Of a stretch of 59,742 nucleotides of DNA, positions 1-59,742 are shown piece after piece. Position 1 is the stretch's first letter; each line of letters begins with the position of its first letter. Position numbers and translations under genes: made by a program. Location: positions 1-59,742 of IMG/VR virus record IMGVR_UViG_3300021093_000080, one strand, 5' to 3'. Source of the stretch: a virus. The notes under the pieces were generated by a model that was not told where the DNA came from, made no database searches, and worked only from the letters and a program-made list of their open reading frames with translations.

Positions 1-119
1 ACGTCTCCGTCTGAGCCCGAAATGTTGCAGATGTAAATCACCGTGACTGCAACATCACCGGATGCCGTGAATGCAGCCACTGATGTACTGGTTCCTACTT
101 GAAAATTTGTAATAGCCAT
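1..119 (-). CDS. Partial hypothetical protein (N-terminal 39 residues)
   Basis: An ATG at 119 opens a frame that runs off the left edge of the window, so only the first 39 residues are seen. It starts MAITNFQVGTS and is rich in Thr, Ser, Ala and Val, like the neighbouring virion proteins. It begins four bases after the stop of the 278-residue structural gene upstream, with an AGGA-like ribosome site inside that gene's last codons, so the two are probably co-transcribed. Its function is not recognised. A minor virion protein is a guess from position and composition only. Confidence 0.6.
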   Translation of the reverse strand, partial: MAITNFQVGTSTSVAAFTASGDVAVTVIYICNISGSDGD

Positions 120-123
120 ATCT

Positions 124-960
124 TTATCCTAGAGCAATTGCCAAGGCAGTTGCTTTCTTCTTACTTATCAATTCTCCTACCGTGCCTGACGGGTTTTTAA
201 AATATATACCACTGTCTCCCCCACCTATTGTTTTGTGATATATTTTGGTATAGGTTGGTGTACCTGCAGGATCTGAAGCAGTTGAAGCAAATGTTAAAAT
301 GTTGTTCACAACAACCAATCCTGTATCTCCAGCCAATGTTAAATTTTGTCCTGTAGCTGATGTGATAGAGTTCACACTAGTCAAATTTTGATCTAAATTA
401 ATTGTGATGGTGTCGGTGGCACTCACCGCTGTGCTGATGTTGCCGCCTCCCACAAAAGTGATGATGTTTGAATCTACCACTGTTTGTGCTGAGCCTGTGT
501 CGGCCGTGATATCGAAGCTGGTCATGCCCGCTGCCGCTACCACCGTCGAGTCCACGTAGCTCTTGCTGGCCGCGTGGTTGTTGTCCGTGGGCGTGGTGGC
601 CACCTTTATGTTGGCCAGGGCGATGTTGGTTATGGGGCTGGTTCCCGCGTCGTTGGTGGTGGTGCCCACTATAAAATTGTCTTCGGACTCATCCCAGTAG
701 AACAGTGCGTTGTTGCCGGCTGTGCCCCTGTTCACGTACAGTCCCGCGTCCAGCAGTTCGCCGGAGTTGTTCCTGGCCAGCTCTATGAATGTGTCCTCCA
801 CTGAGAGATTGGCTGTGTTCACAGTGGTTGTGTCCCCATCTATGATTAGGTCCCCACGCACCCTCACTGTTTTTGAATCCAGGTCGATCTGATGGGTGCC
901 CGCGGCACCTGATCCTGCCTTTATGGTGTAATCTCCTGATGTGCGTAGTGTTTTTGCCAT
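124..960 (-). CDS. Virion structural protein, fibre-like
   Basis: A 278-residue protein rich in Thr, Asn, Ala and Gly, typical of phage fibre or decoration proteins. Residues about 30-100 hold a module (GDLIIDGDTTTVNT, then LSVEDTFIELARN, then GLYVNRG and LFYWDESEDNFIVG). The same module recurs in the C-terminal halves of two plus-strand fibre-like proteins in this window, at 48178 and 52254. A SKSYVDS segment near residue 133 resembles the trimeric stalks of other phage fibre proteins. The ATG at 960 lies nine bases after a perfect TATAAATA late-promoter box, with no clear Shine-Dalgarno sequence. Assignment as a virion protein is inference from the shared module and the late promoter. Its place in the particle is unknown. 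Confidence 0.6.
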   Translation of the reverse strand: MAKTLRTSGDYTIKAGSGAAGTHQIDLDSKTVRVRGDLIIDGDTTTVNTANLSVEDTFIELARNNSGELLDAGLYVNRGTAGNNALFYWDESEDNFIVGTTTNDAGTSPITNIALANIKVATTPTDNNHAASKSYVDSTVVAAAGMTSFDITADTGSAQTVVDSNIITFVGGGNISTAVSATDTITINLDQNLTSVNSITSATGQNLTLAGDTGLVVVNNILTFASTASDPAGTPTYTKIYHKTIGGGDSGIYFKNPSGTVGELISKKKATALAIALG

Positions 961-969
961 ATCCAGCTG

Positions 970-977
970 TATTTATA
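970..977 (-). promoter_or_regulatory. T4-type late promoter box TATAAATA
   Basis: The minus strand reads TATAAATA, the T4 late -10 element bound by gp55, nine bases before the ATG at 960. With T4 geometry (start about six bases after the box) the leader would be about four bases. Confidence 0.6.
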
Positions 978-1026
978 ACTGTGGAAGGGGGATATTGAAT
1001 CCCCCATCCTGCTTGTTGCGTTGCTA

Positions 1027-1443
1027 TTAGACCACGTCGATTACAACTGATCCAGAAACTGCAGTGTCTTCTGCTGCCGCTGTGCCTAGGCTGTACTTGG
1101 CCACGCCTGTGGCGCCAGCCGCTGTGACATAGTGGACGGTGTTGTTGAAGAACTTGGCAACGTAGGCCACTGTAGAGTCTCCCAGCAACACTTTGACGCA
1201 GAATTCGCCTTCTGCCAATGATGCCGGAGCCACGGCCTTGAGTGTCAAGATTGAATCAGAGCTGTCGTTTTGCTGATGTATCTTGAACCTCTTAGATGAT
1301 CTCTGGCTGACGATGAAAGAATTGTCGTCTTGCTGCAGAGAGCCACCACTTGGAAAGTAGGCAGTCACTTCAATCTTGCCCGCTGTTCCTTCTGCGTTTA
1401 CGTTTGGGTCTGAGAAACGTATTTTTTTTAATGGTCGTCCCAT
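1027..1443 (-). CDS. Conserved phage structural-type protein, unknown role
   Basis: A 138-residue protein beginning MGRPLKKIRFSD, with alternating short hydrophobic strands (VTAYFPSGG, FCVKVLLGD, YVAKFFNN) that suggest an all-beta fold. There is no signal peptide or membrane segment. It sits between a small membrane protein and a fibre-like protein, all on the minus strand and downstream of the capsid operon. A CATAAATA late-type box about 105 bases upstream and an intervening hairpin suggest its own late transcript. The type of sequence is familiar from marine T4-like phages, but I cannot name a role. A small capsid or tail accessory protein is the likeliest reading. Confidence 0.5.
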   Translation of the reverse strand: MGRPLKKIRFSDPNVNAEGTAGKIEVTAYFPSGGSLQQDDNSFIVSQRSSKRFKIHQQNDSSDSILTLKAVAPASLAEGEFCVKVLLGDSTVAYVAKFFNNTVHYVTAAGATGVAKYSLGTAAAEDTAVSGSVVIDVV

Positions 1444-1511
1444 TTGTTTTCTCCTTTGTTTAGGAGTCCAATGCTGGTTCTACCAGCTACGCGGTGGTTA
1501 TCCGCATAAGT

Positions 1512-1529
1512 CTCCACACCATTGTGGAG
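1512..1529. other. Perfect 7-bp hairpin in the leader of the 1027-1443 gene
   Basis: CTCCACA and TGTGGAG pair around a four-base loop. There is no T-tract on either side, so it is unlikely to be a terminator. It lies between the late-type box at 1548-1555 and the ATG at 1443, so it may be a 5' stabiliser or regulatory hairpin. Confidence 0.4.
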
Positions 1530-1547
1530 CACTGCTTGAACTGAAGC

Positions 1548-1555
1548 TATTTATG
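1548..1555 (-). promoter_or_regulatory. Late-type promoter box CATAAATA
   Basis: One base from the T4 late consensus, and it fits a NATAAATA form. It lies about 105 bases upstream of the ATG at 1443, in the gap after the small membrane-protein gene. Confidence 0.4.
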
Positions 1556-1584
1556 CGATGCTGAAATATATTATACTGTGTGAT

Positions 1585-1613
1585 AAAAGGGCGATGCTCG
1601 CGAACACCGCCCT
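1585..1613 (-). terminator. Probable terminator after the small membrane-protein gene
   Basis: AGGGCG (1588-1593) pairs with CGCCCT (1608-1613). Read on the minus strand the stem is followed by TTTTAT. It starts about 18 bases past the stop of the 77-residue gene. The U-tract is short, so it may be leaky. Confidence 0.45.
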
Positions 1614-1630
1614 CAGTTTCCTGGGCCGTG

Positions 1631-1864
1631 TTACTTCTTCTTGTAGATGCTGTACAAGACAAAGATGGCTATCAAGCCAACCAGTCCCTCAGTGGAAAAA
1701 GTTTTCACGATTTGGGTGATGTTGCCTATGATGTTGGTCTGAGACAGGAACGGTATGCTCTGTCCCTTGAACAACACTTCCAGCACTATCCCAAGGGCCA
1801 ACAGGGTCACGCCAAGATCTGCCAGCGCGGACGCCCATTGTTTTACTTTGTTTAAGTATTCCAT
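1631..1864 (-). CDS. Small membrane protein with two hydrophobic segments (possible holin)
   Basis: A 77-residue protein. The first hydrophobic segment (about residues 13-31, around GVTLLALGIVLEVLF) and the second (about 57-73, around EGLVGLIAIFVLYSIY) flank a polar linker, and the C-terminus is lysine-rich (YKKK). That layout is shared by many class II phage holins, but no family signature is recognised. The ATG at 1864 follows AAAGGAG at about ten bases. The leader carries a 6-bp hairpin, and a TTTAAATA box lies further upstream. The gene stands alone between the gp23 terminator and its own terminator. Holin is only a suggestion. An unrelated inner-membrane protein is equally possible. Confidence 0.5.
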   Translation of the reverse strand: MEYLNKVKQWASALADLGVTLLALGIVLEVLFKGQSIPFLSQTNIIGNITQIVKTFSTEGLVGLIAIFVLYSIYKKK

Positions 1865-1892
1865 TTTATTGGACTCCTTTCACATTGTTGCG

Positions 1893-1910
1893 ACGAACTT
1901 GATTGTTCGT
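1893..1910. other. 6-bp leader hairpin upstream of the small membrane-protein gene
   Basis: ACGAAC and GTTCGT pair around a six-base loop, about 30 bases upstream of the ATG at 1864 and before its Shine-Dalgarno sequence. There is no T-tract. It could influence translation or mRNA stability. Confidence 0.3.
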
Positions 1911-1915
1911 AGAAA

Positions 1916-1923
1916 TATTTAAA
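1916..1923 (-). promoter_or_regulatory. Possible late-type promoter box TTTAAATA
   Basis: One mismatch from TATAAATA, about 50 bases before the ATG at 1864 and downstream of the gp23 terminator, where a new promoter would be needed. Confidence 0.3.
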
Positions 1924-2011
1924 TGGCAGCTAGATTTATTAAAATACTAGATTTGCTTTGTGGTTCGTATGACAGTGAAAAAATTCGATAATATGTATAT
2001 AGAATGACGCC

Positions 2012-2050
2012 CGGTCAAAAAAAAAGGGCGCCATTTCTGACGCCCTTTTC
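2012..2050 (-). terminator. Strong Rho-independent terminator after gp23
   Basis: AAAAGGGCG (2022-2030) pairs perfectly with CGCCCTTTT (2041-2049) around a ten-base loop. On the minus strand the stem runs into nine T residues. It lies 25 bases past the gp23 stop and closes the portal-to-capsid transcript. Confidence 0.85.
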
Positions 2051-2074
2051 TAGAAAAATTCTCCAATCTTGCGA

Positions 2075-3259
2075 TTATTTGAATTTTAAGTTTGATGTGG
2101 TTACCGTTACTGTACCTAGGTAGTCGGCAGCGTTACCAAGAGATGACGCAGTGTTTGACAACTCTACGTAACCGTATCTTGTTAAGAAACCTACTACTGG
2201 TTCAAAGGTAGACGGATCAAGCACAACGCCTGAACTCATCAAAGGAATGTAAGGACAATAGAACGCAGCAGCATCTGCTTCTGACGATCCTTTGTATCCT
2301 ACAAGCACTTTGTTACCTGCATCTGTGTCAGCTGAGTAAGAATTTACGTAAACTCTCATCGCTGAGTTCAATGTTCCAACAAACTTGGTGTTTGATGGAG
2401 CCTCGAACGTTCCTTCAGTTGTTCTTGCGAACGCTGAGGTTGTTGCAGATTGAAGCACAGTCAACATAGTTGGTGATACCACCGCCCAGTTACCTGCACC
2501 TCTTCTTGTTCTTTGTGCGATTGTGTTTGCCACTCTGTTGATCAAGATTGCAAGTGCCGCGTGCTCATCGCCCACGAAAGTTGCAGTTCCAGATACAGCG
2601 GCTTGGTCGAACGCTTCTGTGTTACTAGAACCCGCTAAGGTCACTAGTGAACCCAGGATTTCTTGGTCGATTTCAGCAGTAATTTCTTGTGCTAAAGCGG
2701 CCATGATTTCAGCTTCGATGTCGATGCCTTGCTGTGCCTGTGCGTCTTGAGCAGCCTCAAAAGTCCATCTTGCAGATAGTTTTCTTGATTTTGCTTCAAC
2801 AGCTTGTTTTAAGATCTGGATGCTTAATTTCTTTCCAGGAGTTCCTTCTAGAGCAGAAGTTGCGCCTGCTTTTGTAGAAGAGTTGTCACCTGAATAAGCT
2901 TCAGCGATCTTGAATGGAGATAACGCTTCTTCACCTGCGGTAGTTGTAGTCGTACCAGATGATGCTTCTGCGTATCTTATTCTTAAGGTATGGATTTGTC
3001 CCACCGGTCCAGTCATAGGTTGAACACCAACGATCTCGTTTGCGATCACGGTTGGCATAACCCGTCTGATTACTGGGAGGATAACCCTGTTTAAGGTAGC
3101 AACGTTACCTGCAGATGTAGCACCTGCGGTAGCGGCTTCAGTTAATGCTCTCTTTGTGTTCTCAAGCACTATGTCCAAAGTCTTTTTTCTATTGCCACTT
3201 AAACCTTCGGTCAATGCGGCTTTTGTTTCGCCCCATTTTGATTCAAATAGTTCTGACAT
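2075..3259 (-). CDS. gp23: Major capsid protein gp23
   Basis: A 394-residue T4-family major capsid protein that forms the hexamers of the head. The core signature is visible as VILPVIRRVMPTVIANEIVG followed by VQPMTGPVGQIHTLR, the stretch that follows the prosequence in all T4-like gp23 proteins, with a C-terminal half containing NWAVVSPTML and PVVGFLTRYGY. It is shorter than T4 gp23 (521 residues), so insertion regions are absent or reduced. The N-terminal prosequence contains two LTE sites (residues 16-18 and 39-41). T4 gp21 cuts after L/I-x-E, so cleavage after Glu41 would place the mature end where it lies in T4. The gene is last in the minus-strand order 20-21-22-23, 21 bases after gp22, and is followed by a strong terminator. 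Confidence 0.96.
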   Translation of the reverse strand: MSELFESKWGETKAALTEGLSGNRKKTLDIVLENTKRALTEAATAGATSAGNVATLNRVILPVIRRVMPTVIANEIVGVQPMTGPVGQIHTLRIRYAEASSGTTTTTAGEEALSPFKIAEAYSGDNSSTKAGATSALEGTPGKKLSIQILKQAVEAKSRKLSARWTFEAAQDAQAQQGIDIEAEIMAALAQEITAEIDQEILGSLVTLAGSSNTEAFDQAAVSGTATFVGDEHAALAILINRVANTIAQRTRRGAGNWAVVSPTMLTVLQSATTSAFARTTEGTFEAPSNTKFVGTLNSAMRVYVNSYSADTDAGNKVLVGYKGSSEADAAAFYCPYIPLMSSGVVLDPSTFEPVVGFLTRYGYVELSNTASSLGNAADYLGTVTVTTSNLKFK

Positions 3260-3280
3260 TTGATCTTTTTCCCTTTTTGT

Positions 3281-4354
3281 TTAGTGTTGAATACCCGCCA
3301 ATTTGCGGATATTGGTTAAATCAGCATCTTCCCTCTGTGCTCTGTCGCCTTTGGCTTCTGAGATCACTCTCTTGCCAACGGGTCCAACGGACTTGTCGTC
3401 CATCACTGGGGGCAGATACTTTGCATATGCAGATTTGAGGTCTTTTGTTTGAACTGATTCAAGCAACTGACTCATCACGTCTGCCTTGTCTTTGCTCAAT
3501 GGTTTGAGCAACTCAGCCATCGTTTCCTTGCGTTCCATTAAATCTTTGGATCGGGAAATTTCCTTCTCCTTGGATTCAATCACCGCCTGCTTCTCGTCGA
3601 TGGATTTCTGGGCTTCCGCTATCTTCAAAGTCTGCTCGTCGACCACTTTTAATAGTCTGGCAGTCTCGCTCTTCTCATTGAGATAAGAAGATTGATATTC
3701 TGAAGCGAACGCCTCGAAAACTCTTTTTCCAAAATTGGTCTGTCTTGCCGCAGTGATGTCCTCTTTCAACTGAGCGAGTTCCTCGCCCAATTTCTTGGTC
3801 ACTGCATCTTCAACCACTTTGGCCGATTTAGTGATGAAAGCTTCTTTGAGTTTCTTCATCTGCTCCTTGGCTTCCTTCACTAATTTAACCTTGGTCTCCA
3901 CTACTGACTTCTTGTCTTCGTGGAATTCTTTGATTTCTCTTGCTAGAGCTGCCACAACGAATTCTTCCAATTTGGAGAAATTCTCATGCACGCTCTTTCG
4001 ATCGGCATTAAGTTCTGTGATCTCTTCTGCTAATTTGTTCATCACGAATGATTCCAATTTGGCAGAATGCTTGCCCACGTTCTCTTTGTATGCCGTCTTT
4101 TCCATTGCAAGTGCTTTTCTGTCTTCTACGAACTTGGTGATCTCTTCGCTGAGCTTGTCGGTCATCATCTTGTCGATGGCCTCGATCATGTTGCCCTTGT
4201 CGTGCTCATATCGCTTCGCGAACTCTTCTCTAAGTTCAGCAGCAGCTTGCTCTTTATTTTCTTTAACCTTGTTGTCCCAGGCTTCCTGGATGCTCTTTTG
4301 AGTGTCCTCGGAAATAACACCTGACTCAACCAGTTTTGATATTGCGTCGAACAT
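3281..4354 (-). CDS. gp22: Prohead scaffolding core protein gp22
   Basis: A 357-residue, highly charged, Lys/Glu-rich protein predicted to be almost entirely helical and coiled-coil, with repeating blocks such as MNKLAEEITELNADRKS and AALAREIKEFHEDKKS about every 35 residues. In T4, gp22 is the main scaffold inside the prohead and is digested by gp21. T4 gp22 is 269 residues, so this one is longer. Its ATG overlaps the gp21 stop by one base (TAATG), showing translational coupling. gp23 follows 21 bases later. The call rests on position between gp21 and gp23 plus composition, since scaffolds diverge quickly. Confidence 0.88.
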   Translation of the reverse strand: MFDAISKLVESGVISEDTQKSIQEAWDNKVKENKEQAAAELREEFAKRYEHDKGNMIEAIDKMMTDKLSEEITKFVEDRKALAMEKTAYKENVGKHSAKLESFVMNKLAEEITELNADRKSVHENFSKLEEFVVAALAREIKEFHEDKKSVVETKVKLVKEAKEQMKKLKEAFITKSAKVVEDAVTKKLGEELAQLKEDITAARQTNFGKRVFEAFASEYQSSYLNEKSETARLLKVVDEQTLKIAEAQKSIDEKQAVIESKEKEISRSKDLMERKETMAELLKPLSKDKADVMSQLLESVQTKDLKSAYAKYLPPVMDDKSVGPVGKRVISEAKGDRAQREDADLTNIRKLAGIQH

Positions 4355-4983
4355 TATTTTAGGTCCTTTATTATGTTGGTTAGCGCCTCTTTCAGGTACT
4401 TTTGTGCTTTTTTGTCATCTCTAATCTCAGCAGCCAGACCCATCGCTTTATTTCCGCCCCTTGTGTTTAGCAAGTGTTCGTAAATCGCGGTTGGGTAAGC
4501 ACCTGGTGCCGAAGGTTGTGCCACTACGTCAACTGTTATTATCTCGTAGTCGCTGACCTGTCCTCCACCGTATTCTGACACATTGCCAGAACCTCGGCTA
4601 GACACGCCCAGTTTGACTCCGGACTCTAACATAGTCTTCACTAGTTGGCCCATTGGTGTTGGCAGGATCTTCATCTTGCCGTATCCATTTGGACCGTCCA
4701 TCCACATGTCTGTAATCATGTGGCTTACTCGGTCCAAATTAATTTTTAAATCATCGGGATGGTCCACTTCTCCCAGAACAGAATAACCTGACGTGATCTG
4801 GTCATTGAGTGTCTTCACAGCCTTTTGTATCTCATTGACTGGGTACACTCGCTGATTGGCATTCTTGATGCCGCCCTGGATGCAGATTCCCTTCATGTAA
4901 AGGTCCTTGCCTTCCTTGCCTTCGTGCAAGATTTCCATCCTGGCCTGATCGTAGGTCAAATGCTCTCTTAGGTACAGTGACAT
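4354..4983 (-). CDS. gp21: Prohead maturation protease gp21
   Basis: A 209-residue serine protease of the T4 gp21 family (herpesvirus-protease-like fold) that cleaves gp22, gp23 and core proteins after L/I-x-E. The likely catalytic histidine is His75 in GEVDHPDD. The catalytic serine lies in GVSSRGSG (Ser128 or Ser129). The family's C-terminal part is recognisable in the segment at about residues 148-163 (ITVDVVAQPSAPGA). The length is close to T4 gp21 (212). A GAGGGAG ribosome site precedes the ATG at 4983. It sits between the acidic core-like gene and gp22 and is coupled to gp22 by a one-base overlap. Confidence 0.94.
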   Translation of the reverse strand: MSLYLREHLTYDQARMEILHEGKEGKDLYMKGICIQGGIKNANQRVYPVNEIQKAVKTLNDQITSGYSVLGEVDHPDDLKINLDRVSHMITDMWMDGPNGYGKMKILPTPMGQLVKTMLESGVKLGVSSRGSGNVSEYGGGQVSDYEIITVDVVAQPSAPGAYPTAIYEHLLNTRGGNKAMGLAAEIRDDKKAQKYLKEALTNIIKDLK

Positions 4984-5010
4984 TTCGCTCCCTCTTTCCT
5001 CTCTTAGCGC

Positions 5011-5982
5011 TTACTTCTTAGCAGCAGCGATTGGAGATTTAGCTGATTTGTCCGATCCATCGGTGTTGTTGGCCTTCACTTGTTTTGTGAACGCTGGCTT
5101 TTCCTTACCGATTTGATTTTCAAATCCGCCCATTTCTTTAGCTTTGGGTGCAGGTCTGCCTTTTTCTTCGCCGCCCTGAACGATATTCTTGGCTGTGCCA
5201 CCCATATCATTTTTTCCGGCTATCGGAGATTTGGCAGATTTGTCTGAATGGTCCGCTGTGTCGGCAGTCTTCTTCTCATGATACTCCTTCACAGTTTCCT
5301 TCTTCATGTCATCCTTCTTAGCTTCTTGCGCCACAGCCACTGGTGCTGCTGGTGCCTGAGCGTCTTGAACTGGTGCTGCGGGTGCTGCGGACTCTTCTGA
5401 TTTGTCCTCGCCCTTGTCACCGTTCATCATTTTTTCGAATTCCGCTTTGAGTTCTTCCAAAGCATCTTCAAGGTCAACGATTTTGTCCTCGACTTCGGCA
5501 TGATCCTTCTCGTGCGCGTCGATTTCACCATCTTTGTCATAGTCTTCTGCTTCGCCCTTTTCGTCGGCCGCAACATCAGCTATAAGATCATCGGTAGCAT
5601 CACCGCCCACTTCTTCGATTGACTCTTCTTCTTTTGACGCTTCTTCGATCTCTACTTCTTCATCTACTGTTTCGTCTTTTGAATCTGTCTTTTCAGTTTC
5701 TTTCATGTCTTTCTTGTCATGCATTTTTTCAGAAACGGTTTCGGTTTCTTTCATGTCTTTCTTGTCATGCATTTTTTCAGAAACTACTTCTTCTTTTACT
5801 TCTTTTTCGTCTTTTTTCTCATCTTTGGCTTCTTCGATTGCTGTTTCGCTGTCTACTAGGCCTTCATAGATGTCTCTGGATTTCTCCACAACGATTTCAT
5901 GGAATAGCGCTTGCGCTTTATCATTCTCTTCGTTGATTAATAATTCAAGCAATTGCTCAAATTTATTGGTTGATTGTGTCAT
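5011..5982 (-). CDS. Acidic prohead-core-like protein with an EF-hand loop
   Basis: A 323-residue, very acidic, low-complexity protein in the place where T4 carries the prohead core genes 67/68, just before gp21. The ATG at 5982 is chosen because AAAGGAG lies eight bases before it; an upstream in-frame TTG has no such site. Residues 66-97 contain two tandem 16-residue repeats (SEKMHDKKDMKETETV). Residues 147-158 form a textbook EF-hand loop (DYDKDGEIDAHE, with Asp1, Asp3, Asp5, Gly6, Ile8, Glu12). A helical segment and an Ala/Pro-rich linker follow. SDKSAKSPIA occurs twice near the C-terminus. A core role is inference from position and composition, and calcium binding is inference from the loop. 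Confidence 0.6.
   Translation of the reverse strand: MTQSTNKFEQLLELLINEENDKAQALFHEIVVEKSRDIYEGLVDSETAIEEAKDEKKDEKEVKEEVVSEKMHDKKDMKETETVSEKMHDKKDMKETEKTDSKDETVDEEVEIEEASKEEESIEEVGGDATDDLIADVAADEKGEAEDYDKDGEIDAHEKDHAEVEDKIVDLEDALEELKAEFEKMMNGDKGEDKSEESAAPAAPVQDAQAPAAPVAVAQEAKKDDMKKETVKEYHEKKTADTADHSDKSAKSPIAGKNDMGGTAKNIVQGGEEKGRPAPKAKEMGGFENQIGKEKPAFTKQVKANNTDGSDKSAKSPIAAAKK
5696..5784. repeat. Two-copy tandem repeat, 48-base period
   Basis: Bases 5696-5736 recur exactly at 5744-5784 inside the acidic core-like gene. The period is 48 bases, or 16 residues in frame, so copy-number change would keep the reading frame. Confidence 0.85.
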
Positions 5983-6087
5983 TGCACGTGCTCCTTTTGT
6001 CGGCAAGGTTGTTTATACTTTAAAGTGTTGTATTTAAGCCAGTTCCCTAATAAAGCAGTACTTTTAGTCAAAAAACGGTGGTTTTTA

Positions 6088-6714
6088 TCAAGATCGGTGT
6101 TGTATATTAAGTATTTTTAGGAAATCTTCAATATCTATGTGTTTAAAGTTGGCGCTGAATTCCAGATCCGTGGGTTTGAAGGCATCTTTGCGTATCACCC
6201 TGCGAAATTGTATTTGCGGATAATCTGTCAGCACTCTTTTGGTTTGATTAAGCCAATTTCCATGATAAGTGGCTTCATCTGTGCTTTTTTTATAGTTTCT
6301 GGTATCTTTGAAAACATTGTTAAAGCCGTATCTTTTATTTTTTGAGTCCTTGACGTGCCCTTGATAATCAAAGCCCAGTATGTAGATCAGGGAGAATTTC
6401 TTATCGGCGGCCATTTTCAAAGCGGTTGGACCCGAACTCCAGCCAAGGCTGGGTTGAAACCATTTGATGTAATTTTTGGCATTGGCGTTCTTTGAATATT
6501 GATGATTGTAATTGGTCCATACTTCATGTGTCTTGGGATAGTCAGTTTCGGCAATTTCAAGTATCATTTTGGGATCAACTGCTATGAGATAGTCGGGCTC
6601 TTCGGTTCTGTACACCGCATTGCAGGCAAACACGGTGCCGTGTTTCTTCAAATCTGCTACAAGGATATTTTTGCGTGATTCGCCATTGCCCAATACAAAT
6701 GCTGTGTTGGACAT
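6088..6714 (-). CDS. GNGESR-motif Rossmann-like protein
   Basis: A 208-residue protein beginning AFVLGNGESRKNI, then GTVFACNAVYR and PDYLIAVDPKM. A glycine-rich loop after the first strand and a hydrophobic strand before Asp (IAVDP) suggest a Rossmann-type nucleotide or sugar-nucleotide enzyme. The motif order recalls the DUF115/MptE-like and glycosyltransferase-like proteins seen in phages and surface-polysaccharide loci. A later GWSSGPTALKMA segment and LIYILGFDYQG support an enzyme rather than a structural protein. It lies inside the head operon, its start three bases after the preceding stop and 80 bases ahead of the acidic core gene, a position where T4 has no such gene. The substrate is unknown. 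Confidence 0.5.
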   Translation of the reverse strand: MSNTAFVLGNGESRKNILVADLKKHGTVFACNAVYRTEEPDYLIAVDPKMILEIAETDYPKTHEVWTNYNHQYSKNANAKNYIKWFQPSLGWSSGPTALKMAADKKFSLIYILGFDYQGHVKDSKNKRYGFNNVFKDTRNYKKSTDEATYHGNWLNQTKRVLTDYPQIQFRRVIRKDAFKPTDLEFSANFKHIDIEDFLKILNIQHRS

Positions 6715-6717
6715 TGT

Positions 6718-6963
6718 TTAAAGAGATGGGTTGTCAAGGCCAGCCGCGGGTTGGCCGTACATCTTTTGCACAAATTCTGCTTGTTCTCTCTGATCTTTAT
6801 CGTGTGCTTCGCTGGCCAGGCGCATTTTGTTGATATCTTGTAATTTTAAACGAGTCTTGCGTGTGTCGTCGGCATCCAACACAGAGATGTCATCTTCTGC
6901 ATTGTAATTTTTATTCTGTTCAAATCCCTGTGGCGTGTATGACCACATTTCTGTCAATCGCAT
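6718..6963 (-). CDS. Small conserved protein next to the portal gene (possible core protein)
   Basis: An 81-residue polar protein beginning MRLTEMWSYTPQGFEQN, with a charged helical middle (RLKLQDINKMRLASEAHDKD). It starts 15 bases after the gp20 stop and ends just before the GNGESR gene. T4 has the small prohead core gene 67 in this position, so an equivalent role is possible, but there is no sequence proof. There is no Shine-Dalgarno sequence; the ATG comes five bases after CTTAAATA, a one-mismatch late-type box. Confidence 0.55.
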   Translation of the reverse strand: MRLTEMWSYTPQGFEQNKNYNAEDDISVLDADDTRKTRLKLQDINKMRLASEAHDKDQREQAEFVQKMYGQPAAGLDNPSL

Positions 6964-6978
6964 AATGCTATTTAAGCC

Positions 6979-8694
6979 TTAGACGGTAGCTCCACCCCCT
7001 GGCGTGGTGCCCGGAGTACCGCCCGTAGATGGCGTGCCACCGGGTCCTGGCGTGGCTGTGCCTGGCGTTGGTGATCCTTCTCCTGGGGTTGGGTTTTCAA
7101 ACTGATCTAGATCTGATTGCAGTCCTGCCTGGCTGATTCCTGCAGTCCGCAGTTGGGTGGTTTTCGTCTGTTTCTTCTGCGCCACTGCATTTTCTTCGGA
7201 CCATAGTGTGCTGTTATGGGCCATTTCTTCTTCTGATAATCCTAAAAATCTCTTCAAAGCGAAACGTTTGCTCATGTAAGGCAGCTCTGCCACCTGCACA
7301 AATGTGCTCACTCGACTTTGATCCATCTCCGTCTGTCTGTACTGCGCGAAGTTCTGTGGTGGATTGAACTTTATCTCAAATGTGCTGTTGTCAATGGTGT
7401 AACCTTTGTTTTTGATCCACAATTTGAACTCCTCGTCAAACACCGGACCTATCAGGCTCTGCAATCTTTCGCAGTATTTGTTAAATCTCAATTCTTGGAT
7501 GTATGCCGTGCCCACTCTGCCATCGTTGTACTGTTGCGCGCCGTCGTCCGCCCCCGTTGGCAAATATGACGCCGGTATTCTGAGACCCCTGTACAGCTTG
7601 TTGGTGAAATATCTAAGGTCATCTATCTCTCCCAGGTTGGTACCGCCGGGCAGTGTGTCAACCTTTGATCCTCTTCCTTCCGCTGTCTGTGGGAAGAAGT
7701 AGTCCTCGTTGATGCTCATGGGGTTGTATGTGGCGTCGATATAGCTCATGCCTCCCGTGGTGCTGGGTATTCTTCTCTGATTGATCTCATTTTTTACTCT
7801 CTCCACGAATTGCATCGCCAGGTGGGTTGGCATGTTGCCAACATCTATATAGAACACTCTTCGTTCTGGTGCCCTCTGCACTCGATAAATGATGATAGCG
7901 TCTTCTAACAGTTCTTTCTGCTTGTAGACCTTGAATACCTGTTCCAGCACGGATTGACCAAACGGGAATAGATTGTCCATGCCATCTGACAGACTCATGT
8001 GCACCACGTGCTCGGCATTGATCGCATACTGATTCATGGTTCTGTAGAACCTGCCTCCGCTGCCGCCGGTGGGGTAGCTCATGCTCATGCCCTGCCCTGT
8101 GCCCATGTAGTTCTGATTGTATGGCCCACCTGTGGTGCCACCATACAGTTGATTTGGCGTGATCTGTGTGGCAGATAATTTTTGTAAATTGGGGTTGATG
8201 TCTCTGATGATATACTGTTCTGGAACCTTGCCTTCCGATTCATTCACTATGATCCTGTCGATCTTGGCAGGATCCATGTACAACCATTTGTTGGTCTCAG
8301 TATCTCTCACGAAGAAACAGTCACCATATTTCAAGCAGTTCCTAAAAATACGGAATATTCTCCTGCCGAACCTGTTGCTTTTCGTCCACTGTTGCAGTGC
8401 TTTCTTTAATAATTTTACTTCGGTCTCTGTGACATCGTCCTTGAATATCAGATCGAATGGTGTTTCGTTCTCATCATTGCCCTGCGTGCAAAATTCTGCG
8501 AGTATGTCCAACGCTGCATTGATCTCGGAGTCGTTGTCCATTTGATCATATTGAAAGTATCTCTGTATCCTGTTTGGATGCCCCGTGTACACGTCGGGCA
8601 GATAGGATGAATAATTTCTTTTGGCAAAATTGGGAGTCCTTTCCCCACTGATGGGGCTTAGATTGGGTTCTTTGAAATATTTTTTCCAGCTCAT
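6979..8694 (-). CDS. gp20: Portal vertex protein gp20
   Basis: A 571-residue portal protein that forms the dodecameric DNA-entry ring, nucleates prohead assembly and docks the terminase and neck. Family blocks are clear: YFQYDQMDNDSEINAALDIL, NRFGRRIFRIFRNCLKYGD, RAPERRVFYIDVGNMP and PGGTNLGEIDDLRYF. T4 gp20 is 524 residues. The extra length is a C-terminal tail of about 40 residues made of Gly, Thr and Pro (for example TPGPGGTPSTGGTPGTTPGG), likely disordered. It begins 13 bases after the tape-measure gene's stop and is followed by the small head genes. Confidence 0.95.
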   Translation of the reverse strand: MSWKKYFKEPNLSPISGERTPNFAKRNYSSYLPDVYTGHPNRIQRYFQYDQMDNDSEINAALDILAEFCTQGNDENETPFDLIFKDDVTETEVKLLKKALQQWTKSNRFGRRIFRIFRNCLKYGDCFFVRDTETNKWLYMDPAKIDRIIVNESEGKVPEQYIIRDINPNLQKLSATQITPNQLYGGTTGGPYNQNYMGTGQGMSMSYPTGGSGGRFYRTMNQYAINAEHVVHMSLSDGMDNLFPFGQSVLEQVFKVYKQKELLEDAIIIYRVQRAPERRVFYIDVGNMPTHLAMQFVERVKNEINQRRIPSTTGGMSYIDATYNPMSINEDYFFPQTAEGRGSKVDTLPGGTNLGEIDDLRYFTNKLYRGLRIPASYLPTGADDGAQQYNDGRVGTAYIQELRFNKYCERLQSLIGPVFDEEFKLWIKNKGYTIDNSTFEIKFNPPQNFAQYRQTEMDQSRVSTFVQVAELPYMSKRFALKRFLGLSEEEMAHNSTLWSEENAVAQKKQTKTTQLRTAGISQAGLQSDLDQFENPTPGEGSPTPGTATPGPGGTPSTGGTPGTTPGGGATV

Positions 8695-8707
8695 ATTTTA
8701 TACATCA

Positions 8708-10924
8708 TTATATTATAGAAGGCCCCACTTTATCAACCACTTTGGAAGTTTTTTTGGTATTCTTCTCGGTGGCTGCATTAATGCTTACCAAGGTATTTAA
8801 TGCTTTGTTGTTGGCTTTTTGCAGCTCCAGTGTCTCCTTTGCAGTCATGTTGTACTGTGTCATTTGTGACGTCAGCATTGCATACTGAGCAGCAGCGCTC
8901 TGTCCTTCCTTGTTGTATTCCTGTGTTTCCTGCCGATTTAATACCCTCTCACCTGATTCCACTTGCAACATGCTGGTTTTGGGTTCAAATGGTAAACCTG
9001 TTTCGCCCAGGGTGCCCGTGGCGCGCTTCTCTGGTGGTTGCAGAGAGGCCATGCCCGCCGATGCTCCCAATATCGCTCCAATTACACCGCCAATCGCTGT
9101 GCCTATACCCGGAATTATACTGCCAATTGATGCTCCTGCCAGGGCGCCGCTGGCAGCACTGGTGCCAATGCCCAACAGTTTGCCCGCATCTGACTCCGAC
9201 GAGGCTGCCATGGCAGATCCTATACCGACTCCCGCGAGGCCAATCCCCACGCCACCTGCTACTCTGGCTGCTCCACCTAATTTGCCACCCATGCCGCCGG
9301 CTCCTCCGCCCAATCCTCCGCCCAGGCCACCGGCCATTCTTATACCAGCATAAGTACCCATAGCGTGTGTGGCTATTTGTCCTCCCTTGTCTAGTAAAAA
9401 TCCCCCAATGGTTTTGCCCATGTACAGCATAGCTTTGGTACCATTACTCAAGCCGTTGATTCCATCTGCTAGAGATTTGACACCATTGTTAAGTTGGTTG
9501 CCTGTGGTTCCTATAAAATTTCCTAATGTTGTGTAAAATCCCGTTTCGATGGATTGGAAACTGGAGCTGAGTCTCTTGGAGGAATCTTCAAACAGTGCGA
9601 GAGATTTAGTGGCTTTATCCTGTTCTGCTCTCTGTTCTTCGGTAACTGCTTTTAGATTTAGTTCGGCTGAGGCAAGTTGGTTAACCGCGCTGAATTGCCT
9701 CGCAAAAGCCACCTGTCCGGTCACTGCCACGCCTGCCAATGCTATGTTGGATCTCTTAGCAGCGTCTCTCAACATTATCATGGCCTGTGCAGAGTCTAGG
9801 GTTCCGGCGGTTAACTGTTGAATAATGCCGCTGGCCTCTGGTATGTTCTGCACCAACATTCTTGCAGACTCGGTGACCGGAGCCCCGGAGTTAGCAATCA
9901 AATCTTGGAAGCCTTCTTTCAATCCTGGGGACAATTCACCGATAGAAGCCGCAAACGCACTCAGTCTCTGTCCGGTCTCTTTGCTAACTGTGCCTAGGAA
10001 TGCTGTGAATCTTTCGTTGGTCAGCTGAGATTCTAACTGTTTGGCCAGTGTGGTTCTCTGTTGTCCTGTCAGTTTGGAAAGTTTGTCCAGTTCTGTTCCT
10101 AAACTTTCAGCTGATTTTATTTGATCCTGCGTTGAATCTGCAACAAAAGTACCTGTTCTTCTTTGTAAGTTTAACGTGGCCAGCAACACATCATTCAACT
10201 CATCCACTGTGAATCCCAGTGGTCCTAAACGTTCGATACTGGTTCTTCTAAACTGTTCGCTGAGTTGAGAAAATCTTTTTGCTCCCAGGGTGCTACTACC
10301 ATAAAGGGCTGCCAGGCCTTCACTGTTGCGAGAAATCAATCTCACAAAATCCTGCAGTGGCAGAGCCGCGCTGGCAGCAGTTTCTCTCAGCGTGAATAAA
10401 TTCTGTCCAAATGATGCCCCCACATTGGACAGCGTGCGGAATGCGTCCAGTGAGGTGTCAGCAAAATTACCAAAATTTTGTAAACCGATGCCTATGAGGC
10501 CGAGCCTATCTTTGAAAGCACTGGTGAATTCTGTGATAGAACCCTTGCCTGCATATGCGGCTTTGCCTAATTTTTCTAAAACATCAGCGGCACCGGTGGC
10601 ATTGTCTGCTTGTTTCTGAGCTGCAGTTTCGTTCAATCCCAGCTGTCTAAATAAGCTGTAAAATTTATTGTTTAATCCTTTGGTTGCCTCGATCTCTTTT
10701 TCTTTTGCATCTATCAACTTGTTTGTGAGATCGTTTAATACTTTTTCGTCCCTGGCATTTAGGTTCAATCTTTTGGTTAAATTTTTGAACTCATCGTTGA
10801 CTCGTTTGACTTGAGATGCGCTGAGGATTGGCGCCTTGCGTAATTCGTTGATAAGCCTAGTGATTTCTTTGACTAAATCTTGGTTATATTTGGCCAGTAG
10901 CCGCTGCAGTTCCTGTTCATCCAT
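8708..10924 (-). CDS. Putative tail tape-measure protein (gp29-like role)
   Basis: A 738-residue protein with the architecture of a tape measure. The first 110 residues are charged and helical (from MDEQELQRLLAKYNQDLVK). A long helical region of Ala, Leu and Gln follows. A glycine-rich, hydrophobic stretch at about residues 510-630 (GGLGGGLGGGAGG, later IGGVIGAILGASAG) resembles the membrane-active segment of tape-measure proteins. A short helical tail ends the protein. T4 gp29 is 590 residues, so the tail could be longer. The ATG at 10924 follows AGGGG at nine bases and lies 60 bases after a minus-strand TATAAATA. The divergent neighbour is gp26 with a frameshift frame, recalling the chaperone-plus-tape-measure pairing of other tailed phages. 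There is no clear sequence match to T4 gp29. Confidence 0.6.
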   Translation of the reverse strand: MDEQELQRLLAKYNQDLVKEITRLINELRKAPILSASQVKRVNDEFKNLTKRLNLNARDEKVLNDLTNKLIDAKEKEIEATKGLNNKFYSLFRQLGLNETAAQKQADNATGAADVLEKLGKAAYAGKGSITEFTSAFKDRLGLIGIGLQNFGNFADTSLDAFRTLSNVGASFGQNLFTLRETAASAALPLQDFVRLISRNSEGLAALYGSSTLGAKRFSQLSEQFRRTSIERLGPLGFTVDELNDVLLATLNLQRRTGTFVADSTQDQIKSAESLGTELDKLSKLTGQQRTTLAKQLESQLTNERFTAFLGTVSKETGQRLSAFAASIGELSPGLKEGFQDLIANSGAPVTESARMLVQNIPEASGIIQQLTAGTLDSAQAMIMLRDAAKRSNIALAGVAVTGQVAFARQFSAVNQLASAELNLKAVTEEQRAEQDKATKSLALFEDSSKRLSSSFQSIETGFYTTLGNFIGTTGNQLNNGVKSLADGINGLSNGTKAMLYMGKTIGGFLLDKGGQIATHAMGTYAGIRMAGGLGGGLGGGAGGMGGKLGGAARVAGGVGIGLAGVGIGSAMAASSESDAGKLLGIGTSAASGALAGASIGSIIPGIGTAIGGVIGAILGASAGMASLQPPEKRATGTLGETGLPFEPKTSMLQVESGERVLNRQETQEYNKEGQSAAAQYAMLTSQMTQYNMTAKETLELQKANNKALNTLVSINAATEKNTKKTSKVVDKVGPSII

Positions 10925-10950
10925 GCGTAAAAACCCCTAAAATATGCTCA

Positions 10951-10958
10951 TATAAATA
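10951..10958 (+). promoter_or_regulatory. T4-type late promoter box TATAAATA for gp26
   Basis: A perfect late box, 43 bases before the gp26 ATG at 11002. It lies within the leader of the divergent tape-measure gene. Confidence 0.65.
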
Positions 10959-10983
10959 GTGACAAGCACATTAATATAATGTA

Positions 10984-10991
10984 TATTTATA
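10984..10991 (-). promoter_or_regulatory. T4-type late promoter box TATAAATA for the tape-measure gene
   Basis: A perfect late box on the minus strand, 59 bases before the ATG at 10924. Transcription from it runs across the gp26 late promoter at 10951-10958. Confidence 0.65.
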
Positions 10992-11001
10992 GAATATAAA
11001 A

Positions 11002-11859
11002 ATGACAGAAAACACCAACCCATTAAAACGCTACTACAGGCAGCCGCAGATCAGCATACGCTTGCCCAGCGGTGAAAAAAACTATGCTGAAACAGTGGTG
11101 CAGAAGACCGTCACGGGAGAACACCCTGTGCTGCCCATGACTGCGATGGATGAACTGGCCTTCCGCACGCCGGACAGCATGATGAACGGCCAGGCCACGG
11201 TGGATGTGATCAAAAGTTGCATTCCCACCATACAGGATCCATGGCAACTGGTCAATCACGACATAGACACAGTGCTGATTGCCATCCGTATAGCCAGCTA
11301 TGGAGAGACCATGGACATCACGGCAGGAGTCCCGGGCACCAATCAAACACAGACACACACTGTGAACCTGCCACAGATGTTGGAAATCATACGGCAGGAT
11401 AAGATCACAGATCACTGTGAGCTGCAGGATGGATTGAAATTGCACATCGCTCCGCTGACCTACAAACAGATCACAGATGCACAGCTGAAAACATTTGAAC
11501 AACAGAGGATCTATGCGCAGGTGTCTCAGAGCAATCTCAGCGCGGAAGAAAAGACCAAGCGTTTCACGGAGAGTTTCCGGGTGCTGAGCGATCTCAATGT
11601 GGAGCTGCTGATCAACAACATCCAACGTATCCAGCTGCCCACGGGAGAGACGGTGACCGACAGAACTGCCATACTAGACTTCATCAAGAACGCAGATGCC
11701 AGGGTCATCAGAGAACTGGAAAACAAACTGGGCAACATCCGCCAGCAGGGTTCCATCAAGCCCGTCAGGGTCAAGGCCACGGAAGAGCAGATCAAGGCCG
11801 GCGCGCCCGCCAACTACGAAGTGCCCATCACGTTCGACAACGCAAATTTTTTCGTATAA
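11002..11859 (+). CDS. gp26: Baseplate hub assembly protein gp26
   Basis: A 285-residue protein of the T4 gp26 family (PF12322-type). Its N-terminal half has the family pattern: NPLKRYYRQPQISIRLPSGE, LPMTAMDELAFRTPD, ATVDVIKSCIPTIQDPWQL and DIDTVLIAIRIASYGETM. Marine T4-like gp26 proteins carry the same blocks; T4 gp26 is 208 residues. It is required for hub assembly in T4. The last codons are GCA AAT TTT TTC GTA TAA, which contain overlapping -1 slippery heptamers. A frame with no start codon continues from there to 12083, so a longer product of about 360 residues is likely. No Shine-Dalgarno sequence is obvious, and the late promoter is 43 bases upstream. Confidence 0.88.
   Translation: MTENTNPLKRYYRQPQISIRLPSGEKNYAETVVQKTVTGEHPVLPMTAMDELAFRTPDSMMNGQATVDVIKSCIPTIQDPWQLVNHDIDTVLIAIRIASYGETMDITAGVPGTNQTQTHTVNLPQMLEIIRQDKITDHCELQDGLKLHIAPLTYKQITDAQLKTFEQQRIYAQVSQSNLSAEEKTKRFTESFRVLSDLNVELLINNIQRIQLPTGETVTDRTAILDFIKNADARVIRELENKLGNIRQQGSIKPVRVKATEEQIKAGAPANYEVPITFDNANFFV
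11844..11853 (+). promoter_or_regulatory. Predicted -1 ribosomal frameshift site (AAATTTTTTC)
   Basis: In the gp26 frame the bases read A AAT TTT TTC, giving two overlapping X-XXY-YYZ heptamers (A AAT TTT and T TTT TTC) two codons before the stop. Slipping back one base at either gives the same junction (ANFFRIKLL) and enters an open frame of 77 codons ending at 12083. That frame has no ATG, GTG or TTG near its beginning. Confidence 0.65.
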
Positions 11860-12083
11860 AATTATTATCGCTCTCGGAATCTGACCTCATAAGATATCTC
11901 AAGGACCTCGAGACTGAAGGCAAGAGCATCAAGCACGAGCTGTTCAAGATCTGTTGGTACATGCGCGGTGGAGTTACCTATCAGGAAGCGCTGGCGCTGA
12001 GCCCCGCGGATCGCGACATAGTGTCCCGCATAGTCAAGGACAATCTGGACGTCACCAAGAAAACCGGGCAGCCATTCTTTTAA
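11850..12083 (+). CDS. gp26 frameshift extension (tail-assembly-chaperone-like frame)
   Basis: Seventy-seven codons in the -1 frame relative to gp26, giving a gp26-extension fusion of about 360 residues. The translated part contains LSESDLIRYLKDLETEGKS, then WYMRGGVTYQEALALSPADR and ends TKKTGQPFF. It is clearly protein-like and in the same codon style as gp26. The pattern of a small helical piece with a G-V-T-x-x-E-A-x-x-L-S-x-x-D-R core recalls the second frames of lambda-type G/GT tail chaperones. No canonical start codon exists in this frame before the Met inside WYMRGG, so translation by frameshifting is the simplest explanation. The alternatives are a non-AUG start or a sequencing indel. 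The T4 counterpart could be gp51, but I cannot show that from sequence. Confidence 0.65.
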   Translation, partial: FRIKLLSLSESDLIRYLKDLETEGKSIKHELFKICWYMRGGVTYQEALALSPADRDIVSRIVKDNLDVTKKTGQPFF

Positions 12084-12099
12084 CAGTTGTGCCCTGCGA

Positions 12100-12116
12100 G
12101 ATGTGCTGCGCACATC
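12100..12116. other. Hairpin 1 of the gap (7-bp stem)
   Basis: GATGTGC pairs with GCACATC around a three-base loop, 16 bases after the frameshift-frame stop. There is no T-tract. Confidence 0.55.
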
Positions 12117-12170
12117 TGAAACTTCGCTTGCGCTCGTTTCCTTTCCTAGTCCTGCTGCAGTGATTGCCAA

Positions 12171-12192
12171 GCGCGATGCGACAGCATCGTGC
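12171..12192. other. Hairpin 2 of the gap (9-bp stem, one G-T pair)
   Basis: GCGCGATGC pairs with GCATCGTGC around the loop GACA. It is very GC-rich compared with the flanking genes. Confidence 0.55.
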
Positions 12193-12196
12193 GCCT

Positions 12197-12277
12197 TATG
12201 TGCTAGATGAGCAGTCACAATTCGGCTATCGCTAGCCGAATCGACCGACCCTGCATATGTGCTGAGTTCGCAGTCAC
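12197..12277. repeat. Imperfect direct repeat flanking hairpin 3
   Basis: TATGTGCT, six bases, then GCAGTCAC occurs at 12197-12218 and again at 12256-12277, 59 bases apart, on either side of hairpin 3. Spacing between the half-sites is conserved while the six internal bases are not. Confidence 0.5.
12220..12241. other. Hairpin 3 of the gap (perfect 9-bp stem)
   Basis: ATTCGGCTA pairs with TAGCCGAAT around the four-base loop TCGC. There is no adjacent T-tract on the plus side. Confidence 0.6.
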
Positions 12278-12584
12278 CATACATCGCTGCTGTCGCCGGG
12301 CGGTTGTGCTGTACCCGTTAGCTCATTCATTACAACGCGAATCCATGTGGTCTCTGCATGATGATCCCACCTGGACCTGGAGTTGGATCTGTTTCCCAGA
12401 GCTCCATCCTTTTTGCCTGTCGCGTCAAGTGATTCGCCGCCCACCTGCATGGGAGTAGTTCACTGTTTTACCAAGGACGCTATAGAGCCTATTGTATTTT
12501 TTTTTTTGATTTTAAGATGCCTGTGTCATGTGTATATAATATGCGTATATTATTCTCAAGTGATTCTTGAGTTTAAATACGCAC

Positions 12585-13016
12585 ATGCAGTGGATCTACA
12601 GAAACCAGCCAGTGACCGAATTACCAAATGATTGTGTGGGGTTCGTATATCTCATTACCAACATGGAGAATGGTCGCATGTATGTGGGCAAGAAGCTGTC
12701 TAGATTCAAGACTACGCGATACAAGATGCACACGCAAAAAAACGGAAAAAAAGTGCGCAAAAAAATTCGCGGCGCTGTGGACAGCGACTGGCAAGACTAC
12801 TACGGCAGCAGTGATCAGCTGGAGCGAGACATAGAAGCTTTGGGCAAAGATCGATTTCGGAGAGAAATACTTTTCTATTGCAGGAGCAAAGCAGAATTGA
12901 ATTATGTGGAGGCCCGTGAACAGTTTGCCAGGAAAGTTTTGGAGTCTGATCGATACTACAATGGACACATCCGCGTGCGAGTGCATGGATCACTGATCAT
13001 TGATAAAGAATTATGA
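12585..13016 (+). CDS. GIY-YIG-like nuclease family protein
   Basis: A 143-residue protein. Residues 19-37 (GFVYLITNMENGRMYVGKK) match the GIY-YIG pattern in the degenerate form VYL...MYVG, followed by an Arg/Lys-rich segment (RKKIRGAVDSDWQDYYGSS). A C-terminal motif NYVEAREQ carries the glutamate expected of the fold. The family includes homing endonucleases (Seg) and repair nucleases. The gene is free-standing between a non-coding gap and a terminator, which suits a mobile Seg-like gene, but a domesticated phage nuclease is equally possible. The ATG at 12585 is preferred over an upstream TTG. It follows TTTAAATA by five bases, with no Shine-Dalgarno sequence. Confidence 0.65.
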   Translation: MQWIYRNQPVTELPNDCVGFVYLITNMENGRMYVGKKLSRFKTTRYKMHTQKNGKKVRKKIRGAVDSDWQDYYGSSDQLERDIEALGKDRFRREILFYCRSKAELNYVEAREQFARKVLESDRYYNGHIRVRVHGSLIIDKEL

Positions 13017-13027
13017 TCCCATCATAA

Positions 13028-13061
13028 AAAAAGCCTGCACATTGGTATGCACAGGCTTTTT
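13028..13061. terminator. Bidirectional terminator between convergent genes
   Basis: AAAAAGCCTG (13028-13037) pairs with CAGGCTTTTT (13052-13061) around a loop of 14 bases. A and T tracts on both sides let it work in both directions. It lies between the GIY-YIG-like gene (plus) and the histone-H1-like gene (minus). Confidence 0.8.
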
Positions 13062-13079
13062 AAATTCCAAAGGTTTTAA

Positions 13080-13274
13080 CTAGGCTGCTGCGTTCTTCTC
13101 AGCGTTTTTAGTTTCTTGGATTTCTTTTCTTCTTGCTTTTACTAGTTTTCCTAATTCGGCAAGAGCTTTTCTCGCTCGGGTTCCCGAAGCTTTGATACCT
13201 TTTTCGGTGAACTTTTGGTTCTCTTCAGAATAGGTCTGAATAGAGGCCATGATCGATTCATGTGTATTTGACAT
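13080..13274 (-). CDS. Histone H1-like (Hc1-family-like) DNA-binding protein
   Basis: A 64-residue basic, helical protein. The central segment KGIKASGTRARKALAELGKL and then RRKEIQETKNA match the pattern of the bacterial histone H1/Hc1-like family (KG-x-AGTRARKAL-x-E, then RKEIQE). The C-terminus is Lys/Ala-rich. Such proteins bind DNA without sequence specificity and condense it. A good Shine-Dalgarno sequence (AAAGGAG) and a separate sigma70-like promoter at 13310-13338 suggest expression independent of the gp55-gp47-gp46 operon upstream. Possible roles are compaction of phage DNA or interference with host chromosome function. The family call is from the motif alone. Confidence 0.65.
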   Translation of the reverse strand: MSNTHESIMASIQTYSEENQKFTEKGIKASGTRARKALAELGKLVKARRKEIQETKNAEKNAAA

Positions 13275-13309
13275 GTATTCTCCTTTGTTGTATTAATTAA
13301 TACATCTGT

Positions 13310-13338
13310 ATTGTATGCTGTAAAAAAGCGTTAGTCAA
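13310..13338 (-). promoter_or_regulatory. Sigma70-like promoter for the H1-like gene
   Basis: On the minus strand TTGACT (13333-13338) is followed by a 17-base spacer and TACAAT (13310-13315). The predicted start is near 13303, giving a leader of about 29 bases with AAAGGAG before the ATG at 13274. Confidence 0.6.
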
Positions 13339-13341
13339 TAC

Positions 13342-15135
13342 CTAAATGACAATGTCCACGTCATTGGCATAACTGGTAAAACCATTTTCTTTTACCACTT
13401 TCAACACAGAGTTCACTCTGGATATCAACTCGTCCTTGTGTGATATCAAGAATATGTTCTTGGACTGCGTCCTGCTCATCTCTTTCAAGACTGCCATGGA
13501 GCTCTCCACGCCAGATGTATCCATGCCGGCATCGATTAATTCATCAATGAATAGCAGGTTGATGTGCTGGTAAAGTCCTTCCCACACGTCACGGAACGCC
13601 CAGCTCAGGCTCAGTATCAATCGATTTCTCTCTCCCCTGCTGAGGTTATCAAAATCCAACTCCCTGCCCAGCTCTTCGATCCTCACATTGAGATCAGACA
13701 AGAATACCACCGTGTGTGGTAATTTAACCTGTGCGAGATAAAATGCCAATCGTTGATTGAGATAGGTCAAGTTCTGCTCTATGATCCTTGTTCTAATGAA
13801 TGAATCCTTGGCGGTCAATAGTTTATACAAGAATTCTTGATGTTTGAAAAGGTCCTCCATCTCGTTGGCCTTTACATAATCCACTTTCTGCACAGCGCTT
13901 GTTGTTAACTCGTCGATCTGTTCTTGGTATGGATTTTCTTTGGCAACGGTCTGATCCAGCTGCCTTTTGAGATCCTCCACAGAGCTCTTGTGATTGTATG
14001 CTTCGTCGATGCTGTCATAATAGGTGTCCGGCACGGATCCCAGATCTCCGATGGCCGTGATGTCATTTTGTATCTCTGTCAGTTTTGTAGATAACGTGTG
14101 CTCATAATGTGTCTGCTCCGTGAGATCCGTTTTGAGCTTGTCGACGAGATGCTCGTGCTTGTCCCCGTGCAGGTCTTGTTCGCAGGTGGGGCACGTGGCC
14201 TTCTCAGCGTACTCCAGATCCTTCACAGTCTGTTCTTTCTGTCTGGTGGCCTTGGTCAAAGAGTCTTCGTGATAGCTCTTCTCTTTTTCCAAATTCCTCA
14301 GAGTCTTGGAATCATCTGTGTGTTTGGCCAAGCGTTTGTGGCTATCTAATTCGGTTTGGATATCCACTCTCTCCAGTTCTTCTATGGCAGATTCAAATTT
14401 GGTGATGTCTTGGTTTTTCTGTGTTTGCCACGCAATGCTCCTCAGTTCGAATGTTTTGATAGACTCTTCAACTTTCTTGTTGCTGGCCAGGATGGCATCC
14501 AATCGCATTTTTTCTTCGGCCAATTCCAGTTTGGTCACTCGCATCTGCTCTTTCAGCAGCTCTGCCTTCTCGCTCAACAGGGTGATGCCTAATAATTGTT
14601 CTATGATCTCCCGCTGCTCCGCCTGTTTGGTCGCCAGGAACGGCTGCGTATAGGTGTTGAGTGCTATGATGTTCTTGAACATGGCATGGGTCATGCCCAA
14701 TAGTCTATTGATCTCTTCCTGGGTCTCCTTGTTCTCTCCCTGAGCCTCGTTGTTGTCGTCCGTGCCGTCTGCCCCGGAGTTTTGTTCTACCTCATTGATG
14801 AAGAATTTCAATATCTGTGGTTTCCGGCCTCGCTCGATCTTGTAGTTGACTCCATTCTTCTCGAAATTCACAGTGACCAACATGTCCTTGTTATTCGTCT
14901 TGTTCACCAGGTTGTCTCTTCTTATCTGCGTCAATGCCTCGCCAAAGAACACGTAGCTGATAGCATTTATGATGGTGGTCTTGCCAGTGCCATTTCTAGC
15001 CCCCGCGTCGTCACCGCCCAGATCCATGTTCTCGCCGATGACCAGCACCAGGTGCTTGCCGTCAAAACTCACGGCCTGCGTGTGGTTGCCCACGCTCATG
15101 AAGTTCTTTACTGTGAGATCTCTAATTGTTAACAT
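13342..15135 (-). CDS. gp46: Recombination endonuclease subunit gp46 (SbcC/Rad50-like)
   Basis: A 597-residue ATPase of the Rad50/SbcC family. With gp47 it forms the nuclease that processes DNA ends for recombination-dependent replication and host DNA breakdown. The Walker A motif is GARNGTGKTT (residues 45-54). A coiled-coil middle carries the zinc-hook CPTC at about residue 313. The ABC signature LSRGERNR lies at about 497 and Walker B LLFIDE at about 522, followed by a D-loop GMDTSG. T4 gp46 is 560 residues. The start overlaps the gp47 end by 14 bases. No terminator is visible between it and the H1-like promoter. Confidence 0.96.
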   Translation of the reverse strand: MLTIRDLTVKNFMSVGNHTQAVSFDGKHLVLVIGENMDLGGDDAGARNGTGKTTIINAISYVFFGEALTQIRRDNLVNKTNNKDMLVTVNFEKNGVNYKIERGRKPQILKFFINEVEQNSGADGTDDNNEAQGENKETQEEINRLLGMTHAMFKNIIALNTYTQPFLATKQAEQREIIEQLLGITLLSEKAELLKEQMRVTKLELAEEKMRLDAILASNKKVEESIKTFELRSIAWQTQKNQDITKFESAIEELERVDIQTELDSHKRLAKHTDDSKTLRNLEKEKSYHEDSLTKATRQKEQTVKDLEYAEKATCPTCEQDLHGDKHEHLVDKLKTDLTEQTHYEHTLSTKLTEIQNDITAIGDLGSVPDTYYDSIDEAYNHKSSVEDLKRQLDQTVAKENPYQEQIDELTTSAVQKVDYVKANEMEDLFKHQEFLYKLLTAKDSFIRTRIIEQNLTYLNQRLAFYLAQVKLPHTVVFLSDLNVRIEELGRELDFDNLSRGERNRLILSLSWAFRDVWEGLYQHINLLFIDELIDAGMDTSGVESSMAVLKEMSRTQSKNIFLISHKDELISRVNSVLKVVKENGFTSYANDVDIVI

Positions 15136-16144
15136 CTAAGTTGTTGTAAATTGCCATCAGTATTTTTTTATCATAGGTCTGTGAATCCACTGCTTCCAAT
15201 TGCTTGATCACGATCTGATCCACGCTGTCAAATTTTTCCACGTTTACCATTGGTTGATCTGCTTGATTAAGCTGTTCAGGTATCAATTGCAGTTCCCTCA
15301 ATTGATATTTTTCCATGAATGTCTCCCTGATGAAATTGGCTTCTTCATAGGAAATCTTGATGTCCAAACCCACACGCACATACATCCGCGATGCCAATAT
15401 GCTGTCAGCATCGGACAACAGCTGTGATATCTTCACATTCCTGTATTTTGGCATGTTGGGATAGTTGATGTATTTTGGCTGTCCACCATATTCCAACACC
15501 ATCATGCCGCGCTCGTCGTCTCCCGCGTCCGCATAGTTGTGGGGGAACGCGTTGCCGATGTAGTGTATGTTGTCTCTGATCTGCCTCTTGTGGAAATGTC
15601 CTGTGAACACATATTCCTGATTCACGAAGTGTTCTGCCTTGATTGTGCCCACGTCTGGCATGTCCACCATGGCGTTCATCTTGAAATATGGCAGTTCAAA
15701 ATGTCCAAAGATGTATCTCTGTTTCAGATCTCTTATCTGACGCCACTCGTCCTGTACTATCCACGGCACTATAGCCACATCATCTGCCAATACCCAGTCA
15801 TTGACGATCTTTATGTTGGGAATGTTCCTGCAGTATTCCATGCTGTTTATTTCCCTCTTGTCTCTGTAGAATAGGTCGTGGTTGCCCATCATGACATAGA
15901 CTCGCTCAAATGCCTGGCCCAGCCTCTCCATGTTGCTGACCGTGTAGTTCATGGTGCTGACATTAGTGGCGCTTCTGTGGTGATGCCAATCTCCCAGGAA
16001 TATGCAGGTCTCACAGCCATGCGCCTTCGCTTGCTCGATGAACCAGTAGCAGAATGCCTCTCCGTCGTCGTTGTGGACCCGGCTGTTGCCCTTCAATCCA
16101 AAATGTATGTCAGTGAAGCAAGCGACCTTTTTAAAAAATGCCAT
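15122..16144 (-). CDS. gp47: Recombination endonuclease subunit gp47 (SbcD/Mre11-like)
   Basis: A 340-residue calcineurin-like phosphoesterase, the nuclease partner of gp46. All metal motifs are present: DIH (residues 12-14), GDWHHH (51-56), GNHD (87-90), then GHFELPYF and the closing GHFH in VFTGHFHKRQ. T4 gp47 is 339 residues, so the length is typical. It begins nine bases after the gp55 stop and overlaps gp46 by 14 bases, so gp55, gp47 and gp46 form one minus-strand operon. Confidence 0.96.
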   Translation of the reverse strand: MAFFKKVACFTDIHFGLKGNSRVHNDDGEAFCYWFIEQAKAHGCETCIFLGDWHHHRSATNVSTMNYTVSNMERLGQAFERVYVMMGNHDLFYRDKREINSMEYCRNIPNIKIVNDWVLADDVAIVPWIVQDEWRQIRDLKQRYIFGHFELPYFKMNAMVDMPDVGTIKAEHFVNQEYVFTGHFHKRQIRDNIHYIGNAFPHNYADAGDDERGMMVLEYGGQPKYINYPNMPKYRNVKISQLLSDADSILASRMYVRVGLDIKISYEEANFIRETFMEKYQLRELQLIPEQLNQADQPMVNVEKFDSVDQIVIKQLEAVDSQTYDKKILMAIYNNLDVNN

Positions 16145-16153
16145 AGTTGGATA

Positions 16154-17083
16154 TTATTTTATTTTGTCCTCTGTTGCAAGTGATAGTTTGCCAGATGCCT
16201 TCAACTGTCGGTTCATTTCCTTGATAGCGGCCTTGCTGTAGACTTTCACTGGCCCTTGCAGCTCTTTTTGTCGACGCTTGGCCTGCGGAGTCTCGCTCTC
16301 GTTCTTGGCCTGCCGGGTATAGCTGGGCATCATCTCGTTCATCTCCAGTATGTCATCACGAATATTTTGATTTTTCTTTTCGATGTTAAGTATCCTGGTA
16401 AACGAGTTTGTTATAGCCGCCGTGTAGTAGGCGAAGGGATTTTCAGATTTGGATTCGTCAAATTGCAACCCGATCTGGCTCAATTGCACCAGTGCTTGGG
16501 AACGCATCTCGTCCACATAGGTATAACCTCGCCAGTTGCTCCTCTGGCTGTATCTCTCCGCTAGTTTCAGAAACATGTGGGCCAACGTCGCAGTGATCTT
16601 GCCGTGATCATTGGAGAAGCGTCCATTGCTCATGCCGCCCACCCAGTGGCTCTTGCCCACGCAGATCAGTTGTCCCTTGTCGTTTATTCTATAGTGTTGG
16701 AAAGGTGGAAAGTTGACCTTGGTGTGATGATCCGCCCTGGTCTTGGGATTCTTCTTTCTCTCGCTGTCTGTGGTGATGTGATCAAATGTCATCACTCGAA
16801 ACACTAGATCTGTCTTTTTAACTTTCCTTGGAGATACTTCATAATCACTCATCTTGATTCGTTTGTTGCCTGCCTTTTTGGCTTGTTCCCATGCTTCTGC
16901 AGTGAGTCGTTTGGCATGTATTTTCCTTGCCCGGGAGATATTGGCACCGTTGATTTTTTTGATGTCGTTCACGATCATGTCATATTGACTGTCATCTGTG
17001 CTCACGTAAGAAGAATAGCTATTCTTGCTCTTGTGTATCTCGGACAGCAAGTCACGATTGTTTAGATAATTTACTTTCTTCAT
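16154..17083 (-). CDS. gp55: Late-transcription sigma factor gp55
   Basis: A 309-residue protein whose C-terminal two thirds match the T4 gp55 family: NGRFSNDHGKITATLAHMFL, YVDEMRSQALVQLSQIGLQF and SENPFAYYTAAITNSFTRIL, ending in a short charged helix with IEKKNQNIRDDI. gp55 directs RNA polymerase to TATAAATA late promoters, several of which are visible in this window. T4 gp55 is 185 residues; here a basic N-terminal extension of roughly 100 residues is present (KINGANISRARKIHAKRL). AAAGGAT lies eight bases before the ATG. A sigma70-like promoter is at 17128-17156. It is first gene of the gp55-gp47-gp46 operon. Confidence 0.93.
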   Translation of the reverse strand: MKKVNYLNNRDLLSEIHKSKNSYSSYVSTDDSQYDMIVNDIKKINGANISRARKIHAKRLTAEAWEQAKKAGNKRIKMSDYEVSPRKVKKTDLVFRVMTFDHITTDSERKKNPKTRADHHTKVNFPPFQHYRINDKGQLICVGKSHWVGGMSNGRFSNDHGKITATLAHMFLKLAERYSQRSNWRGYTYVDEMRSQALVQLSQIGLQFDESKSENPFAYYTAAITNSFTRILNIEKKNQNIRDDILEMNEMMPSYTRQAKNESETPQAKRRQKELQGPVKVYSKAAIKEMNRQLKASGKLSLATEDKIK

Positions 17084-17127
17084 CTTCGTAGATCCTTTGT
17101 TTTTTGAATATTTTTTGGGTGTTTTTA

Positions 17128-17156
17128 GTTATAAAGTACGCCTAAAATGGTGCCTA
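17128..17156 (-). promoter_or_regulatory. Possible sigma70-like promoter for gp55-gp47-gp46
   Basis: On the minus strand TAGGCA (17151-17156) is followed by 17 bases and TATAAC (17128-17133). Its -35 overlaps the first two bases of the divergent late promoter at 17155-17162. Confidence 0.4.
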
Positions 17157-17162
17157 TAAATA
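17155..17162 (+). promoter_or_regulatory. T4-type late promoter TATAAATA for the baseplate operon
   Basis: A perfect late box, 25 bases before the ATG at 17188. It shares bases with the -35 of the divergent gp55 promoter. Confidence 0.75.
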
Positions 17163-17187
17163 CAGTTGTTATTATAAGAGTTTTTTT

Positions 17188-18069
17188 ATGGATTTACAAC
17201 CTAATATCGAGCAACAAAATTCCAGCACAGGAGGCATAGGCAAGGTGCTGTCCAACGTGGGTGGTAAAATCTTCAATCGCACACTGGGCAGGCTGTTTGG
17301 CAATGGTCTTAACAAGGGCGCAGAAGCCAACATGAAACTGCGAGGATCAGCGCAGTGGACCGTGCGCAGCGGAGCACAGGATTTTAGAGTCAAAGTGGTT
17401 TTGCCAACAGACAGTCAATTGCAATCAATATTTTTTGAATCGGGCAGAGACGACGACGGCGGAGTATTGAGAAATAATGTGCTTGCTCCCTTGGCCAGCA
17501 CTGGTGGAGTGATATTCCCCATCACCCCTTCCATCATAATCAATCATTCGGCATCTTACAATACATTGGCCCTGACACACAGCAACTATCCATTCTATGC
17601 ATATTCACACAGCGAGGTGCCCAGCTTCACAGTGGTGGGAGAGTTTCCGGTGCAAAATCAAGAGGATGCGCGCTACTGGATCGCCATGCTGCATTTCTTC
17701 AGGTCAGTGACCAAGATGTTTTTTGGAGCCGATGATGATGGGCTCAAGGGAAATCCTCCCCCAATACTGAGCCTCTCGGGCTACGGATCACATGTGTTCA
17801 ACAAAGTGCCGGTGGTGGTGCAAAACTTTTCGATCGATTTGAGAGCCGACGTTGACTATATTTGCACTGTGCAGAGCAGGGAAACAAGACAAACATTCAT
17901 TGGGCCACAATTATTACTGACAGATAAAAATACTTCATGGGCTCCCACAATGAGCCAGGTCACGCTGCAACTGCAACCGATCTATTCTAGAGAATCGGTC
18001 AAAAATTTCAGCATGCGTAAATTTATCAGTGGCGACTTGAATGATAGAAATGGAATAGGATACATCTAA
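17188..18069 (+). CDS. Baseplate tail-tube cap/initiator protein (gp48/gp54 type)
   Basis: A 293-residue protein with the pattern of the marine T4-like baseplate tail-tube proteins: SIIINHSASYNTLALTHSNY, PFYAYSHSEVPSFTVVGEF, AMLHFFRSVTKMFFG and NPPPILSLSGYG. In T4, gp48 and gp54 cap the central hub and start tail-tube polymerisation. I cannot tell which of the two this is; T4 gp48 is 364 and gp54 is 320 residues. The N-terminus has a Gly-rich segment (GGIGKVLSNVGGKIF). It is the first gene of the long plus-strand baseplate operon under a late promoter, and it overlaps gp53 by one base (TAATG). Confidence 0.75.
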   Translation: MDLQPNIEQQNSSTGGIGKVLSNVGGKIFNRTLGRLFGNGLNKGAEANMKLRGSAQWTVRSGAQDFRVKVVLPTDSQLQSIFFESGRDDDGGVLRNNVLAPLASTGGVIFPITPSIIINHSASYNTLALTHSNYPFYAYSHSEVPSFTVVGEFPVQNQEDARYWIAMLHFFRSVTKMFFGADDDGLKGNPPPILSLSGYGSHVFNKVPVVVQNFSIDLRADVDYICTVQSRETRQTFIGPQLLLTDKNTSWAPTMSQVTLQLQPIYSRESVKNFSMRKFISGDLNDRNGIGYI

Positions 18070-18368
18070 TGGCCAAATACAGCAACACGTCTCCGTATTT
18101 CAACACATCTCAAAACAACATCAGCTTGGATTTTTTATTGCCTCGCGCGATCACAGCAGATCAGGATGATGTAGCCTACACCATAACGCACACATACGCA
18201 CACAGGCCAGACCTGCTGGCATTTGACTTGTACGGCACTCCGAGATTATGGTGGGTCTTCGCACAGAGAAATCCGGACGCAATCGAGGATCCCATCTACG
18301 ATTTCGTTATCGGAAAAAAAATTCAGTTGCCTAAATTGAGCAATCTAAAAAATGATCTAGGCATATAA
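18069..18368 (+). CDS. gp53: Baseplate wedge protein gp53
   Basis: A 99-residue baseplate wedge protein. The segment AHRPDLLAFDLYGTPRLWWV then FAQRNPD and GKKIQLPKLS is the LysM-like core of gp53. T4 gp53 is 196 residues, so this is a short form with only the core. gp53 clamps wedges together in the T4 baseplate. It is coupled to the preceding gene by TAATG and is followed four bases later by a large hub-like gene. Confidence 0.85.
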   Translation: MAKYSNTSPYFNTSQNNISLDFLLPRAITADQDDVAYTITHTYAHRPDLLAFDLYGTPRLWWVFAQRNPDAIEDPIYDFVIGKKIQLPKLSNLKNDLGI

Positions 18369-18372
18369 GATT

Positions 18373-20541
18373 ATGGCCTCAGAAGAGCTTACATATGATC
18401 CAGCAATGACAGGAACCACGGTGAAGCAAACTTCCTCGTCAAAGCAGAGTGGGCCGGTCCCAAATGCGTTGCATGAATATGCTTCTTACAACTATGTTTG
18501 GACATTGTCGGGAATATCACAGGCAGAGTTAATCAAGGCTGAATCGATATTGACCGGAAAACCACGAGACATCATTGCCAAAAGTTCTGGTATTGGTACC
18601 GAGGGAAATTTTAGTGATTTAAATGCGGGAGGAGAATATAAGTCAGCCAAGGCAGTTGTAGAAACCGCAGATATAGGCACAAAGTATGCCACGGTTAAAC
18701 TGAAAGATTCTCTAATCAGAGCAAGAGCGGCCTCCTCGGATATCTTAAAAAGGGGGCATGACATATTCTTTCAAAAAGTTCAAATTTCCTCAGTGCACCG
18801 TCCCAACGAGCAAAGGAAAATGATGAACTTCACAAAGGTAGAAATGGTGCTGCATGAGCCGTATGGTGTCACATTATTTGAAAAGATGAGGGCCGCAGCC
18901 TTTAATAACAAATTTCGGGATCATCTAGATGCGCCCTATCTTCTCACACTGGAATTTCGTGGTTATGACAATCTAGGAAATCCAAAAAATATAATCACAA
19001 AAAGAAAACTACCGATCAAAGTCACCAATGCAGAGATGGAGATCAATGCAGGGGGCACGGTTTACACAATCAATGCAGTGCCGTGGACAGAATTCGCCAT
19101 GCAGGATAGATATTTGTATGTAAGGGGATCCGCGTCAGCGGGCATAGCGGGCATGTCGACTTTTGGTAATACCAGAAGAGGTGGAACACTGGCCGAGGCC
19201 ATGAATGAACTGGCCATAGCTCTTAACAAGATTCAAGAGGTGGAGATAGAAAAACAAGTTAGGCAAAAAGCAGATGAGTATGTAATAAAAATTGGAAATT
19301 TGCCTGCAGGGTCCAACGAAAACACCGGTAGCGGCAACTGGAATTTGGGATCAATGGGTTCAAAGTTTCAAGTCAGCGTGAGGCCCAATGACAGTATCGT
19401 GAAAGTGATAACGGATTGTGTGCAACAGTCAGATGCTTTTAGAGATATCGAAAAAACAGTGAAAAAATATTGGAATGATTTAGCAGAAAGTCAAAAGGCC
19501 AAATACAATCAAATGGAAGCACAAGCAGATAGACCAGGACCAGAGACGGAACCGTATGTGACATGGTTCAAAGTGGTAACCAACGTGGAAACACGAACGG
19601 CTGAGTGGGATGCCCTGCTAGGAATGCATCCAAAAAAGATCACTTACACAATCGTTCCTTATGCCGTTCACGTGATGAATTTCACCCTGCCGGGCCTGAG
19701 TGCTTCTCCGTCATGGGGCAAAACCGTGAAAAAAATTTACAGATATATCTATACCGGAGAGAACCATGACATATTGGATCTAAAAATAAATTTCAAATTT
19801 GGGTACTTTCAAGCAGCGATGGTGGATGGCACAGGGGCCGACGCTGCTTCGAAGAAAACCGTCAAAGACCTCAGCCTAGAAGAACAGGTTAGACTATATA
19901 GGAGCTACGTCCAAGATCAACCAGAGCCATTGCTGCCTCTACGTAGATTTCCCTCATACTCTAAATCGGCCGACGCCACGACCGGTGCTGGTGGCAGCAA
20001 AACACAGGTGGACGAGTTTTATGAGTATCTCACCAATCCCTTGGCAGACATGGTTTCGGTGCAGATGACCATATTGGGCGATCCTGCATTTATAGGACAA
20101 GACTTTGCGCTACCCTTCCAAGACAAAAGTGCAGGACAAGGTAAGAATAAGGGTGATGGTAGTGGTTTCACCTCATTCGCTGGCTACGTTTGGGATGACG
20201 ATCTGGGCTGCTTTAATTTTGATCAGGCCGAACCGTTCGTTACAGTAGATTTCAGGTTCCCCACAGATATAAATGAAAACGCCAGTGTGATGGATTTCAA
20301 GAACCTAGAGAACATCTTCTTCAGCGGATTATATAAAGTGGCGCAGGTAGACAGTATCTTTGACTCGGGCAAATTTACCCAAGTTTTAGATTTGGTTAGA
20401 TATAACAACCAAGGCCAAAAGATGACAGCATATGCAACCCAGGAGGAACTGCAGAAAGCACAGGATAAGATGAGGAAAGCTAAGGAGATACAAGATGATT
20501 TATCTGTATATTCAGGAGTTGGTCCAATAGAACCACGTTAA
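18373..20541 (+). CDS. Large baseplate hub-like structural protein
   Basis: A 722-residue protein between gp53 and gp5. The N-terminal region has NALHEYASYNYVWTLSGIS and a later motif RKMMNFTKVEMVLHEPYG. The centre has PYLLTLEFRGYD and VTNAEMEINAGGTVYTINAV, resembling the strand-rich domains of tail-hub proteins. The C-terminus holds ENIFFSGLYKVAQVDSIFDS, similar in style to the last domain of phage hub or late-control proteins, and ends in a charged helix. Position between gp53 and gp5 suggests the hub ring that holds gp5 (the gp27 role). That is inference, since I see no direct T4 gp27 similarity. Confidence 0.55.
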   Translation: MASEELTYDPAMTGTTVKQTSSSKQSGPVPNALHEYASYNYVWTLSGISQAELIKAESILTGKPRDIIAKSSGIGTEGNFSDLNAGGEYKSAKAVVETADIGTKYATVKLKDSLIRARAASSDILKRGHDIFFQKVQISSVHRPNEQRKMMNFTKVEMVLHEPYGVTLFEKMRAAAFNNKFRDHLDAPYLLTLEFRGYDNLGNPKNIITKRKLPIKVTNAEMEINAGGTVYTINAVPWTEFAMQDRYLYVRGSASAGIAGMSTFGNTRRGGTLAEAMNELAIALNKIQEVEIEKQVRQKADEYVIKIGNLPAGSNENTGSGNWNLGSMGSKFQVSVRPNDSIVKVITDCVQQSDAFRDIEKTVKKYWNDLAESQKAKYNQMEAQADRPGPETEPYVTWFKVVTNVETRTAEWDALLGMHPKKITYTIVPYAVHVMNFTLPGLSASPSWGKTVKKIYRYIYTGENHDILDLKINFKFGYFQAAMVDGTGADAASKKTVKDLSLEEQVRLYRSYVQDQPEPLLPLRRFPSYSKSADATTGAGGSKTQVDEFYEYLTNPLADMVSVQMTILGDPAFIGQDFALPFQDKSAGQGKNKGDGSGFTSFAGYVWDDDLGCFNFDQAEPFVTVDFRFPTDINENASVMDFKNLENIFFSGLYKVAQVDSIFDSGKFTQVLDLVRYNNQGQKMTAYATQEELQKAQDKMRKAKEIQDDLSVYSGVGPIEPR

Positions 20542-20601
20542 AGAGAAACAAAGAAAGGAGTGCGCGGAACAAAAGACTTTCGGGTACATTAGAACAAACA
20601 T

Positions 20602-22944
20602 ATGACAGTATTTGGAGACGCATCAACACCCAACAAAGAGTTCAGGAATACCCAGTACACTGAGTTGGATCCCGGCCCATACATCGGCATTGTCAAAGAC
20701 AATGTGGACGTCACCAAAATGGGTGGATTGAAAGTGATTATTCCCAGCCTCTCAGGCACAGACGAGGGTCCTCGCTCTATGTTGTATGACGTGAAATACC
20801 TAACACCGTTCTACGGAGCCAAGAGCCCCAGCGCCACAACCAAAACCGGTCCTTATGATTTTACTGACAGCCCCCACAGCTATGGAATGTGGATGGTGCC
20901 ACCAGACATAGACACAAGAGTATTGGTGCTATTCGTAGAAGGCAAGGTTTCACAGGGCTACTGGTTCGGCTGCGTGCAGGATCCCTACACCAATCACATG
21001 ATACCCGGCATCGCCGCCAGCCCCCACACCGCGCTGGGTAGCGAAGAGGGAGAATCCGACAGGGGAGTAGCACAGAAATACGGAACCAATGAAGTGCCAG
21101 CCACAGAGGTCAACAGAACCACGTGGACTGTGGCCAGCAATGAAGAAAAATTTGATAAATTGAAAAAACCTATTCATCCGTTCGCCGACACCCTGAAGAG
21201 TCAGGGACTTATAACAGACAACGTGCGTGGCACCACAACCAGCTCGGCAAGGAGAGAAAGTCCAAGCGCGGTATTCGGTATCAGCACCCCCGGAAGAATA
21301 GACAGCGAGCGTAAAAAGAAATTCAAGTTGGGACCCACAGACGCTAATCCTCCAAGATCTGTGGTGAGAGCAGCAGGCCACACGTTTGTTATGGATGATG
21401 GAGATGCCGCAGGCCAAAATCAATTGATAAGATTGAGGACAGGTTCAGGACATCAACTGCTGATGCACGATACCAAGGGAGTGGTGTACCTAGCCAATGG
21501 GTCCGGCAATGTGTGGATGGAATTCAGTGCTGATGGCAGCATAGACATTTACTCCGGAGGCGCCGTGGCGTTGCGGGCGGTGAAAGATATCAACCTCCAC
21601 AGCGATAGCAATATAAACATGTTCGCAAAGGGGCAGATCAAAATGAGCGCCCTACAGAAGTTGGTTTTGGATGGTGGCATGATACAGACCTACTCCGACA
21701 CCGACACACAGATACAGTCGGGAGGTTCTTTCACCAACAAAGCTATAGATGGTTCGATCATATCCTATGCGGGCATGGCCCAACTGCACATGGCCACCGG
21801 TCCACATCATCTAACTGGTGAAGAGGTGCATTTCAACACTACCTATACCAATCCAAACATGATATCGACATATGAAAGAACAAAATATTATGATGAAAGT
21901 GGTACGGGCACATTGAGAGAGGACGTGCCAGAAGTGGACCTTTCACGTAAAGGTGGTGAGGCCATACTGCAGTGGACGCCAACGGGCAACGTGTCCATGT
22001 CCGGAATGCGCGTACCAACGCACGAACCATGGTTTGCACATAATGACATTGTGACCACGTTCAATGGCACAGAGGACGACACCGATGCAGACGTGCCAGG
22101 CACCCCCGGACACGTCGCACAAATGAATAGGAACAATCCCGATGAAAACATTAGAAGGCTCCAGCAAGCAGCAGACCTTTCAGTGCATATAAAAAAATTA
22201 GACATACCCGTGACAGACGTCAAGGCCTTGACGCAGGCCGTGGAAAACTTTTATAACACTTACACTGATAGATTTCCTTCAACGGTGAAACAAGCTGCAT
22301 CGTCTCTGGGCCAGGCAGCCAGCTCTACCATACAGCAGACTGTGCAGTCTATTACAAGCGGAACATTAAATGCATTGTCGCAGCAGGTGTTTGTAAATCA
22401 GGCAGGAGTGCTTTTCACGCAAGGAAACCTAGGACAGGCAGTGACTGGATCGGTCACATCTGTGCTGAATGATCTGAGCACAGGCAAGGGAGTGTTCGCC
22501 ACAGCAGGCAACTTGTTGTCTGCAGGTAACGTGTTGCCTGGAGTTCAGGGATTGGCCAATCAGGCACTTGGAGGAGTGGCCAAGAGTTTCAATGCGCTGG
22601 GTGGAGTGCCTGGAGGTCTGGGCAATCTACAGAATTTTGCCAACACGTCTCTTGGTGGTCTTGGCAACTTGGCTACCAAAGGCATTGGCAACTTGTCGGG
22701 CGTGGCAAATCAAGCCATAGGAAAAGTGGCAGGTAATGTTCTAGGCAAAGCAGGCAATGTTCTAGGCAAAGTAAATAATGTTGCAGGAGGATTAGGTATA
22801 GCTAATGACATCTACAAGGGAGTGATGGGAAAAAACATCACATCAGTGACGCAAATTAAAAGCGTGGTGGGAATGGTGGGCAATCAGATCACTTCCAGGA
22901 TAGCCAGCGTGGGCAGGAGTATAGGTAAGATTTTTGGATTTTAA
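20602..22944 (+). CDS. gp5: Baseplate hub spike protein gp5 (no lysozyme domain seen)
   Basis: A 780-residue central spike protein. The N-terminal OB-fold is recognisable (GPYIGIVKDNVDVTKMGGLK, then VKYLTPFYGA, RVLVLFVEGKVSQGYWFGCV and VQDPYTNHMIPG). The middle has the gp5 beta-helix entry (HTFVMDDGDAAGQNQLIRLR, LLMHDTKGVVYLANGSGNVW). No lysozyme domain with a catalytic Glu is visible between them, unlike T4 gp5 (575 residues). The C-terminal 250 residues are a Gly/Ala/Asn-rich repeat region (LGKAGNVLGKVNN). The ATG at 20602 has no clear ribosome site. A GTG with a better site at 20560 is closed by an in-frame TAG. gp25 follows two bases later. Confidence 0.85.
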   Translation: MTVFGDASTPNKEFRNTQYTELDPGPYIGIVKDNVDVTKMGGLKVIIPSLSGTDEGPRSMLYDVKYLTPFYGAKSPSATTKTGPYDFTDSPHSYGMWMVPPDIDTRVLVLFVEGKVSQGYWFGCVQDPYTNHMIPGIAASPHTALGSEEGESDRGVAQKYGTNEVPATEVNRTTWTVASNEEKFDKLKKPIHPFADTLKSQGLITDNVRGTTTSSARRESPSAVFGISTPGRIDSERKKKFKLGPTDANPPRSVVRAAGHTFVMDDGDAAGQNQLIRLRTGSGHQLLMHDTKGVVYLANGSGNVWMEFSADGSIDIYSGGAVALRAVKDINLHSDSNINMFAKGQIKMSALQKLVLDGGMIQTYSDTDTQIQSGGSFTNKAIDGSIISYAGMAQLHMATGPHHLTGEEVHFNTTYTNPNMISTYERTKYYDESGTGTLREDVPEVDLSRKGGEAILQWTPTGNVSMSGMRVPTHEPWFAHNDIVTTFNGTEDDTDADVPGTPGHVAQMNRNNPDENIRRLQQAADLSVHIKKLDIPVTDVKALTQAVENFYNTYTDRFPSTVKQAASSLGQAASSTIQQTVQSITSGTLNALSQQVFVNQAGVLFTQGNLGQAVTGSVTSVLNDLSTGKGVFATAGNLLSAGNVLPGVQGLANQALGGVAKSFNALGGVPGGLGNLQNFANTSLGGLGNLATKGIGNLSGVANQAIGKVAGNVLGKAGNVLGKVNNVAGGLGIANDIYKGVMGKNITSVTQIKSVVGMVGNQITSRIASVGRSIGKIFGF
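22735..22771. repeat. Short tandem repeat in the gp5 tail
   Basis: AATGTTCTAGGCAAAG occurs at 22735-22750 and 22756-22771, period 21 bases (seven residues, NVLGKAG). It reflects the repetitive C-terminal region of gp5. Confidence 0.8.
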
Positions 22945-22946
22945 CG

Positions 22947-23357
22947 ATGGGCGAAAACGATAAAAGTAATAACATAGCAGGTGGGCAGCAGACGTTTAGA
23001 GGGTTCAGCTCGCGGGCCGATAAAACCAATTATAAATTGTATGATTTTGCATTGATCAAACAAGATCTGATCAATCGATTGAGTGTGAGAAAGGGCGAGC
23101 GTGTGGAAAATCCCGAATTCGGAACCATAATCTATGACCTGCTGTTCGAACCATTGACCGACGTGATCAAACAGGCAGTGGCGGACGACATCGCACAAAA
23201 TCTAAATGCGGATCCAAGATTAAGCACCAGCGAGATATTGGTAAGTGAGTCAGACCACGGCATATCGGTGCAGGCCACCATTACCTACGTACCCTACAAC
23301 ATCACTGAGAAACTCACCTTTAGTTTTGACGAAAACAGCGCTTTGCGCCTTTCTTAA
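22947..23357 (+). CDS. gp25: Baseplate wedge protein gp25
   Basis: A 136-residue wedge protein of the gp25/GPW family, related to the sheath-initiator gp25 of T4 (132 residues) and to type VI secretion TssE. The family signature is RKGERVENPEFGTIIYDLLF followed by a short strand region (GISVQATITYVPYN). It starts two bases after the gp5 stop. gp6 follows after a 43-base gap that contains a late-type box. Confidence 0.95.
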   Translation: MGENDKSNNIAGGQQTFRGFSSRADKTNYKLYDFALIKQDLINRLSVRKGERVENPEFGTIIYDLLFEPLTDVIKQAVADDIAQNLNADPRLSTSEILVSESDHGISVQATITYVPYNITEKLTFSFDENSALRLS

Positions 23358-23377
23358 TCTACGCACATTATACAATC

Positions 23378-23385
23378 AATAAATA
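23378..23385 (+). promoter_or_regulatory. Late-type promoter box AATAAATA before gp6
   Basis: One base from TATAAATA in the gap between gp25 and gp6, 15 bases before the ATG at 23401. The leader also contains the inverted pair CCATAGTTTAAACTATGG, which spans the start codon (23388-23405). Confidence 0.45.
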
Positions 23386-23400
23386 TCCATAGTTTAAACT

Positions 23401-26400
23401 ATGGCCATCACTGACAGACAAAATCGCTTGCTTGTAGCCGAAGATTGGCGCAAAATTTACACTGCTTTTCAACAGGCAGATTTCAAATCTTACGACTTTG
23501 AAACACTGCGAAGGACCATGGTGGCCTATCTCAGGGAAAATTATCCAGATGACTTCAATGATTTCGTGGAGAGCTCAGAGTATGTGGCGCTGATAGATCT
23601 CATAGCCTACATTGCTCAGAGTCTGAGTTTTCGAGTGGATCTGAATGCAAGAGAAAATTTTTTAGAAACCGCGGAGAGAAGGAACAGCATTCTTAGACTG
23701 GCAAGATTGATCAATTACAATGCCAAGAGAAATTTATCAGCGTCTGGACTGTTGAAAATAGCTTCGGTATCTACGTCAGAAGACATCAAGGACAGCAGTG
23801 GAAATAGTTTGATTAATACCACAATCGTCTGGAATGATCCTTCAAATACAAATTATCGAGAACAATTTATCACAGTGTTGAATGCCGCCAATGTGGAAGG
23901 ACAGAGATTTGGTAAACCAAAGGAGAGTGATTCTATCGGAGGTATCCCCACAGAAGTTTATACATTGAATTCCAACAACACCGATGTGCCGGTATTTGAA
24001 TTCAACAGGTCGATAAGCGGTATCAATAGACAGTTTGAGATAATGCCGTGCTCTATATCCCGGGCAGAATCTATTTACGAGCCGGCACCTATCCCCGGCA
24101 CAGGTTTCACATATCTGTATAGAATAGATGGAGCAGGTGATACCAGTCCCAACACAGGATTTTTTGTTTTATTCAAGCAGGGTTCCCTAGGCAGCACAGA
24201 ATTTTCAATAGTCCAACCAACCACAAATTACGTTCAACCCATCACGATCAACAACATCAACAACACTGACCTTTGGTTATACCAGCTGGATGATTTCGGA
24301 CAAATAACAAAATTATGGACCAAGGTGCCAGACCTATCGGGCAGTAACGTTATCTATAACAGTTTGAAGGCCAACGTGAGAGACATCTACAATGTTGTTA
24401 CCAAGAACAACGACAATGTTGATCTAGTGTTTGGGGATGGAAATTTTTCTAACATTCCTTTGGGCACTTTCCGAGCGTACTACAGGACCAGTGACAATGC
24501 CAAATATTCTATACAGTCAGCAGACATGCAAGGGATTACTTTCGTGGTGCCTTATCTGGACAAGTCGGGTGGACAACAAGCACTCACCGTTACCTGCTCA
24601 TTGCAACAGTCAGTTTATAATTCTGCAGCATCAGAATCAAATGACAGCATCAAGACCAAAGCATCTCAGGCGTACTACGCACAGAACAGAATGATCACCG
24701 CAGAGGATTACAACGTGGTGCCACAGTCAATTTCCCAAGAAATCATCAAGATCAAAGCAAGCAATAGGACCGCCAGCGGGGTCAGCAGGTCACGAGAGAT
24801 TATTGATCCAACAGGTGCTTACAGCAACGTGTCTGTGTTCGCAGATGACGGGATATTGTACAGGGAGGAAACCAAGCCACAATTCACATTCTCGTTCACC
24901 AACAGGAATGAAATCCTAGATATCATTGATAGATCCATTGAAGCAAAATTAAAAGAAGCATACTCTAGACAATTTTTTTATTTTAAATATGGAACCAAGG
25001 ATTTGAGCACCCTGTCAGCCAGCTGGGTCAGCACCACCACAGGCACCAACACCAATACAGGATATTTCCAAGCAGCCGGACCGCTGACTGTGGGTGACTA
25101 TTCCACAAGCAACTTGAAATATGTCAAGGTTGGGTCCCTGGTCAAATTCACCTCTCCGGACACGAGAGAATTTTTAAATGGAAAATTAGTCACACTGGGC
25201 ACAGATTTAGCAAAAAACAGAGCTTGGGCAAAAATAGCAGGAGTGGTACTGGATGGTGCCAATCAGGGAGAAGGTAATCTGGAGAATGGTACCGGACCAA
25301 TCACACTGAATGATGTGATTCCAAACAACGCAGTGATCAGCGCTGTGTTTCCCCCATTTACTACCATATACGATACAGACTTAAAAAGAGACATTATAGA
25401 TAGGATAGAAGCCTATGAAGAATTCGCACTGAGATTTGATGAAGAGGATTCTTTGTGGAGGGTCATAACAGCAGCGAATCTGAGCGTAAGTGATATTTTT
25501 TCTCTAGACAATGCAGGCAACACATCACAAAATAATTTAGATGCCAGCTGGTGGTTCAAATTCACCACAGATGGCAGCACATACACAGTGACGTACAGAG
25601 CATTGAATTATATCTTCGAGAGCGCGCAAAATAACAAATTTTATTTTGATAAAACCGACAAAGTGTATGACTACATCACAGGAAAAACTGTCAAGGATGT
25701 GGTAAAATTGTTGAAATCCAACACTGTGCCCAGCACCGGATTTGGAATTGGATACCCAATCGATTGGCAGATTGTGGACACGGTGGAGGAGGCAGACGGA
25801 TATCAGGACAATAGAAAAGTAAAAGTTGGATTCTATGATGACGATGATGACGGAGTGGTGGACAATCCAGATATTTTTGATATTGTTGTGGAGCCCAACA
25901 CCAGTGTTAGCACCAAATTTGTATTTTTTGAAAAATATATAGGCTACAACAGCATCGAGAGATTTAGACCATATGACGCCAGCAATTTTGTTGTGGCCCA
26001 ATACGAATCTTCTATCGTGTTGCCCGGCACTTATAGCAATGGACAACTGTTTTATTTCTATGATGTCAACGAAGACGTTGTTAAAAAATTTGATGCTGCA
26101 TCGATTACCTTGGTGACAACCACAGACTACATTGCGCGAAAAGGCAGAAGCAATATAGAATTCCTCTATAAGCACACTGCCAGTCAGAACACAAGGATAG
26201 ATCCTGCACAAACCAATATCATGGATATCTATATTTTGGAGAGAACTTACGACCAGTTATTTAGAACTTGGCTCACCCAAGGTGGAGAAAAACCTGTGCC
26301 TTCGACTTCAGACCAATTGAGAATCAGTTATGCTGCTGGGTTGAACTCAATCAAAGCACTGTCAGATCAAATAGTATTCCATCCGGTGAAATACAAAGTG

Positions 26401-26913
26401 TTGTTCGGTAAACAAGCAGATGAGCAATTTCAAGCCACATTCAAAGTGGTCAAGAATTCATCAACCAATGTGACCAACGCCGTGGTCAAAACTCGTGTGA
26501 TTAAAGCCATCAACGAATTTTTCGCACTGGACAAGTTTGATTTTGGCGATACTTTTTATTTTACAGAGCTCGCGGCCTATGTTCACAGTCAACTTGAAAC
26601 TGATCTGCTGACAGTGGTTATAGTTCCAAATCAGATCGGACAGGGATTTGGTTCATTGTTCCAGATCAGCGGAGCATCAGATGAAATTTTTGTCAATGGA
26701 GCCACAGTTGATGACGTGGCAATTATTGATGCTATCGGAGCCAATCAATTACTAGCCAGCGGCAACGTGGTCACAAACACGACAGGATTGACGACCAGCA
26801 CGAGATCGTCTTCTGCGGTATCATCTGTAACAAGTTCTGTGGTAGGCACAGGCACTTCTAGCAGCGGCAGCACTGGTGGCGGCGGTAGCGGAGGCGGCGG
26901 CGGGGGGTACTAA
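23401..26913 (+). CDS. gp6: Baseplate wedge protein gp6
   Basis: A 1170-residue wedge protein. The N-terminus (DFKSYDFETLRRTMVAYLRE then YPDDFNDFVESSEYVALIDL and AYIAQSLSFRVDLNARENFL) is the strongly conserved start of T4-like gp6. T4 gp6 is 660 residues, so this is nearly twice as long, with inserted beta-rich domains in the middle. The last 60 residues are Ser/Thr then Gly-rich (GGGGSGGGGGGY). gp6 forms the inner ring of the T4 baseplate with gp25 and gp53. Its start codon lies in a perfect inverted repeat with the preceding bases. The next gene begins two bases after the stop. Confidence 0.9.
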   Translation: MAITDRQNRLLVAEDWRKIYTAFQQADFKSYDFETLRRTMVAYLRENYPDDFNDFVESSEYVALIDLIAYIAQSLSFRVDLNARENFLETAERRNSILRLARLINYNAKRNLSASGLLKIASVSTSEDIKDSSGNSLINTTIVWNDPSNTNYREQFITVLNAANVEGQRFGKPKESDSIGGIPTEVYTLNSNNTDVPVFEFNRSISGINRQFEIMPCSISRAESIYEPAPIPGTGFTYLYRIDGAGDTSPNTGFFVLFKQGSLGSTEFSIVQPTTNYVQPITINNINNTDLWLYQLDDFGQITKLWTKVPDLSGSNVIYNSLKANVRDIYNVVTKNNDNVDLVFGDGNFSNIPLGTFRAYYRTSDNAKYSIQSADMQGITFVVPYLDKSGGQQALTVTCSLQQSVYNSAASESNDSIKTKASQAYYAQNRMITAEDYNVVPQSISQEIIKIKASNRTASGVSRSREIIDPTGAYSNVSVFADDGILYREETKPQFTFSFTNRNEILDIIDRSIEAKLKEAYSRQFFYFKYGTKDLSTLSASWVSTTTGTNTNTGYFQAAGPLTVGDYSTSNLKYVKVGSLVKFTSPDTREFLNGKLVTLGTDLAKNRAWAKIAGVVLDGANQGEGNLENGTGPITLNDVIPNNAVISAVFPPFTTIYDTDLKRDIIDRIEAYEEFALRFDEEDSLWRVITAANLSVSDIFSLDNAGNTSQNNLDASWWFKFTTDGSTYTVTYRALNYIFESAQNNKFYFDKTDKVYDYITGKTVKDVVKLLKSNTVPSTGFGIGYPIDWQIVDTVEEADGYQDNRKVKVGFYDDDDDGVVDNPDIFDIVVEPNTSVSTKFVFFEKYIGYNSIERFRPYDASNFVVAQYESSIVLPGTYSNGQLFYFYDVNEDVVKKFDAASITLVTTTDYIARKGRSNIEFLYKHTASQNTRIDPAQTNIMDIYILERTYDQLFRTWLTQGGEKPVPSTSDQLRISYAAGLNSIKALSDQIVFHPVKYKVLFGKQADEQFQATFKVVKNSSTNVTNAVVKTRVIKAINEFFALDKFDFGDTFYFTELAAYVHSQLETDLLTVVIVPNQIGQGFGSLFQISGASDEIFVNGATVDDVAIIDAIGANQLLASGNVVTNTTGLTTSTRSSSAVSSVTSSVVGTGTSSSGSTGGGGSGGGGGGY

Positions 26914-26915
26914 TA

Positions 26916-29900
26916 ATGGCGGACAGACCTCTAGACAGCCAATCAAACTATGATGTGATCACCAACGAAAATGGTGTGACCCTTAGAAGGTCAGTAGCAC
27001 ATCTACCCACTTTTTTCAGAACAGATGTTAACGAACGTTTCCTAAGTGCCACACTGGACCAACTGATTCAACCAGGCAAGTTAGTCAGATTGGACGGATA
27101 TGTAGGTAGAAGGAATTCTTATACCAGGTCAATCACAGATAAATTTATTGAATCGGGCATTGAAGACAGAGACAGTTATCAATTAGAGCCCACTGTAACC
27201 TACACAGACAAAGACACCTCTTCCATCAATCCAGAAGATCAAGTGAAGTTTACTGCCACCTATGATGATTACATCAATCAATTGAAATTCTTTGGCGGTG
27301 ATGCAAGCAATCATGACAGACTTAATAAAGAAAAAATTTATTCTTGGGATCCAGCCATAGATTTTGACAAGTTGATAAACTACAGGGAATACTATTGGAT
27401 GCCTGAAGGACCAAATCCCATATTAATCGCCAGCAGCGGAACCAACGCAGTGTCCGAAATCAATGTGACACACGGCGCACAATCCGCATATCTTTTTGGC
27501 ACATATCCGGGAAGCAATAATCCGTCGATCACGCTATACAGAGGCAACACGTATAAGTTCATATTTGACACTCATGGTCATCCTTTCTACATAATGACCG
27601 AGCCATTCAAAACTGGCGTAGCTGAGGACGGCAGCACATCGGTGATATACAGCACGGGGGTCTCAGGAAACGGCATTGAGGAAGGCACGCTAACTTTCAC
27701 GGTGCCCACAAGTGCTCCTGATGTGCTATACTACCAGTGCGGTAATCACCAGGCTATGCAGGGCGTATTCACCATAAGAACTATAGGCGTAGCAACCAAG
27801 ATAGATGTGGATCATGAGATCATAGGAACAAAAAACTATACTTTGAAATCAGGGACCAAATTATCAAATGGTATGAAAGTGAGATTTGAGAACAATGTTG
27901 CCAATTCCGCCTATGCCAACAAAGAATTTTATGTTGAGGGGGTGGGCACATCTATCACGCTCACTGACACTGCCAATATGATTGTGACAGGACCTTACAC
28001 AGAAGAGTCCACAGAACCATATGACGCCGTTCCCTATGCCGACAGGCCTTACTCGATCAGTTTTTATAGACCAGTAAAGCCCGATTACATAACGATCAAG
28101 AGAGACAGCATCGATGGCAACGCCTGGAGCAGATACAACAGATGGTTCCACAGAGCAGTGATAGAGGCCACTGCTGCAGCCAATGGTTACACACCTGTGC
28201 TGCTAGAAACAGACAGAGCCAAAAGGCCCATCATAGAATTTGATTCTGGATTATCTCTGTTCAATCACGGAACCACTGCCAAGAGATCGGTGACGTTGAT
28301 AGACACAGTGACTACGGATGTGTTTTCTAAAATGGTCAATACCACAGGATACATTGTGGATGGGGTGCCACTAGTGGATGGTATGAGACTGTTAATCACC
28401 GCAGACACAGATCCTCTAGTTAACAATAGAATTTATTTGGTAAATTTTGTCAAGGTTCAGGGGTCAGCAGTGACCACTCTGAGACTGTCCGAAGGGTCAG
28501 ACGCTTTGCCTTTGGACGGAGATGCAGTATCAGTGGAAATGGGGGCTGTCAATCAGGCAAAAACTTTTTATTACAGCACCAGTGAAAAGGCATGGATAGA
28601 GGGACAATCAAAAATGGATGTGAATCAACCACCCCTGTTCGCACTGTTTGATGAGAATCATAAAGCATTCAACAATGATGATGCGTATCCAAATTCCACT
28701 TTCACAGGATCTAGACTGTTTGAATACAAGATCAGTCCAACGTCCACAGTAGATCCTGTGCTGGGACTACAAATAAAATATTACACAGTAAAAAATTTGA
28801 GCGACATTGTATTCACTTCTGATTTCGCCACAGCATCTTTTCAATATAATATAGACGATAAGTCTTATACAAAAAATTTTAACACGGGACACGCACATCA
28901 AATTCTTTCCAGAGACAGACATGTCAACAGATGTGGATGGATAGAGAGAACAGAGGAGAGCAAGCAGAGAGTCACTAGATTATTTTCGGTTGATAAAAAT
29001 GAATTGAAGTTATTTCCTGTGGACGTGTTTGAAAACAGCAAATCGTTATCTGATTTATCCGTGACGGTGGATGTGAACCACGTCACTCAAAATTTAGGCA
29101 CAGATTACACCCTGGTAGACGGATTGACCTACAAATATGTGAAATTTGCGAAAAACCTAAAGGTAGATGATCTAATCAAATTGAGTTGTTACAGTTCAGC
29201 AAAAAAAATTGCCGGCAAAGGCATATATGAAATACCGGAAAACATAGCAGTAAATCCGTTCAACGCACAATTGAAAGATTTTACATACGGACAGATATTG
29301 AATCATTTACACGACATCAATGAAAAAAATGTGGAGATGATCGGCAAAACTCCCGGAAGCAGCAATCTCAGAGACATAGGCAACGTGAGATTACAGGGAG
29401 GCACAATAATTCAACATGGCGCTGCTTTGCCGCAGGCGATGTTTTTATTGATAGATCAAAACGCCAACGCTATTAAGTCGATAGAATACTGTAACTCTGA
29501 ATATACAAAATTCAAAGAAACGTTTCTAGCAAACAAGTCGGGATCACTGCATGAGGGTTCTATCGCAAGTAGAGTAGACGAAATAATCAAAAATATTTCT
29601 GAAAATAAGAATGTAAGTTTTCCTTTCTATTACGATGACATGATAGGGCATGGAGAAAATCTCTCAGTGAGAAAATACACAGTGCAAGATCCTGAAGAAA
29701 TAGAGTATGCCATCGATTCACAATTTGATACGACTACAGCGAGCAAAAGAGCGGTCTACATATACCTCAATGATCAAATATTGCTGTTGGGGTATGACTA
29801 TAATTTCAGTGCCGAAACAGATGGTGTTACCATAACCGCCACGTTAGCTGCTGGAGATATTATCACCATCAAAGATTACGCAAGCACTGTGGGCAGCTTC

Positions 29901-32900
29901 GTGCCTCCCACACCAACCAAATTGGGAATTTATCCAAAATTCAAACCTGAAAAAATCATAGACAATACCTATAGAACATCCGTGAACGTGATTGTGGGGC
30001 ATGACGGCAGCAGAACTATTGCCTTTGGTGATTATCGAGACGATCTTTTACTAGAGCTGGAAAAAAGAATTTACAACAATTGCAAAACTTCATTCAACAC
30101 AGATTTATTGTCCGAAGATGATGTGAGACCAGGGGTGTTTAGAACCACAGAATACAACAACAGCGAAATTGACAAAATATTGAGCTTAGATTTTTATGCT
30201 TGGGCAGGACAAAATGGCATAGAATATCAAAACAATTTACACTACGACGAAAACGATTTTTTCACTTTTAATTACAGCAAAAATAAAAATATTAAAAACG
30301 GAGAGAAGTTACCTGGATACTGGAGAGGCATATACAAATATTTCTATGACACGGATAGACCACACACACATCCTTGGGAAATGTTGGGCCACAGTGAAAG
30401 ACCTTCCTGGTGGGTAGGCACATATGGACCGGCACCTTATACTTCGGGCAATGAATTATTGTGGAATGATCTGGCAGCAGGCTATGACACAGGATTGAAG
30501 AAAACTGTCGAAAAATACAAGAGATCTGGGCTGTCTGGCTATATCCCAGTGGATGCCAATGGTAATTTAAAATCGCCTGTCGCCATTGGCTTGATAGATC
30601 AATATCAAAATCTTGGAATAAAAGAACGTTGGAAGTTCGGAGATCAAGGACCTAGCGAAACGGCATGGCGCAGAAGCAGCCAATATCCTTTCAGCGTGAT
30701 GAAGTTATTGGCACTCACCAAACCAGCCAAATTCTTTGGATATTTCTTAGACAATAGTAGATTAGGAAAAAATGTGGCAGGAAATTATGTCAATACCAAG
30801 ACACAAGTAGCACCCACGCTGGCATCTTCCACATACTATTTGGATACCACGGGCGGATCCACGCCAAGTATCACAGCTGGGTATCAGCCGTTCATTGTCA
30901 ACTATTTGATCAAATGCGGGCTAGATCCTGCCGCTTTCTTTTACGACAAAATGAAAAATCTTAATGTGCAATTGGCATACAAATTGGGAGGATTCACAGA
31001 TAAACAAAATTTGAAAATTTTGACGGACAGCGTGAGCCCAGGCTCCACTTCCGGATCCCAATTCATTCCAGACGAAAACTACAAAGTTGCATTTAGGGTC
31101 AGTAACCCTGTAAGGGATTACGATTATTCTGGGGTGTTGGTGGAATTGAATTCAAATGTTACCAGCGATGGCAGCACTCTTGAAGGAGGATACAAGATCA
31201 TTGGATACAACAATATAAAACCTTATTTCAGGATTCTTAAACCCGTAGAGAATAACAATTTACACTCGATCTCCATTGGCAACAGCAGTGCAATCATCTA
31301 CAATGATTACAGTGAGAACGAGACTGTTGTTCCTTATGGCACTGTATTCAATACCACGCAACAGGTGATCAATTTCTTGGTAGGCTATGGAAAATATCTA
31401 GAATCTCAAGGATTTGTCTTTGATAACTTCAGCAATGAAATAGGAGAGATAAACAACTGGGAAACTTCGGCCAAGGAATTCCTTTACTGGACCAGGCAAA
31501 GTTGGGCGGCAGGTTCGGCCATAACATTGAGCCCGGGAGCTGCGGGATTCGTGCTTAAGACCAGCAACAGTGTGATCAGCAAATTTCAAAATACATTGGG
31601 GCAATACTCTGTGTTGGATTCTGGCGGCCGCGCGATAGGAACTCAATATATTTCAACCAAACGCATCGGCAATAAATTTTCTATTTCTATGAAAAATACG
31701 GAAGAGGGCATCTATAACATTTCAATGTGTGCCGTGCAGAAAGAACAGATTCTACTTTTTGACAACATCACGGTGTTCTCCGACATCATATTTGAACTGG
31801 TTACAGGATTCCGCCAGCAGAGATTGAAACTAGTGGGATGGAAAACCGCTGACTGGAACGGGGATTATTATTCTCCAGGATTTGTATTTGATGAAGCCAA
31901 GGTGGACAGATGGGTGGCAAACAGGGATTACCAAATAGGAAACACAGTTGAGTATCTCAATGGATTCTATACAGCCAAACAGAACCACAATTCTGGCCTG
32001 AAATTTGAGTTTGAGAGATGGACTAAAAAAAAAGCCAAACCATCTGCCCAACTGATACCTAACTTTGATTATAAAATTTCTCAGTTCAATGATTTCTATA
32101 ATTTGGAAACCAACAACTTTGACGAGACCCAACAGAAATTGGCACAGCATTTGACAGGATATCAATCTCGGCCCTATCTGGAAAACCTCTTCTTGAACGA
32201 TGTTTCTCAATATAAATTCTATCAAGGATTCATCAGGGAGAAGGGCACGCTGAACGCTATAGACAGATTGGTCAAGGCCAAATTTTATGGAGAGGACATC
32301 AATATAAATGCTTATTCGGAATGGATGATAAAGGTTGGAGAATTTGGAAATCTAGACGGCAGCAAATCGATACAATTGATACTGCCCGATAATAATTTCA
32401 CCAGCAACGCTCAAAGCATTGAATTGTTGAATGATGATAATGACGCAGAAGATTACGCGAGATCACTTTCCATAATCAGTGATAATTTTTACTCCAAGCC
32501 ATTGGAGTACTCAGCTTCCAACACATTTTCTAAATATGATTATTCCCAGCAGGGATATGACAGAGATTTTGTGCAAAAATACAAAACTGCAGGCTATGTG
32601 AGAATCACAGATGCGCAACACACCGCGTTCAACGTATCAGATATATTGAATCTAGATGTCAACAGGATCAACAACAAGGACCTAATATGGATAGCAAAAA
32701 AATCCAACAATGATTGGGACGTGCAGAGGATCACTTACACGGGACTAAACCTTATCACAATAAAACCAGTCAACAACAATACACAAGTAATTTTGGGATT
32801 CAACGGGGTGCACAAGTTGACAGCCGACCAATACATAGCCATAAACAACAGCCAGTTCCCTAATATGAATAAGGTGTATCAGGTGAGACTAATTGTAGAT

Positions 32901-35900
32901 GCCACTTCTGTCTTGGTGGATTTCGCCAATGCCACCACAATCAGCGGATCTTTCACAGTCAGGGACGAATCCACGGTGGCAACATATGGAAACCTGTATC
33001 GTTTCATCAGTGTGAGATTGGCCTCGCTTGACACAGTCAATGAGGTGTTGCCATACGATGAATACAAAATCGCGGACACTGTAAATGAAAAGCCCGGAGA
33101 TAAAATTTTTGTGGACAATGTGGGATCTCAGTGGAAAATTTATGAAAAAGTGGATCCTTATGTGATCAAAAGAATAGCGTCTTCTGATGTTGCAGACAAT
33201 CAGGAGTTTGGTTATAAAACAGTTGCCAGGTCCGATGGGAAATTTATCGCAATATCTGCGCCCGGCGATAGGGGAGGAACATCTCAAGGGTTCGTGAATT
33301 TCTTCAGCAGACTTGACAATCAGGCAGGATCGGTGTTCACACTTATAAACAGTCGCACAATGAGCGACAGCACCACCGGTACCGGTAGGCTGGGTGAGAG
33401 TTTGAGCATCAGCACCGATGAAAATTTTATAGTGGCGGGGGCTCCGTATGCCAATATTTTAGCATCAGATGGCAGCACAAGACGCAACAACAGCGGGTTA
33501 ATAAAATTATTCATTTGGAATCCTATAACAAAAGCATACGATGAATTCACAACCATAACCCCAGCAGATGACGGCACAGAAAATATAAATTTTGGTTGGT
33601 CGCATGCACTGGCGGAACCCACCGCGGACAGCGATGCCAGTGTGAGACAGAAATATCTTTTGGTCGGAGCTCCCGGATATGCCAGCGACACAGGAATAGT
33701 TTATCTATACACTTATACCCCCGTGGAAGACAGCACATTTGCCGCATGGACGCAGGACAACAGTGTGGTCAGCAGCCAGGCAGACACAAATAAAAGATTT
33801 GGCCATAGGATGGCCATCAACGACAACGGTGACATACTTGCGGTGTCTTCAGTGAGCCCAGATGATGCTGGCATGGTGGAGATCTTCGTAAGGAATAGTC
33901 CGGACAGTGTTGACAGCACCACGTTAGGATTCACTCATGTGCAGACCTTCAAGGGGACGTCGTCTCAAGATAGCACACTCAACACAGCGTTTGGAGAGAG
34001 TCTGTCCATGAGCAAAGATGGAAGGACATTAGTGATCTCCGCTCCGGGTAAAGATAATTCATCACAAGCGGATGCTGGCGCAGTATATGTTTACAAATGG
34101 AACATGGACGGTTCAACCAACACTTACACATTACACCAAACGATACAGTCCCCAGAAACTGCCACCAACATGCGGTTCGGTTCCACAGTACACATCAATC
34201 ATAATGCTGACAGATTGGTCATAGGAGCAGAAAAATTTGCAAACAGTCGCACACAAAAATTTGACAGTGGATCGACCACATTTGATTTACAAGACACTAA
34301 CATAGTGGATGTCAACATAGGATCTGGAGGAGTTTTCACTGCAACCAAATACAACAGCAATTTTATATTGGATGGCAAATTGATCACGGATAATGTGTCG
34401 GCCAATGACGATTTTGGTAGAGCTGTGTGGGTGATCGATAACACCGTATTTGTGGGAGCGCCTGGAGATGATTCGAAATATTCAAACGATTCTACTAGCG
34501 TAAATGATGGCATGGTAGCTGTTTTTGACTTGCAAAAGCAGGGATCATACAGCTGGAAAGTGTTACAACAAGAAGAGTCTTTGATCGATGACAGATTGAT
34601 AGATTCAGCTTTCGTATTTGATCGAGCAGCACAAAAAATTAAATCTTACATAGATTATTTTGATCCGATCAAGGGCAGGATACTGGGCATTGCGGATAGA
34701 GAGATCAATTACAAGACCGAATGGGATCCAGCAGTTTACAACATAGGCACAAATAGTGTCACGGTGAAACCAGACATGAGTTGGGCCGAAGAGCACGTGG
34801 GAGAAGTTTGGTGGGATCTCAGCAAGGCCCGATGGATATGGTATGAACAGGGCAACCAGGAATACAGAACTAAAAATTGGGGCAAACTCTTTCCTGGCAG
34901 CACGATTGATTTGTATGAATGGGTAGAGTCCACTCTATTGCCATCCGCGTGGAGTCAGCAGGCTGATAGCGCACTGGGATTAAGTCGAAAGATATCGGGG
35001 CAGCCTTTGTACCCAGACGACACGGTGCTGACTGTGAGACAAAAATATGATTCTCGTTTGGATGGTTTTATCAATTACTATTATTACTGGGTCAAAAATA
35101 GTGTTTACCTGCCTGACAGTGCCAAGAGTGTGGTCACCAGGGTGAACACCACGGGTTACATTTCCAATATCATAACCAATCCCAAAGGGTCAGGCATCAG
35201 GCATTTTGCGGTGTCAGATCAAAACAAATTGATTGCATTCAATATGAAAAATGACATCACCACCGACAACACTGTGTTGAACATCACTTATAAAGATACG
35301 GTGGAAGAAGGTGATGCGCATTATGTTTGGAAATTGATTAAAGAAGGTGATAAGGACGATGCGCCCAATGCACAGATTGAGAGAAAATGGTGGGATAGCT
35401 TGATCGGTTCTGACGAATCAGGCAACGAAGTGCCAGATATCTCGTTGTCTATAAATCAAAGATACGGCAACAAAATCAGACCAAGACAGAGCTGGTATGT
35501 GGATCGATTTGATGCGCTGAAAGAGATTATTGATTATACAAATTCAATATTGGCAAAGAATCAAATGGCCAACAACATAAGATACAAAAATCTTAATTCA
35601 TCAGAGCCTGAACCAACTGCCATATCAGGTGAGTGGGATAGCACTGTGGACACCTATGACGATTTGACCTATATTGATACCAGAGACATCAGCGGCACCA
35701 CCAACGTGCTGGTTAAAAATGATCAAAAATTTAGCAAAGGCTTTTGGGCCATCTATAATTGGAATGGTGCCGAATGGGTTAGAACCAAGTTACAAACATT
35801 CAAAACCAGTGCTTATTATTCCGTGATTGATTGGTATGATGTTTCATTTGATGCAAATGCTGCAATAGAGAAACAGCTGAATTTTCAGTATGAATTGGAT

Positions 35901-38900
35901 GGATTGACATTAGAGAATGGCAAGTATGTAAAGATTTTAACAGCCGATACAGGAGGTTGGAAGATATTCGAGAGCACATCAGATGGTTTCAAAAATATCG
36001 CCACGCAAAATGGCACCATTAAATTAAAAACTTCTCTGTATGACTATACTATCGACAACAAGGGATTTGACGGGGAGGATGCCTTTGACATCAATTTCTT
36101 TGACACAGAACCAAAGATAGAACTGAGAAAAATTCTCACAGCCCTGAGAGATGATCTATTGATAGGGGACCTTAAAATAGAATACAACAACATTTTCTTT
36201 ATCGGGCTAAGAAAAGTACTAGAGCAACAGAAATATGTTGATTGGCTATCAAAAACGTCATTCATCAATGTATCCAATATTTTAAGAGAGCTAGATCAAA
36301 GAAAAAGCTATAGGGTCAACACGGAAAATTATGTGGAAGAATACATCAATGAGGTCAAACCATACCATACCAAAATCAGAGAATATAGATTGGGCTACAC
36401 CGGGCTTGACATTGAGGATGGGATATATTCAGATTTTGATTTGCCCGCTTTCTATGACGGAGATGAGATTAGAAATGTGGACATAGTGAACGACATAGCT
36501 GTGCTCAGCACATACCCTTATCGTTTTTGGAGGGACAATTATAAAAAATATGTGGATAGTATCACAGTGATGTATGGTGGCAGCGGATATTTGACTCCGC
36601 CCACAGTGACATTGGTAGGGGGAACCACGAAGACGGTCGGACCATTCACGGTGTTGGGAACCAGCACCCAGGGTGCTTCTTCGGGCCAATTTGGATATTT
36701 TTATCCTCTGTACACTGCGCAAGTTGATGCAAATATTGCTGATTCCCAGGCCGGGGGAACTGGAACTAGTCACCTATTAAAATTCAGTGAATTTTCGAGT
36801 ATTGATTTCTATATGCCGAACACAGGGCAAAATGTTGCCAAGGTGGATAGACCCGCGGGATATGAAGTTTACACATTGAGCGATGTGACACAGGCCACAG
36901 CTAGAGCAGTGATCAGCGGAGGCGCTGTGTCTAGAATTGTGGTATTGACGAATGGAAAAAATTACACTTCAACACCTAGAGTGATCATTACAGGTGGAGG
37001 ATTGAACGGCAACACTCCGTTAGATTCCGCCAGGGCCTATGCAAATCTTAGAAATGATCTAGTAAGGGATATCAGCACCACAATCAAATTTGACCGTGTT
37101 CAATCTACGGCCACAATACTGCCATGGGCCAGCAACAAGACTTATGCTTTTAATGATCTTATTAGATATGATAATAAACTTTATAAAGTTATTACAACGT
37201 ACACCAGCACAGAAGATTTTGACGAAGGATTGTCAAAGCTCTTGGCACTAAGGGGAGACGAGCCATACATCACAGCGGCAGAAAGAACGCTAGGATTGTA
37301 TGCTCCTACAGCGGGCATGCCGGGCAATGAGCTTTCCCAGTTGATGACTGGAGTAGATTATGGTGGCGTCATGGTGACAGGATTGGCCTTTGATGATGGA
37401 CAGGGTTGGGACAGATCTCCATGGTATAACTTGCCATGGGATGGATTTGGTCTGAGCAGAGTAAAAGTATTCTATGGTGATGGCACCACTATCAACTTTT
37501 CTTTTGATTTTGCTCCATTGCCAACTGACGTGTACACAGTTTATTTCACCGACATCAGCGATTCCTCGGCCCAATACCCTGTCGCCATGTCTAACGTTAA
37601 CAGAGTGAGACAGAGAACTCAGGTTCTGAGGGGGGATGGCACCACCAAAACATTCACCATCTTGGGAGATGATGGTAATCCAGCTCCTGCGAACACGGTC
37701 ATCGAATTGATACCCTTTGATGACGACGGAGTGTTGACACCTACCGATGACAAAACGCTGGATTCCTTGATCAGCGGTGGACTGTTCAAATCAGCGCTGG
37801 GAGTATCGCCCACAGATATACTTGTGGAAGGTGACGCTTTCATCACACCGGAAACCAGCTACGCCCCAGAAGAAAATCTACCCGGCAGCATATTTGACTC
37901 TGTGGATATCCGAGTCTACACAGCGCCCACCTCGGGAGTGCCGTTCATCATAGTGAAAAACTACATAGGGGACGGATCAGTCACTGTGTTCCCAATCGGG
38001 CAACTGGCGGGCACACAGGCATCTGTGGTTGTTTCACTTGATGGCGCAACACAGACTTTGAACTCAGAATACACGGTAGACACACAAAACAAAACAGTGA
38101 CATTTGCAGCGGCACCGTCGGCAGGCAGTAAAATTTCAATTAAAAGTTTTGCCATATCTGGCAGCAACTATATGGTCCTAGACACATTTGTGGGTGACGG
38201 TTCCACGCATTCATTCATTACCAAGAGCAGAGAAACCTATCAATTAGACAGCTCACTCAGCCAATTGTTTGTCACAGTGGATGGTGTGCCCACAACAGAT
38301 TACAGCTACACGGTGAGTGGCAGGAACATCACCGTGCATCTACACACGGGGGATGGATCTACCGCCAATCCTCCAGCAGCTGGGACCAGCGTGCAGATAG
38401 CATCGTTCAATCAGCCACCAGGCAGCGGCAGGGCCTATGCTGAAATAAGGTCACAAGAGATAGTGTATGATGGCAGCACTAGTGATTACACATTGTCATA
38501 TCCTCCGGGATCAATAGGTCCTTTTTCAAGTTTGACTTTGTTAGAACATAATGGAAAAGTGCTGAGAGGACCCGACAACACTTATTATTTGGGTGATGGA
38601 AGCAGCAATACTTTTTCATTCGCTGGCTATGCAGGATCTACTCAAGACGACAGTACCTCTGGATACGTGGACGTAAAATTTGGGGAGCAAACTGGCATTC
38701 TAAATACACCTATATCAATAGATTCATGGCCTGTTCATCCAGCAGCAGAATATAATGGTGTTTGGTACCTGGCGGTCACGCGAGAGGAAGTGTCAGGAGA
38801 ATTGGCCACCGCCAAGTACTCTTTAGTGCATAATAATACACAGGCCTTTGTGAGCATGTCATCAATCACCAAAACAGGAATAGCGGAGCATATCACAGTT

Positions 38901-40880
38901 GACGCAATTATTGATAATACATCGTCCCCCCACATTCTATCGATACAAGGAACAGGTAGCTCCGTACTAAACTCTGTCTCTTGGTACAGAATAGGATTGG
39001 GGGCAAACACAGTGGGAACTTCAGGTACTCAAGTAGTTACACTAGTATTGCCATATCTAGATTCCGTAACAGTGCCGCTAGAGTCTCCAGGATGGGATAA
39101 AAATATTTACAGAGGCGCCAAGTATTTTATCACAGTTGAATCAATAGGAATTTCTCCCGTAGAAAGAAGTAACATGGAGGTGCTAATGGTGCACGATGGA
39201 ACGAATGCCTATGCCACCGTGTATAATGTGGTTCGCACGACAGCCACAGACATGGTAACTGTATCAGTGGATATCAATGCAGGACAGGCTAGATTGTTGC
39301 TGGCATCTAATCTATATGAATGTAGTGTCAAGGCCTATAGAATATTACTTGGAGAGGCAGATGTTAACGATGGAACTAATTTTAGAGGCACCACGTCAAT
39401 TTCTAGTAATCAAACGACCATAGACACTTTCCAAACTTCTGATTACATCGGAGCCCACTATCTAGTGACTGCATACAATGCCAGCGAAGGATCTGCGTCC
39501 ATGTCAGAAGTAACTTTAATAGTGGGTGGCTCATCTGTGTTCACCAACACCGCGCCTCATCTAAGCACCAAGTCGTCGGACCAAGTGTCGTTCACAGGGT
39601 CGATAACAGGAAACGTCACATCATTAGTTGCCAGCGCTACGTCGGGATCTGGCACTATCGTGAGCGTATATAGATTTGGATTGTTGCGTAATCCGGCCCA
39701 GGCAGAGATCGATCCTACCAAGGTCAGAGTATATCTAAATGGGATCAAGCAAGATCAATTCACAGATTATGTTGTCAACATTGATACAGCATCTGTCACA
39801 TTCAACGTTGCCCCAGCCAGCTCAGATCTGATTGCCATATCAACGGTGGTGGGAACACACTATCATGATAGTAATGATCAAATAATTCTGCAGCCCGACA
39901 ACATGGCTGTGGACGGCATCGCTATATCGCAAGGGGACATAATAACAGCTACCACATTCAACAACGCGGTTGGCATGAACCAACGCAGAGAAACTTTTAA
40001 AGGAAACAGTGCGGGAGAGTTCTATCTATTTGGTACGCCGTTGAACAATGACTACGTGTTTGTTTGGCTGAATGGAGAAAATCTGATACAAGGTTTTGAT
40101 TGGACATTGGCGGGAAATGAAATCACGATCAGCAGAACATTGCAGGACAATGACAGGATAGACGTGATGTATTTCGTGACAGAAGGCAACAACTTCTCAA
40201 CAGGATTCAGAATATTCAAAGACATGCTCAACAGAACGTTCTACAAGAGAATCAGCCAGACCAACACAACGAAGCTGGCAGCCGCTCTATTATTGAACGA
40301 CAAAACAATCACAGTGGTGAACGGCAGTGTGTTGAAATCCACAGATGGCAGCACGCTATTGCCTGGGGTGATCTTTATAGGCCATGAGAGAATAGAATAT
40401 CTCTACAAAGACGGCAATGTACTATCCAATATCAGAAGGGGTACCCTGGGAACGTCGATAAAAAATCATAGTGTCGGAGCAGAAGTGGTGGACGCATCTG
40501 GACAGCAGACAGTGCCTTATGCCGATACGATATACACCAAGAAACACATCGCGGATGGATCGACCACAGCATTCATCTCGTCGCAGCCCGTGAGCAGTGT
40601 GAACGAGGTTGATATCTTCGTAGGCGGAACAAGATTGCCAGCTGTGGGCGAGGACGGCAGCACAGCGAACTACACAGTGAACGCATGGGATGGCAGCTCC
40701 GCCAACGTGATATTGAGCGAGCAACCTGCTGCAGGTACTGAAGTGAAAATTATACAAAAACGCGGGCAAACATGGTATAACAGAGGAGAAAGCACTGCCG
40801 CTGATGGTAAAGGATTGGGAAAATCCAACACAGCACAGGCCAAATTCATAGCGGGAGAACCAACAAATGCGCCTGAATAA
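26916..40880 (+). CDS. Giant 4654-residue baseplate wedge/tail adhesin protein (gp7-like N-terminus)
   Basis: A 4654-residue protein directly after gp6, where T4 has gp7 (1032 residues). The N-terminal region (RRSVAHLPTFFRTDVNERFL, QLIQPGKLVRLDGYVGRRNS, YSWDPAIDFDKLINYREYYW) fits the large gp7-type wedge initiators of marine T4-like phages. A cupredoxin-like domain lies at about residues 188-292 and a seven-bladed FG-GAP-like propeller at about 2092-2548. From about residue 3500 to the C-terminus there are many GDGST-F modules (for example VFYGDGTTINFSF, VLRGDGTTKTFTI, KHIADGSTTAFI), typical of phage fibre repeats. A fused wedge-plus-adhesin is the inference. No internal stop or frameshift is seen. 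The stop lies within a late-type box for the next gene. Confidence 0.75.
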   Translation: MADRPLDSQSNYDVITNENGVTLRRSVAHLPTFFRTDVNERFLSATLDQLIQPGKLVRLDGYVGRRNSYTRSITDKFIESGIEDRDSYQLEPTVTYTDKDTSSINPEDQVKFTATYDDYINQLKFFGGDASNHDRLNKEKIYSWDPAIDFDKLINYREYYWMPEGPNPILIASSGTNAVSEINVTHGAQSAYLFGTYPGSNNPSITLYRGNTYKFIFDTHGHPFYIMTEPFKTGVAEDGSTSVIYSTGVSGNGIEEGTLTFTVPTSAPDVLYYQCGNHQAMQGVFTIRTIGVATKIDVDHEIIGTKNYTLKSGTKLSNGMKVRFENNVANSAYANKEFYVEGVGTSITLTDTANMIVTGPYTEESTEPYDAVPYADRPYSISFYRPVKPDYITIKRDSIDGNAWSRYNRWFHRAVIEATAAANGYTPVLLETDRAKRPIIEFDSGLSLFNHGTTAKRSVTLIDTVTTDVFSKMVNTTGYIVDGVPLVDGMRLLITADTDPLVNNRIYLVNFVKVQGSAVTTLRLSEGSDALPLDGDAVSVEMGAVNQAKTFYYSTSEKAWIEGQSKMDVNQPPLFALFDENHKAFNNDDAYPNSTFTGSRLFEYKISPTSTVDPVLGLQIKYYTVKNLSDIVFTSDFATASFQYNIDDKSYTKNFNTGHAHQILSRDRHVNRCGWIERTEESKQRVTRLFSVDKNELKLFPVDVFENSKSLSDLSVTVDVNHVTQNLGTDYTLVDGLTYKYVKFAKNLKVDDLIKLSCYSSAKKIAGKGIYEIPENIAVNPFNAQLKDFTYGQILNHLHDINEKNVEMIGKTPGSSNLRDIGNVRLQGGTIIQHGAALPQAMFLLIDQNANAIKSIEYCNSEYTKFKETFLANKSGSLHEGSIASRVDEIIKNISENKNVSFPFYYDDMIGHGENLSVRKYTVQDPEEIEYAIDSQFDTTTASKRAVYIYLNDQILLLGYDYNFSAETDGVTITATLAAGDIITIKDYASTVGSFVPPTPTKLGIYPKFKPEKIIDNTYRTSVNVIVGHDGSRTIAFGDYRDDLLLELEKRIYNNCKTSFNTDLLSEDDVRPGVFRTTEYNNSEIDKILSLDFYAWAGQNGIEYQNNLHYDENDFFTFNYSKNKNIKNGEKLPGYWRGIYKYFYDTDRPHTHPWEMLGHSERPSWWVGTYGPAPYTSGNELLWNDLAAGYDTGLKKTVEKYKRSGLSGYIPVDANGNLKSPVAIGLIDQYQNLGIKERWKFGDQGPSETAWRRSSQYPFSVMKLLALTKPAKFFGYFLDNSRLGKNVAGNYVNTKTQVAPTLASSTYYLDTTGGSTPSITAGYQPFIVNYLIKCGLDPAAFFYDKMKNLNVQLAYKLGGFTDKQNLKILTDSVSPGSTSGSQFIPDENYKVAFRVSNPVRDYDYSGVLVELNSNVTSDGSTLEGGYKIIGYNNIKPYFRILKPVENNNLHSISIGNSSAIIYNDYSENETVVPYGTVFNTTQQVINFLVGYGKYLESQGFVFDNFSNEIGEINNWETSAKEFLYWTRQSWAAGSAITLSPGAAGFVLKTSNSVISKFQNTLGQYSVLDSGGRAIGTQYISTKRIGNKFSISMKNTEEGIYNISMCAVQKEQILLFDNITVFSDIIFELVTGFRQQRLKLVGWKTADWNGDYYSPGFVFDEAKVDRWVANRDYQIGNTVEYLNGFYTAKQNHNSGLKFEFERWTKKKAKPSAQLIPNFDYKISQFNDFYNLETNNFDETQQKLAQHLTGYQSRPYLENLFLNDVSQYKFYQGFIREKGTLNAIDRLVKAKFYGEDININAYSEWMIKVGEFGNLDGSKSIQLILPDNNFTSNAQSIELLNDDNDAEDYARSLSIISDNFYSKPLEYSASNTFSKYDYSQQGYDRDFVQKYKTAGYVRITDAQHTAFNVSDILNLDVNRINNKDLIWIAKKSNNDWDVQRITYTGLNLITIKPVNNNTQVILGFNGVHKLTADQYIAINNSQFPNMNKVYQVRLIVDATSVLVDFANATTISGSFTVRDESTVATYGNLYRFISVRLASLDTVNEVLPYDEYKIADTVNEKPGDKIFVDNVGSQWKIYEKVDPYVIKRIASSDVADNQEFGYKTVARSDGKFIAISAPGDRGGTSQGFVNFFSRLDNQAGSVFTLINSRTMSDSTTGTGRLGESLSISTDENFIVAGAPYANILASDGSTRRNNSGLIKLFIWNPITKAYDEFTTITPADDGTENINFGWSHALAEPTADSDASVRQKYLLVGAPGYASDTGIVYLYTYTPVEDSTFAAWTQDNSVVSSQADTNKRFGHRMAINDNGDILAVSSVSPDDAGMVEIFVRNSPDSVDSTTLGFTHVQTFKGTSSQDSTLNTAFGESLSMSKDGRTLVISAPGKDNSSQADAGAVYVYKWNMDGSTNTYTLHQTIQSPETATNMRFGSTVHINHNADRLVIGAEKFANSRTQKFDSGSTTFDLQDTNIVDVNIGSGGVFTATKYNSNFILDGKLITDNVSANDDFGRAVWVIDNTVFVGAPGDDSKYSNDSTSVNDGMVAVFDLQKQGSYSWKVLQQEESLIDDRLIDSAFVFDRAAQKIKSYIDYFDPIKGRILGIADREINYKTEWDPAVYNIGTNSVTVKPDMSWAEEHVGEVWWDLSKARWIWYEQGNQEYRTKNWGKLFPGSTIDLYEWVESTLLPSAWSQQADSALGLSRKISGQPLYPDDTVLTVRQKYDSRLDGFINYYYYWVKNSVYLPDSAKSVVTRVNTTGYISNIITNPKGSGIRHFAVSDQNKLIAFNMKNDITTDNTVLNITYKDTVEEGDAHYVWKLIKEGDKDDAPNAQIERKWWDSLIGSDESGNEVPDISLSINQRYGNKIRPRQSWYVDRFDALKEIIDYTNSILAKNQMANNIRYKNLNSSEPEPTAISGEWDSTVDTYDDLTYIDTRDISGTTNVLVKNDQKFSKGFWAIYNWNGAEWVRTKLQTFKTSAYYSVIDWYDVSFDANAAIEKQLNFQYELDGLTLENGKYVKILTADTGGWKIFESTSDGFKNIATQNGTIKLKTSLYDYTIDNKGFDGEDAFDINFFDTEPKIELRKILTALRDDLLIGDLKIEYNNIFFIGLRKVLEQQKYVDWLSKTSFINVSNILRELDQRKSYRVNTENYVEEYINEVKPYHTKIREYRLGYTGLDIEDGIYSDFDLPAFYDGDEIRNVDIVNDIAVLSTYPYRFWRDNYKKYVDSITVMYGGSGYLTPPTVTLVGGTTKTVGPFTVLGTSTQGASSGQFGYFYPLYTAQVDANIADSQAGGTGTSHLLKFSEFSSIDFYMPNTGQNVAKVDRPAGYEVYTLSDVTQATARAVISGGAVSRIVVLTNGKNYTSTPRVIITGGGLNGNTPLDSARAYANLRNDLVRDISTTIKFDRVQSTATILPWASNKTYAFNDLIRYDNKLYKVITTYTSTEDFDEGLSKLLALRGDEPYITAAERTLGLYAPTAGMPGNELSQLMTGVDYGGVMVTGLAFDDGQGWDRSPWYNLPWDGFGLSRVKVFYGDGTTINFSFDFAPLPTDVYTVYFTDISDSSAQYPVAMSNVNRVRQRTQVLRGDGTTKTFTILGDDGNPAPANTVIELIPFDDDGVLTPTDDKTLDSLISGGLFKSALGVSPTDILVEGDAFITPETSYAPEENLPGSIFDSVDIRVYTAPTSGVPFIIVKNYIGDGSVTVFPIGQLAGTQASVVVSLDGATQTLNSEYTVDTQNKTVTFAAAPSAGSKISIKSFAISGSNYMVLDTFVGDGSTHSFITKSRETYQLDSSLSQLFVTVDGVPTTDYSYTVSGRNITVHLHTGDGSTANPPAAGTSVQIASFNQPPGSGRAYAEIRSQEIVYDGSTSDYTLSYPPGSIGPFSSLTLLEHNGKVLRGPDNTYYLGDGSSNTFSFAGYAGSTQDDSTSGYVDVKFGEQTGILNTPISIDSWPVHPAAEYNGVWYLAVTREEVSGELATAKYSLVHNNTQAFVSMSSITKTGIAEHITVDAIIDNTSSPHILSIQGTGSSVLNSVSWYRIGLGANTVGTSGTQVVTLVLPYLDSVTVPLESPGWDKNIYRGAKYFITVESIGISPVERSNMEVLMVHDGTNAYATVYNVVRTTATDMVTVSVDINAGQARLLLASNLYECSVKAYRILLGEADVNDGTNFRGTTSISSNQTTIDTFQTSDYIGAHYLVTAYNASEGSASMSEVTLIVGGSSVFTNTAPHLSTKSSDQVSFTGSITGNVTSLVASATSGSGTIVSVYRFGLLRNPAQAEIDPTKVRVYLNGIKQDQFTDYVVNIDTASVTFNVAPASSDLIAISTVVGTHYHDSNDQIILQPDNMAVDGIAISQGDIITATTFNNAVGMNQRRETFKGNSAGEFYLFGTPLNNDYVFVWLNGENLIQGFDWTLAGNEITISRTLQDNDRIDVMYFVTEGNNFSTGFRIFKDMLNRTFYKRISQTNTTKLAAALLLNDKTITVVNGSVLKSTDGSTLLPGVIFIGHERIEYLYKDGNVLSNIRRGTLGTSIKNHSVGAEVVDASGQQTVPYADTIYTKKHIADGSTTAFISSQPVSSVNEVDIFVGGTRLPAVGEDGSTANYTVNAWDGSSANVILSEQPAAGTEVKIIQKRGQTWYNRGESTAADGKGLGKSNTAQAKFIAGEPTNAPE
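27477..27791 (+). other. Cupredoxin-like domain within the giant protein
   Basis: About residues 188-292. Strands around LYRGNTYKFIFDTHGHPFYI and TFTVPTSAPDVLYYQCGNHQ carry His222, Cys275, His278 and Met281. That is the His...Cys-x2-His-x2-Met order of a type 1 copper site, although plastocyanins usually have a longer Cys-to-Met loop. The domain call is by motif; copper binding is untested. Confidence 0.6.
33190..34560 (+). other. FG-GAP-like beta-propeller within the giant protein
   Basis: About residues 2092-2548. Seven blades each start with FG or LG and end in an aromatic strand, for example FGYKTVARSDGKFIAISAPG, LGESLSISTDENFIVAGAP, FGHRMAINDNGDILAVSS, FGESLSMSKDGRTLVISAPG and FGRAVWVIDNTVFVGAPGDD. 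This is the integrin-alpha type of repeat. The last blades contain Asp-rich loops that could bind calcium. Confidence 0.65.
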
Positions 40881-40883
40881 ATA
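40876..40883 (+). promoter_or_regulatory. Late-type promoter box AATAAATA
   Basis: One base from the T4 late consensus and overlapping the stop of the giant gene. The ATG at 40891 follows by seven bases with no Shine-Dalgarno sequence. Confidence 0.4.
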
Positions 40884-40890
40884 TAACGAA

Positions 40891-41556
40891 ATGACAGAAC
40901 AAGCAAAACAAGACTCTATCAACGAAAAACAAATGAAAGAATCCAAACCACAGGACAATTCAGGAATAAAAGTAGAAGGACATATCAAAATATGGGATCC
41001 TGCCACAGGTGAAGTCATTGTGGACAAAAGAAATGCCATACACTACGAGAACATGAGCATAGCACTGGCCAACAGTTTAGCCCACAAGACCACAGGATTC
41101 ATTCATGAGATGGCTTTTGGCAACGGCGGAACCACAGTGGATCCCACCGGCATTATAACATATCTTACTCCCAACACATCTGGAAGCAACGCTACTCTAT
41201 ACAATCAAACATATTACAAAGTGGTGGATGATAATTCATCATCTAACAAAGATACCACGAGAAATAAAATGGAAGTGAGGCATACCGCGGGAAACAAATA
41301 CACAGACATCGTCGTTACCTGCACGCTGGACTACGGTGAACCAGCCGGACAATCAGCATTTGACAACACCACGGATTTCAATGGTTCCTACGTGTTTGAT
41401 GAGCTGGGATTGAAATCATGGGAGGGCACGGAGAACGGAAGCACCAATAAATTATTGACACATGTGATATTCCATCCTGTGCAGAAGAGCTTGAACAGAT
41501 TGATACAGATAGATTATACGTTGAGGATACAGTCATTAACAACATTTACGGAATAA
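40891..41556 (+). CDS. Conserved virion structural protein, tail region
   Basis: A 221-residue protein. After a charged, Gln/Lys-rich N-terminus it has KVEGHIKIWDPATGEVIVDK and RNAIHYENMSIALANSLAHK, then FIHEMAFGNGGT, and ends with HPVQKSLNRLIQIDYTLRIQ. This pattern is familiar from marine T4-like phages as a tail or baseplate structural protein without an assigned T4 gene. I chose the ATG at 40891 because an upstream in-frame ATG at 40867 lies within the giant gene. It follows the giant gene's stop by ten bases and precedes a fibre-like gene by five. Confidence 0.6.
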   Translation: MTEQAKQDSINEKQMKESKPQDNSGIKVEGHIKIWDPATGEVIVDKRNAIHYENMSIALANSLAHKTTGFIHEMAFGNGGTTVDPTGIITYLTPNTSGSNATLYNQTYYKVVDDNSSSNKDTTRNKMEVRHTAGNKYTDIVVTCTLDYGEPAGQSAFDNTTDFNGSYVFDELGLKSWEGTENGSTNKLLTHVIFHPVQKSLNRLIQIDYTLRIQSLTTFTE

Positions 41557-41561
41557 TTTAG

Positions 41562-42785
41562 ATGCCATACACAGTAAACAAAACAAGCGTCACAGAATCA
41601 CCCAATCAATACACGGTGCAAGATTCCGTTTTGAACACCCAAACAGACATAGCATTGATAGGAAAAGGATACGCCGGTTATGGCGAGATAGTGGCAGAAA
41701 ATTTTTTACATATACTAGAAAATTTCAGCAGCGACACCGCCCCTCCGAAACCCATCAAGGGGCAGTTATGGTACGACTCACAAACGCAAAAACTTAAAGT
41801 TTTCACGGGTACTTCTTTCCAACCAGTGGGTGGGGCCAACTACACGGCCTCATCTCCCGTAGGTTTGTCGGCTGGGGATCTATGGTTCAGTTCTTCATCC
41901 CAACAATTATATGTGAACAATGGTGGAGAGAACATATTAGTTGGACCACCAGCAACCACTGACAGCGGATTTTCTTTTGAAACTATATTGTCATCCACAG
42001 ATGCCTCAAAAAATATAACCAAATTAAAAAACAACAACGTGCTGATAGCTATCATAAGCGATGATCAATTCACTCCCAAAATTGATATATCGGGATTCCC
42101 TGTAATCAAGAAGGGTATAACATTAACAGAAGACATAGCAGGGGTGTCATTCGCCGGTACCGCATCCAGTGCCAGCAGCCTATTAGGCATAGATCCTAAC
42201 AATTTTTATCAAAAAATAGGTGGTAATCTTACCGGGAGGGTGAACATCAAGACTGATTTGGGACTGGTGATAGGTGCCGACGATGACTTTAAAATTGCAG
42301 TGGAATCAACAGGCAACGTCTCCATAACCAATAGCACAGACAACGCGGATCTTAGTTTCATAATCAAGGACGGTGGTATCGTAACCACAGTGATGACCAT
42401 AGATGGGCCCACCTCGCGAGTGGGTATTGGTACAGTGTCTCCTTCAACAAAATTAGACGTAAGTGGCACGGTGAATGCCACTGCCTTCACAGGACCGATC
42501 ACGGGAGTGATCACCACCAACAGTATCGAAGTTACCGACGCTGGAAACATCACATTTGATGGCACCATAGATGACAGCAACGGAACTGTGTTGACGGCGG
42601 CTGAACCCACAGGAAATAACACGATCACTTTGCCCAACAGATCGGGCACAGTGCTTACCACCGGTGATACAGGCGCCAATGCCTCCATCAGTGGTAACAT
42701 GTTCAAAAGCAAGGTCACATTGACCATTTTGGACTCAAGCGGCGCAGTATTAACCACACTGTATGCTCCGGGATCTGACACCTAG
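41562..42785 (+). CDS. Fibre-like structural protein, paralogue A
   Basis: A 407-residue protein, the first of three with a shared N-terminal module: YTVNKTSVTESPNQYTVQDS, ALIGKGYAGYGEIVAENFLH, PIKGQLWYDSQTQKLKVFTG and AGDLWFSSSSQQLYV. The module ends in V-GPP. The middle and C-terminus are repeats of the trimeric-fibre type (SRVGIGTVSPSTKLDVSGTV, NATAFTGPITG). The other copies are at 48178 and 52254. It lies directly after the tail structural gene. Probably a short or long fibre subunit; its position in the particle is inferred. Confidence 0.65.
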   Translation: MPYTVNKTSVTESPNQYTVQDSVLNTQTDIALIGKGYAGYGEIVAENFLHILENFSSDTAPPKPIKGQLWYDSQTQKLKVFTGTSFQPVGGANYTASSPVGLSAGDLWFSSSSQQLYVNNGGENILVGPPATTDSGFSFETILSSTDASKNITKLKNNNVLIAIISDDQFTPKIDISGFPVIKKGITLTEDIAGVSFAGTASSASSLLGIDPNNFYQKIGGNLTGRVNIKTDLGLVIGADDDFKIAVESTGNVSITNSTDNADLSFIIKDGGIVTTVMTIDGPTSRVGIGTVSPSTKLDVSGTVNATAFTGPITGVITTNSIEVTDAGNITFDGTIDDSNGTVLTAAEPTGNNTITLPNRSGTVLTTGDTGANASISGNMFKSKVTLTILDSSGAVLTTLYAPGSDT

Positions 42786-42794
42786 TTTTTTATG

Positions 42795-42823
42795 TTGACA
42801 ATTTTTTATTATTCTTTTAGTAT
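42795..42823 (+). promoter_or_regulatory. Possible sigma70-like promoter before the 325-residue gene
   Basis: TTGACA (42795-42800), a 17-base spacer and TAGTAT (42818-42823). The -35 is perfect and the -10 weaker. The predicted start is near 42830, ten bases before the ATG at 42840, with AGGA between. Confidence 0.4.
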
Positions 42824-42839
42824 TTTAAAATAGGATCAC

Positions 42840-43817
42840 ATGGCTGTTAGAACTCCATTATACTTTGACGATACATCACCAGTATCCACTCCCATCTTGA
42901 AAGAGATGTCTGCGGGACAGATCAACGAGATCAAAAATGCTTTCAAGCAGTTGTATTTCCAATCTCCTTCGGTGAGATTAGATGTAGTTCCAGGCGGTGG
43001 TGGCAACATGGCATTGCCTGACAGCAGTCTAATGACAGATACCAGATTGGTGGCGGGAGCTTATGCCACAAATCCCACTGCTTTCCCAGGAGAGGAAACA
43101 ACGCAGGAACCACAGATACAGACGGTGGGATATAATAGATTGGATCAAGTGATAGAATCGGTGTCCGAGCCAATCAATACCAATAGCATACAATATCCCA
43201 TATACTATTATACGGACGGATCCTCACAACCAGTTTTAAGATCAATGACGTTGCAGGATATGTATGACACTTTCGCAGAGCTGGTTGTCACCGACGATCT
43301 TTCCGTGGGAGGTGCTGTGTACACAGTATCGACCAGCACGACAGAAGCAGGATACACAGAAGTCAGTGGAGATCAAACACCGATCTTTTTAGACACCAGG
43401 GCCAATCCAGCGGGCTACAATGCAGGTGAAATTCCAGAAACTGAAGATTCAACAACCACAGAAGAAGTACAAAATTATTATCTACATAAAAAAAATTACA
43501 CTACACCTGCTTATCAAGCACCGTCCAGATTAACTGCGTCAGGCAATATCATTACTCCAACCACAGCAACCTGGAACACCATCTTCCAATCTATCATACG
43601 TTACATGGTGGCCAATGTTGAAGGATATAGGTTGCGTTATTCTATCAATGGCACCGGCTCCACCTGTGGCACTGTGATGACAGACACTAGGTTAGAAGGA
43701 GGCGCCGGAGTTTATGCGACCAAGTTCGAAAACGCTGATGATTACAGAGCACAAGAATTCCCAGATGGTTCCAGCACCGTAATAAGCACATACGAATTGA
43801 AAGTAAACCAGATATAA
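42840..43817 (+). CDS. Virion structural protein of unknown position
   Basis: A 325-residue protein beginning VRTPLYFDDTSPVSTPILKE. It contains SAGQINEIKNAFKQLYFQSP and a Thr/Tyr-rich middle. The last 90 residues (ATWNTIFQSIIRYMVANVEG, RLRYSINGTG) look like a conserved C-terminal domain. It is familiar in type from marine T4-like phages, but no T4 gene is assigned. It follows the first fibre-like gene after a 54-base gap with a sigma70-like promoter and an AGGA site. Confidence 0.5.
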   Translation: MAVRTPLYFDDTSPVSTPILKEMSAGQINEIKNAFKQLYFQSPSVRLDVVPGGGGNMALPDSSLMTDTRLVAGAYATNPTAFPGEETTQEPQIQTVGYNRLDQVIESVSEPINTNSIQYPIYYYTDGSSQPVLRSMTLQDMYDTFAELVVTDDLSVGGAVYTVSTSTTEAGYTEVSGDQTPIFLDTRANPAGYNAGEIPETEDSTTTEEVQNYYLHKKNYTTPAYQAPSRLTASGNIITPTTATWNTIFQSIIRYMVANVEGYRLRYSINGTGSTCGTVMTDTRLEGGAGVYATKFENADDYRAQEFPDGSSTVISTYELKVNQI

Positions 43818-43819
43818 TA

Positions 43820-44308
43820 ATGATATTAGAGAATGGTAGATTCACCTATGCTGTGTATGCCAGTAGCAAACAGAATCTAATTTTTGCCACCTGGTACAGC
43901 GAAGATACGAAAAAGCACAATGAGATTGCTGTCAAGACCGATCTAGACAATAATATTTACAAGAAACTATTGGAGACATTCACCCCGGATGAAATCTATC
44001 AAATGACAGACCAAAAGAGGAAATTGAACAGCCAGACTTTTGAGATTTACGTGAAAGATATTGCTTTAAAATATGGCTTGGTCTATGATCCCTTGATACA
44101 TAATCCTCAGGAAAAATTAACAGTGGACAATCTGTTTAATCCGCCCACCGGAGACGTGGGCACTGATTTATTGTTCAATTTAAAATTAAAAATATTTGAT
44201 CTTCCAGAGGTGATACGATCCGAAAATACGGAATTGAAGAAAAAACTACGAGAAGTGAAAACTCCCCTAGAATCTCTCTATATAGCAGGAAAATTCTTAT
44301 ACGAATAG
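43820..44308 (+). CDS. Hypothetical phage protein, convergent with the modification cassette
   Basis: A 162-residue mixed alpha/beta protein (RFTYAVYASSKQNLIFATWY, KKLLETFTPDEIYQMTDQKR) without a recognised family. A C-terminal charged helix ends TPLESLYIAGKFLYE. It starts two bases after the preceding structural gene. Its 3' end overlaps by 12 bases the tail of the last minus-strand gene of the cassette at 44297-48077. A chaperone or minor virion protein would fit its size. Not determined. Confidence 0.5.
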   Translation: MILENGRFTYAVYASSKQNLIFATWYSEDTKKHNEIAVKTDLDNNIYKKLLETFTPDEIYQMTDQKRKLNSQTFEIYVKDIALKYGLVYDPLIHNPQEKLTVDNLFNPPTGDVGTDLLFNLKLKIFDLPEVIRSENTELKKKLREVKTPLESLYIAGKFLYE

Positions 44309-44992
44309 ATTATATTTCTCCCACTGATGTGGATGGTTGCTCATGTGGGTAAAGTGTACAAATTTGATATCAGGATAAAATTCATTACCCAAGAACATGT
44401 AAGGATTCCCCGTCACTTCGCTATATTTTTTATTAAGATTAGCCACGGTATGCCTAGAATAAGGTTTGGGCCTGGCCTCCATCCTACAAAACCAACTGTC
44501 AGGCAGCGTGATTAATTTTAGTTTTTCTTTTACGCTGTCTTCGATAAAATGTTGTTCGCCATTGACGGGACCGCTGGTAAATCCTTCTTCTATATATTTT
44601 TTCTGCCAATGTTCCGGACGGCTCATAAACTTGTCATAGATGTAATTGCAATCACGAGGATAATATTTGTAAAATCCCCCATTGATGTTGAATCTATTTT
44701 TTTCTCCTGTCTTGTCTCTCCACCAACCCGGAGCAGCGAGAAATTCTCCTGGGTTAACAGGATATTCAAATATTTTCTTGTAATCATTAATAAGCAACAC
44801 GTCGATATCCATGACACAAATGGGTTCATCCTGTGTGAGAGTCATGCCATACATCTTGTTCCATTGCAACTTAATGTTATCAGCCATGGGTGCTCTGATC
44901 CAATGAAACTCATATTCGGGCAATCTGGATTCTAGATAAGTTTCATATTCTGGACCATATCTGTTGCCTATCCTGACAGCAATTATCTTCAT
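44297..44992 (-). CDS. Glycosyltransferase-like protein 1 of cassette A
   Basis: A 231-residue GT-A-like protein. The start KIIAVRIGNRYGPEYETYLE and the strand plus metal motif ICVMDIDVLLIND (Asp62 and Asp64) suggest a retaining glycosyltransferase fold. The ATG at 44992 overlaps the preceding stop as ATGA, so the two are coupled; an upstream TTG-like start is less likely. It is last gene of a five-gene cassette, with its end convergent on the plus-strand structural gene. Sugar donor and acceptor are unknown. A fibre or cell-envelope modification role is inference. Confidence 0.6.
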   Translation of the reverse strand: MKIIAVRIGNRYGPEYETYLESRLPEYEFHWIRAPMADNIKLQWNKMYGMTLTQDEPICVMDIDVLLINDYKKIFEYPVNPGEFLAAPGWWRDKTGEKNRFNINGGFYKYYPRDCNYIYDKFMSRPEHWQKKYIEEGFTSGPVNGEQHFIEDSVKEKLKLITLPDSWFCRMEARPKPYSRHTVANLNKKYSEVTGNPYMFLGNEFYPDIKFVHFTHMSNHPHQWEKYNLFV

Positions 44993-45669
44993 TGCCAATA
45001 ATCCTTGATCCATGAATCAACTTCGTCCTGTTTAGGACCGTTGTTCAATATACACACCTCATAATCGGGCCTCAGTTTTTCCGGGGTCGTGTCCTTGCCA
45101 TATTTGGCTCCCTTCCAGTAGGAATAAGCAATGCCAGTGGGCAATAGATCTATCTGCACAGGTTCATGATATAGATAGCGATCTATGCCTCGATATTTGA
45201 ACAGTATCATGTCTTTGTTTTTTTGGAAATAATTATAGATCTCGTCACCTTGATTGTCCTGCCATTTCATTATGGATGAATTATATTGTGTGGGATATTT
45301 GTTTTCTGGTTTGGCTTTTTTGTGTGGCAACAAGAAACCTTCTTTCCATTGTGAATATAGAATGGACACAGTTCTTGTTTTAACTGAAAGTAATCTCTCC
45401 ATTGGCTGCAGAATTATAACATCCAGATCAAAAAAAATGTTGGTATCCCGCCTGAATAATTTGAACAGCTCCAGTTTGGGCCAATATTGCGTCAAATCAG
45501 TCTGCATCGGAATAATTTTGATGGATGGATTAATGTCTTTGCTGTTTTCGGTGTAACAATAAAATGTGAATGGATGACCACAAATATTTTTTTGTACCAT
45601 GTTGAACAGCTTGTTCACGAATTGCGCAGAGTATTTTTCACCCCATTTGACACACATTACGTTGATCAT
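44989..45669 (-). CDS. Glycosyltransferase-like protein 2 of cassette A
   Basis: A 226-residue protein. The N-terminus MINVMCVKWGEKYSAQFVNK then FNMV is the pattern of a family of GT-A-like transferases. A DxD motif follows (FFDLDVIILQ, Asp81 and Asp83). The last third (SYWKGAKYGKDTTPE) is polar. The ATG at 45669 overlaps the preceding stop as ATGA and has GGGAG ten bases before it, so I prefer it to an upstream start. Coupling on both sides shows that the cassette is translated as a unit. Confidence 0.65.
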   Translation of the reverse strand: MINVMCVKWGEKYSAQFVNKLFNMVQKNICGHPFTFYCYTENSKDINPSIKIIPMQTDLTQYWPKLELFKLFRRDTNIFFDLDVIILQPMERLLSVKTRTVSILYSQWKEGFLLPHKKAKPENKYPTQYNSSIMKWQDNQGDEIYNYFQKNKDMILFKYRGIDRYLYHEPVQIDLLPTGIAYSYWKGAKYGKDTTPEKLRPDYEVCILNNGPKQDEVDSWIKDYWQ

Positions 45670-46235
45670 ACGATTTGATACTCCCATCTTGTGTGCTGAT
45701 CTATCTGTTTAACGAATTCTTCATCATTTAATTGCCATACCGTCTGATCTGCTCCCCTGTAAAAAACATCTTTAATCTTTTTTATCACGCCCTGCCTAGA
45801 CAGCAGGTTGGCCCAGATGCCATTGACTTTCTGCATGCTGGCCTCACACTTGTTGGATGATGTGATGTAATATCTGCCATCTTTGGGAAGAGCATTTAAT
45901 GTCACAGGAATAAAAATTTGAGAACAGATATTTTGATGTTTTGTGATGCCTTCCTTGGTCCTCACGTGTTTGATGGGCAATAGTTCTGTCAATACGCAAG
46001 TCCTCACGCAAATTCTATAACTGTTTTCTCCCATCACATCGTCGAAATCATGCACAGCGGTTGAACCAACAGGTTGATTTTTATAAAACAATATCCACAA
46101 ATCAAAATATCTCTGTCTATCGAAGGAATCGATCAATCTTTTTTGTGATGCGTTGTTGAAAAATCCTTTTTCTTGGCATCGCTGGTAAAAGAAAGACAAG
46201 TCGAGATCATTATTATATTTTTTTATTTCATACAT
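45666..46235 (-). CDS. GNAT-like acyltransferase of cassette A
   Basis: A 189-residue protein starting YEIKKYNNDLDLSFFYQRC. The strand and turn LWILFYKNQPVGSTAVHDFD is the GNAT pattern, followed by a long central insertion (RICVRTCVLTELLPIKHVRT) and a charged C-terminus. It has no perfect acetyl-CoA loop that I can see, so the family is tentative. A TATAAT (46246-46251 on the minus strand) lies ten bases before the ATG, with only a poor -35. A 29-base gap separates it from the QueC-like gene. It is coupled to the glycosyltransferase-like gene downstream. Confidence 0.45.
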   Translation of the reverse strand: MYEIKKYNNDLDLSFFYQRCQEKGFFNNASQKRLIDSFDRQRYFDLWILFYKNQPVGSTAVHDFDDVMGENSYRICVRTCVLTELLPIKHVRTKEGITKHQNICSQIFIPVTLNALPKDGRYYITSSNKCEASMQKVNGIWANLLSRQGVIKKIKDVFYRGADQTVWQLNDEEFVKQIDQHTRWEYQIV

Positions 46236-46264
46236 CGCACTAGGTATTATATAATTTTTGATGT

Positions 46265-47071
46265 TTAATTAAAAGTGTATTTTGTCAAATCAGTTACTGA
46301 ACTGTTTTTGAAAGCCAATTTCCTATGATGACAATTGCTACAGATGCCACAATTACCAAGATCAACGTCACAGCTAGTTGATTGATAGAGCATTGATAAT
46401 TCATTTAATTTATCGTAAAGGTCAATCACGTCAGATGTGGTCAAGTTTCGAAAAGGTCTTACTGACATCTCATAATCATTCTTGATTTGTTCATAATCGA
46501 TATCTTTCAATACACCGTAAATTTTTCCATTGTTCTTGAACACGTGTTCGAACAACTCAGGGTATCTCACTGAATTTTTTTCCAGCCATGGTTTCAATTT
46601 GTCATTGGTGATACGGCCTCTGTGCCAGCCACTTGCCTTCAACATATCCATGCTCTGCTCATGTATCTTGTTGTAGCCGGCCAGGATGTATTTCATCTTG
46701 CCTTTGTATTTCTGCAACAAAAAATTTTTAAATTCTAAAGAGGCATCTGTGTGCTTCTTATAGATTTTTGAATCCACTGTGAGTGTATGCACTGCTCTAA
46801 ACCTTTCAATCCCCTGGGCGAACTTTCTTTTTACAATCTCGAGTTTATCATCGTCCTTATCTTGCGGTAATGTTCCATCGAAAGAAATTAATTTATCGTT
46901 GATGAAAACGACACGTTCCAATCCGTATATTTCTCTAGCTATCACGCACAACAATGTTGATTCAATATCCGCTTCATATATGACGCCAATTTTTTCGTCT
47001 GGAGAGATCTTTGGAAATTCTTCTAGATCAAATCTAGTTTTATTTTTACCTAACAGGTAGAATTTATTCAT
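46265..47071 (-). CDS. QueC-like protein with degenerate PP-loop
   Basis: A 268-residue protein with the C-terminal zinc motif of QueC (7-cyano-7-deazaguanine synthase): SCDVDLGNCGICSNCHHRKL with Cys234, Cys241, Cys244, Cys247 and Arg250, the C-x6-8-CG-x-C-x2-C-x2-R order of QueC. The PP-loop expected near the N-terminus (SGGxDST) appears as EADIEST (residues 33-39) in GVIYEADIESTLL, so Ser and both Gly are replaced. Classical ATP use may be lost or altered. QueC homologues also occur in anti-phage systems (Qat, type IV CBASS). The ATG at 47071 has AAAAGG upstream and overlaps the radical SAM gene by eight bases. Confidence 0.65.
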   Translation of the reverse strand: MNKFYLLGKNKTRFDLEEFPKISPDEKIGVIYEADIESTLLCVIAREIYGLERVVFINDKLISFDGTLPQDKDDDKLEIVKRKFAQGIERFRAVHTLTVDSKIYKKHTDASLEFKNFLLQKYKGKMKYILAGYNKIHEQSMDMLKASGWHRGRITNDKLKPWLEKNSVRYPELFEHVFKNNGKIYGVLKDIDYEQIKNDYEMSVRPFRNLTTSDVIDLYDKLNELSMLYQSTSCDVDLGNCGICSNCHHRKLAFKNSSVTDLTKYTFN

Positions 47072-48077
47072 GGTCAACCTTTTCCTTATAATGCCACAAA
47101 GTTTTTTGTGGTATCTTTATACCATCAGCCTCAATCACGTGTATCTGCGAACCAGTGCATCTTTGGTGACAAATAGATTTGTCATTCTTGTACATGGCTG
47201 CCAACCAATCTTGAAACACTGGGTCATTCAATATTTCAAAAATACCACGCTGGTGCAGTGATATTGAATATTTATCTTTGGATATCGCCCAGCTGTTCAC
47301 TTTGTTAAATGCGGAGGCAGTCCAACAACATGGGAACAGTCTGCCCCAGGAATCAACATAAATTTCTTTCCTTTGCTTGTGCAGGCAGATCAATGCGCCC
47401 TTGTGCTGCATGAAGTCGATGTCAAATCTGTCTGCTGTGGGAGGATATATTTTTTTTGTTTTATTGTCTCCGTCGCGATACACAAATGGTTTATCAAAGT
47501 CTTTGAATCTCGCGGAAATTTTTAAAACGAAATCTCGAAAACCCATTTCCTTGGCCATGGATTCAGCTGCCTCCACCTGATGCTCATTGTGGAAGAATGG
47601 TATGAAGAACCATTTGGCATTGGCTCCTGTCTGTATGAAGGCTGCAGCATTGCTCATCAGTTTTTGCCATTGTACTCCAACCCTATAGATATGATTCGTG
47701 TCCTCCAGGCCGTCTATATGCCACTCCACAAATGAGTGAGGGGTCCGAGCATAGATGCGACCTAACTTTTGCCAAAAATCAGTGCTGCGTACTCCACCGT
47801 TGGTGCTTAAAGTAATTTGGATATTTGAATTGTGCTCCAAAACGTATTCGTGTATCTGCAACAGATCATGAGCTATTGCAGGATCCCCATAATTGCCACA
47901 AAATTTTATTTTTTTTAATCTACCAATGAATCTTTTGGGAAAAAATTTAACAAAATCTACATAGGATATTTCGTCCTGATTGTCAAGTATTATTGGGTTA
48001 TTAGTCCTGGAGCACATGGGGCATTTTGCATTGCAACGGCTTGTGATCTCAACATGGACTGAATCTATTTGGTGCAT
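47064..48077 (-). CDS. Radical SAM protein with SPASM-like C-terminus (cassette A)
   Basis: A 337-residue radical SAM enzyme. The cluster motif CNAKCPMC lies at residues 15-22 in ITSRCNAKCPMCSR, followed by FCGNYGDPAIAHDL (a GGE-like motif) and ITLSTNGG. A C-terminal cysteine set (LFPCCWTAS and ICHQRCTG) suggests an auxiliary-cluster SPASM or twitch domain, as in peptide-modifying enzymes. The length excludes QueE. The ATG at 48077 is preferred because the upstream ATG at 48092 lies within the -10 of the promoter. The gene is first in cassette A and its product may modify a peptide or sugar. The substrate is not known. Confidence 0.75.
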   Translation of the reverse strand: MHQIDSVHVEITSRCNAKCPMCSRTNNPIILDNQDEISYVDFVKFFPKRFIGRLKKIKFCGNYGDPAIAHDLLQIHEYVLEHNSNIQITLSTNGGVRSTDFWQKLGRIYARTPHSFVEWHIDGLEDTNHIYRVGVQWQKLMSNAAAFIQTGANAKWFFIPFFHNEHQVEAAESMAKEMGFRDFVLKISARFKDFDKPFVYRDGDNKTKKIYPPTADRFDIDFMQHKGALICLHKQRKEIYVDSWGRLFPCCWTASAFNKVNSWAISKDKYSISLHQRGIFEILNDPVFQDWLAAMYKNDKSICHQRCTGSQIHVIEADGIKIPQKTLWHYKEKVDHE

Positions 48078-48083
48078 TCTGCT

Positions 48084-48112
48084 ATTATACATATGTTTAT
48101 GGCCAATATCAA
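48084..48112 (-). promoter_or_regulatory. Near-consensus sigma70-like promoter of cassette A
   Basis: On the minus strand TTGATA (48107-48112), a 17-base spacer and TATAAT (48084-48089). The ATG at 48077 follows by six bases (AGCAGA), so a start about seven bases after the -10 would be at the initiator codon itself, predicting a leaderless mRNA. Confidence 0.7.
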
Positions 48113-48163
48113 GCTAGTTGTTCATTCTCATGAAAAGCACTGAAAACGTTATTTGGCTGCTGA

Positions 48164-48171
48164 AATAAATA
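48164..48171 (+). promoter_or_regulatory. Late-type promoter box AATAAATA of the adhesin block
   Basis: One base from TATAAATA, six bases before the ATG at 48178 and back to back with the cassette A promoter. No Shine-Dalgarno sequence is present. Confidence 0.55.
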
Positions 48172-48177
48172 CAAGAT

Positions 48178-49698
48178 ATGGCATACATCGTAAACAAAAC
48201 AGACGGGTCACAGTTAGTTGTAATCACAGACGGCACCATAGATAATAGCACATCGCTGTTTCTGTTTGGCAAGAGTTATTCCGGATACGGCGAGTATCTT
48301 AATGAAAATTTAGTAAAATTATTAGAAAATTCAGCTGCCACGGCCAGTCCAGCTGCACCATTGCGGGGAGAACTTTGGTTTGATACCAATACCAACCAAT
48401 TGAAAGTGTATGACGGCACTGCGTTCAAGCCCACAGGGGGAGCCAAATCACAATCGGCCGAACCCACAGGATCTTCACCTGGTGATCTTTGGGTAGACAG
48501 CGATGACGAGCAATTATATTTCAGGACGAGTTCAAGCACCTGGCAACTGGTGGGACCAGTATTCACAAAAGGTCAAACTCTGTCAGGATGGAAGATAGAG
48601 ACCATCCCCGACAGTTTTGGAAGCAATAGGGTTATCAGCAGCATGTTCAATGGCAACACCAGAGTGGCAATCTTGAGCACTGCGACTTTCACTCCTGCAT
48701 CACCACCTACCGGATTCCCAGAAATTTATGCTGGTATAACGATGAGCAGCACATTGGGTGCCACTTTTGCTGGTACGACTACGACAGCTGCCAACCTAAA
48801 CACCTCGTCAAGCTCCAATCCATCAGCCACAGTGATAGCCGGCGGCAACATCATGAGAAAAGACGTTTCGCAGACCATGGCGGGCGTGTTGACGATTTCC
48901 TCAGACAGCGGTTTAAGAATTGGTGCAGGCAACGATCTACAACTGACGGTATCAGGTATTGACTCTGTAATTTCCAACATCTCCCAAGATGGTGACATAG
49001 ACTTACAGGTCAACAGCGGCGGATCCACGATCTCACCGATCAAGATCGACGCGGCCAATGCCAGAGTGGGTATATTCACATCCTCGCCTTCGGTACCATT
49101 CGAAGTCACTGGCGACGTAAGAATAGTGGGAAATCTAAGCGTATCTGGGGAATATAACACTACATCTTCGGTCAATGTGTTGATTGATGACGTGTTCGTG
49201 AAATTGAACAACGGCAACGCTTCCAATCTTGACGCGGGCATAATAGTAGAGAGAGATTCTGGAAGAGAAGCAAAACTTTTTTATAACGCAAGCGCTGGTC
49301 ATTGGGTAGCAGGCGTAAGCGAGACCGGATCATATTCGCAACTGATAAGGGCAGATGACGCCACTACAGACGGTAATGCCAACAAAGGAAAAATATTGAA
49401 AACAACAGGTGCAGGTAATGTCATAGTAACAAGCATGAATTTAGGCACAGTAGGAACAAATCTATTGGATTCCGCTACGTCTGTGACAGAATCGCCAAAT
49501 TTCAGCAGCACCGCCGTGCCATCAAAGGCGCAGGTTACTGAATCTATCACTAGATGGGGAGGCAGTTATATCAGTGTAGATGGCACGCTTGGAACGCCAT
49601 TAGGCAACACCATTGCTGGTAGACGCTATGTTGAAACCAGCACGCCAACCAGCGGGCAAGGAAGCAACGGGGATCTTTGGTTTGTAAGGGAGCCTTAA
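48178..49698 (+). CDS. Fibre-like structural protein, paralogue B
   Basis: A 506-residue protein with the same N-terminal module as the genes at 41562 and 52254: YIVNKTDGSQLVVITDGTID, LFGKSYSGYGEYLNENLVKL, PLRGELWFDTNTNQLKVYDG and PGDLWVDSDDEQLYF, then LVGP. The middle has fibre repeats (SGLRIGAGNDLQLTVSG). A module related to the 278-residue minus-strand protein follows (VNVLIDDVFVKLNNGNASN, AKLFYNASAGHWVAG). It is the first gene after the divergent cassette A and starts right behind a late-type box. Probably a fibre subunit. Confidence 0.65.
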   Translation: MAYIVNKTDGSQLVVITDGTIDNSTSLFLFGKSYSGYGEYLNENLVKLLENSAATASPAAPLRGELWFDTNTNQLKVYDGTAFKPTGGAKSQSAEPTGSSPGDLWVDSDDEQLYFRTSSSTWQLVGPVFTKGQTLSGWKIETIPDSFGSNRVISSMFNGNTRVAILSTATFTPASPPTGFPEIYAGITMSSTLGATFAGTTTTAANLNTSSSSNPSATVIAGGNIMRKDVSQTMAGVLTISSDSGLRIGAGNDLQLTVSGIDSVISNISQDGDIDLQVNSGGSTISPIKIDAANARVGIFTSSPSVPFEVTGDVRIVGNLSVSGEYNTTSSVNVLIDDVFVKLNNGNASNLDAGIIVERDSGREAKLFYNASAGHWVAGVSETGSYSQLIRADDATTDGNANKGKILKTTGAGNVIVTSMNLGTVGTNLLDSATSVTESPNFSSTAVPSKAQVTESITRWGGSYISVDGTLGTPLGNTIAGRRYVETSTPTSGQGSNGDLWFVREP

Positions 49699-49702
49699 TT
49701 CC

Positions 49703-51208
49703 ATGCCTTACTCAGTATCAAGCACACCAACAGAAGACACATACACATTCACCTATGATGGATTAAAATGGACTGCCACCATACCCGCGGGAGCCCAGTT
49801 CCTACAAATATTTTTGTGGGGAGGTGGTGGCGGAGGTGGGTCGCAGGAGACTTCTGGCTCCAGCGGAGTGGGCGCAGGCGGAGTCTACACACTACACAAC
49901 ACCATTGATTTGCGACCTCGCGTGGGAGAGATAATCACGCTGGCAGTGGGTGGAGGTGGCGGAGGTGGATCCAGCGGTGGAGGCGCAGCGGGTGGTTTCA
50001 ATGGCAAAAGTTTAACAGGATTTTCAGGCGGCGAGGGTGGTAACTCGGGACCCAGTGGATCGTCCGGCTCTGGTGGCGGCGGTGGTGGGGCAACAATTAT
50101 ACGTTTCGACAGCACCAATATCGCGATAGCAGCAGGTGGTGGCGCGGGTGCCGGTGGGGGTTCAAGCAGCCAAGGCGCGTCAGGCATCACAACCAATGAT
50201 CCCACAGCTGGCTCTCCATTGACCAGGGGGGAAAACGGCACACCTCACAACGGTGACGGTGGAGGTGGAGGCGGTGGCGGAGGTGGACTTGCTGGAGGCA
50301 AGGGCGGAGACAGTAATGACAACGACGTCGGTGGCACGGGAGGGTTCTCGGGCACATCTCTAGTTCCAGCTGGAGGCAGCACCACGGTTGCCACTGGCCA
50401 AAATCCCGCGGGTACGTCGGGTGGCGCTGGGCGTGGTGGAAATCAAGGAAACGCTGGCACGAATGGCAAGGCAATTTTAGTGTTTACGATAAGTGCAAAG
50501 ACCAAAGTAAAAATTGATAATGCATGGAAAACCATCACACAGATCAAATTCAAAAGGGACGGCATATGGAAGGATATTAGGGCTGCCTATGTGAAAATAA
50601 ATGGAGTATGGAAAGCTGTGTTCAACAAAGGATTGAATTGGCAATCTACCACAGCAGGTTTTGGAGACTCCACAGGCAATCCATATTCAGGCACTCCAGG
50701 CAATCCCCCACCTCCTGCAAGTGGTGGTGGAGGTGGTGGTGGTGGATGCAAAATTATTTGTACCAAGTTGTATGAATTGGGCTATCTATCAGAAGATATT
50801 TACAAAGCAGATCAGCTATTCGGAAAATGGCTGCGTCAGTCAGATCCCCATGCCTACTATGGTTATTTGAAATGGGCCAGGGTGGTGGTCGACTGGATGA
50901 GCAGCGAAGGACCTCAATGTATGTTCTGGATAAAAGACAAGACAGTGCGGAACCAAAAACAAAAAGAGATGGCAACCAGATGGGCCAGGAGAATAGCCAC
51001 TCCATGGGCTGAACATATGGCCTACAAGATGGGTGTATTAAGACAGGACAATAGGGCCGGCAGATGGATAATGAACATAGGTATCACAGTCAGCAGATTG
51101 TTGGGCAGATTCGTTAAACACACCGATCAGCCTTCCAAGAATGTTGCGATAGGTTATGCCATGTGGGCAATGTTTGGATTGTTATACATGATAGCAGGAG
51201 TGAAATAA
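49703..51208 (+). CDS. Polyglycine tail adhesin with a separate C-terminal domain
   Basis: A 501-residue protein. Residues 1-50 form a strand-rich cap (TFTYDGLKWTATIPAGAQFL). Residues 45-260 are dominated by runs of Gly (for example GGGGGGG repeatedly), with a conserved ATIIRFDSTN between them. This resembles the glycine-rich adhesins of T-even phages (S16 gp38 type), whose polyglycine II sandwich carries host specificity. The region KDIRAAYVKINGVWKAVFN closes that part. A second glycine tract leads to a C-terminal domain of about 150 residues (CKIICTKLYELGYLSEDIYK, AYYGYLKWARVVVDWM). That domain looks related to the next gene. Stop and next ATG overlap as TAATG. Confidence 0.65.
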   Translation: MPYSVSSTPTEDTYTFTYDGLKWTATIPAGAQFLQIFLWGGGGGGGSQETSGSSGVGAGGVYTLHNTIDLRPRVGEIITLAVGGGGGGGSSGGGAAGGFNGKSLTGFSGGEGGNSGPSGSSGSGGGGGGATIIRFDSTNIAIAAGGGAGAGGGSSSQGASGITTNDPTAGSPLTRGENGTPHNGDGGGGGGGGGGLAGGKGGDSNDNDVGGTGGFSGTSLVPAGGSTTVATGQNPAGTSGGAGRGGNQGNAGTNGKAILVFTISAKTKVKIDNAWKTITQIKFKRDGIWKDIRAAYVKINGVWKAVFNKGLNWQSTTAGFGDSTGNPYSGTPGNPPPPASGGGGGGGGCKIICTKLYELGYLSEDIYKADQLFGKWLRQSDPHAYYGYLKWARVVVDWMSSEGPQCMFWIKDKTVRNQKQKEMATRWARRIATPWAEHMAYKMGVLRQDNRAGRWIMNIGITVSRLLGRFVKHTDQPSKNVAIGYAMWAMFGLLYMIAGVK

Positions 51209-52050
51209 TGGGAATAAGCGTTGAAGAATATTTGGCAAAGAAACAGGCATGCGAAGATTGCATCACGCACGGTGATGAGGATCACTGCAAAACAACCTTG
51301 CTCAGCAGGGAGGACAACTGTTTGATATACAACATGGTATGGGCGTACCACATACCAAACCGCGAAAAGCATGTATCATTCACTCGAGATGAGCAAAACA
51401 GAATGTCAACGGCCGCTATGGCAGAGGCACATCTGTTCATGGCATTGCGAGACAAGCTCAAAGAGAGCATAGTTGTGGAATATTACCAAAGAGCGCAAAG
51501 CATAGTGACGCAGATAAAAGGCATTCACCAGAATGATCGCTTGATCTGGGCAGGATATTACAATAGATTCATGCCAAAGATATTACAACATCTGAGAGCT
51601 GGACGCGATTCTGATGCCATGGCGGAAATTTGGTTAATGGTGGAGACTCTGGAATACACCAATGGAAGAGTCATATGCACCTGGCTCAAAAACAATGGCC
51701 TGTTCTCAGCAGAAGATCTTGCAATTGACACCCAATTCAGTGTAAAATATTTGAGTGACAGCACCAAAATAGGTTATTGGTTGTGGGCCTGTCCTATGGT
51801 GGCATTTATGGAAAAGCACTGCAAAAGAAAGACCAATTCTTGGCTGGTACGAGCAGTCAGGATACTGGCTCAATCAAGAGCAGACGAGATAGCCTACCAG
51901 GTGGGCAAAAAGACTAAAGGCAACATCATGGGGAAAACAGTGAGAATACTAGGAGAGGGCGCCTGCTTCATGCTGGGTACCCTGGCTAGGCCCTTTTTGG
52001 GAAAAAAATTTAACAATTGGCTCAATATCTACGCCGCAAAACAAGGATAA
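51208..52050 (+). CDS. Partner protein related to the adhesin's C-terminal domain
   Basis: A 280-residue helical protein. The N-terminus has a Cys/His cluster (QACEDCITHGDEDHCK then Cys38) that could bind a metal. The middle (RAQSIVTQIKGIHQNDRLIW) is charged. The C-terminal 130 residues (SAEDLAIDTQFSVKYLSDST, KIGYWLWACPMVAFMEKHCK, ADEIAYQVGKK) align in pattern with the last domain of the adhesin gene before it (SEDIYKADQLFGKWLRQSD, YYGYLKWARVVVDWM, AEHMAYKMG). A TAATG overlap couples them, and AGGAG precedes the ATG. An adhesin chaperone or co-adhesin is the inference. Confidence 0.5.
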   Translation: MGISVEEYLAKKQACEDCITHGDEDHCKTTLLSREDNCLIYNMVWAYHIPNREKHVSFTRDEQNRMSTAAMAEAHLFMALRDKLKESIVVEYYQRAQSIVTQIKGIHQNDRLIWAGYYNRFMPKILQHLRAGRDSDAMAEIWLMVETLEYTNGRVICTWLKNNGLFSAEDLAIDTQFSVKYLSDSTKIGYWLWACPMVAFMEKHCKRKTNSWLVRAVRILAQSRADEIAYQVGKKTKGNIMGKTVRILGEGACFMLGTLARPFLGKKFNNWLNIYAAKQG

Positions 52051-52069
52051 TTAATAAGGAGAAATAAAA

Positions 52070-52249
52070 ATGGCCATCACGAAACAACAAGTAGCTGACT
52101 ATATCAACGCAAATTATCAAAGCAGTTTGACTGCTGATGATCTTGTGAAAATTGATCAGGCATTGACACCTGAATTGGCAGCTATCTTGATCAAGCTACT
52201 GGGAGATGTTAGCTTTTTGGTGCATGTAAGGGACAACGAAAGCAATTAA
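52070..52249 (+). CDS. Small helical protein in the adhesin block
   Basis: A 59-residue protein (MAITKQQVADYINANYQSSL...) predicted to be helical, with a conserved-looking LTADDLVKIDQALTPELAAI segment. AAGGAG lies eight bases before the ATG. It sits 19 bases after the adhesin partner and four bases before the next fibre paralogue. It could be a small assembly factor. No family is recognised. Confidence 0.65.
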   Translation: MAITKQQVADYINANYQSSLTADDLVKIDQALTPELAAILIKLLGDVSFLVHVRDNESN

Positions 52250-52253
52250 AAAT

Positions 52254-53867
52254 ATGTCTTACACCATAAACAAGACCGACGGGACCAAACTAGTTGTGCT
52301 GAAGGATGGCACAGTCAATATCACAAGCACCGATATCGCATTGTTTGGCAGAGGCTATGCGGGTTTTGGTGAAAGGCTTAATGAAAACTTTGTAAAGGTA
52401 TTAGAAAATTTTGCCAACACGACACCACCTCCGAGAAAAATCAAAGGACAGCTCTGGTATGACGCACTGACCAATCAAATCAAAGTTTGGAACGGAAAAA
52501 CATTCAAACCCGTGGGCAGCAGCACAGTGGGTGCGACCAGACCCACCAACATCAATGCTGGAGACATGTGGTTCGACACAGGCAATGGTCAGTTGTATGT
52601 GTATTCGGGAACGGGATGGCAGCTGATCGGACCAACCACAGTGTCGGGAACTGGAGTCACCCAGGTGGTCCCAGACAGTGTGCGTGACAACGTGGGAGTT
52701 TTCAAATCTTTTTTAAAATTATTAGTTGACGATCAAATCGTAGCCATAGTTGCTAGGGAACAGTTCACTCCACTGACCGCAATCACGGGATTCACCACAA
52801 TCCAAAAAGGCATAACCATGAACTCCACCAGCATAGCGGGAGCCAAATTCGTTGGAACCGCAACCAATTCAGAACTGTTTGGTGGATTATCAGTCAATGA
52901 TTTTTTAAAATCCAGCGAAGCAGAAACCACGAACTATCAATTTACCGTAGCTTCTGATGACGGCTTGCTGGTAGGAAATAGCTCAGATGCATTGTTGGGA
53001 ATCACAGGCGGCAACAACGTGCTTTTAAAAAATAACACTGTTGGTGGAAACATATTATTCAAAGTGAATAAGAGCGGTGATGATGTCACTGCGATGTCCA
53101 TAAGCGGATTGACTGGCCATGTCAGCGTGCCTAACCTCACAGTGGCTGGCACACTGACAGTCACAGGAACTCAGGTGATCTTGGAGACACAGACACTGTC
53201 CATAGAAGACAATATAATAGAATTGAACAGAAATATTTCCACTGCTGCTGCCATGCCAAATTATTCTGGATTGAAAGTAAAAAGGAGTGATGTTGCAGGT
53301 GGCACTAATGAGAATTTATATTGGGTTTGGGATGAAACTTTTGCAGATGACGGCACTACACTTCACGGTAATGCCGGTGGAGCATGGACCGCTTTCAGAG
53401 ATCAAGGTGAGATTGCCTCTCCCATTTTGGTGGACATCAGGGCCAATGTGGTTCATGCGACTTCTACTGCAGCCCAGTATGCTGATATAGCAGAGCGTTA
53501 TGCCACAGACGTGCCGCTGGAATCAGGTGATGTGGTGATATTGGGCGGGTCAAAAGAGATAACAAAATGCAATCAGGAATTGGATCACAGAGTTTTTGGG
53601 GTAGTGTCTGAAAATCCAGCGTTTTTAATGAACAAGGATGCTGGTAATAACGACAGCCATCCCATGATTGCCCTCAAAGGTAGGGCCAGGGTGAAGGTTA
53701 TTGGAAGCGGTATGGCAGGAGATCGCATCGTGTCCAGTCATATTCCTGGTGTTGCCAGGGTGGCTGTGCTTAATGAATGCACTGCATTTAACGTGCTGGG
53801 TAGGCTGCTCAGTGATAAATATAATGCGCTATTAAGTTTAACAGAATGTGTAATAGGAGTCAAATAG
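52254..53867 (+). CDS. Fibre-like structural protein, paralogue C
   Basis: A 537-residue protein. The N-terminal module is shared with the genes at 41562 and 48178 (YTINKTDGTKLVVLKDGTVN, ALFGRGYAGFGERLNENFVK, KIKGQLWYDALTNQIKVWNG, AGDMWFDTGNGQLYV, LIGP). After fibre repeats it has the second shared module (LETQTLSIEDNIIELNRNIS, NLYWVWDETFADDG). The C-terminal 140 residues (AQYADIAERYATDVPLESGD, VVILGGSKEIT, MIALKGRARVKVIGSGMAGD) form a C-terminal domain seen on many phage fibres. The ATG at 52254 starts four bases after the small helical gene. Confidence 0.68.
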   Translation: MSYTINKTDGTKLVVLKDGTVNITSTDIALFGRGYAGFGERLNENFVKVLENFANTTPPPRKIKGQLWYDALTNQIKVWNGKTFKPVGSSTVGATRPTNINAGDMWFDTGNGQLYVYSGTGWQLIGPTTVSGTGVTQVVPDSVRDNVGVFKSFLKLLVDDQIVAIVAREQFTPLTAITGFTTIQKGITMNSTSIAGAKFVGTATNSELFGGLSVNDFLKSSEAETTNYQFTVASDDGLLVGNSSDALLGITGGNNVLLKNNTVGGNILFKVNKSGDDVTAMSISGLTGHVSVPNLTVAGTLTVTGTQVILETQTLSIEDNIIELNRNISTAAAMPNYSGLKVKRSDVAGGTNENLYWVWDETFADDGTTLHGNAGGAWTAFRDQGEIASPILVDIRANVVHATSTAAQYADIAERYATDVPLESGDVVILGGSKEITKCNQELDHRVFGVVSENPAFLMNKDAGNNDSHPMIALKGRARVKVIGSGMAGDRIVSSHIPGVARVAVLNECTAFNVLGRLLSDKYNALLSLTECVIGVK

Positions 53868-53868
53868 T

Positions 53869-54837
53869 ATGAGTTATGTGGCCGGTGATAAGATACTAGA
53901 TCAAGAGTATAATAATTTTTTAAACAGTTCAGGTGCAGTTAAAGGAATCAACTACACATTTGGCACAGGAGCCCTTCAACATGGATTGGGGCAGACAGAA
54001 TTGAGTTCAGTAACGGTAGGAGACACTATCACAGCCTCCCAATGGAACTCATTGTTTTCAGCCATGGACAACGTGGCCAATCATGCCAATGACACTTTGA
54101 CATCAACAGAGGCTAAATCAGCAGGAGATGTTATCGCTGTCAAAGCAGCTCTAGAGGCCGACCTAACGACACTGGCAGCATCAGTGGCGAATGGATGTCC
54201 CAATGCCACAGCACTGAGCACGTCAGCAGCTCTGCAAACTTCAGCATCCGGCACCAGATATATAGGATCACACGTAGTGGAACATTCTATCACATTCACC
54301 AATGCCAATCAGGCACGTTTTTTCTTCAACGCAGGCGGCAAGATACAGATCAACATCACTAGAACCGGCAATGGCGGATCATCAGCTACATCCAAAGACG
54401 ACTCAGTGGACCAATTGATCTCAGCACTGGGAGATTTCCGATTGAAATCACAGAATTCCTCAAGATCAGGCACAGGAGAGACACTCACTGAGGATGGAAC
54501 CAACGTTGGTTTCTACGAACTGACAACATCATATCAGACCATTATAGAATTAACACAAGATTCAGGCACATACACCACCATGTTTTTCAAAGTGGAAGCC
54601 AAAGCCGATGCAGCAGCAGGTTCCGCCTCTGTGGTGACCATCAGGACTTCTATAGTGGATCCAGATTCAGGTGATAGCGAATTCACCGCTGGTAACACAT
54701 CAGGTGTGGATCAATATGCCAACTTCATTGGCACAACCAACGTGGTACTGAAGACTGTGAATCCAACCACAGCAGAAGGTCTTGCCACGGTGTACACGCC
54801 AGACTCCACTGCAGTAGTATCAAATACCACGACATAA
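53869..54837 (+). CDS. Tail-region structural protein
   Basis: A 322-residue protein beginning SYVAGDKILDQEYNNFLNSS with KGINYTFGTGALQHGLGQTE. The first 90 residues are helical (ITASQWNSLFSAMDNVANH), and the rest is strand-rich and Ser/Thr-rich (RFFFNAGGKIQINITRTGNG, FMKVEA-like segment near residue 240). It ends the late adhesin block and starts one base after the stop of the fibre paralogue. The pattern is common among phage fibre-tip or tail proteins with unknown function. Confidence 0.5.
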   Translation: MSYVAGDKILDQEYNNFLNSSGAVKGINYTFGTGALQHGLGQTELSSVTVGDTITASQWNSLFSAMDNVANHANDTLTSTEAKSAGDVIAVKAALEADLTTLAASVANGCPNATALSTSAALQTSASGTRYIGSHVVEHSITFTNANQARFFFNAGGKIQINITRTGNGGSSATSKDDSVDQLISALGDFRLKSQNSSRSGTGETLTEDGTNVGFYELTTSYQTIIELTQDSGTYTTMFFKVEAKADAAAGSASVVTIRTSIVDPDSGDSEFTAGNTSGVDQYANFIGTTNVVLKTVNPTTAEGLATVYTPDSTAVVSNTTT

Positions 54838-54852
54838 AAACTTTTTACCAGC

Positions 54853-54881
54853 TTGATTTTTTCCATAATTAGCTGTACAAT
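54853..54881 (+). promoter_or_regulatory. Sigma70-like promoter of cassette B
   Basis: TTGATT (54853-54858), a 17-base spacer and TACAAT (54876-54881). The ATG at 54888 follows by six bases (ACAGAT), the same geometry as at the cassette A promoter. Confidence 0.55.
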
Positions 54882-54887
54882 ACAGAT

Positions 54888-55202
54888 ATGGATATTAAAT
54901 CTTTGCGTGACCGATCTGACCTCAGCTTTGATATCGCTGTTGCCAAGAAGAATGCACTGGAACGAGCAAAATCTCGTCAGATCGTAGCATACAACAATCA
55001 TCTTTTTCATGCTGACGCCGACACCATTAATATTGTCAGTGTATTAAAACAACAGCACGACAGATTTTTCATACTGGATACCAATGATAATCCTTGCGAG
55101 ATCACTGATCCACAAGGATTCTTAGATGTCTTGATACAGCGCAATCAAGAAGCACTCAATGAATATCATCAGTTGCACCAGCGATTGAAGAAAAAAATAT
55201 AA
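54888..55202 (+). CDS. DUF4376-like phage protein
   Basis: A 104-residue helical protein. The pattern KKNALERAKSRQIVAYNNHL then FHADADTINIVSVLKQ and a closing QALNEYHQLHQRLKKKI matches the DUF4376 layout (short basic helix, a strand with aromatic-His-Ala-Asp, a helix, and a final charged helix) that is common next to tail-fibre genes. No Shine-Dalgarno sequence precedes the ATG. It opens cassette B and is two bases from the first glycosyltransferase-like gene. Confidence 0.5.
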   Translation: MDIKSLRDRSDLSFDIAVAKKNALERAKSRQIVAYNNHLFHADADTINIVSVLKQQHDRFFILDTNDNPCEITDPQGFLDVLIQRNQEALNEYHQLHQRLKKKI

Positions 55203-55204
55203 AA

Positions 55205-55963
55205 ATGTCAGTGGGAGCATTAATCTACTGTTTCGATTCGGATCAATTGCAATATCATCGCGTTGCTAATTTTTGCATACGTCAGGTCAAAAGAAATCTA
55301 GGGCTGCCTGTCACAGTGGTGACCAATGAGGCCACGAGAAAAAACATACAGGAAGCAGATCGATTAGTACTTGTGGAAAATGCCCGAGGCAATAAGCGTT
55401 ATTACAAGAACAGACCCATCCCATGGTACAATCTAGAGAGGGCCATGGCCTATGATCATTCTCCGTATGATACCACCATACTTTTGGACGCTGATTATTT
55501 TGTCTATACCGGCAACTTATTATCATTCACTAACAGCAAATATGATTTTGTGTTGCATGATCGTGTGCATGATCTCACCAACAGGGGGAGTTTCCTCTAT
55601 GAGACAAAGAGCATGATACCCTTGGTATGGGCCACAGTGACTATCTTCAAGAAAACTTCCTTCTCCAGGAAAATTTTTGATCTGATACAGCACATACAGC
55701 AGCATTATGATTATTTCTGTAACCTGTACAGGATAGAGTTTCGTAATTTTAGGAATGATTACGCCTTTGCAATGGCGTTGCATCAGCTGAACGGATTCAC
55801 AAAACAGTATTTCATACCATCCGCCATGGCCATGTTGCCCATGGACACGCAAATTTTAAAGATAGACGAGACGGGATTGATATTCAAACACGACAAATAT
55901 ATGAATTTGATCTCGGATCAGGATGTGCATGTGCTTAACAAGGAGATACCTTTCAATGTCTAA
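55205..55963 (+). CDS. Glycosyltransferase-like protein 1 of cassette B
   Basis: A 252-residue GT-A-like protein. The N-terminus VGALIYCFDSDQLQYHRVAN and the metal motif TILLDADYFVYTG (Asp95 and Asp97) are typical. A cluster of conserved aromatic residues follows (FVLHDRVHDLTNRG). A C-terminal FKHDKYMNL segment resembles the end of the next gene's protein in placement. It overlaps the next gene by eight bases. Sugar donor and acceptor are unknown. Confidence 0.6.
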   Translation: MSVGALIYCFDSDQLQYHRVANFCIRQVKRNLGLPVTVVTNEATRKNIQEADRLVLVENARGNKRYYKNRPIPWYNLERAMAYDHSPYDTTILLDADYFVYTGNLLSFTNSKYDFVLHDRVHDLTNRGSFLYETKSMIPLVWATVTIFKKTSFSRKIFDLIQHIQQHYDYFCNLYRIEFRNFRNDYAFAMALHQLNGFTKQYFIPSAMAMLPMDTQILKIDETGLIFKHDKYMNLISDQDVHVLNKEIPFNV

Positions 55964-56762
55964 GGGTTTTCTCTGGTTCGCCCAGAACAATGACAGCACA
56001 GATTATGCCAAACTGAGTGTCGCCCTGGCAAGATCAATCAAGAAAAATTGCAAGATTAATAATGTTTGCGTGATTGTGGACGAGCATACAAAGATACAGA
56101 GCGAATATGTGGACTCGGTGATTGTTTTGAAACAGGATCACAGCCAAGATCAATCATTGAAATTTGCCAACGAACACAAAGCATTCAAACTATCACCATT
56201 CACCCATACCATAAAATTAGAAGCAGACATGCTGTTCACGCACAATGTCGACTGGTGGTGGAATCATCTGTGTCAGCATGACCTTGTGTTTGCCGTGAAC
56301 TGTAGGAACTATCAAGACCAGATAATTAAAAAAACTCCTTATAGGAAATTGTTCCATCAAAATAATCTACCAGATGTTTACAACGGACTGACCTATTTTA
56401 GGCGCAGTGAAAGAGCCATGCAATTTTTTAAATTGTGCAAAGCCATTACTGATAATTGGACGCAGGTTCAGAATGGGCTATTAATAAATTGCCATGAGCA
56501 ATATCCCTCAACGGACATTGTGTATTCCCTCGCCTACAGGATCATGGATCCTCTCCAAATGCACTTGATAGATTATCCGTGGTTTAAATTCATACATGGC
56601 AAGCCTGAAATAAATGGTGTGGCGAATGCTGTAGATCAATACAATTATCTCAATCCAGTTTTCATGGATGACAGAATGTATGTGGGAGGACGTAGGTTCG
56701 ACCGCATTTGGCATTACCATGATAAAAAAATGATAGATATTTTTCATGACAGAATTTTTTAA
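55956..56762 (+). CDS. Glycosyltransferase-like protein 2 of cassette B
   Basis: A 268-residue protein, likely paralogous in fold to the preceding gene. The ATG at 55956 has AAGGAG nine bases before it and is chosen over an upstream in-frame ATG. KGFLWFAQNNDSTDYAKLSV opens the protein, and HTIKLEADMLFTHNVDWWWN carries an E-A-D metal-binding motif (Glu89 and Asp91). The C-terminus has DRMYVGGRRFDRIWHYHDKK. Overlaps on both sides show translational coupling. Confidence 0.55.
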   Translation: MSKGFLWFAQNNDSTDYAKLSVALARSIKKNCKINNVCVIVDEHTKIQSEYVDSVIVLKQDHSQDQSLKFANEHKAFKLSPFTHTIKLEADMLFTHNVDWWWNHLCQHDLVFAVNCRNYQDQIIKKTPYRKLFHQNNLPDVYNGLTYFRRSERAMQFFKLCKAITDNWTQVQNGLLINCHEQYPSTDIVYSLAYRIMDPLQMHLIDYPWFKFIHGKPEINGVANAVDQYNYLNPVFMDDRMYVGGRRFDRIWHYHDKKMIDIFHDRIF

Positions 56763-57084
56763 AGCATTAGATAGTTTCAAATCTGCACCGCCCGATAATA
56801 ATTTCTATATGGAAGTTATCGAAACAGAGATAGTGTGTCTGCGTAGAGAAGCCAACAACAACACTGTGAAAATTACGCAGGAGCAATATAAGTTTCTGTT
56901 AGAGAATGGCATCAATAATTTTATCTATGATGGTTCTATAGGAAAGAAACATAAAAAAAGAACTCACAGAATATTTTCCTTGCTGCGTAAAGACGAAAGA
57001 GGGTATAATCTTGAACGTAATGATCCCTATTGGCCTATCGAGGTAGTGGAAGGAGGTTACACATGGCGTACACCGTCAGAATAA
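56746..57084 (+). CDS. Hypothetical protein of cassette B
   Basis: A 112-residue protein. A short helical start is followed by a strand region (NNFYMEVIETEIVCLRREAN) and a basic segment (SIGKKHKKRTHRIFSLLRK), ending GYTWRTPSE. No family is recognised. It overlaps the preceding gene by 17 bases and the next by 22 bases. A small partner of the neighbouring transferases is possible. Its function is not known. Confidence 0.5.
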   Translation: MTEFFKALDSFKSAPPDNNFYMEVIETEIVCLRREANNNTVKITQEQYKFLLENGINNFIYDGSIGKKHKKRTHRIFSLLRKDERGYNLERNDPYWPIEVVEGGYTWRTPSE

Positions 57085-57959
57085 GTGACCTTGACTTTGT
57101 TTTCATCAGCTATCGCGAGCCCAACGCCGACGAGAACTACGCTGACCTGTTGAACATAGTGCCCTGGGCCAAGCGGGTGCATGGCGTTAAAGGATTTGAC
57201 AACGCACACAAGGCCGCAGCCGAATGTGCAGAAACAGATTTTTTCATCAGCATAGATGGTGACAACAGGATAGATTCTACCTTTCTGTTGCAGACATTGG
57301 ACTGGAGCAAGACCAATCCCGCTGCCGTGCATCGCTGGAGGGCGAGAAACATAATCAACGGACTAGTGTATGGCAATGGTGGACTGGTCGGATGGCCAAA
57401 GAAGACATGCCTAGGCATGAAAACACATGAGAATGCAGTGGATGAGCGATCCAAGATAGATTTCTGCTGGACCGTGCCACACGAGAACCTGCACAATGTT
57501 TATTCAACAACACACATCAATCACACACCAGAACAGGCCTTCATAGCAGGATACAGGGAAGGGGTAAAAATGAGCCTAGATCGAGGACAGAAAGTTAATC
57601 CCAACGGCTTCATGGAGACAATAGAAACTGTAAATTTGAAAACTTTATTGATATGGATGAGCATCGGACAAGATGTGGACAATGGCAAGTGGGCGATGCT
57701 GGGTGCTAGATGTGGTTGCTACATGGCCACATTGGATACCAACTATGACATCACGTTGGTAAGAGATTTAGAATTTATGAGCGACAAGTTTTCTCGCATG
57801 ATGTATGATATAGAATCTGATATGGCGTCATACGGAAACTCTTTGAGACAGCGCTTGGGGCTGCCTTTGGCGGACCTCGATGCGGCAGAGAGCAAATTCT
57901 ATAAGTTCTGCCAACAACCACACAGGAACAAGGGAGTGCAAGATCGTGAAAGCAAGTGA
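57063..57959 (+). CDS. GT2-like glycosyltransferase of cassette B
   Basis: A 298-residue protein. The ATG at 57063 is chosen for its AAGGAGG site at the usual distance. FVFISYREPNADENYADLLN, then KGFDNAHKAAAECAETDFFI and the metal motif SIDGDNRI (Asp65 and Asp67) match a family 2-type GT-A fold. The C-terminal half (LKTLLIWMSIGQDVDNGKWA) is helical. It overlaps the next gene by 14 bases. The donor sugar is not apparent from sequence. Confidence 0.6.
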   Translation: MAYTVRISDLDFVFISYREPNADENYADLLNIVPWAKRVHGVKGFDNAHKAAAECAETDFFISIDGDNRIDSTFLLQTLDWSKTNPAAVHRWRARNIINGLVYGNGGLVGWPKKTCLGMKTHENAVDERSKIDFCWTVPHENLHNVYSTTHINHTPEQAFIAGYREGVKMSLDRGQKVNPNGFMETIETVNLKTLLIWMSIGQDVDNGKWAMLGARCGCYMATLDTNYDITLVRDLEFMSDKFSRMMYDIESDMASYGNSLRQRLGLPLADLDAAESKFYKFCQQPHRNKGVQDRESK

Positions 57960-59325
57960 TTACAAACACAATGCTGATAAGGCACAGAAGAAACTAGATA
58001 AAATTAGCCCAAGTTTCTGTCTAGCCAAATGGAATCAGGTGTCACTGCACCTGCCCACGGGACTGACCAATTCCTGCTACCATCCACCACTCCACGAAAT
58101 AGATAGAGCAGCGTTGGCTCACAATCCTTCTGCTCTGCACAACACCGCACAGAAGATCTCAGAGAGACGAAAGATGATGGAGGGGCAAAGGCCCGAAGGA
58201 TGTTCCTATTGCTGGAATATTGAAGACACCGGAGAGATGAGTGATCGTCATTATCGTAGTGGAGAACCCTGGGCCATGCAGGATTTCGAAAAGATAACAC
58301 AGAACCCCTTCAACCCTGCGCACACACCTTCATATGTGGAAGTCAACTTCAACAATGCCTGCAACTTTAAATGCAGCTATTGTTCCCCTCAGTTCAGCAC
58401 CACGTGGGGCAAAGAGATAGATATCTATGGAGAATATCCAACCGAGCCCGCACACAACGCACCCGAACACTTCATGGGGCGCAGGAAACCAATACCCAAC
58501 AGAGAAAATAATCCCTACGTGGAGGCGTTCTGGCGCTGGTGGCCGGAACTATACAAGAATTTAAAACATTTCCGCATGACCGGTGGTGAACCCATGATGG
58601 ACAGCAACACATATCGGGTGTTTGATTACATTATCAATCATCCCAAACCCGATCTACATCTCAATGTGACATCCAACATGTGTCCACCCAGAGACAAATT
58701 AAAGGATCAATACTTTGACGCTGTCAAGAGGATGTGCCTGGATGGGAGCATCGAGCACTTCATGCAGTTTGTGTCCGTGGATGCTCATGGATCTCGTGCC
58801 AACTACATACGACACGGCATGAATTACAATCAATTGATGGACAATGTGGATGAATTCCTCACACGCATACCTGGCCGTAACAGCGTGAGTTTCATTATAA
58901 CTTACAACAATCTCAGTGTGACGTCCCTGGACAAATTGCTAATAAATATTCGTCAATTGAGGCAGAAACATTCCACAACCTATCAAAGGATATGGTTTGA
59001 CATACCTTTGCTGCGCCAGCCGGCGTGGCAGCAGATCACTTTGCTTCCGCAAAGTTATCAGCGGATACATGAGCAAAACATTGAATATATGAGACAGCAT
59101 CAAGAGAACACAGAACAGGACAACAAAGATTTTGCTGTGTTCAAGGACTTTGAGATACAAAAGATGCTGCGCAATCTCGCTTACTGGCGCAAGCACGCTG
59201 AAATAGACAAAGCGCAGAAAAAGAATTTTTACGCATTCTTCTCGGAGCATGATCGTCGACGAGGCACAAGTTTTGAAAACACGTTTCCTGAGATGAAGGA
59301 ATTTTGGCAGGAGTGTAAAAGTTAA
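57946..59325 (+). CDS. Twitch-type radical SAM protein of cassette B
   Basis: A 459-residue radical SAM protein. A GTG at 57946 with AAGGGAG upstream is the likely start; an upstream ATG lies in the previous gene. CNFKCSYC (residues 139-146) is the cluster motif, followed by FRMTGGEPMMDSN and LNVTSNMC. The N-terminal domain (residues 20-92) has four cysteines (SPSFCLAKWN, TNSCYHPPLH, GCSYCWNIED) and is shared with the next gene. An ADMET-like reaction cannot be named. The substrate may be a peptide or another modified molecule. It is followed eight bases later by a paralogue. Confidence 0.75.
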   Translation: MKASDYKHNADKAQKKLDKISPSFCLAKWNQVSLHLPTGLTNSCYHPPLHEIDRAALAHNPSALHNTAQKISERRKMMEGQRPEGCSYCWNIEDTGEMSDRHYRSGEPWAMQDFEKITQNPFNPAHTPSYVEVNFNNACNFKCSYCSPQFSTTWGKEIDIYGEYPTEPAHNAPEHFMGRRKPIPNRENNPYVEAFWRWWPELYKNLKHFRMTGGEPMMDSNTYRVFDYIINHPKPDLHLNVTSNMCPPRDKLKDQYFDAVKRMCLDGSIEHFMQFVSVDAHGSRANYIRHGMNYNQLMDNVDEFLTRIPGRNSVSFIITYNNLSVTSLDKLLINIRQLRQKHSTTYQRIWFDIPLLRQPAWQQITLLPQSYQRIHEQNIEYMRQHQENTEQDNKDFAVFKDFEIQKMLRNLAYWRKHAEIDKAQKKNFYAFFSEHDRRRGTSFENTFPEMKEFWQECKS

Positions 59326-59333
59326 GGGATATC

Positions 59334-59742
59334 ATGAACGAGAACGCAGATCTGGAATATCGTAAACAAATACTGGACTTATTGAGTCCTAGTTTCTGTG
59401 GAGCCAAATGGTACAACGCCACCATATGGTTGGGATCCGGCATGACTACCAGTTGCCATCATCCACCTGCACATCAAGTGGATGTGGAGAAATTACGACA
59501 CAATCCAAGATTGTTGCACAACACTCCTCAGAAGAAACAAGATCGCGCTAAAATGATTGCCGGCGAGAGGCCCGCGGGCTGCGAATACTGCTGGAAGATA
59601 GAAGACATGGGCAGAGATGCCGTGAGCGATAGAGTTTACAAAAGCAAAATTTATCCAACGGCAGATCTGGAACGGGCATTCAGCACTCCCATCACAGAGG
59701 ACCTTAATCTTAAAACACTGGAGATTGCTTTCGACAGGACCT
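59334..59742 (+). CDS. Second twitch-type radical SAM paralogue (partial)
   Basis: The first 136 residues are seen before the window ends. The N-terminal domain matches the preceding gene (LSPSFCGAKWYNATIWLGSG, TSCHHPPAHQVD, RLLHNTPQKK, GERPAGCEYCWKIEDMG), with all four cysteines in place. The CxxxCxxC of the radical SAM domain lies just beyond the window edge. AAGGGAT precedes the ATG at 59334. Tandem duplication is clear. Confidence 0.75.
   Translation, partial: MNENADLEYRKQILDLLSPSFCGAKWYNATIWLGSGMTTSCHHPPAHQVDVEKLRHNPRLLHNTPQKKQDRAKMIAGERPAGCEYCWKIEDMGRDAVSDRVYKSKIYPTADLERAFSTPITEDLNLKTLEIAFDRT

Follow-up and report, generated by a model that had tools for sequence, protein, structure and literature searches.

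The window analysed here, the whole 59,742-nucleotide stretch of a viral record (IMGVR_UViG_3300021093_000080), carries a homologue of T4 gp26 that ends in a slippery sequence and is followed, in the -1 frame, by an open extension. A probable tape measure gene lies beside it on the opposite strand, with a T4-type portal gene beyond that. The features of the locus are:

6979..8694, minus strand: portal protein gp20 (PF07230, E 1.4e-112)
8708..10924, minus strand: divergent neighbour of gp26, probable tape measure protein, 738 aa (phrog_794, E 1.1e-7)
10951..10958, plus strand: TATAAATA, T4-late-promoter-like, pointing to gp26; in 41/50 relatives
10984..10991, minus strand: TATAAATA, T4-late-promoter-like, pointing to the tape measure gene; in 47/50 relatives
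11002..11859, plus strand: gp26 homologue, putative short tail-assembly chaperone (TAC-N), 285 aa (PF12322, phrog_150)
11844..11853, plus strand: double slippery site A AAT TTT TTC (AAATTTT 11844-11850 and TTTTTTC 11847-11853)
11850..12083, plus strand: -1 frame extension (TAC-C), stop TAA at 12081-12083
11880..11884, plus strand: TCTGA element, specific to the lineage and with conserved bases; starts 26 nt past the heptamer

Comparative sets

Scanning IMG/VR with the gp26 protein yielded 59 window-like loci (50-100% identity), which have 51 unique junctions. With additional scans and records the collection came to 235 loci that have a gp26 homologue whose stop can be read, picked by gp26 similarity and not by heptamer. 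From the cyanophage scan and from a scan designated A2, which had at least 598 and at least 593 loci, only the 80 best-scoring were kept in each case, so that the sample is not a random one. T4-type loci (L069, L075-L085) were excluded from the 235 and looked at separately.

The gp26 gene and its surroundings

The gp26 homologue belongs to the T4 gp26/gp51 family: it matches the Pfam family T4_baseplate (PF12322) with E 1.5e-11 and 44.9 bits against a cutoff of 24.5, and phrog_150 (baseplate hub) with E 3.6e-14. No other protein of this 59.7-kb record, possibly a fragment, matches PF12322. AlphaFold2 modelled the protein with a mean pLDDT of 84.8, the final seven residues scoring below 50. This model had no match in the PDB at E <= 0.001, a PDB sequence search returned designed proteins only (E 0.2 or worse), and among the 50 BFVD matches listed in the fold search one was plainly named a tail assembly chaperone (E 0.028, TM 0.25).

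From the letters alone, the divergent neighbour had been taken for a putative tape measure gene, and its match to phrog_794 (tail length tape measure) supports that assignment. A tape-measure-like gene lies divergent beside gp26 in all 49 unique window-like loci with at least 800 nt of upstream sequence. The window therefore has the adjacency to a tape measure gene that characterizes G/GT chaperone pairs, in divergent orientation. Because the window's tape measure protein finds few matches elsewhere by tblastn (19/64 A2-scan, 1/14 isolate and 0/73 cyanophage loci), this adjacency is shown chiefly for the window's own lineage. By position, the order portal, structural or hypothetical protein, divergent gp26 recurs in PA5oct, PBECO4, XbC2, CBB, phiKp_21 (where the portal is unlabelled) and Phosso; it was not seen in Atu_ph07 and Vibrio phage 2.275.O.

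Between the two divergent genes lie two copies of TATAAATA, which we take to be the consensus box of T4 late promoters. Among 50 window-like relatives, 41 have the plus-strand copy upstream and 47 have the minus-strand copy; in random windows these numbers are 13 and 17 of 1020. Across the whole window the box occurs 4 times against 1.9 expected, and 13 of 100 shuffles contain at least 4.

Just downstream of the locus, at 12567-13016 (+), is a GIY-YIG endonuclease gene of SegE type (PF19835, E 6.3e-34), which also matches PHROG 447, labelled NAD synthetase, an apparent mislabel. Elsewhere in the window, 26916-40880 (+) forms one open reading frame of 4654 aa.

A conserved slippery site at the end of gp26

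Read from the sequence, the 3' end of gp26 is GCA AAT TTT TTC GTA TAA. The first-pass annotation had described two overlapping canonical -1 heptamers near this stop, and their positions confirm it: AAATTTT and TTTTTTC each fit the reading frame as X XXY YYZ, and a slip on either would give the same predicted junction, ...ANFF-RIK... (ANFF, then RIKLL...). TTTTTTC by itself is not rare in the window, where it occurs 39 times on the two strands against 17.5 expected; the site is significant because the heptamer is conserved among relatives, not because the heptamer is rare. All 59 window-like loci in IMG/VR keep CAAATTTTTTCG and all have the -1 extension. Counted over unique junctions, CAAATTTTTTCG is invariant (51/51) and the double heptamer always present (51/51). 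The extension stops after the same number of codons in 57 of the 59 loci, and contig ends cut the remaining 2.

This conservation extends across the T4 superfamily. An in-frame TTTTTTC, TTTTTTT or AAATTTT was found in 234 of the 235 gp26 loci, which come from cyanophages and from KVP40-like, CC2-like, jumbo and marine phages; TTTTTTC accounts for 223 of them, TTTTTTT for 1 and AAATTTT alone for 10, and the one locus with none is that of Vibrio phage SD25 (Ackermannviridae). With identical junctions removed, the canonical site is present in 210/211. Beyond the heptamer, 227 of the 234 loci have a complete extension, always of at least 50 codons, and in the other 7 the contig ends first; among unique junctions the complete extensions reach 56-79 codons past the slip. 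The proposed comparison with relatives, which looked for a kept heptamer and second frame, has thus come out in favor of the site both in the window's lineage (59/59) and in the wider set (234/235).

A T ends the codon preceding two Phe codons in 224 of 224 loci, across nine different amino acids. Given each gene's own codon usage, the three-codon site has a mean probability of 0.10, and the log10 product is -206 over 199 loci that are related and hence not independent; codon usage does not explain the site's conservation. The control was a set of 797 other stop-to-stop frames from these same loci, each 150 codons or longer: just 3 have TTTTTTC in frame within the last 25 codons, and some XXXYYYZ heptamer occurs there in 100. 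Ten loci that combine AAATTTT with just five T keep the extension.

A canonical heptamer is absent from all six Ackermannviridae-type records (SD25, D504, which was placed by similarity, Kuja, UPM 2146, Ds3CZ and BX-1), yet the -1 extension is kept. Four of these (SD25, BX-1, D504 and Ds3CZ) have a TAATG stop-start overlap, and phages of this type may rely on re-initiation or on a slip at a non-canonical sequence. In Rhizobium phage RL38J1 the site reads TTTTTTG, and an ATG lies 2 nt past the gp26 stop.

As regards existing annotation, the startless part of the extension is entered as a shorter gene in Atu_ph07 and S-RIM8 and has no covering gene in PA5oct, Asswx_1 and UPM 2146. Some marine and jumbo phage records thus give the C-terminal domain as a shorter gene of its own, or omit it.

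The -1 frame encodes a selected protein domain

In the window the -1 frame stays open from 11850 to 12083 for 77 sense codons, which read FRIKLLSLSESDLIRYLKDLETEGKSIKHELFKICWYMRGGVTYQEALALSPADRDIVSRIVKDNLDVTKKTGQPFF, and the predicted long product has 284 + 76 = 360 aa. The first-pass annotation was right about the 77 open codons; where it saw no ATG, GTG or TTG at which translation could begin, it needs correction, as the frame has an ATG at 11961 and a GTG at 12021. The earlier of these lies 37 codons inside, within the conserved motif WYMRGG, and a listing of open reading frames that begins at the first ATG, GTG or TTG after a stop gives the extension as 11961-12083. The window thereby shows the overlapping, selected frame with no usable start near its beginning that is expected of a G/GT pair; among relatives the picture for start codons is mixed.

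Evidence that this frame codes for protein comes from the window-like loci, whose 51 unique junctions include 49 complete extensions. The -1 frame is free of stops in all 49, and both other frames contain stops in all 49. Median dN/dS for the extension in this lineage is 0.14 over 184 usable pairs of 400 sampled (identical pairs and those with no usable dS were left out), and variable columns at the three codon positions number 50, 33 and 70 of 73, the third position varying most. In the window's lineage the -1 frame is protein-coding and under purifying selection.

Modelled alone with AlphaFold2 (43 sequences), the window's extension is helical with a mean pLDDT of 90.5, and it is predicted to fold confidently by itself as a helical domain. 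A PDB sequence search found no solved relatives of the extension, its fold model had no PDB match at E <= 0.001, VIA-align of the helical model reached a best Z of 5.0, too low to carry meaning, and the best PHROGs matches had E 0.07 or worse. NCBIfam gave nothing for either of the window's two proteins, gp26 and the extension.

Candidate stimulatory signals

We folded 50 nt starting 5 nt past the heptamer and computed z-scores against shuffles, with two control stretches for comparison. Downstream z-scores fell below -2 in 1/51 window-like, 36/76 cyanophage, 30/67 A2-scan and 6/13 isolate sequences; the corresponding counts for the two control stretches were 2 + 2, 4 + 1, 4 + 2 and 2 + 2. Downstream folding in the window's lineage is therefore no more stable than in shuffles. 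RNAalifold gave no consensus structure in 20 window-like relatives, nor in a cyanophage set of 37 sequences, which took every second one of 74 and whose alignment ignored structure. As alignments of the window-like and cyanophage sets give no consensus pairs, the folding signal of cyanophages, isolates and the A2-scan group consists of per-sequence z-scores and not of covariation. Individual sequences, for example those of loci L177, L206 and L223, do show stems that follow a 6-7 nt spacer. Rfam had no match in 11700-12200. The first-pass annotation had suggested predicting a downstream stem or pseudoknot; in the window's lineage the prediction yielded no stem.

An SD-like string precedes the heptamer in 54/77 cyanophage, 0/51 window-like and 0/68 A2-scan junctions, and in cyanophages it may be imposed by the amino acids encoded there. 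The window's lineage has neither the downstream stem-loop nor the upstream SD of a classical -1 cassette, although such stimulators are not required in all known cases of -1 frameshifting. Within the A2-scan group, a comparison of 28 loci with the double heptamer and 28 with TTTTTTC only gave no sign of a trade-off between double heptamer and stem (Mann-Whitney p 0.55).

What the window's lineage does have is a TCTGA element, present at the same spacing in 49 of 51 unique window-like loci. The Ser codon in this element is TCT in 50/50, compared with 16 of 242 for the other Ser codons of the same extensions. The commonest position of a candidate pairing partner, shared by 25/51 loci, lies merely 6 nt before the element, and we claim no partner.

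A model of the gp26 locus and its alternatives

Very probably, gp26 makes a short and a long tail-assembly chaperone through -1 programmed ribosomal frameshifting. Most ribosomes would stop at 11857-11859 and release the 285-aa short form, while a minority would slip back one base on A AAT TTT TTC and read to 12080, producing the 360-aa long form, whose C-terminal part would consist of 76 helical residues. If the locus works like lambda gpG/gpGT, the short and long forms would together coat the tape measure protein encoded by the divergent neighbour, and the scarce long form would use its extra domain to bring in parts of the tail tube or baseplate. Slippage and its efficiency, like tape measure binding and the chaperone role, are what we infer; what the computation shows is the conserved site, the selected -1 frame, the tape-measure-like neighbour and the paralogy of gp26 and gp51.

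The extension could instead be a small gene in its own right, reached by re-initiating ribosomes or read from a start inside it; in cyanophages (as 'gp51') and in some jumbo phages it is annotated as a separate gene. Start codons near the gp26 stop are indeed frequent in some groups: within -6 to +10 nt of the stop, an ATG is found at 42/77 cyanophage, 6/13 isolate, 8/68 A2-scan and 0/51 window-like unique junctions, and counting ATG, TTG and GTG raises these numbers to 44, 8, 20 and 33. The 33 window-like cases are TTG or GTG, and the window itself has neither. PBECO4 and XbC2 carry an ATG 2 nt after the stop and S-SSM7 one at +5, four Ackermannviridae-type records have the TAATG overlap, and S-SSM7 and S-RIM8 are annotated with separate genes. 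The first 20 codons contain some start in 42/51 window-like, 74/77 cyanophage and 47/68 A2-scan junctions, but no ATG, GTG or TTG in 9/51 window-like, 21/68 A2-scan, 3/13 isolate and 3/77 cyanophage junctions. Relatives whose second frame has its own start had been named in advance as a refuting case; they do exist, but we do not take them as refuting because they keep the slippery heptamer. Re-initiation does not explain the window, because its first start lies 37 codons in, nor PA5oct, because ATG, GTG and TTG are absent throughout its -1 frame. It is also insufficient more broadly because the heptamer and the residues FFR, which precede such starts and are conserved in the -1 frame, are near-invariant, and it gives the heptamer no reason to persist in 234 of 235 loci. 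We consider a separate gene quite improbable as the explanation of the extension; re-initiation may nevertheless add to frameshifting in those branches where the sequence has an ATG by the gp26 stop.

The same fused protein would arise if transcriptional slippage on the T run added one base to some mRNAs, and the six-T run at the site, along with the identical product sequence, is compatible with this. Six T are, however, short for polymerase slippage, all 224 of 224 loci have T as the last base of the codon that precedes the two Phe codons, and the stems seen at a 6-7 nt spacer in loci such as L177, L206 and L223 fit a ribosomal mechanism. Because ten loci have just five T after AAA, with an intact extension, slippage in transcription is less likely, and we regard it as very improbable. 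A homopolymer at the junction also raises the question of a sequencing or assembly indel, which the first-pass annotation had listed as a possible refutation, or of a decaying gene. The identical site in 59 metagenome contigs, like sites in isolate genomes and purifying selection on the -1 frame refute such an error, and we give this reading almost no credence. A different objection accepts the frameshift and takes the pair for a component of the baseplate hub and not a tape measure chaperone. The family names do say baseplate hub, and a T4 review cites genetic support for gp26 as part of the hub (PMC3004832). The same review nevertheless lists gp26 and gp51 as hub assembly chaperones, with gp51 absent from the particle (PMC3004832); a short and long frameshift pair beside a tape measure gene is the hallmark of tail-assembly chaperones (PMC5009743); and the title of a further paper identifies tail-assembly chaperone genes of T4-like phages. 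A hub component therefore appears unlikely to us, and we retain the frameshifted chaperone pair as the preferred reading.

T4 gp26 and gp51

Both T4 gp26 and T4 gp51 match PF12322 (E 8.8e-64 and 3.9e-52) and are therefore paralogues; gp51 consists of a gp26-like domain and an additional C-terminal part. When a profile of this C-terminal part (8 sequences) is compared with one of cyanophage, KVP40-type and CC2-type extensions (16 sequences), the match has a probability of 95.9 and E 5e-9. A profile built from jumbo and window-type extensions gives only weak, non-significant matches: to the gp51 C-terminus (probability 4.9, E 0.008), at an end of the gp51 part that the first match also covers, and to the cyanophage-type extension (probability 5.5, E 0.007), over the same stretch. 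The suggestion that the extension does the work of gp51 thus gains from the paralogy and from the cyanophage match, but the window's own extension resembles gp51 only weakly.

The T4-type set comprised 11 loci, one of which has no gp26 in its flank. Among the remaining 10 gp51-bearing phages, several of them near-identical to T4, none has a slippery heptamer in gp26, and gp26 of 44RR, read by eye, has none either. A Phe pair still ends gp26 in 7 of the 10, encoded in all 7 as TTC TTT. The view of the locus as the T4-superfamily form of the G/GT pair is supported by comparison with relatives, but does not extend to T4 itself, which has two genes and no slip site.

Discussion

Counterparts of lambda gpG/gpGT exist in P2, Mu and HK97, and in lambda the tape measure gene is collinear with the chaperone genes. 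Compared by architecture, the window resembles lambda in having a short protein and a -1 frameshifted long form, a tape measure neighbour and a slip site before the stop of the short reading frame; it differs in its poly-T/AAATTTT slip site, its divergent tape measure gene and its 285-aa PF12322 short form. According to a 2016 review, the lambda forms coat the tape measure protein, the extension recruits tail parts, and T4 is excepted from the widely conserved G-T frameshift (PMC5009743). A 2010 review describes gp51 as essential and of unknown function, and gp26 and gp51 as hub assembly chaperones (PMC3004832). T4 and the window share a Pfam family, and the C-terminal part of gp51 matches the cyanophage -1 extension; T4, however, has two genes and no slippery site, whereas the window has one PF12322 gene in a 59.7-kb record that is perhaps a fragment.

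Tail-assembly chaperone genes of T4-like phages were reportedly identified by Vladimirov et al. in 2022, to judge by their title. Passages in later papers that cite this work state that some T4-like phages carry a short gene and a fused long gene (PMC10885494) and that the TAC-N genes of T4-like phages are known to contain poly-T slippery sequences (PMC12846349). The chaperone of Vandenendeviridae and Andersonviridae, as presented in the latter paper, is like that of the window in its poly-T -1 frameshift and in a conserved extension often annotated as a separate hypothetical gene; these are other phage families, and their motif is GTTTTT as opposed to A AAT TTT TTC (PMC12846349). The cyanophages S-SSM7 and S-RIM8, like the window, have a gp26 that ends TTT TTC with a -1 extension. 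Cyanophages differ from the window in the length of the extension (59-68 codons versus 76) and in their SD-like strings (54/77), stable downstream folding (36/76) and ATG codons near the stop (42/77). The titles and abstract openings that we searched, a search that most subscription papers lie outside, contain no report of the frameshift in cyanophages or jumbo phages. The chaperone identity and, it seems, some T4-like frameshifting are therefore already in print; as far as we have seen, the additions made here are how widely the site occurs, the lack of it in those gp51-bearing phages that were sampled, a double heptamer without a stem, and the TCTGA element.

On the explanation that we find best, T4 and its close relatives would encode the short and long pair as the paralogous genes gp26 (short) and gp51 (long). 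The simplest history suggested by these sequences is that one frameshifting gene was duplicated in the ancestors of T4, the direction of change being a proposal; one copy would then have kept the short form and the other would have fused the extension in frame. A broader reading would join these points: frameshifting would be ancestral and prevailing in the T4 superfamily, T4 gp26 and gp51 a later replacement, and the window's lineage would boost slippage by two overlapping heptamers and a structure-free TCTGA signal in place of the stem-loop of many relatives. Taken as a whole, we hold this joint reading to be possible but rather doubtful.

For the biology of the family, the frameshifting locus gives gp51 a simple rationale, as the long form relocated to a gene of its own. 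More generally, a frameshift site is kept in almost all of the relatives sampled, once T4's close group and the Ackermannviridae type are set aside.
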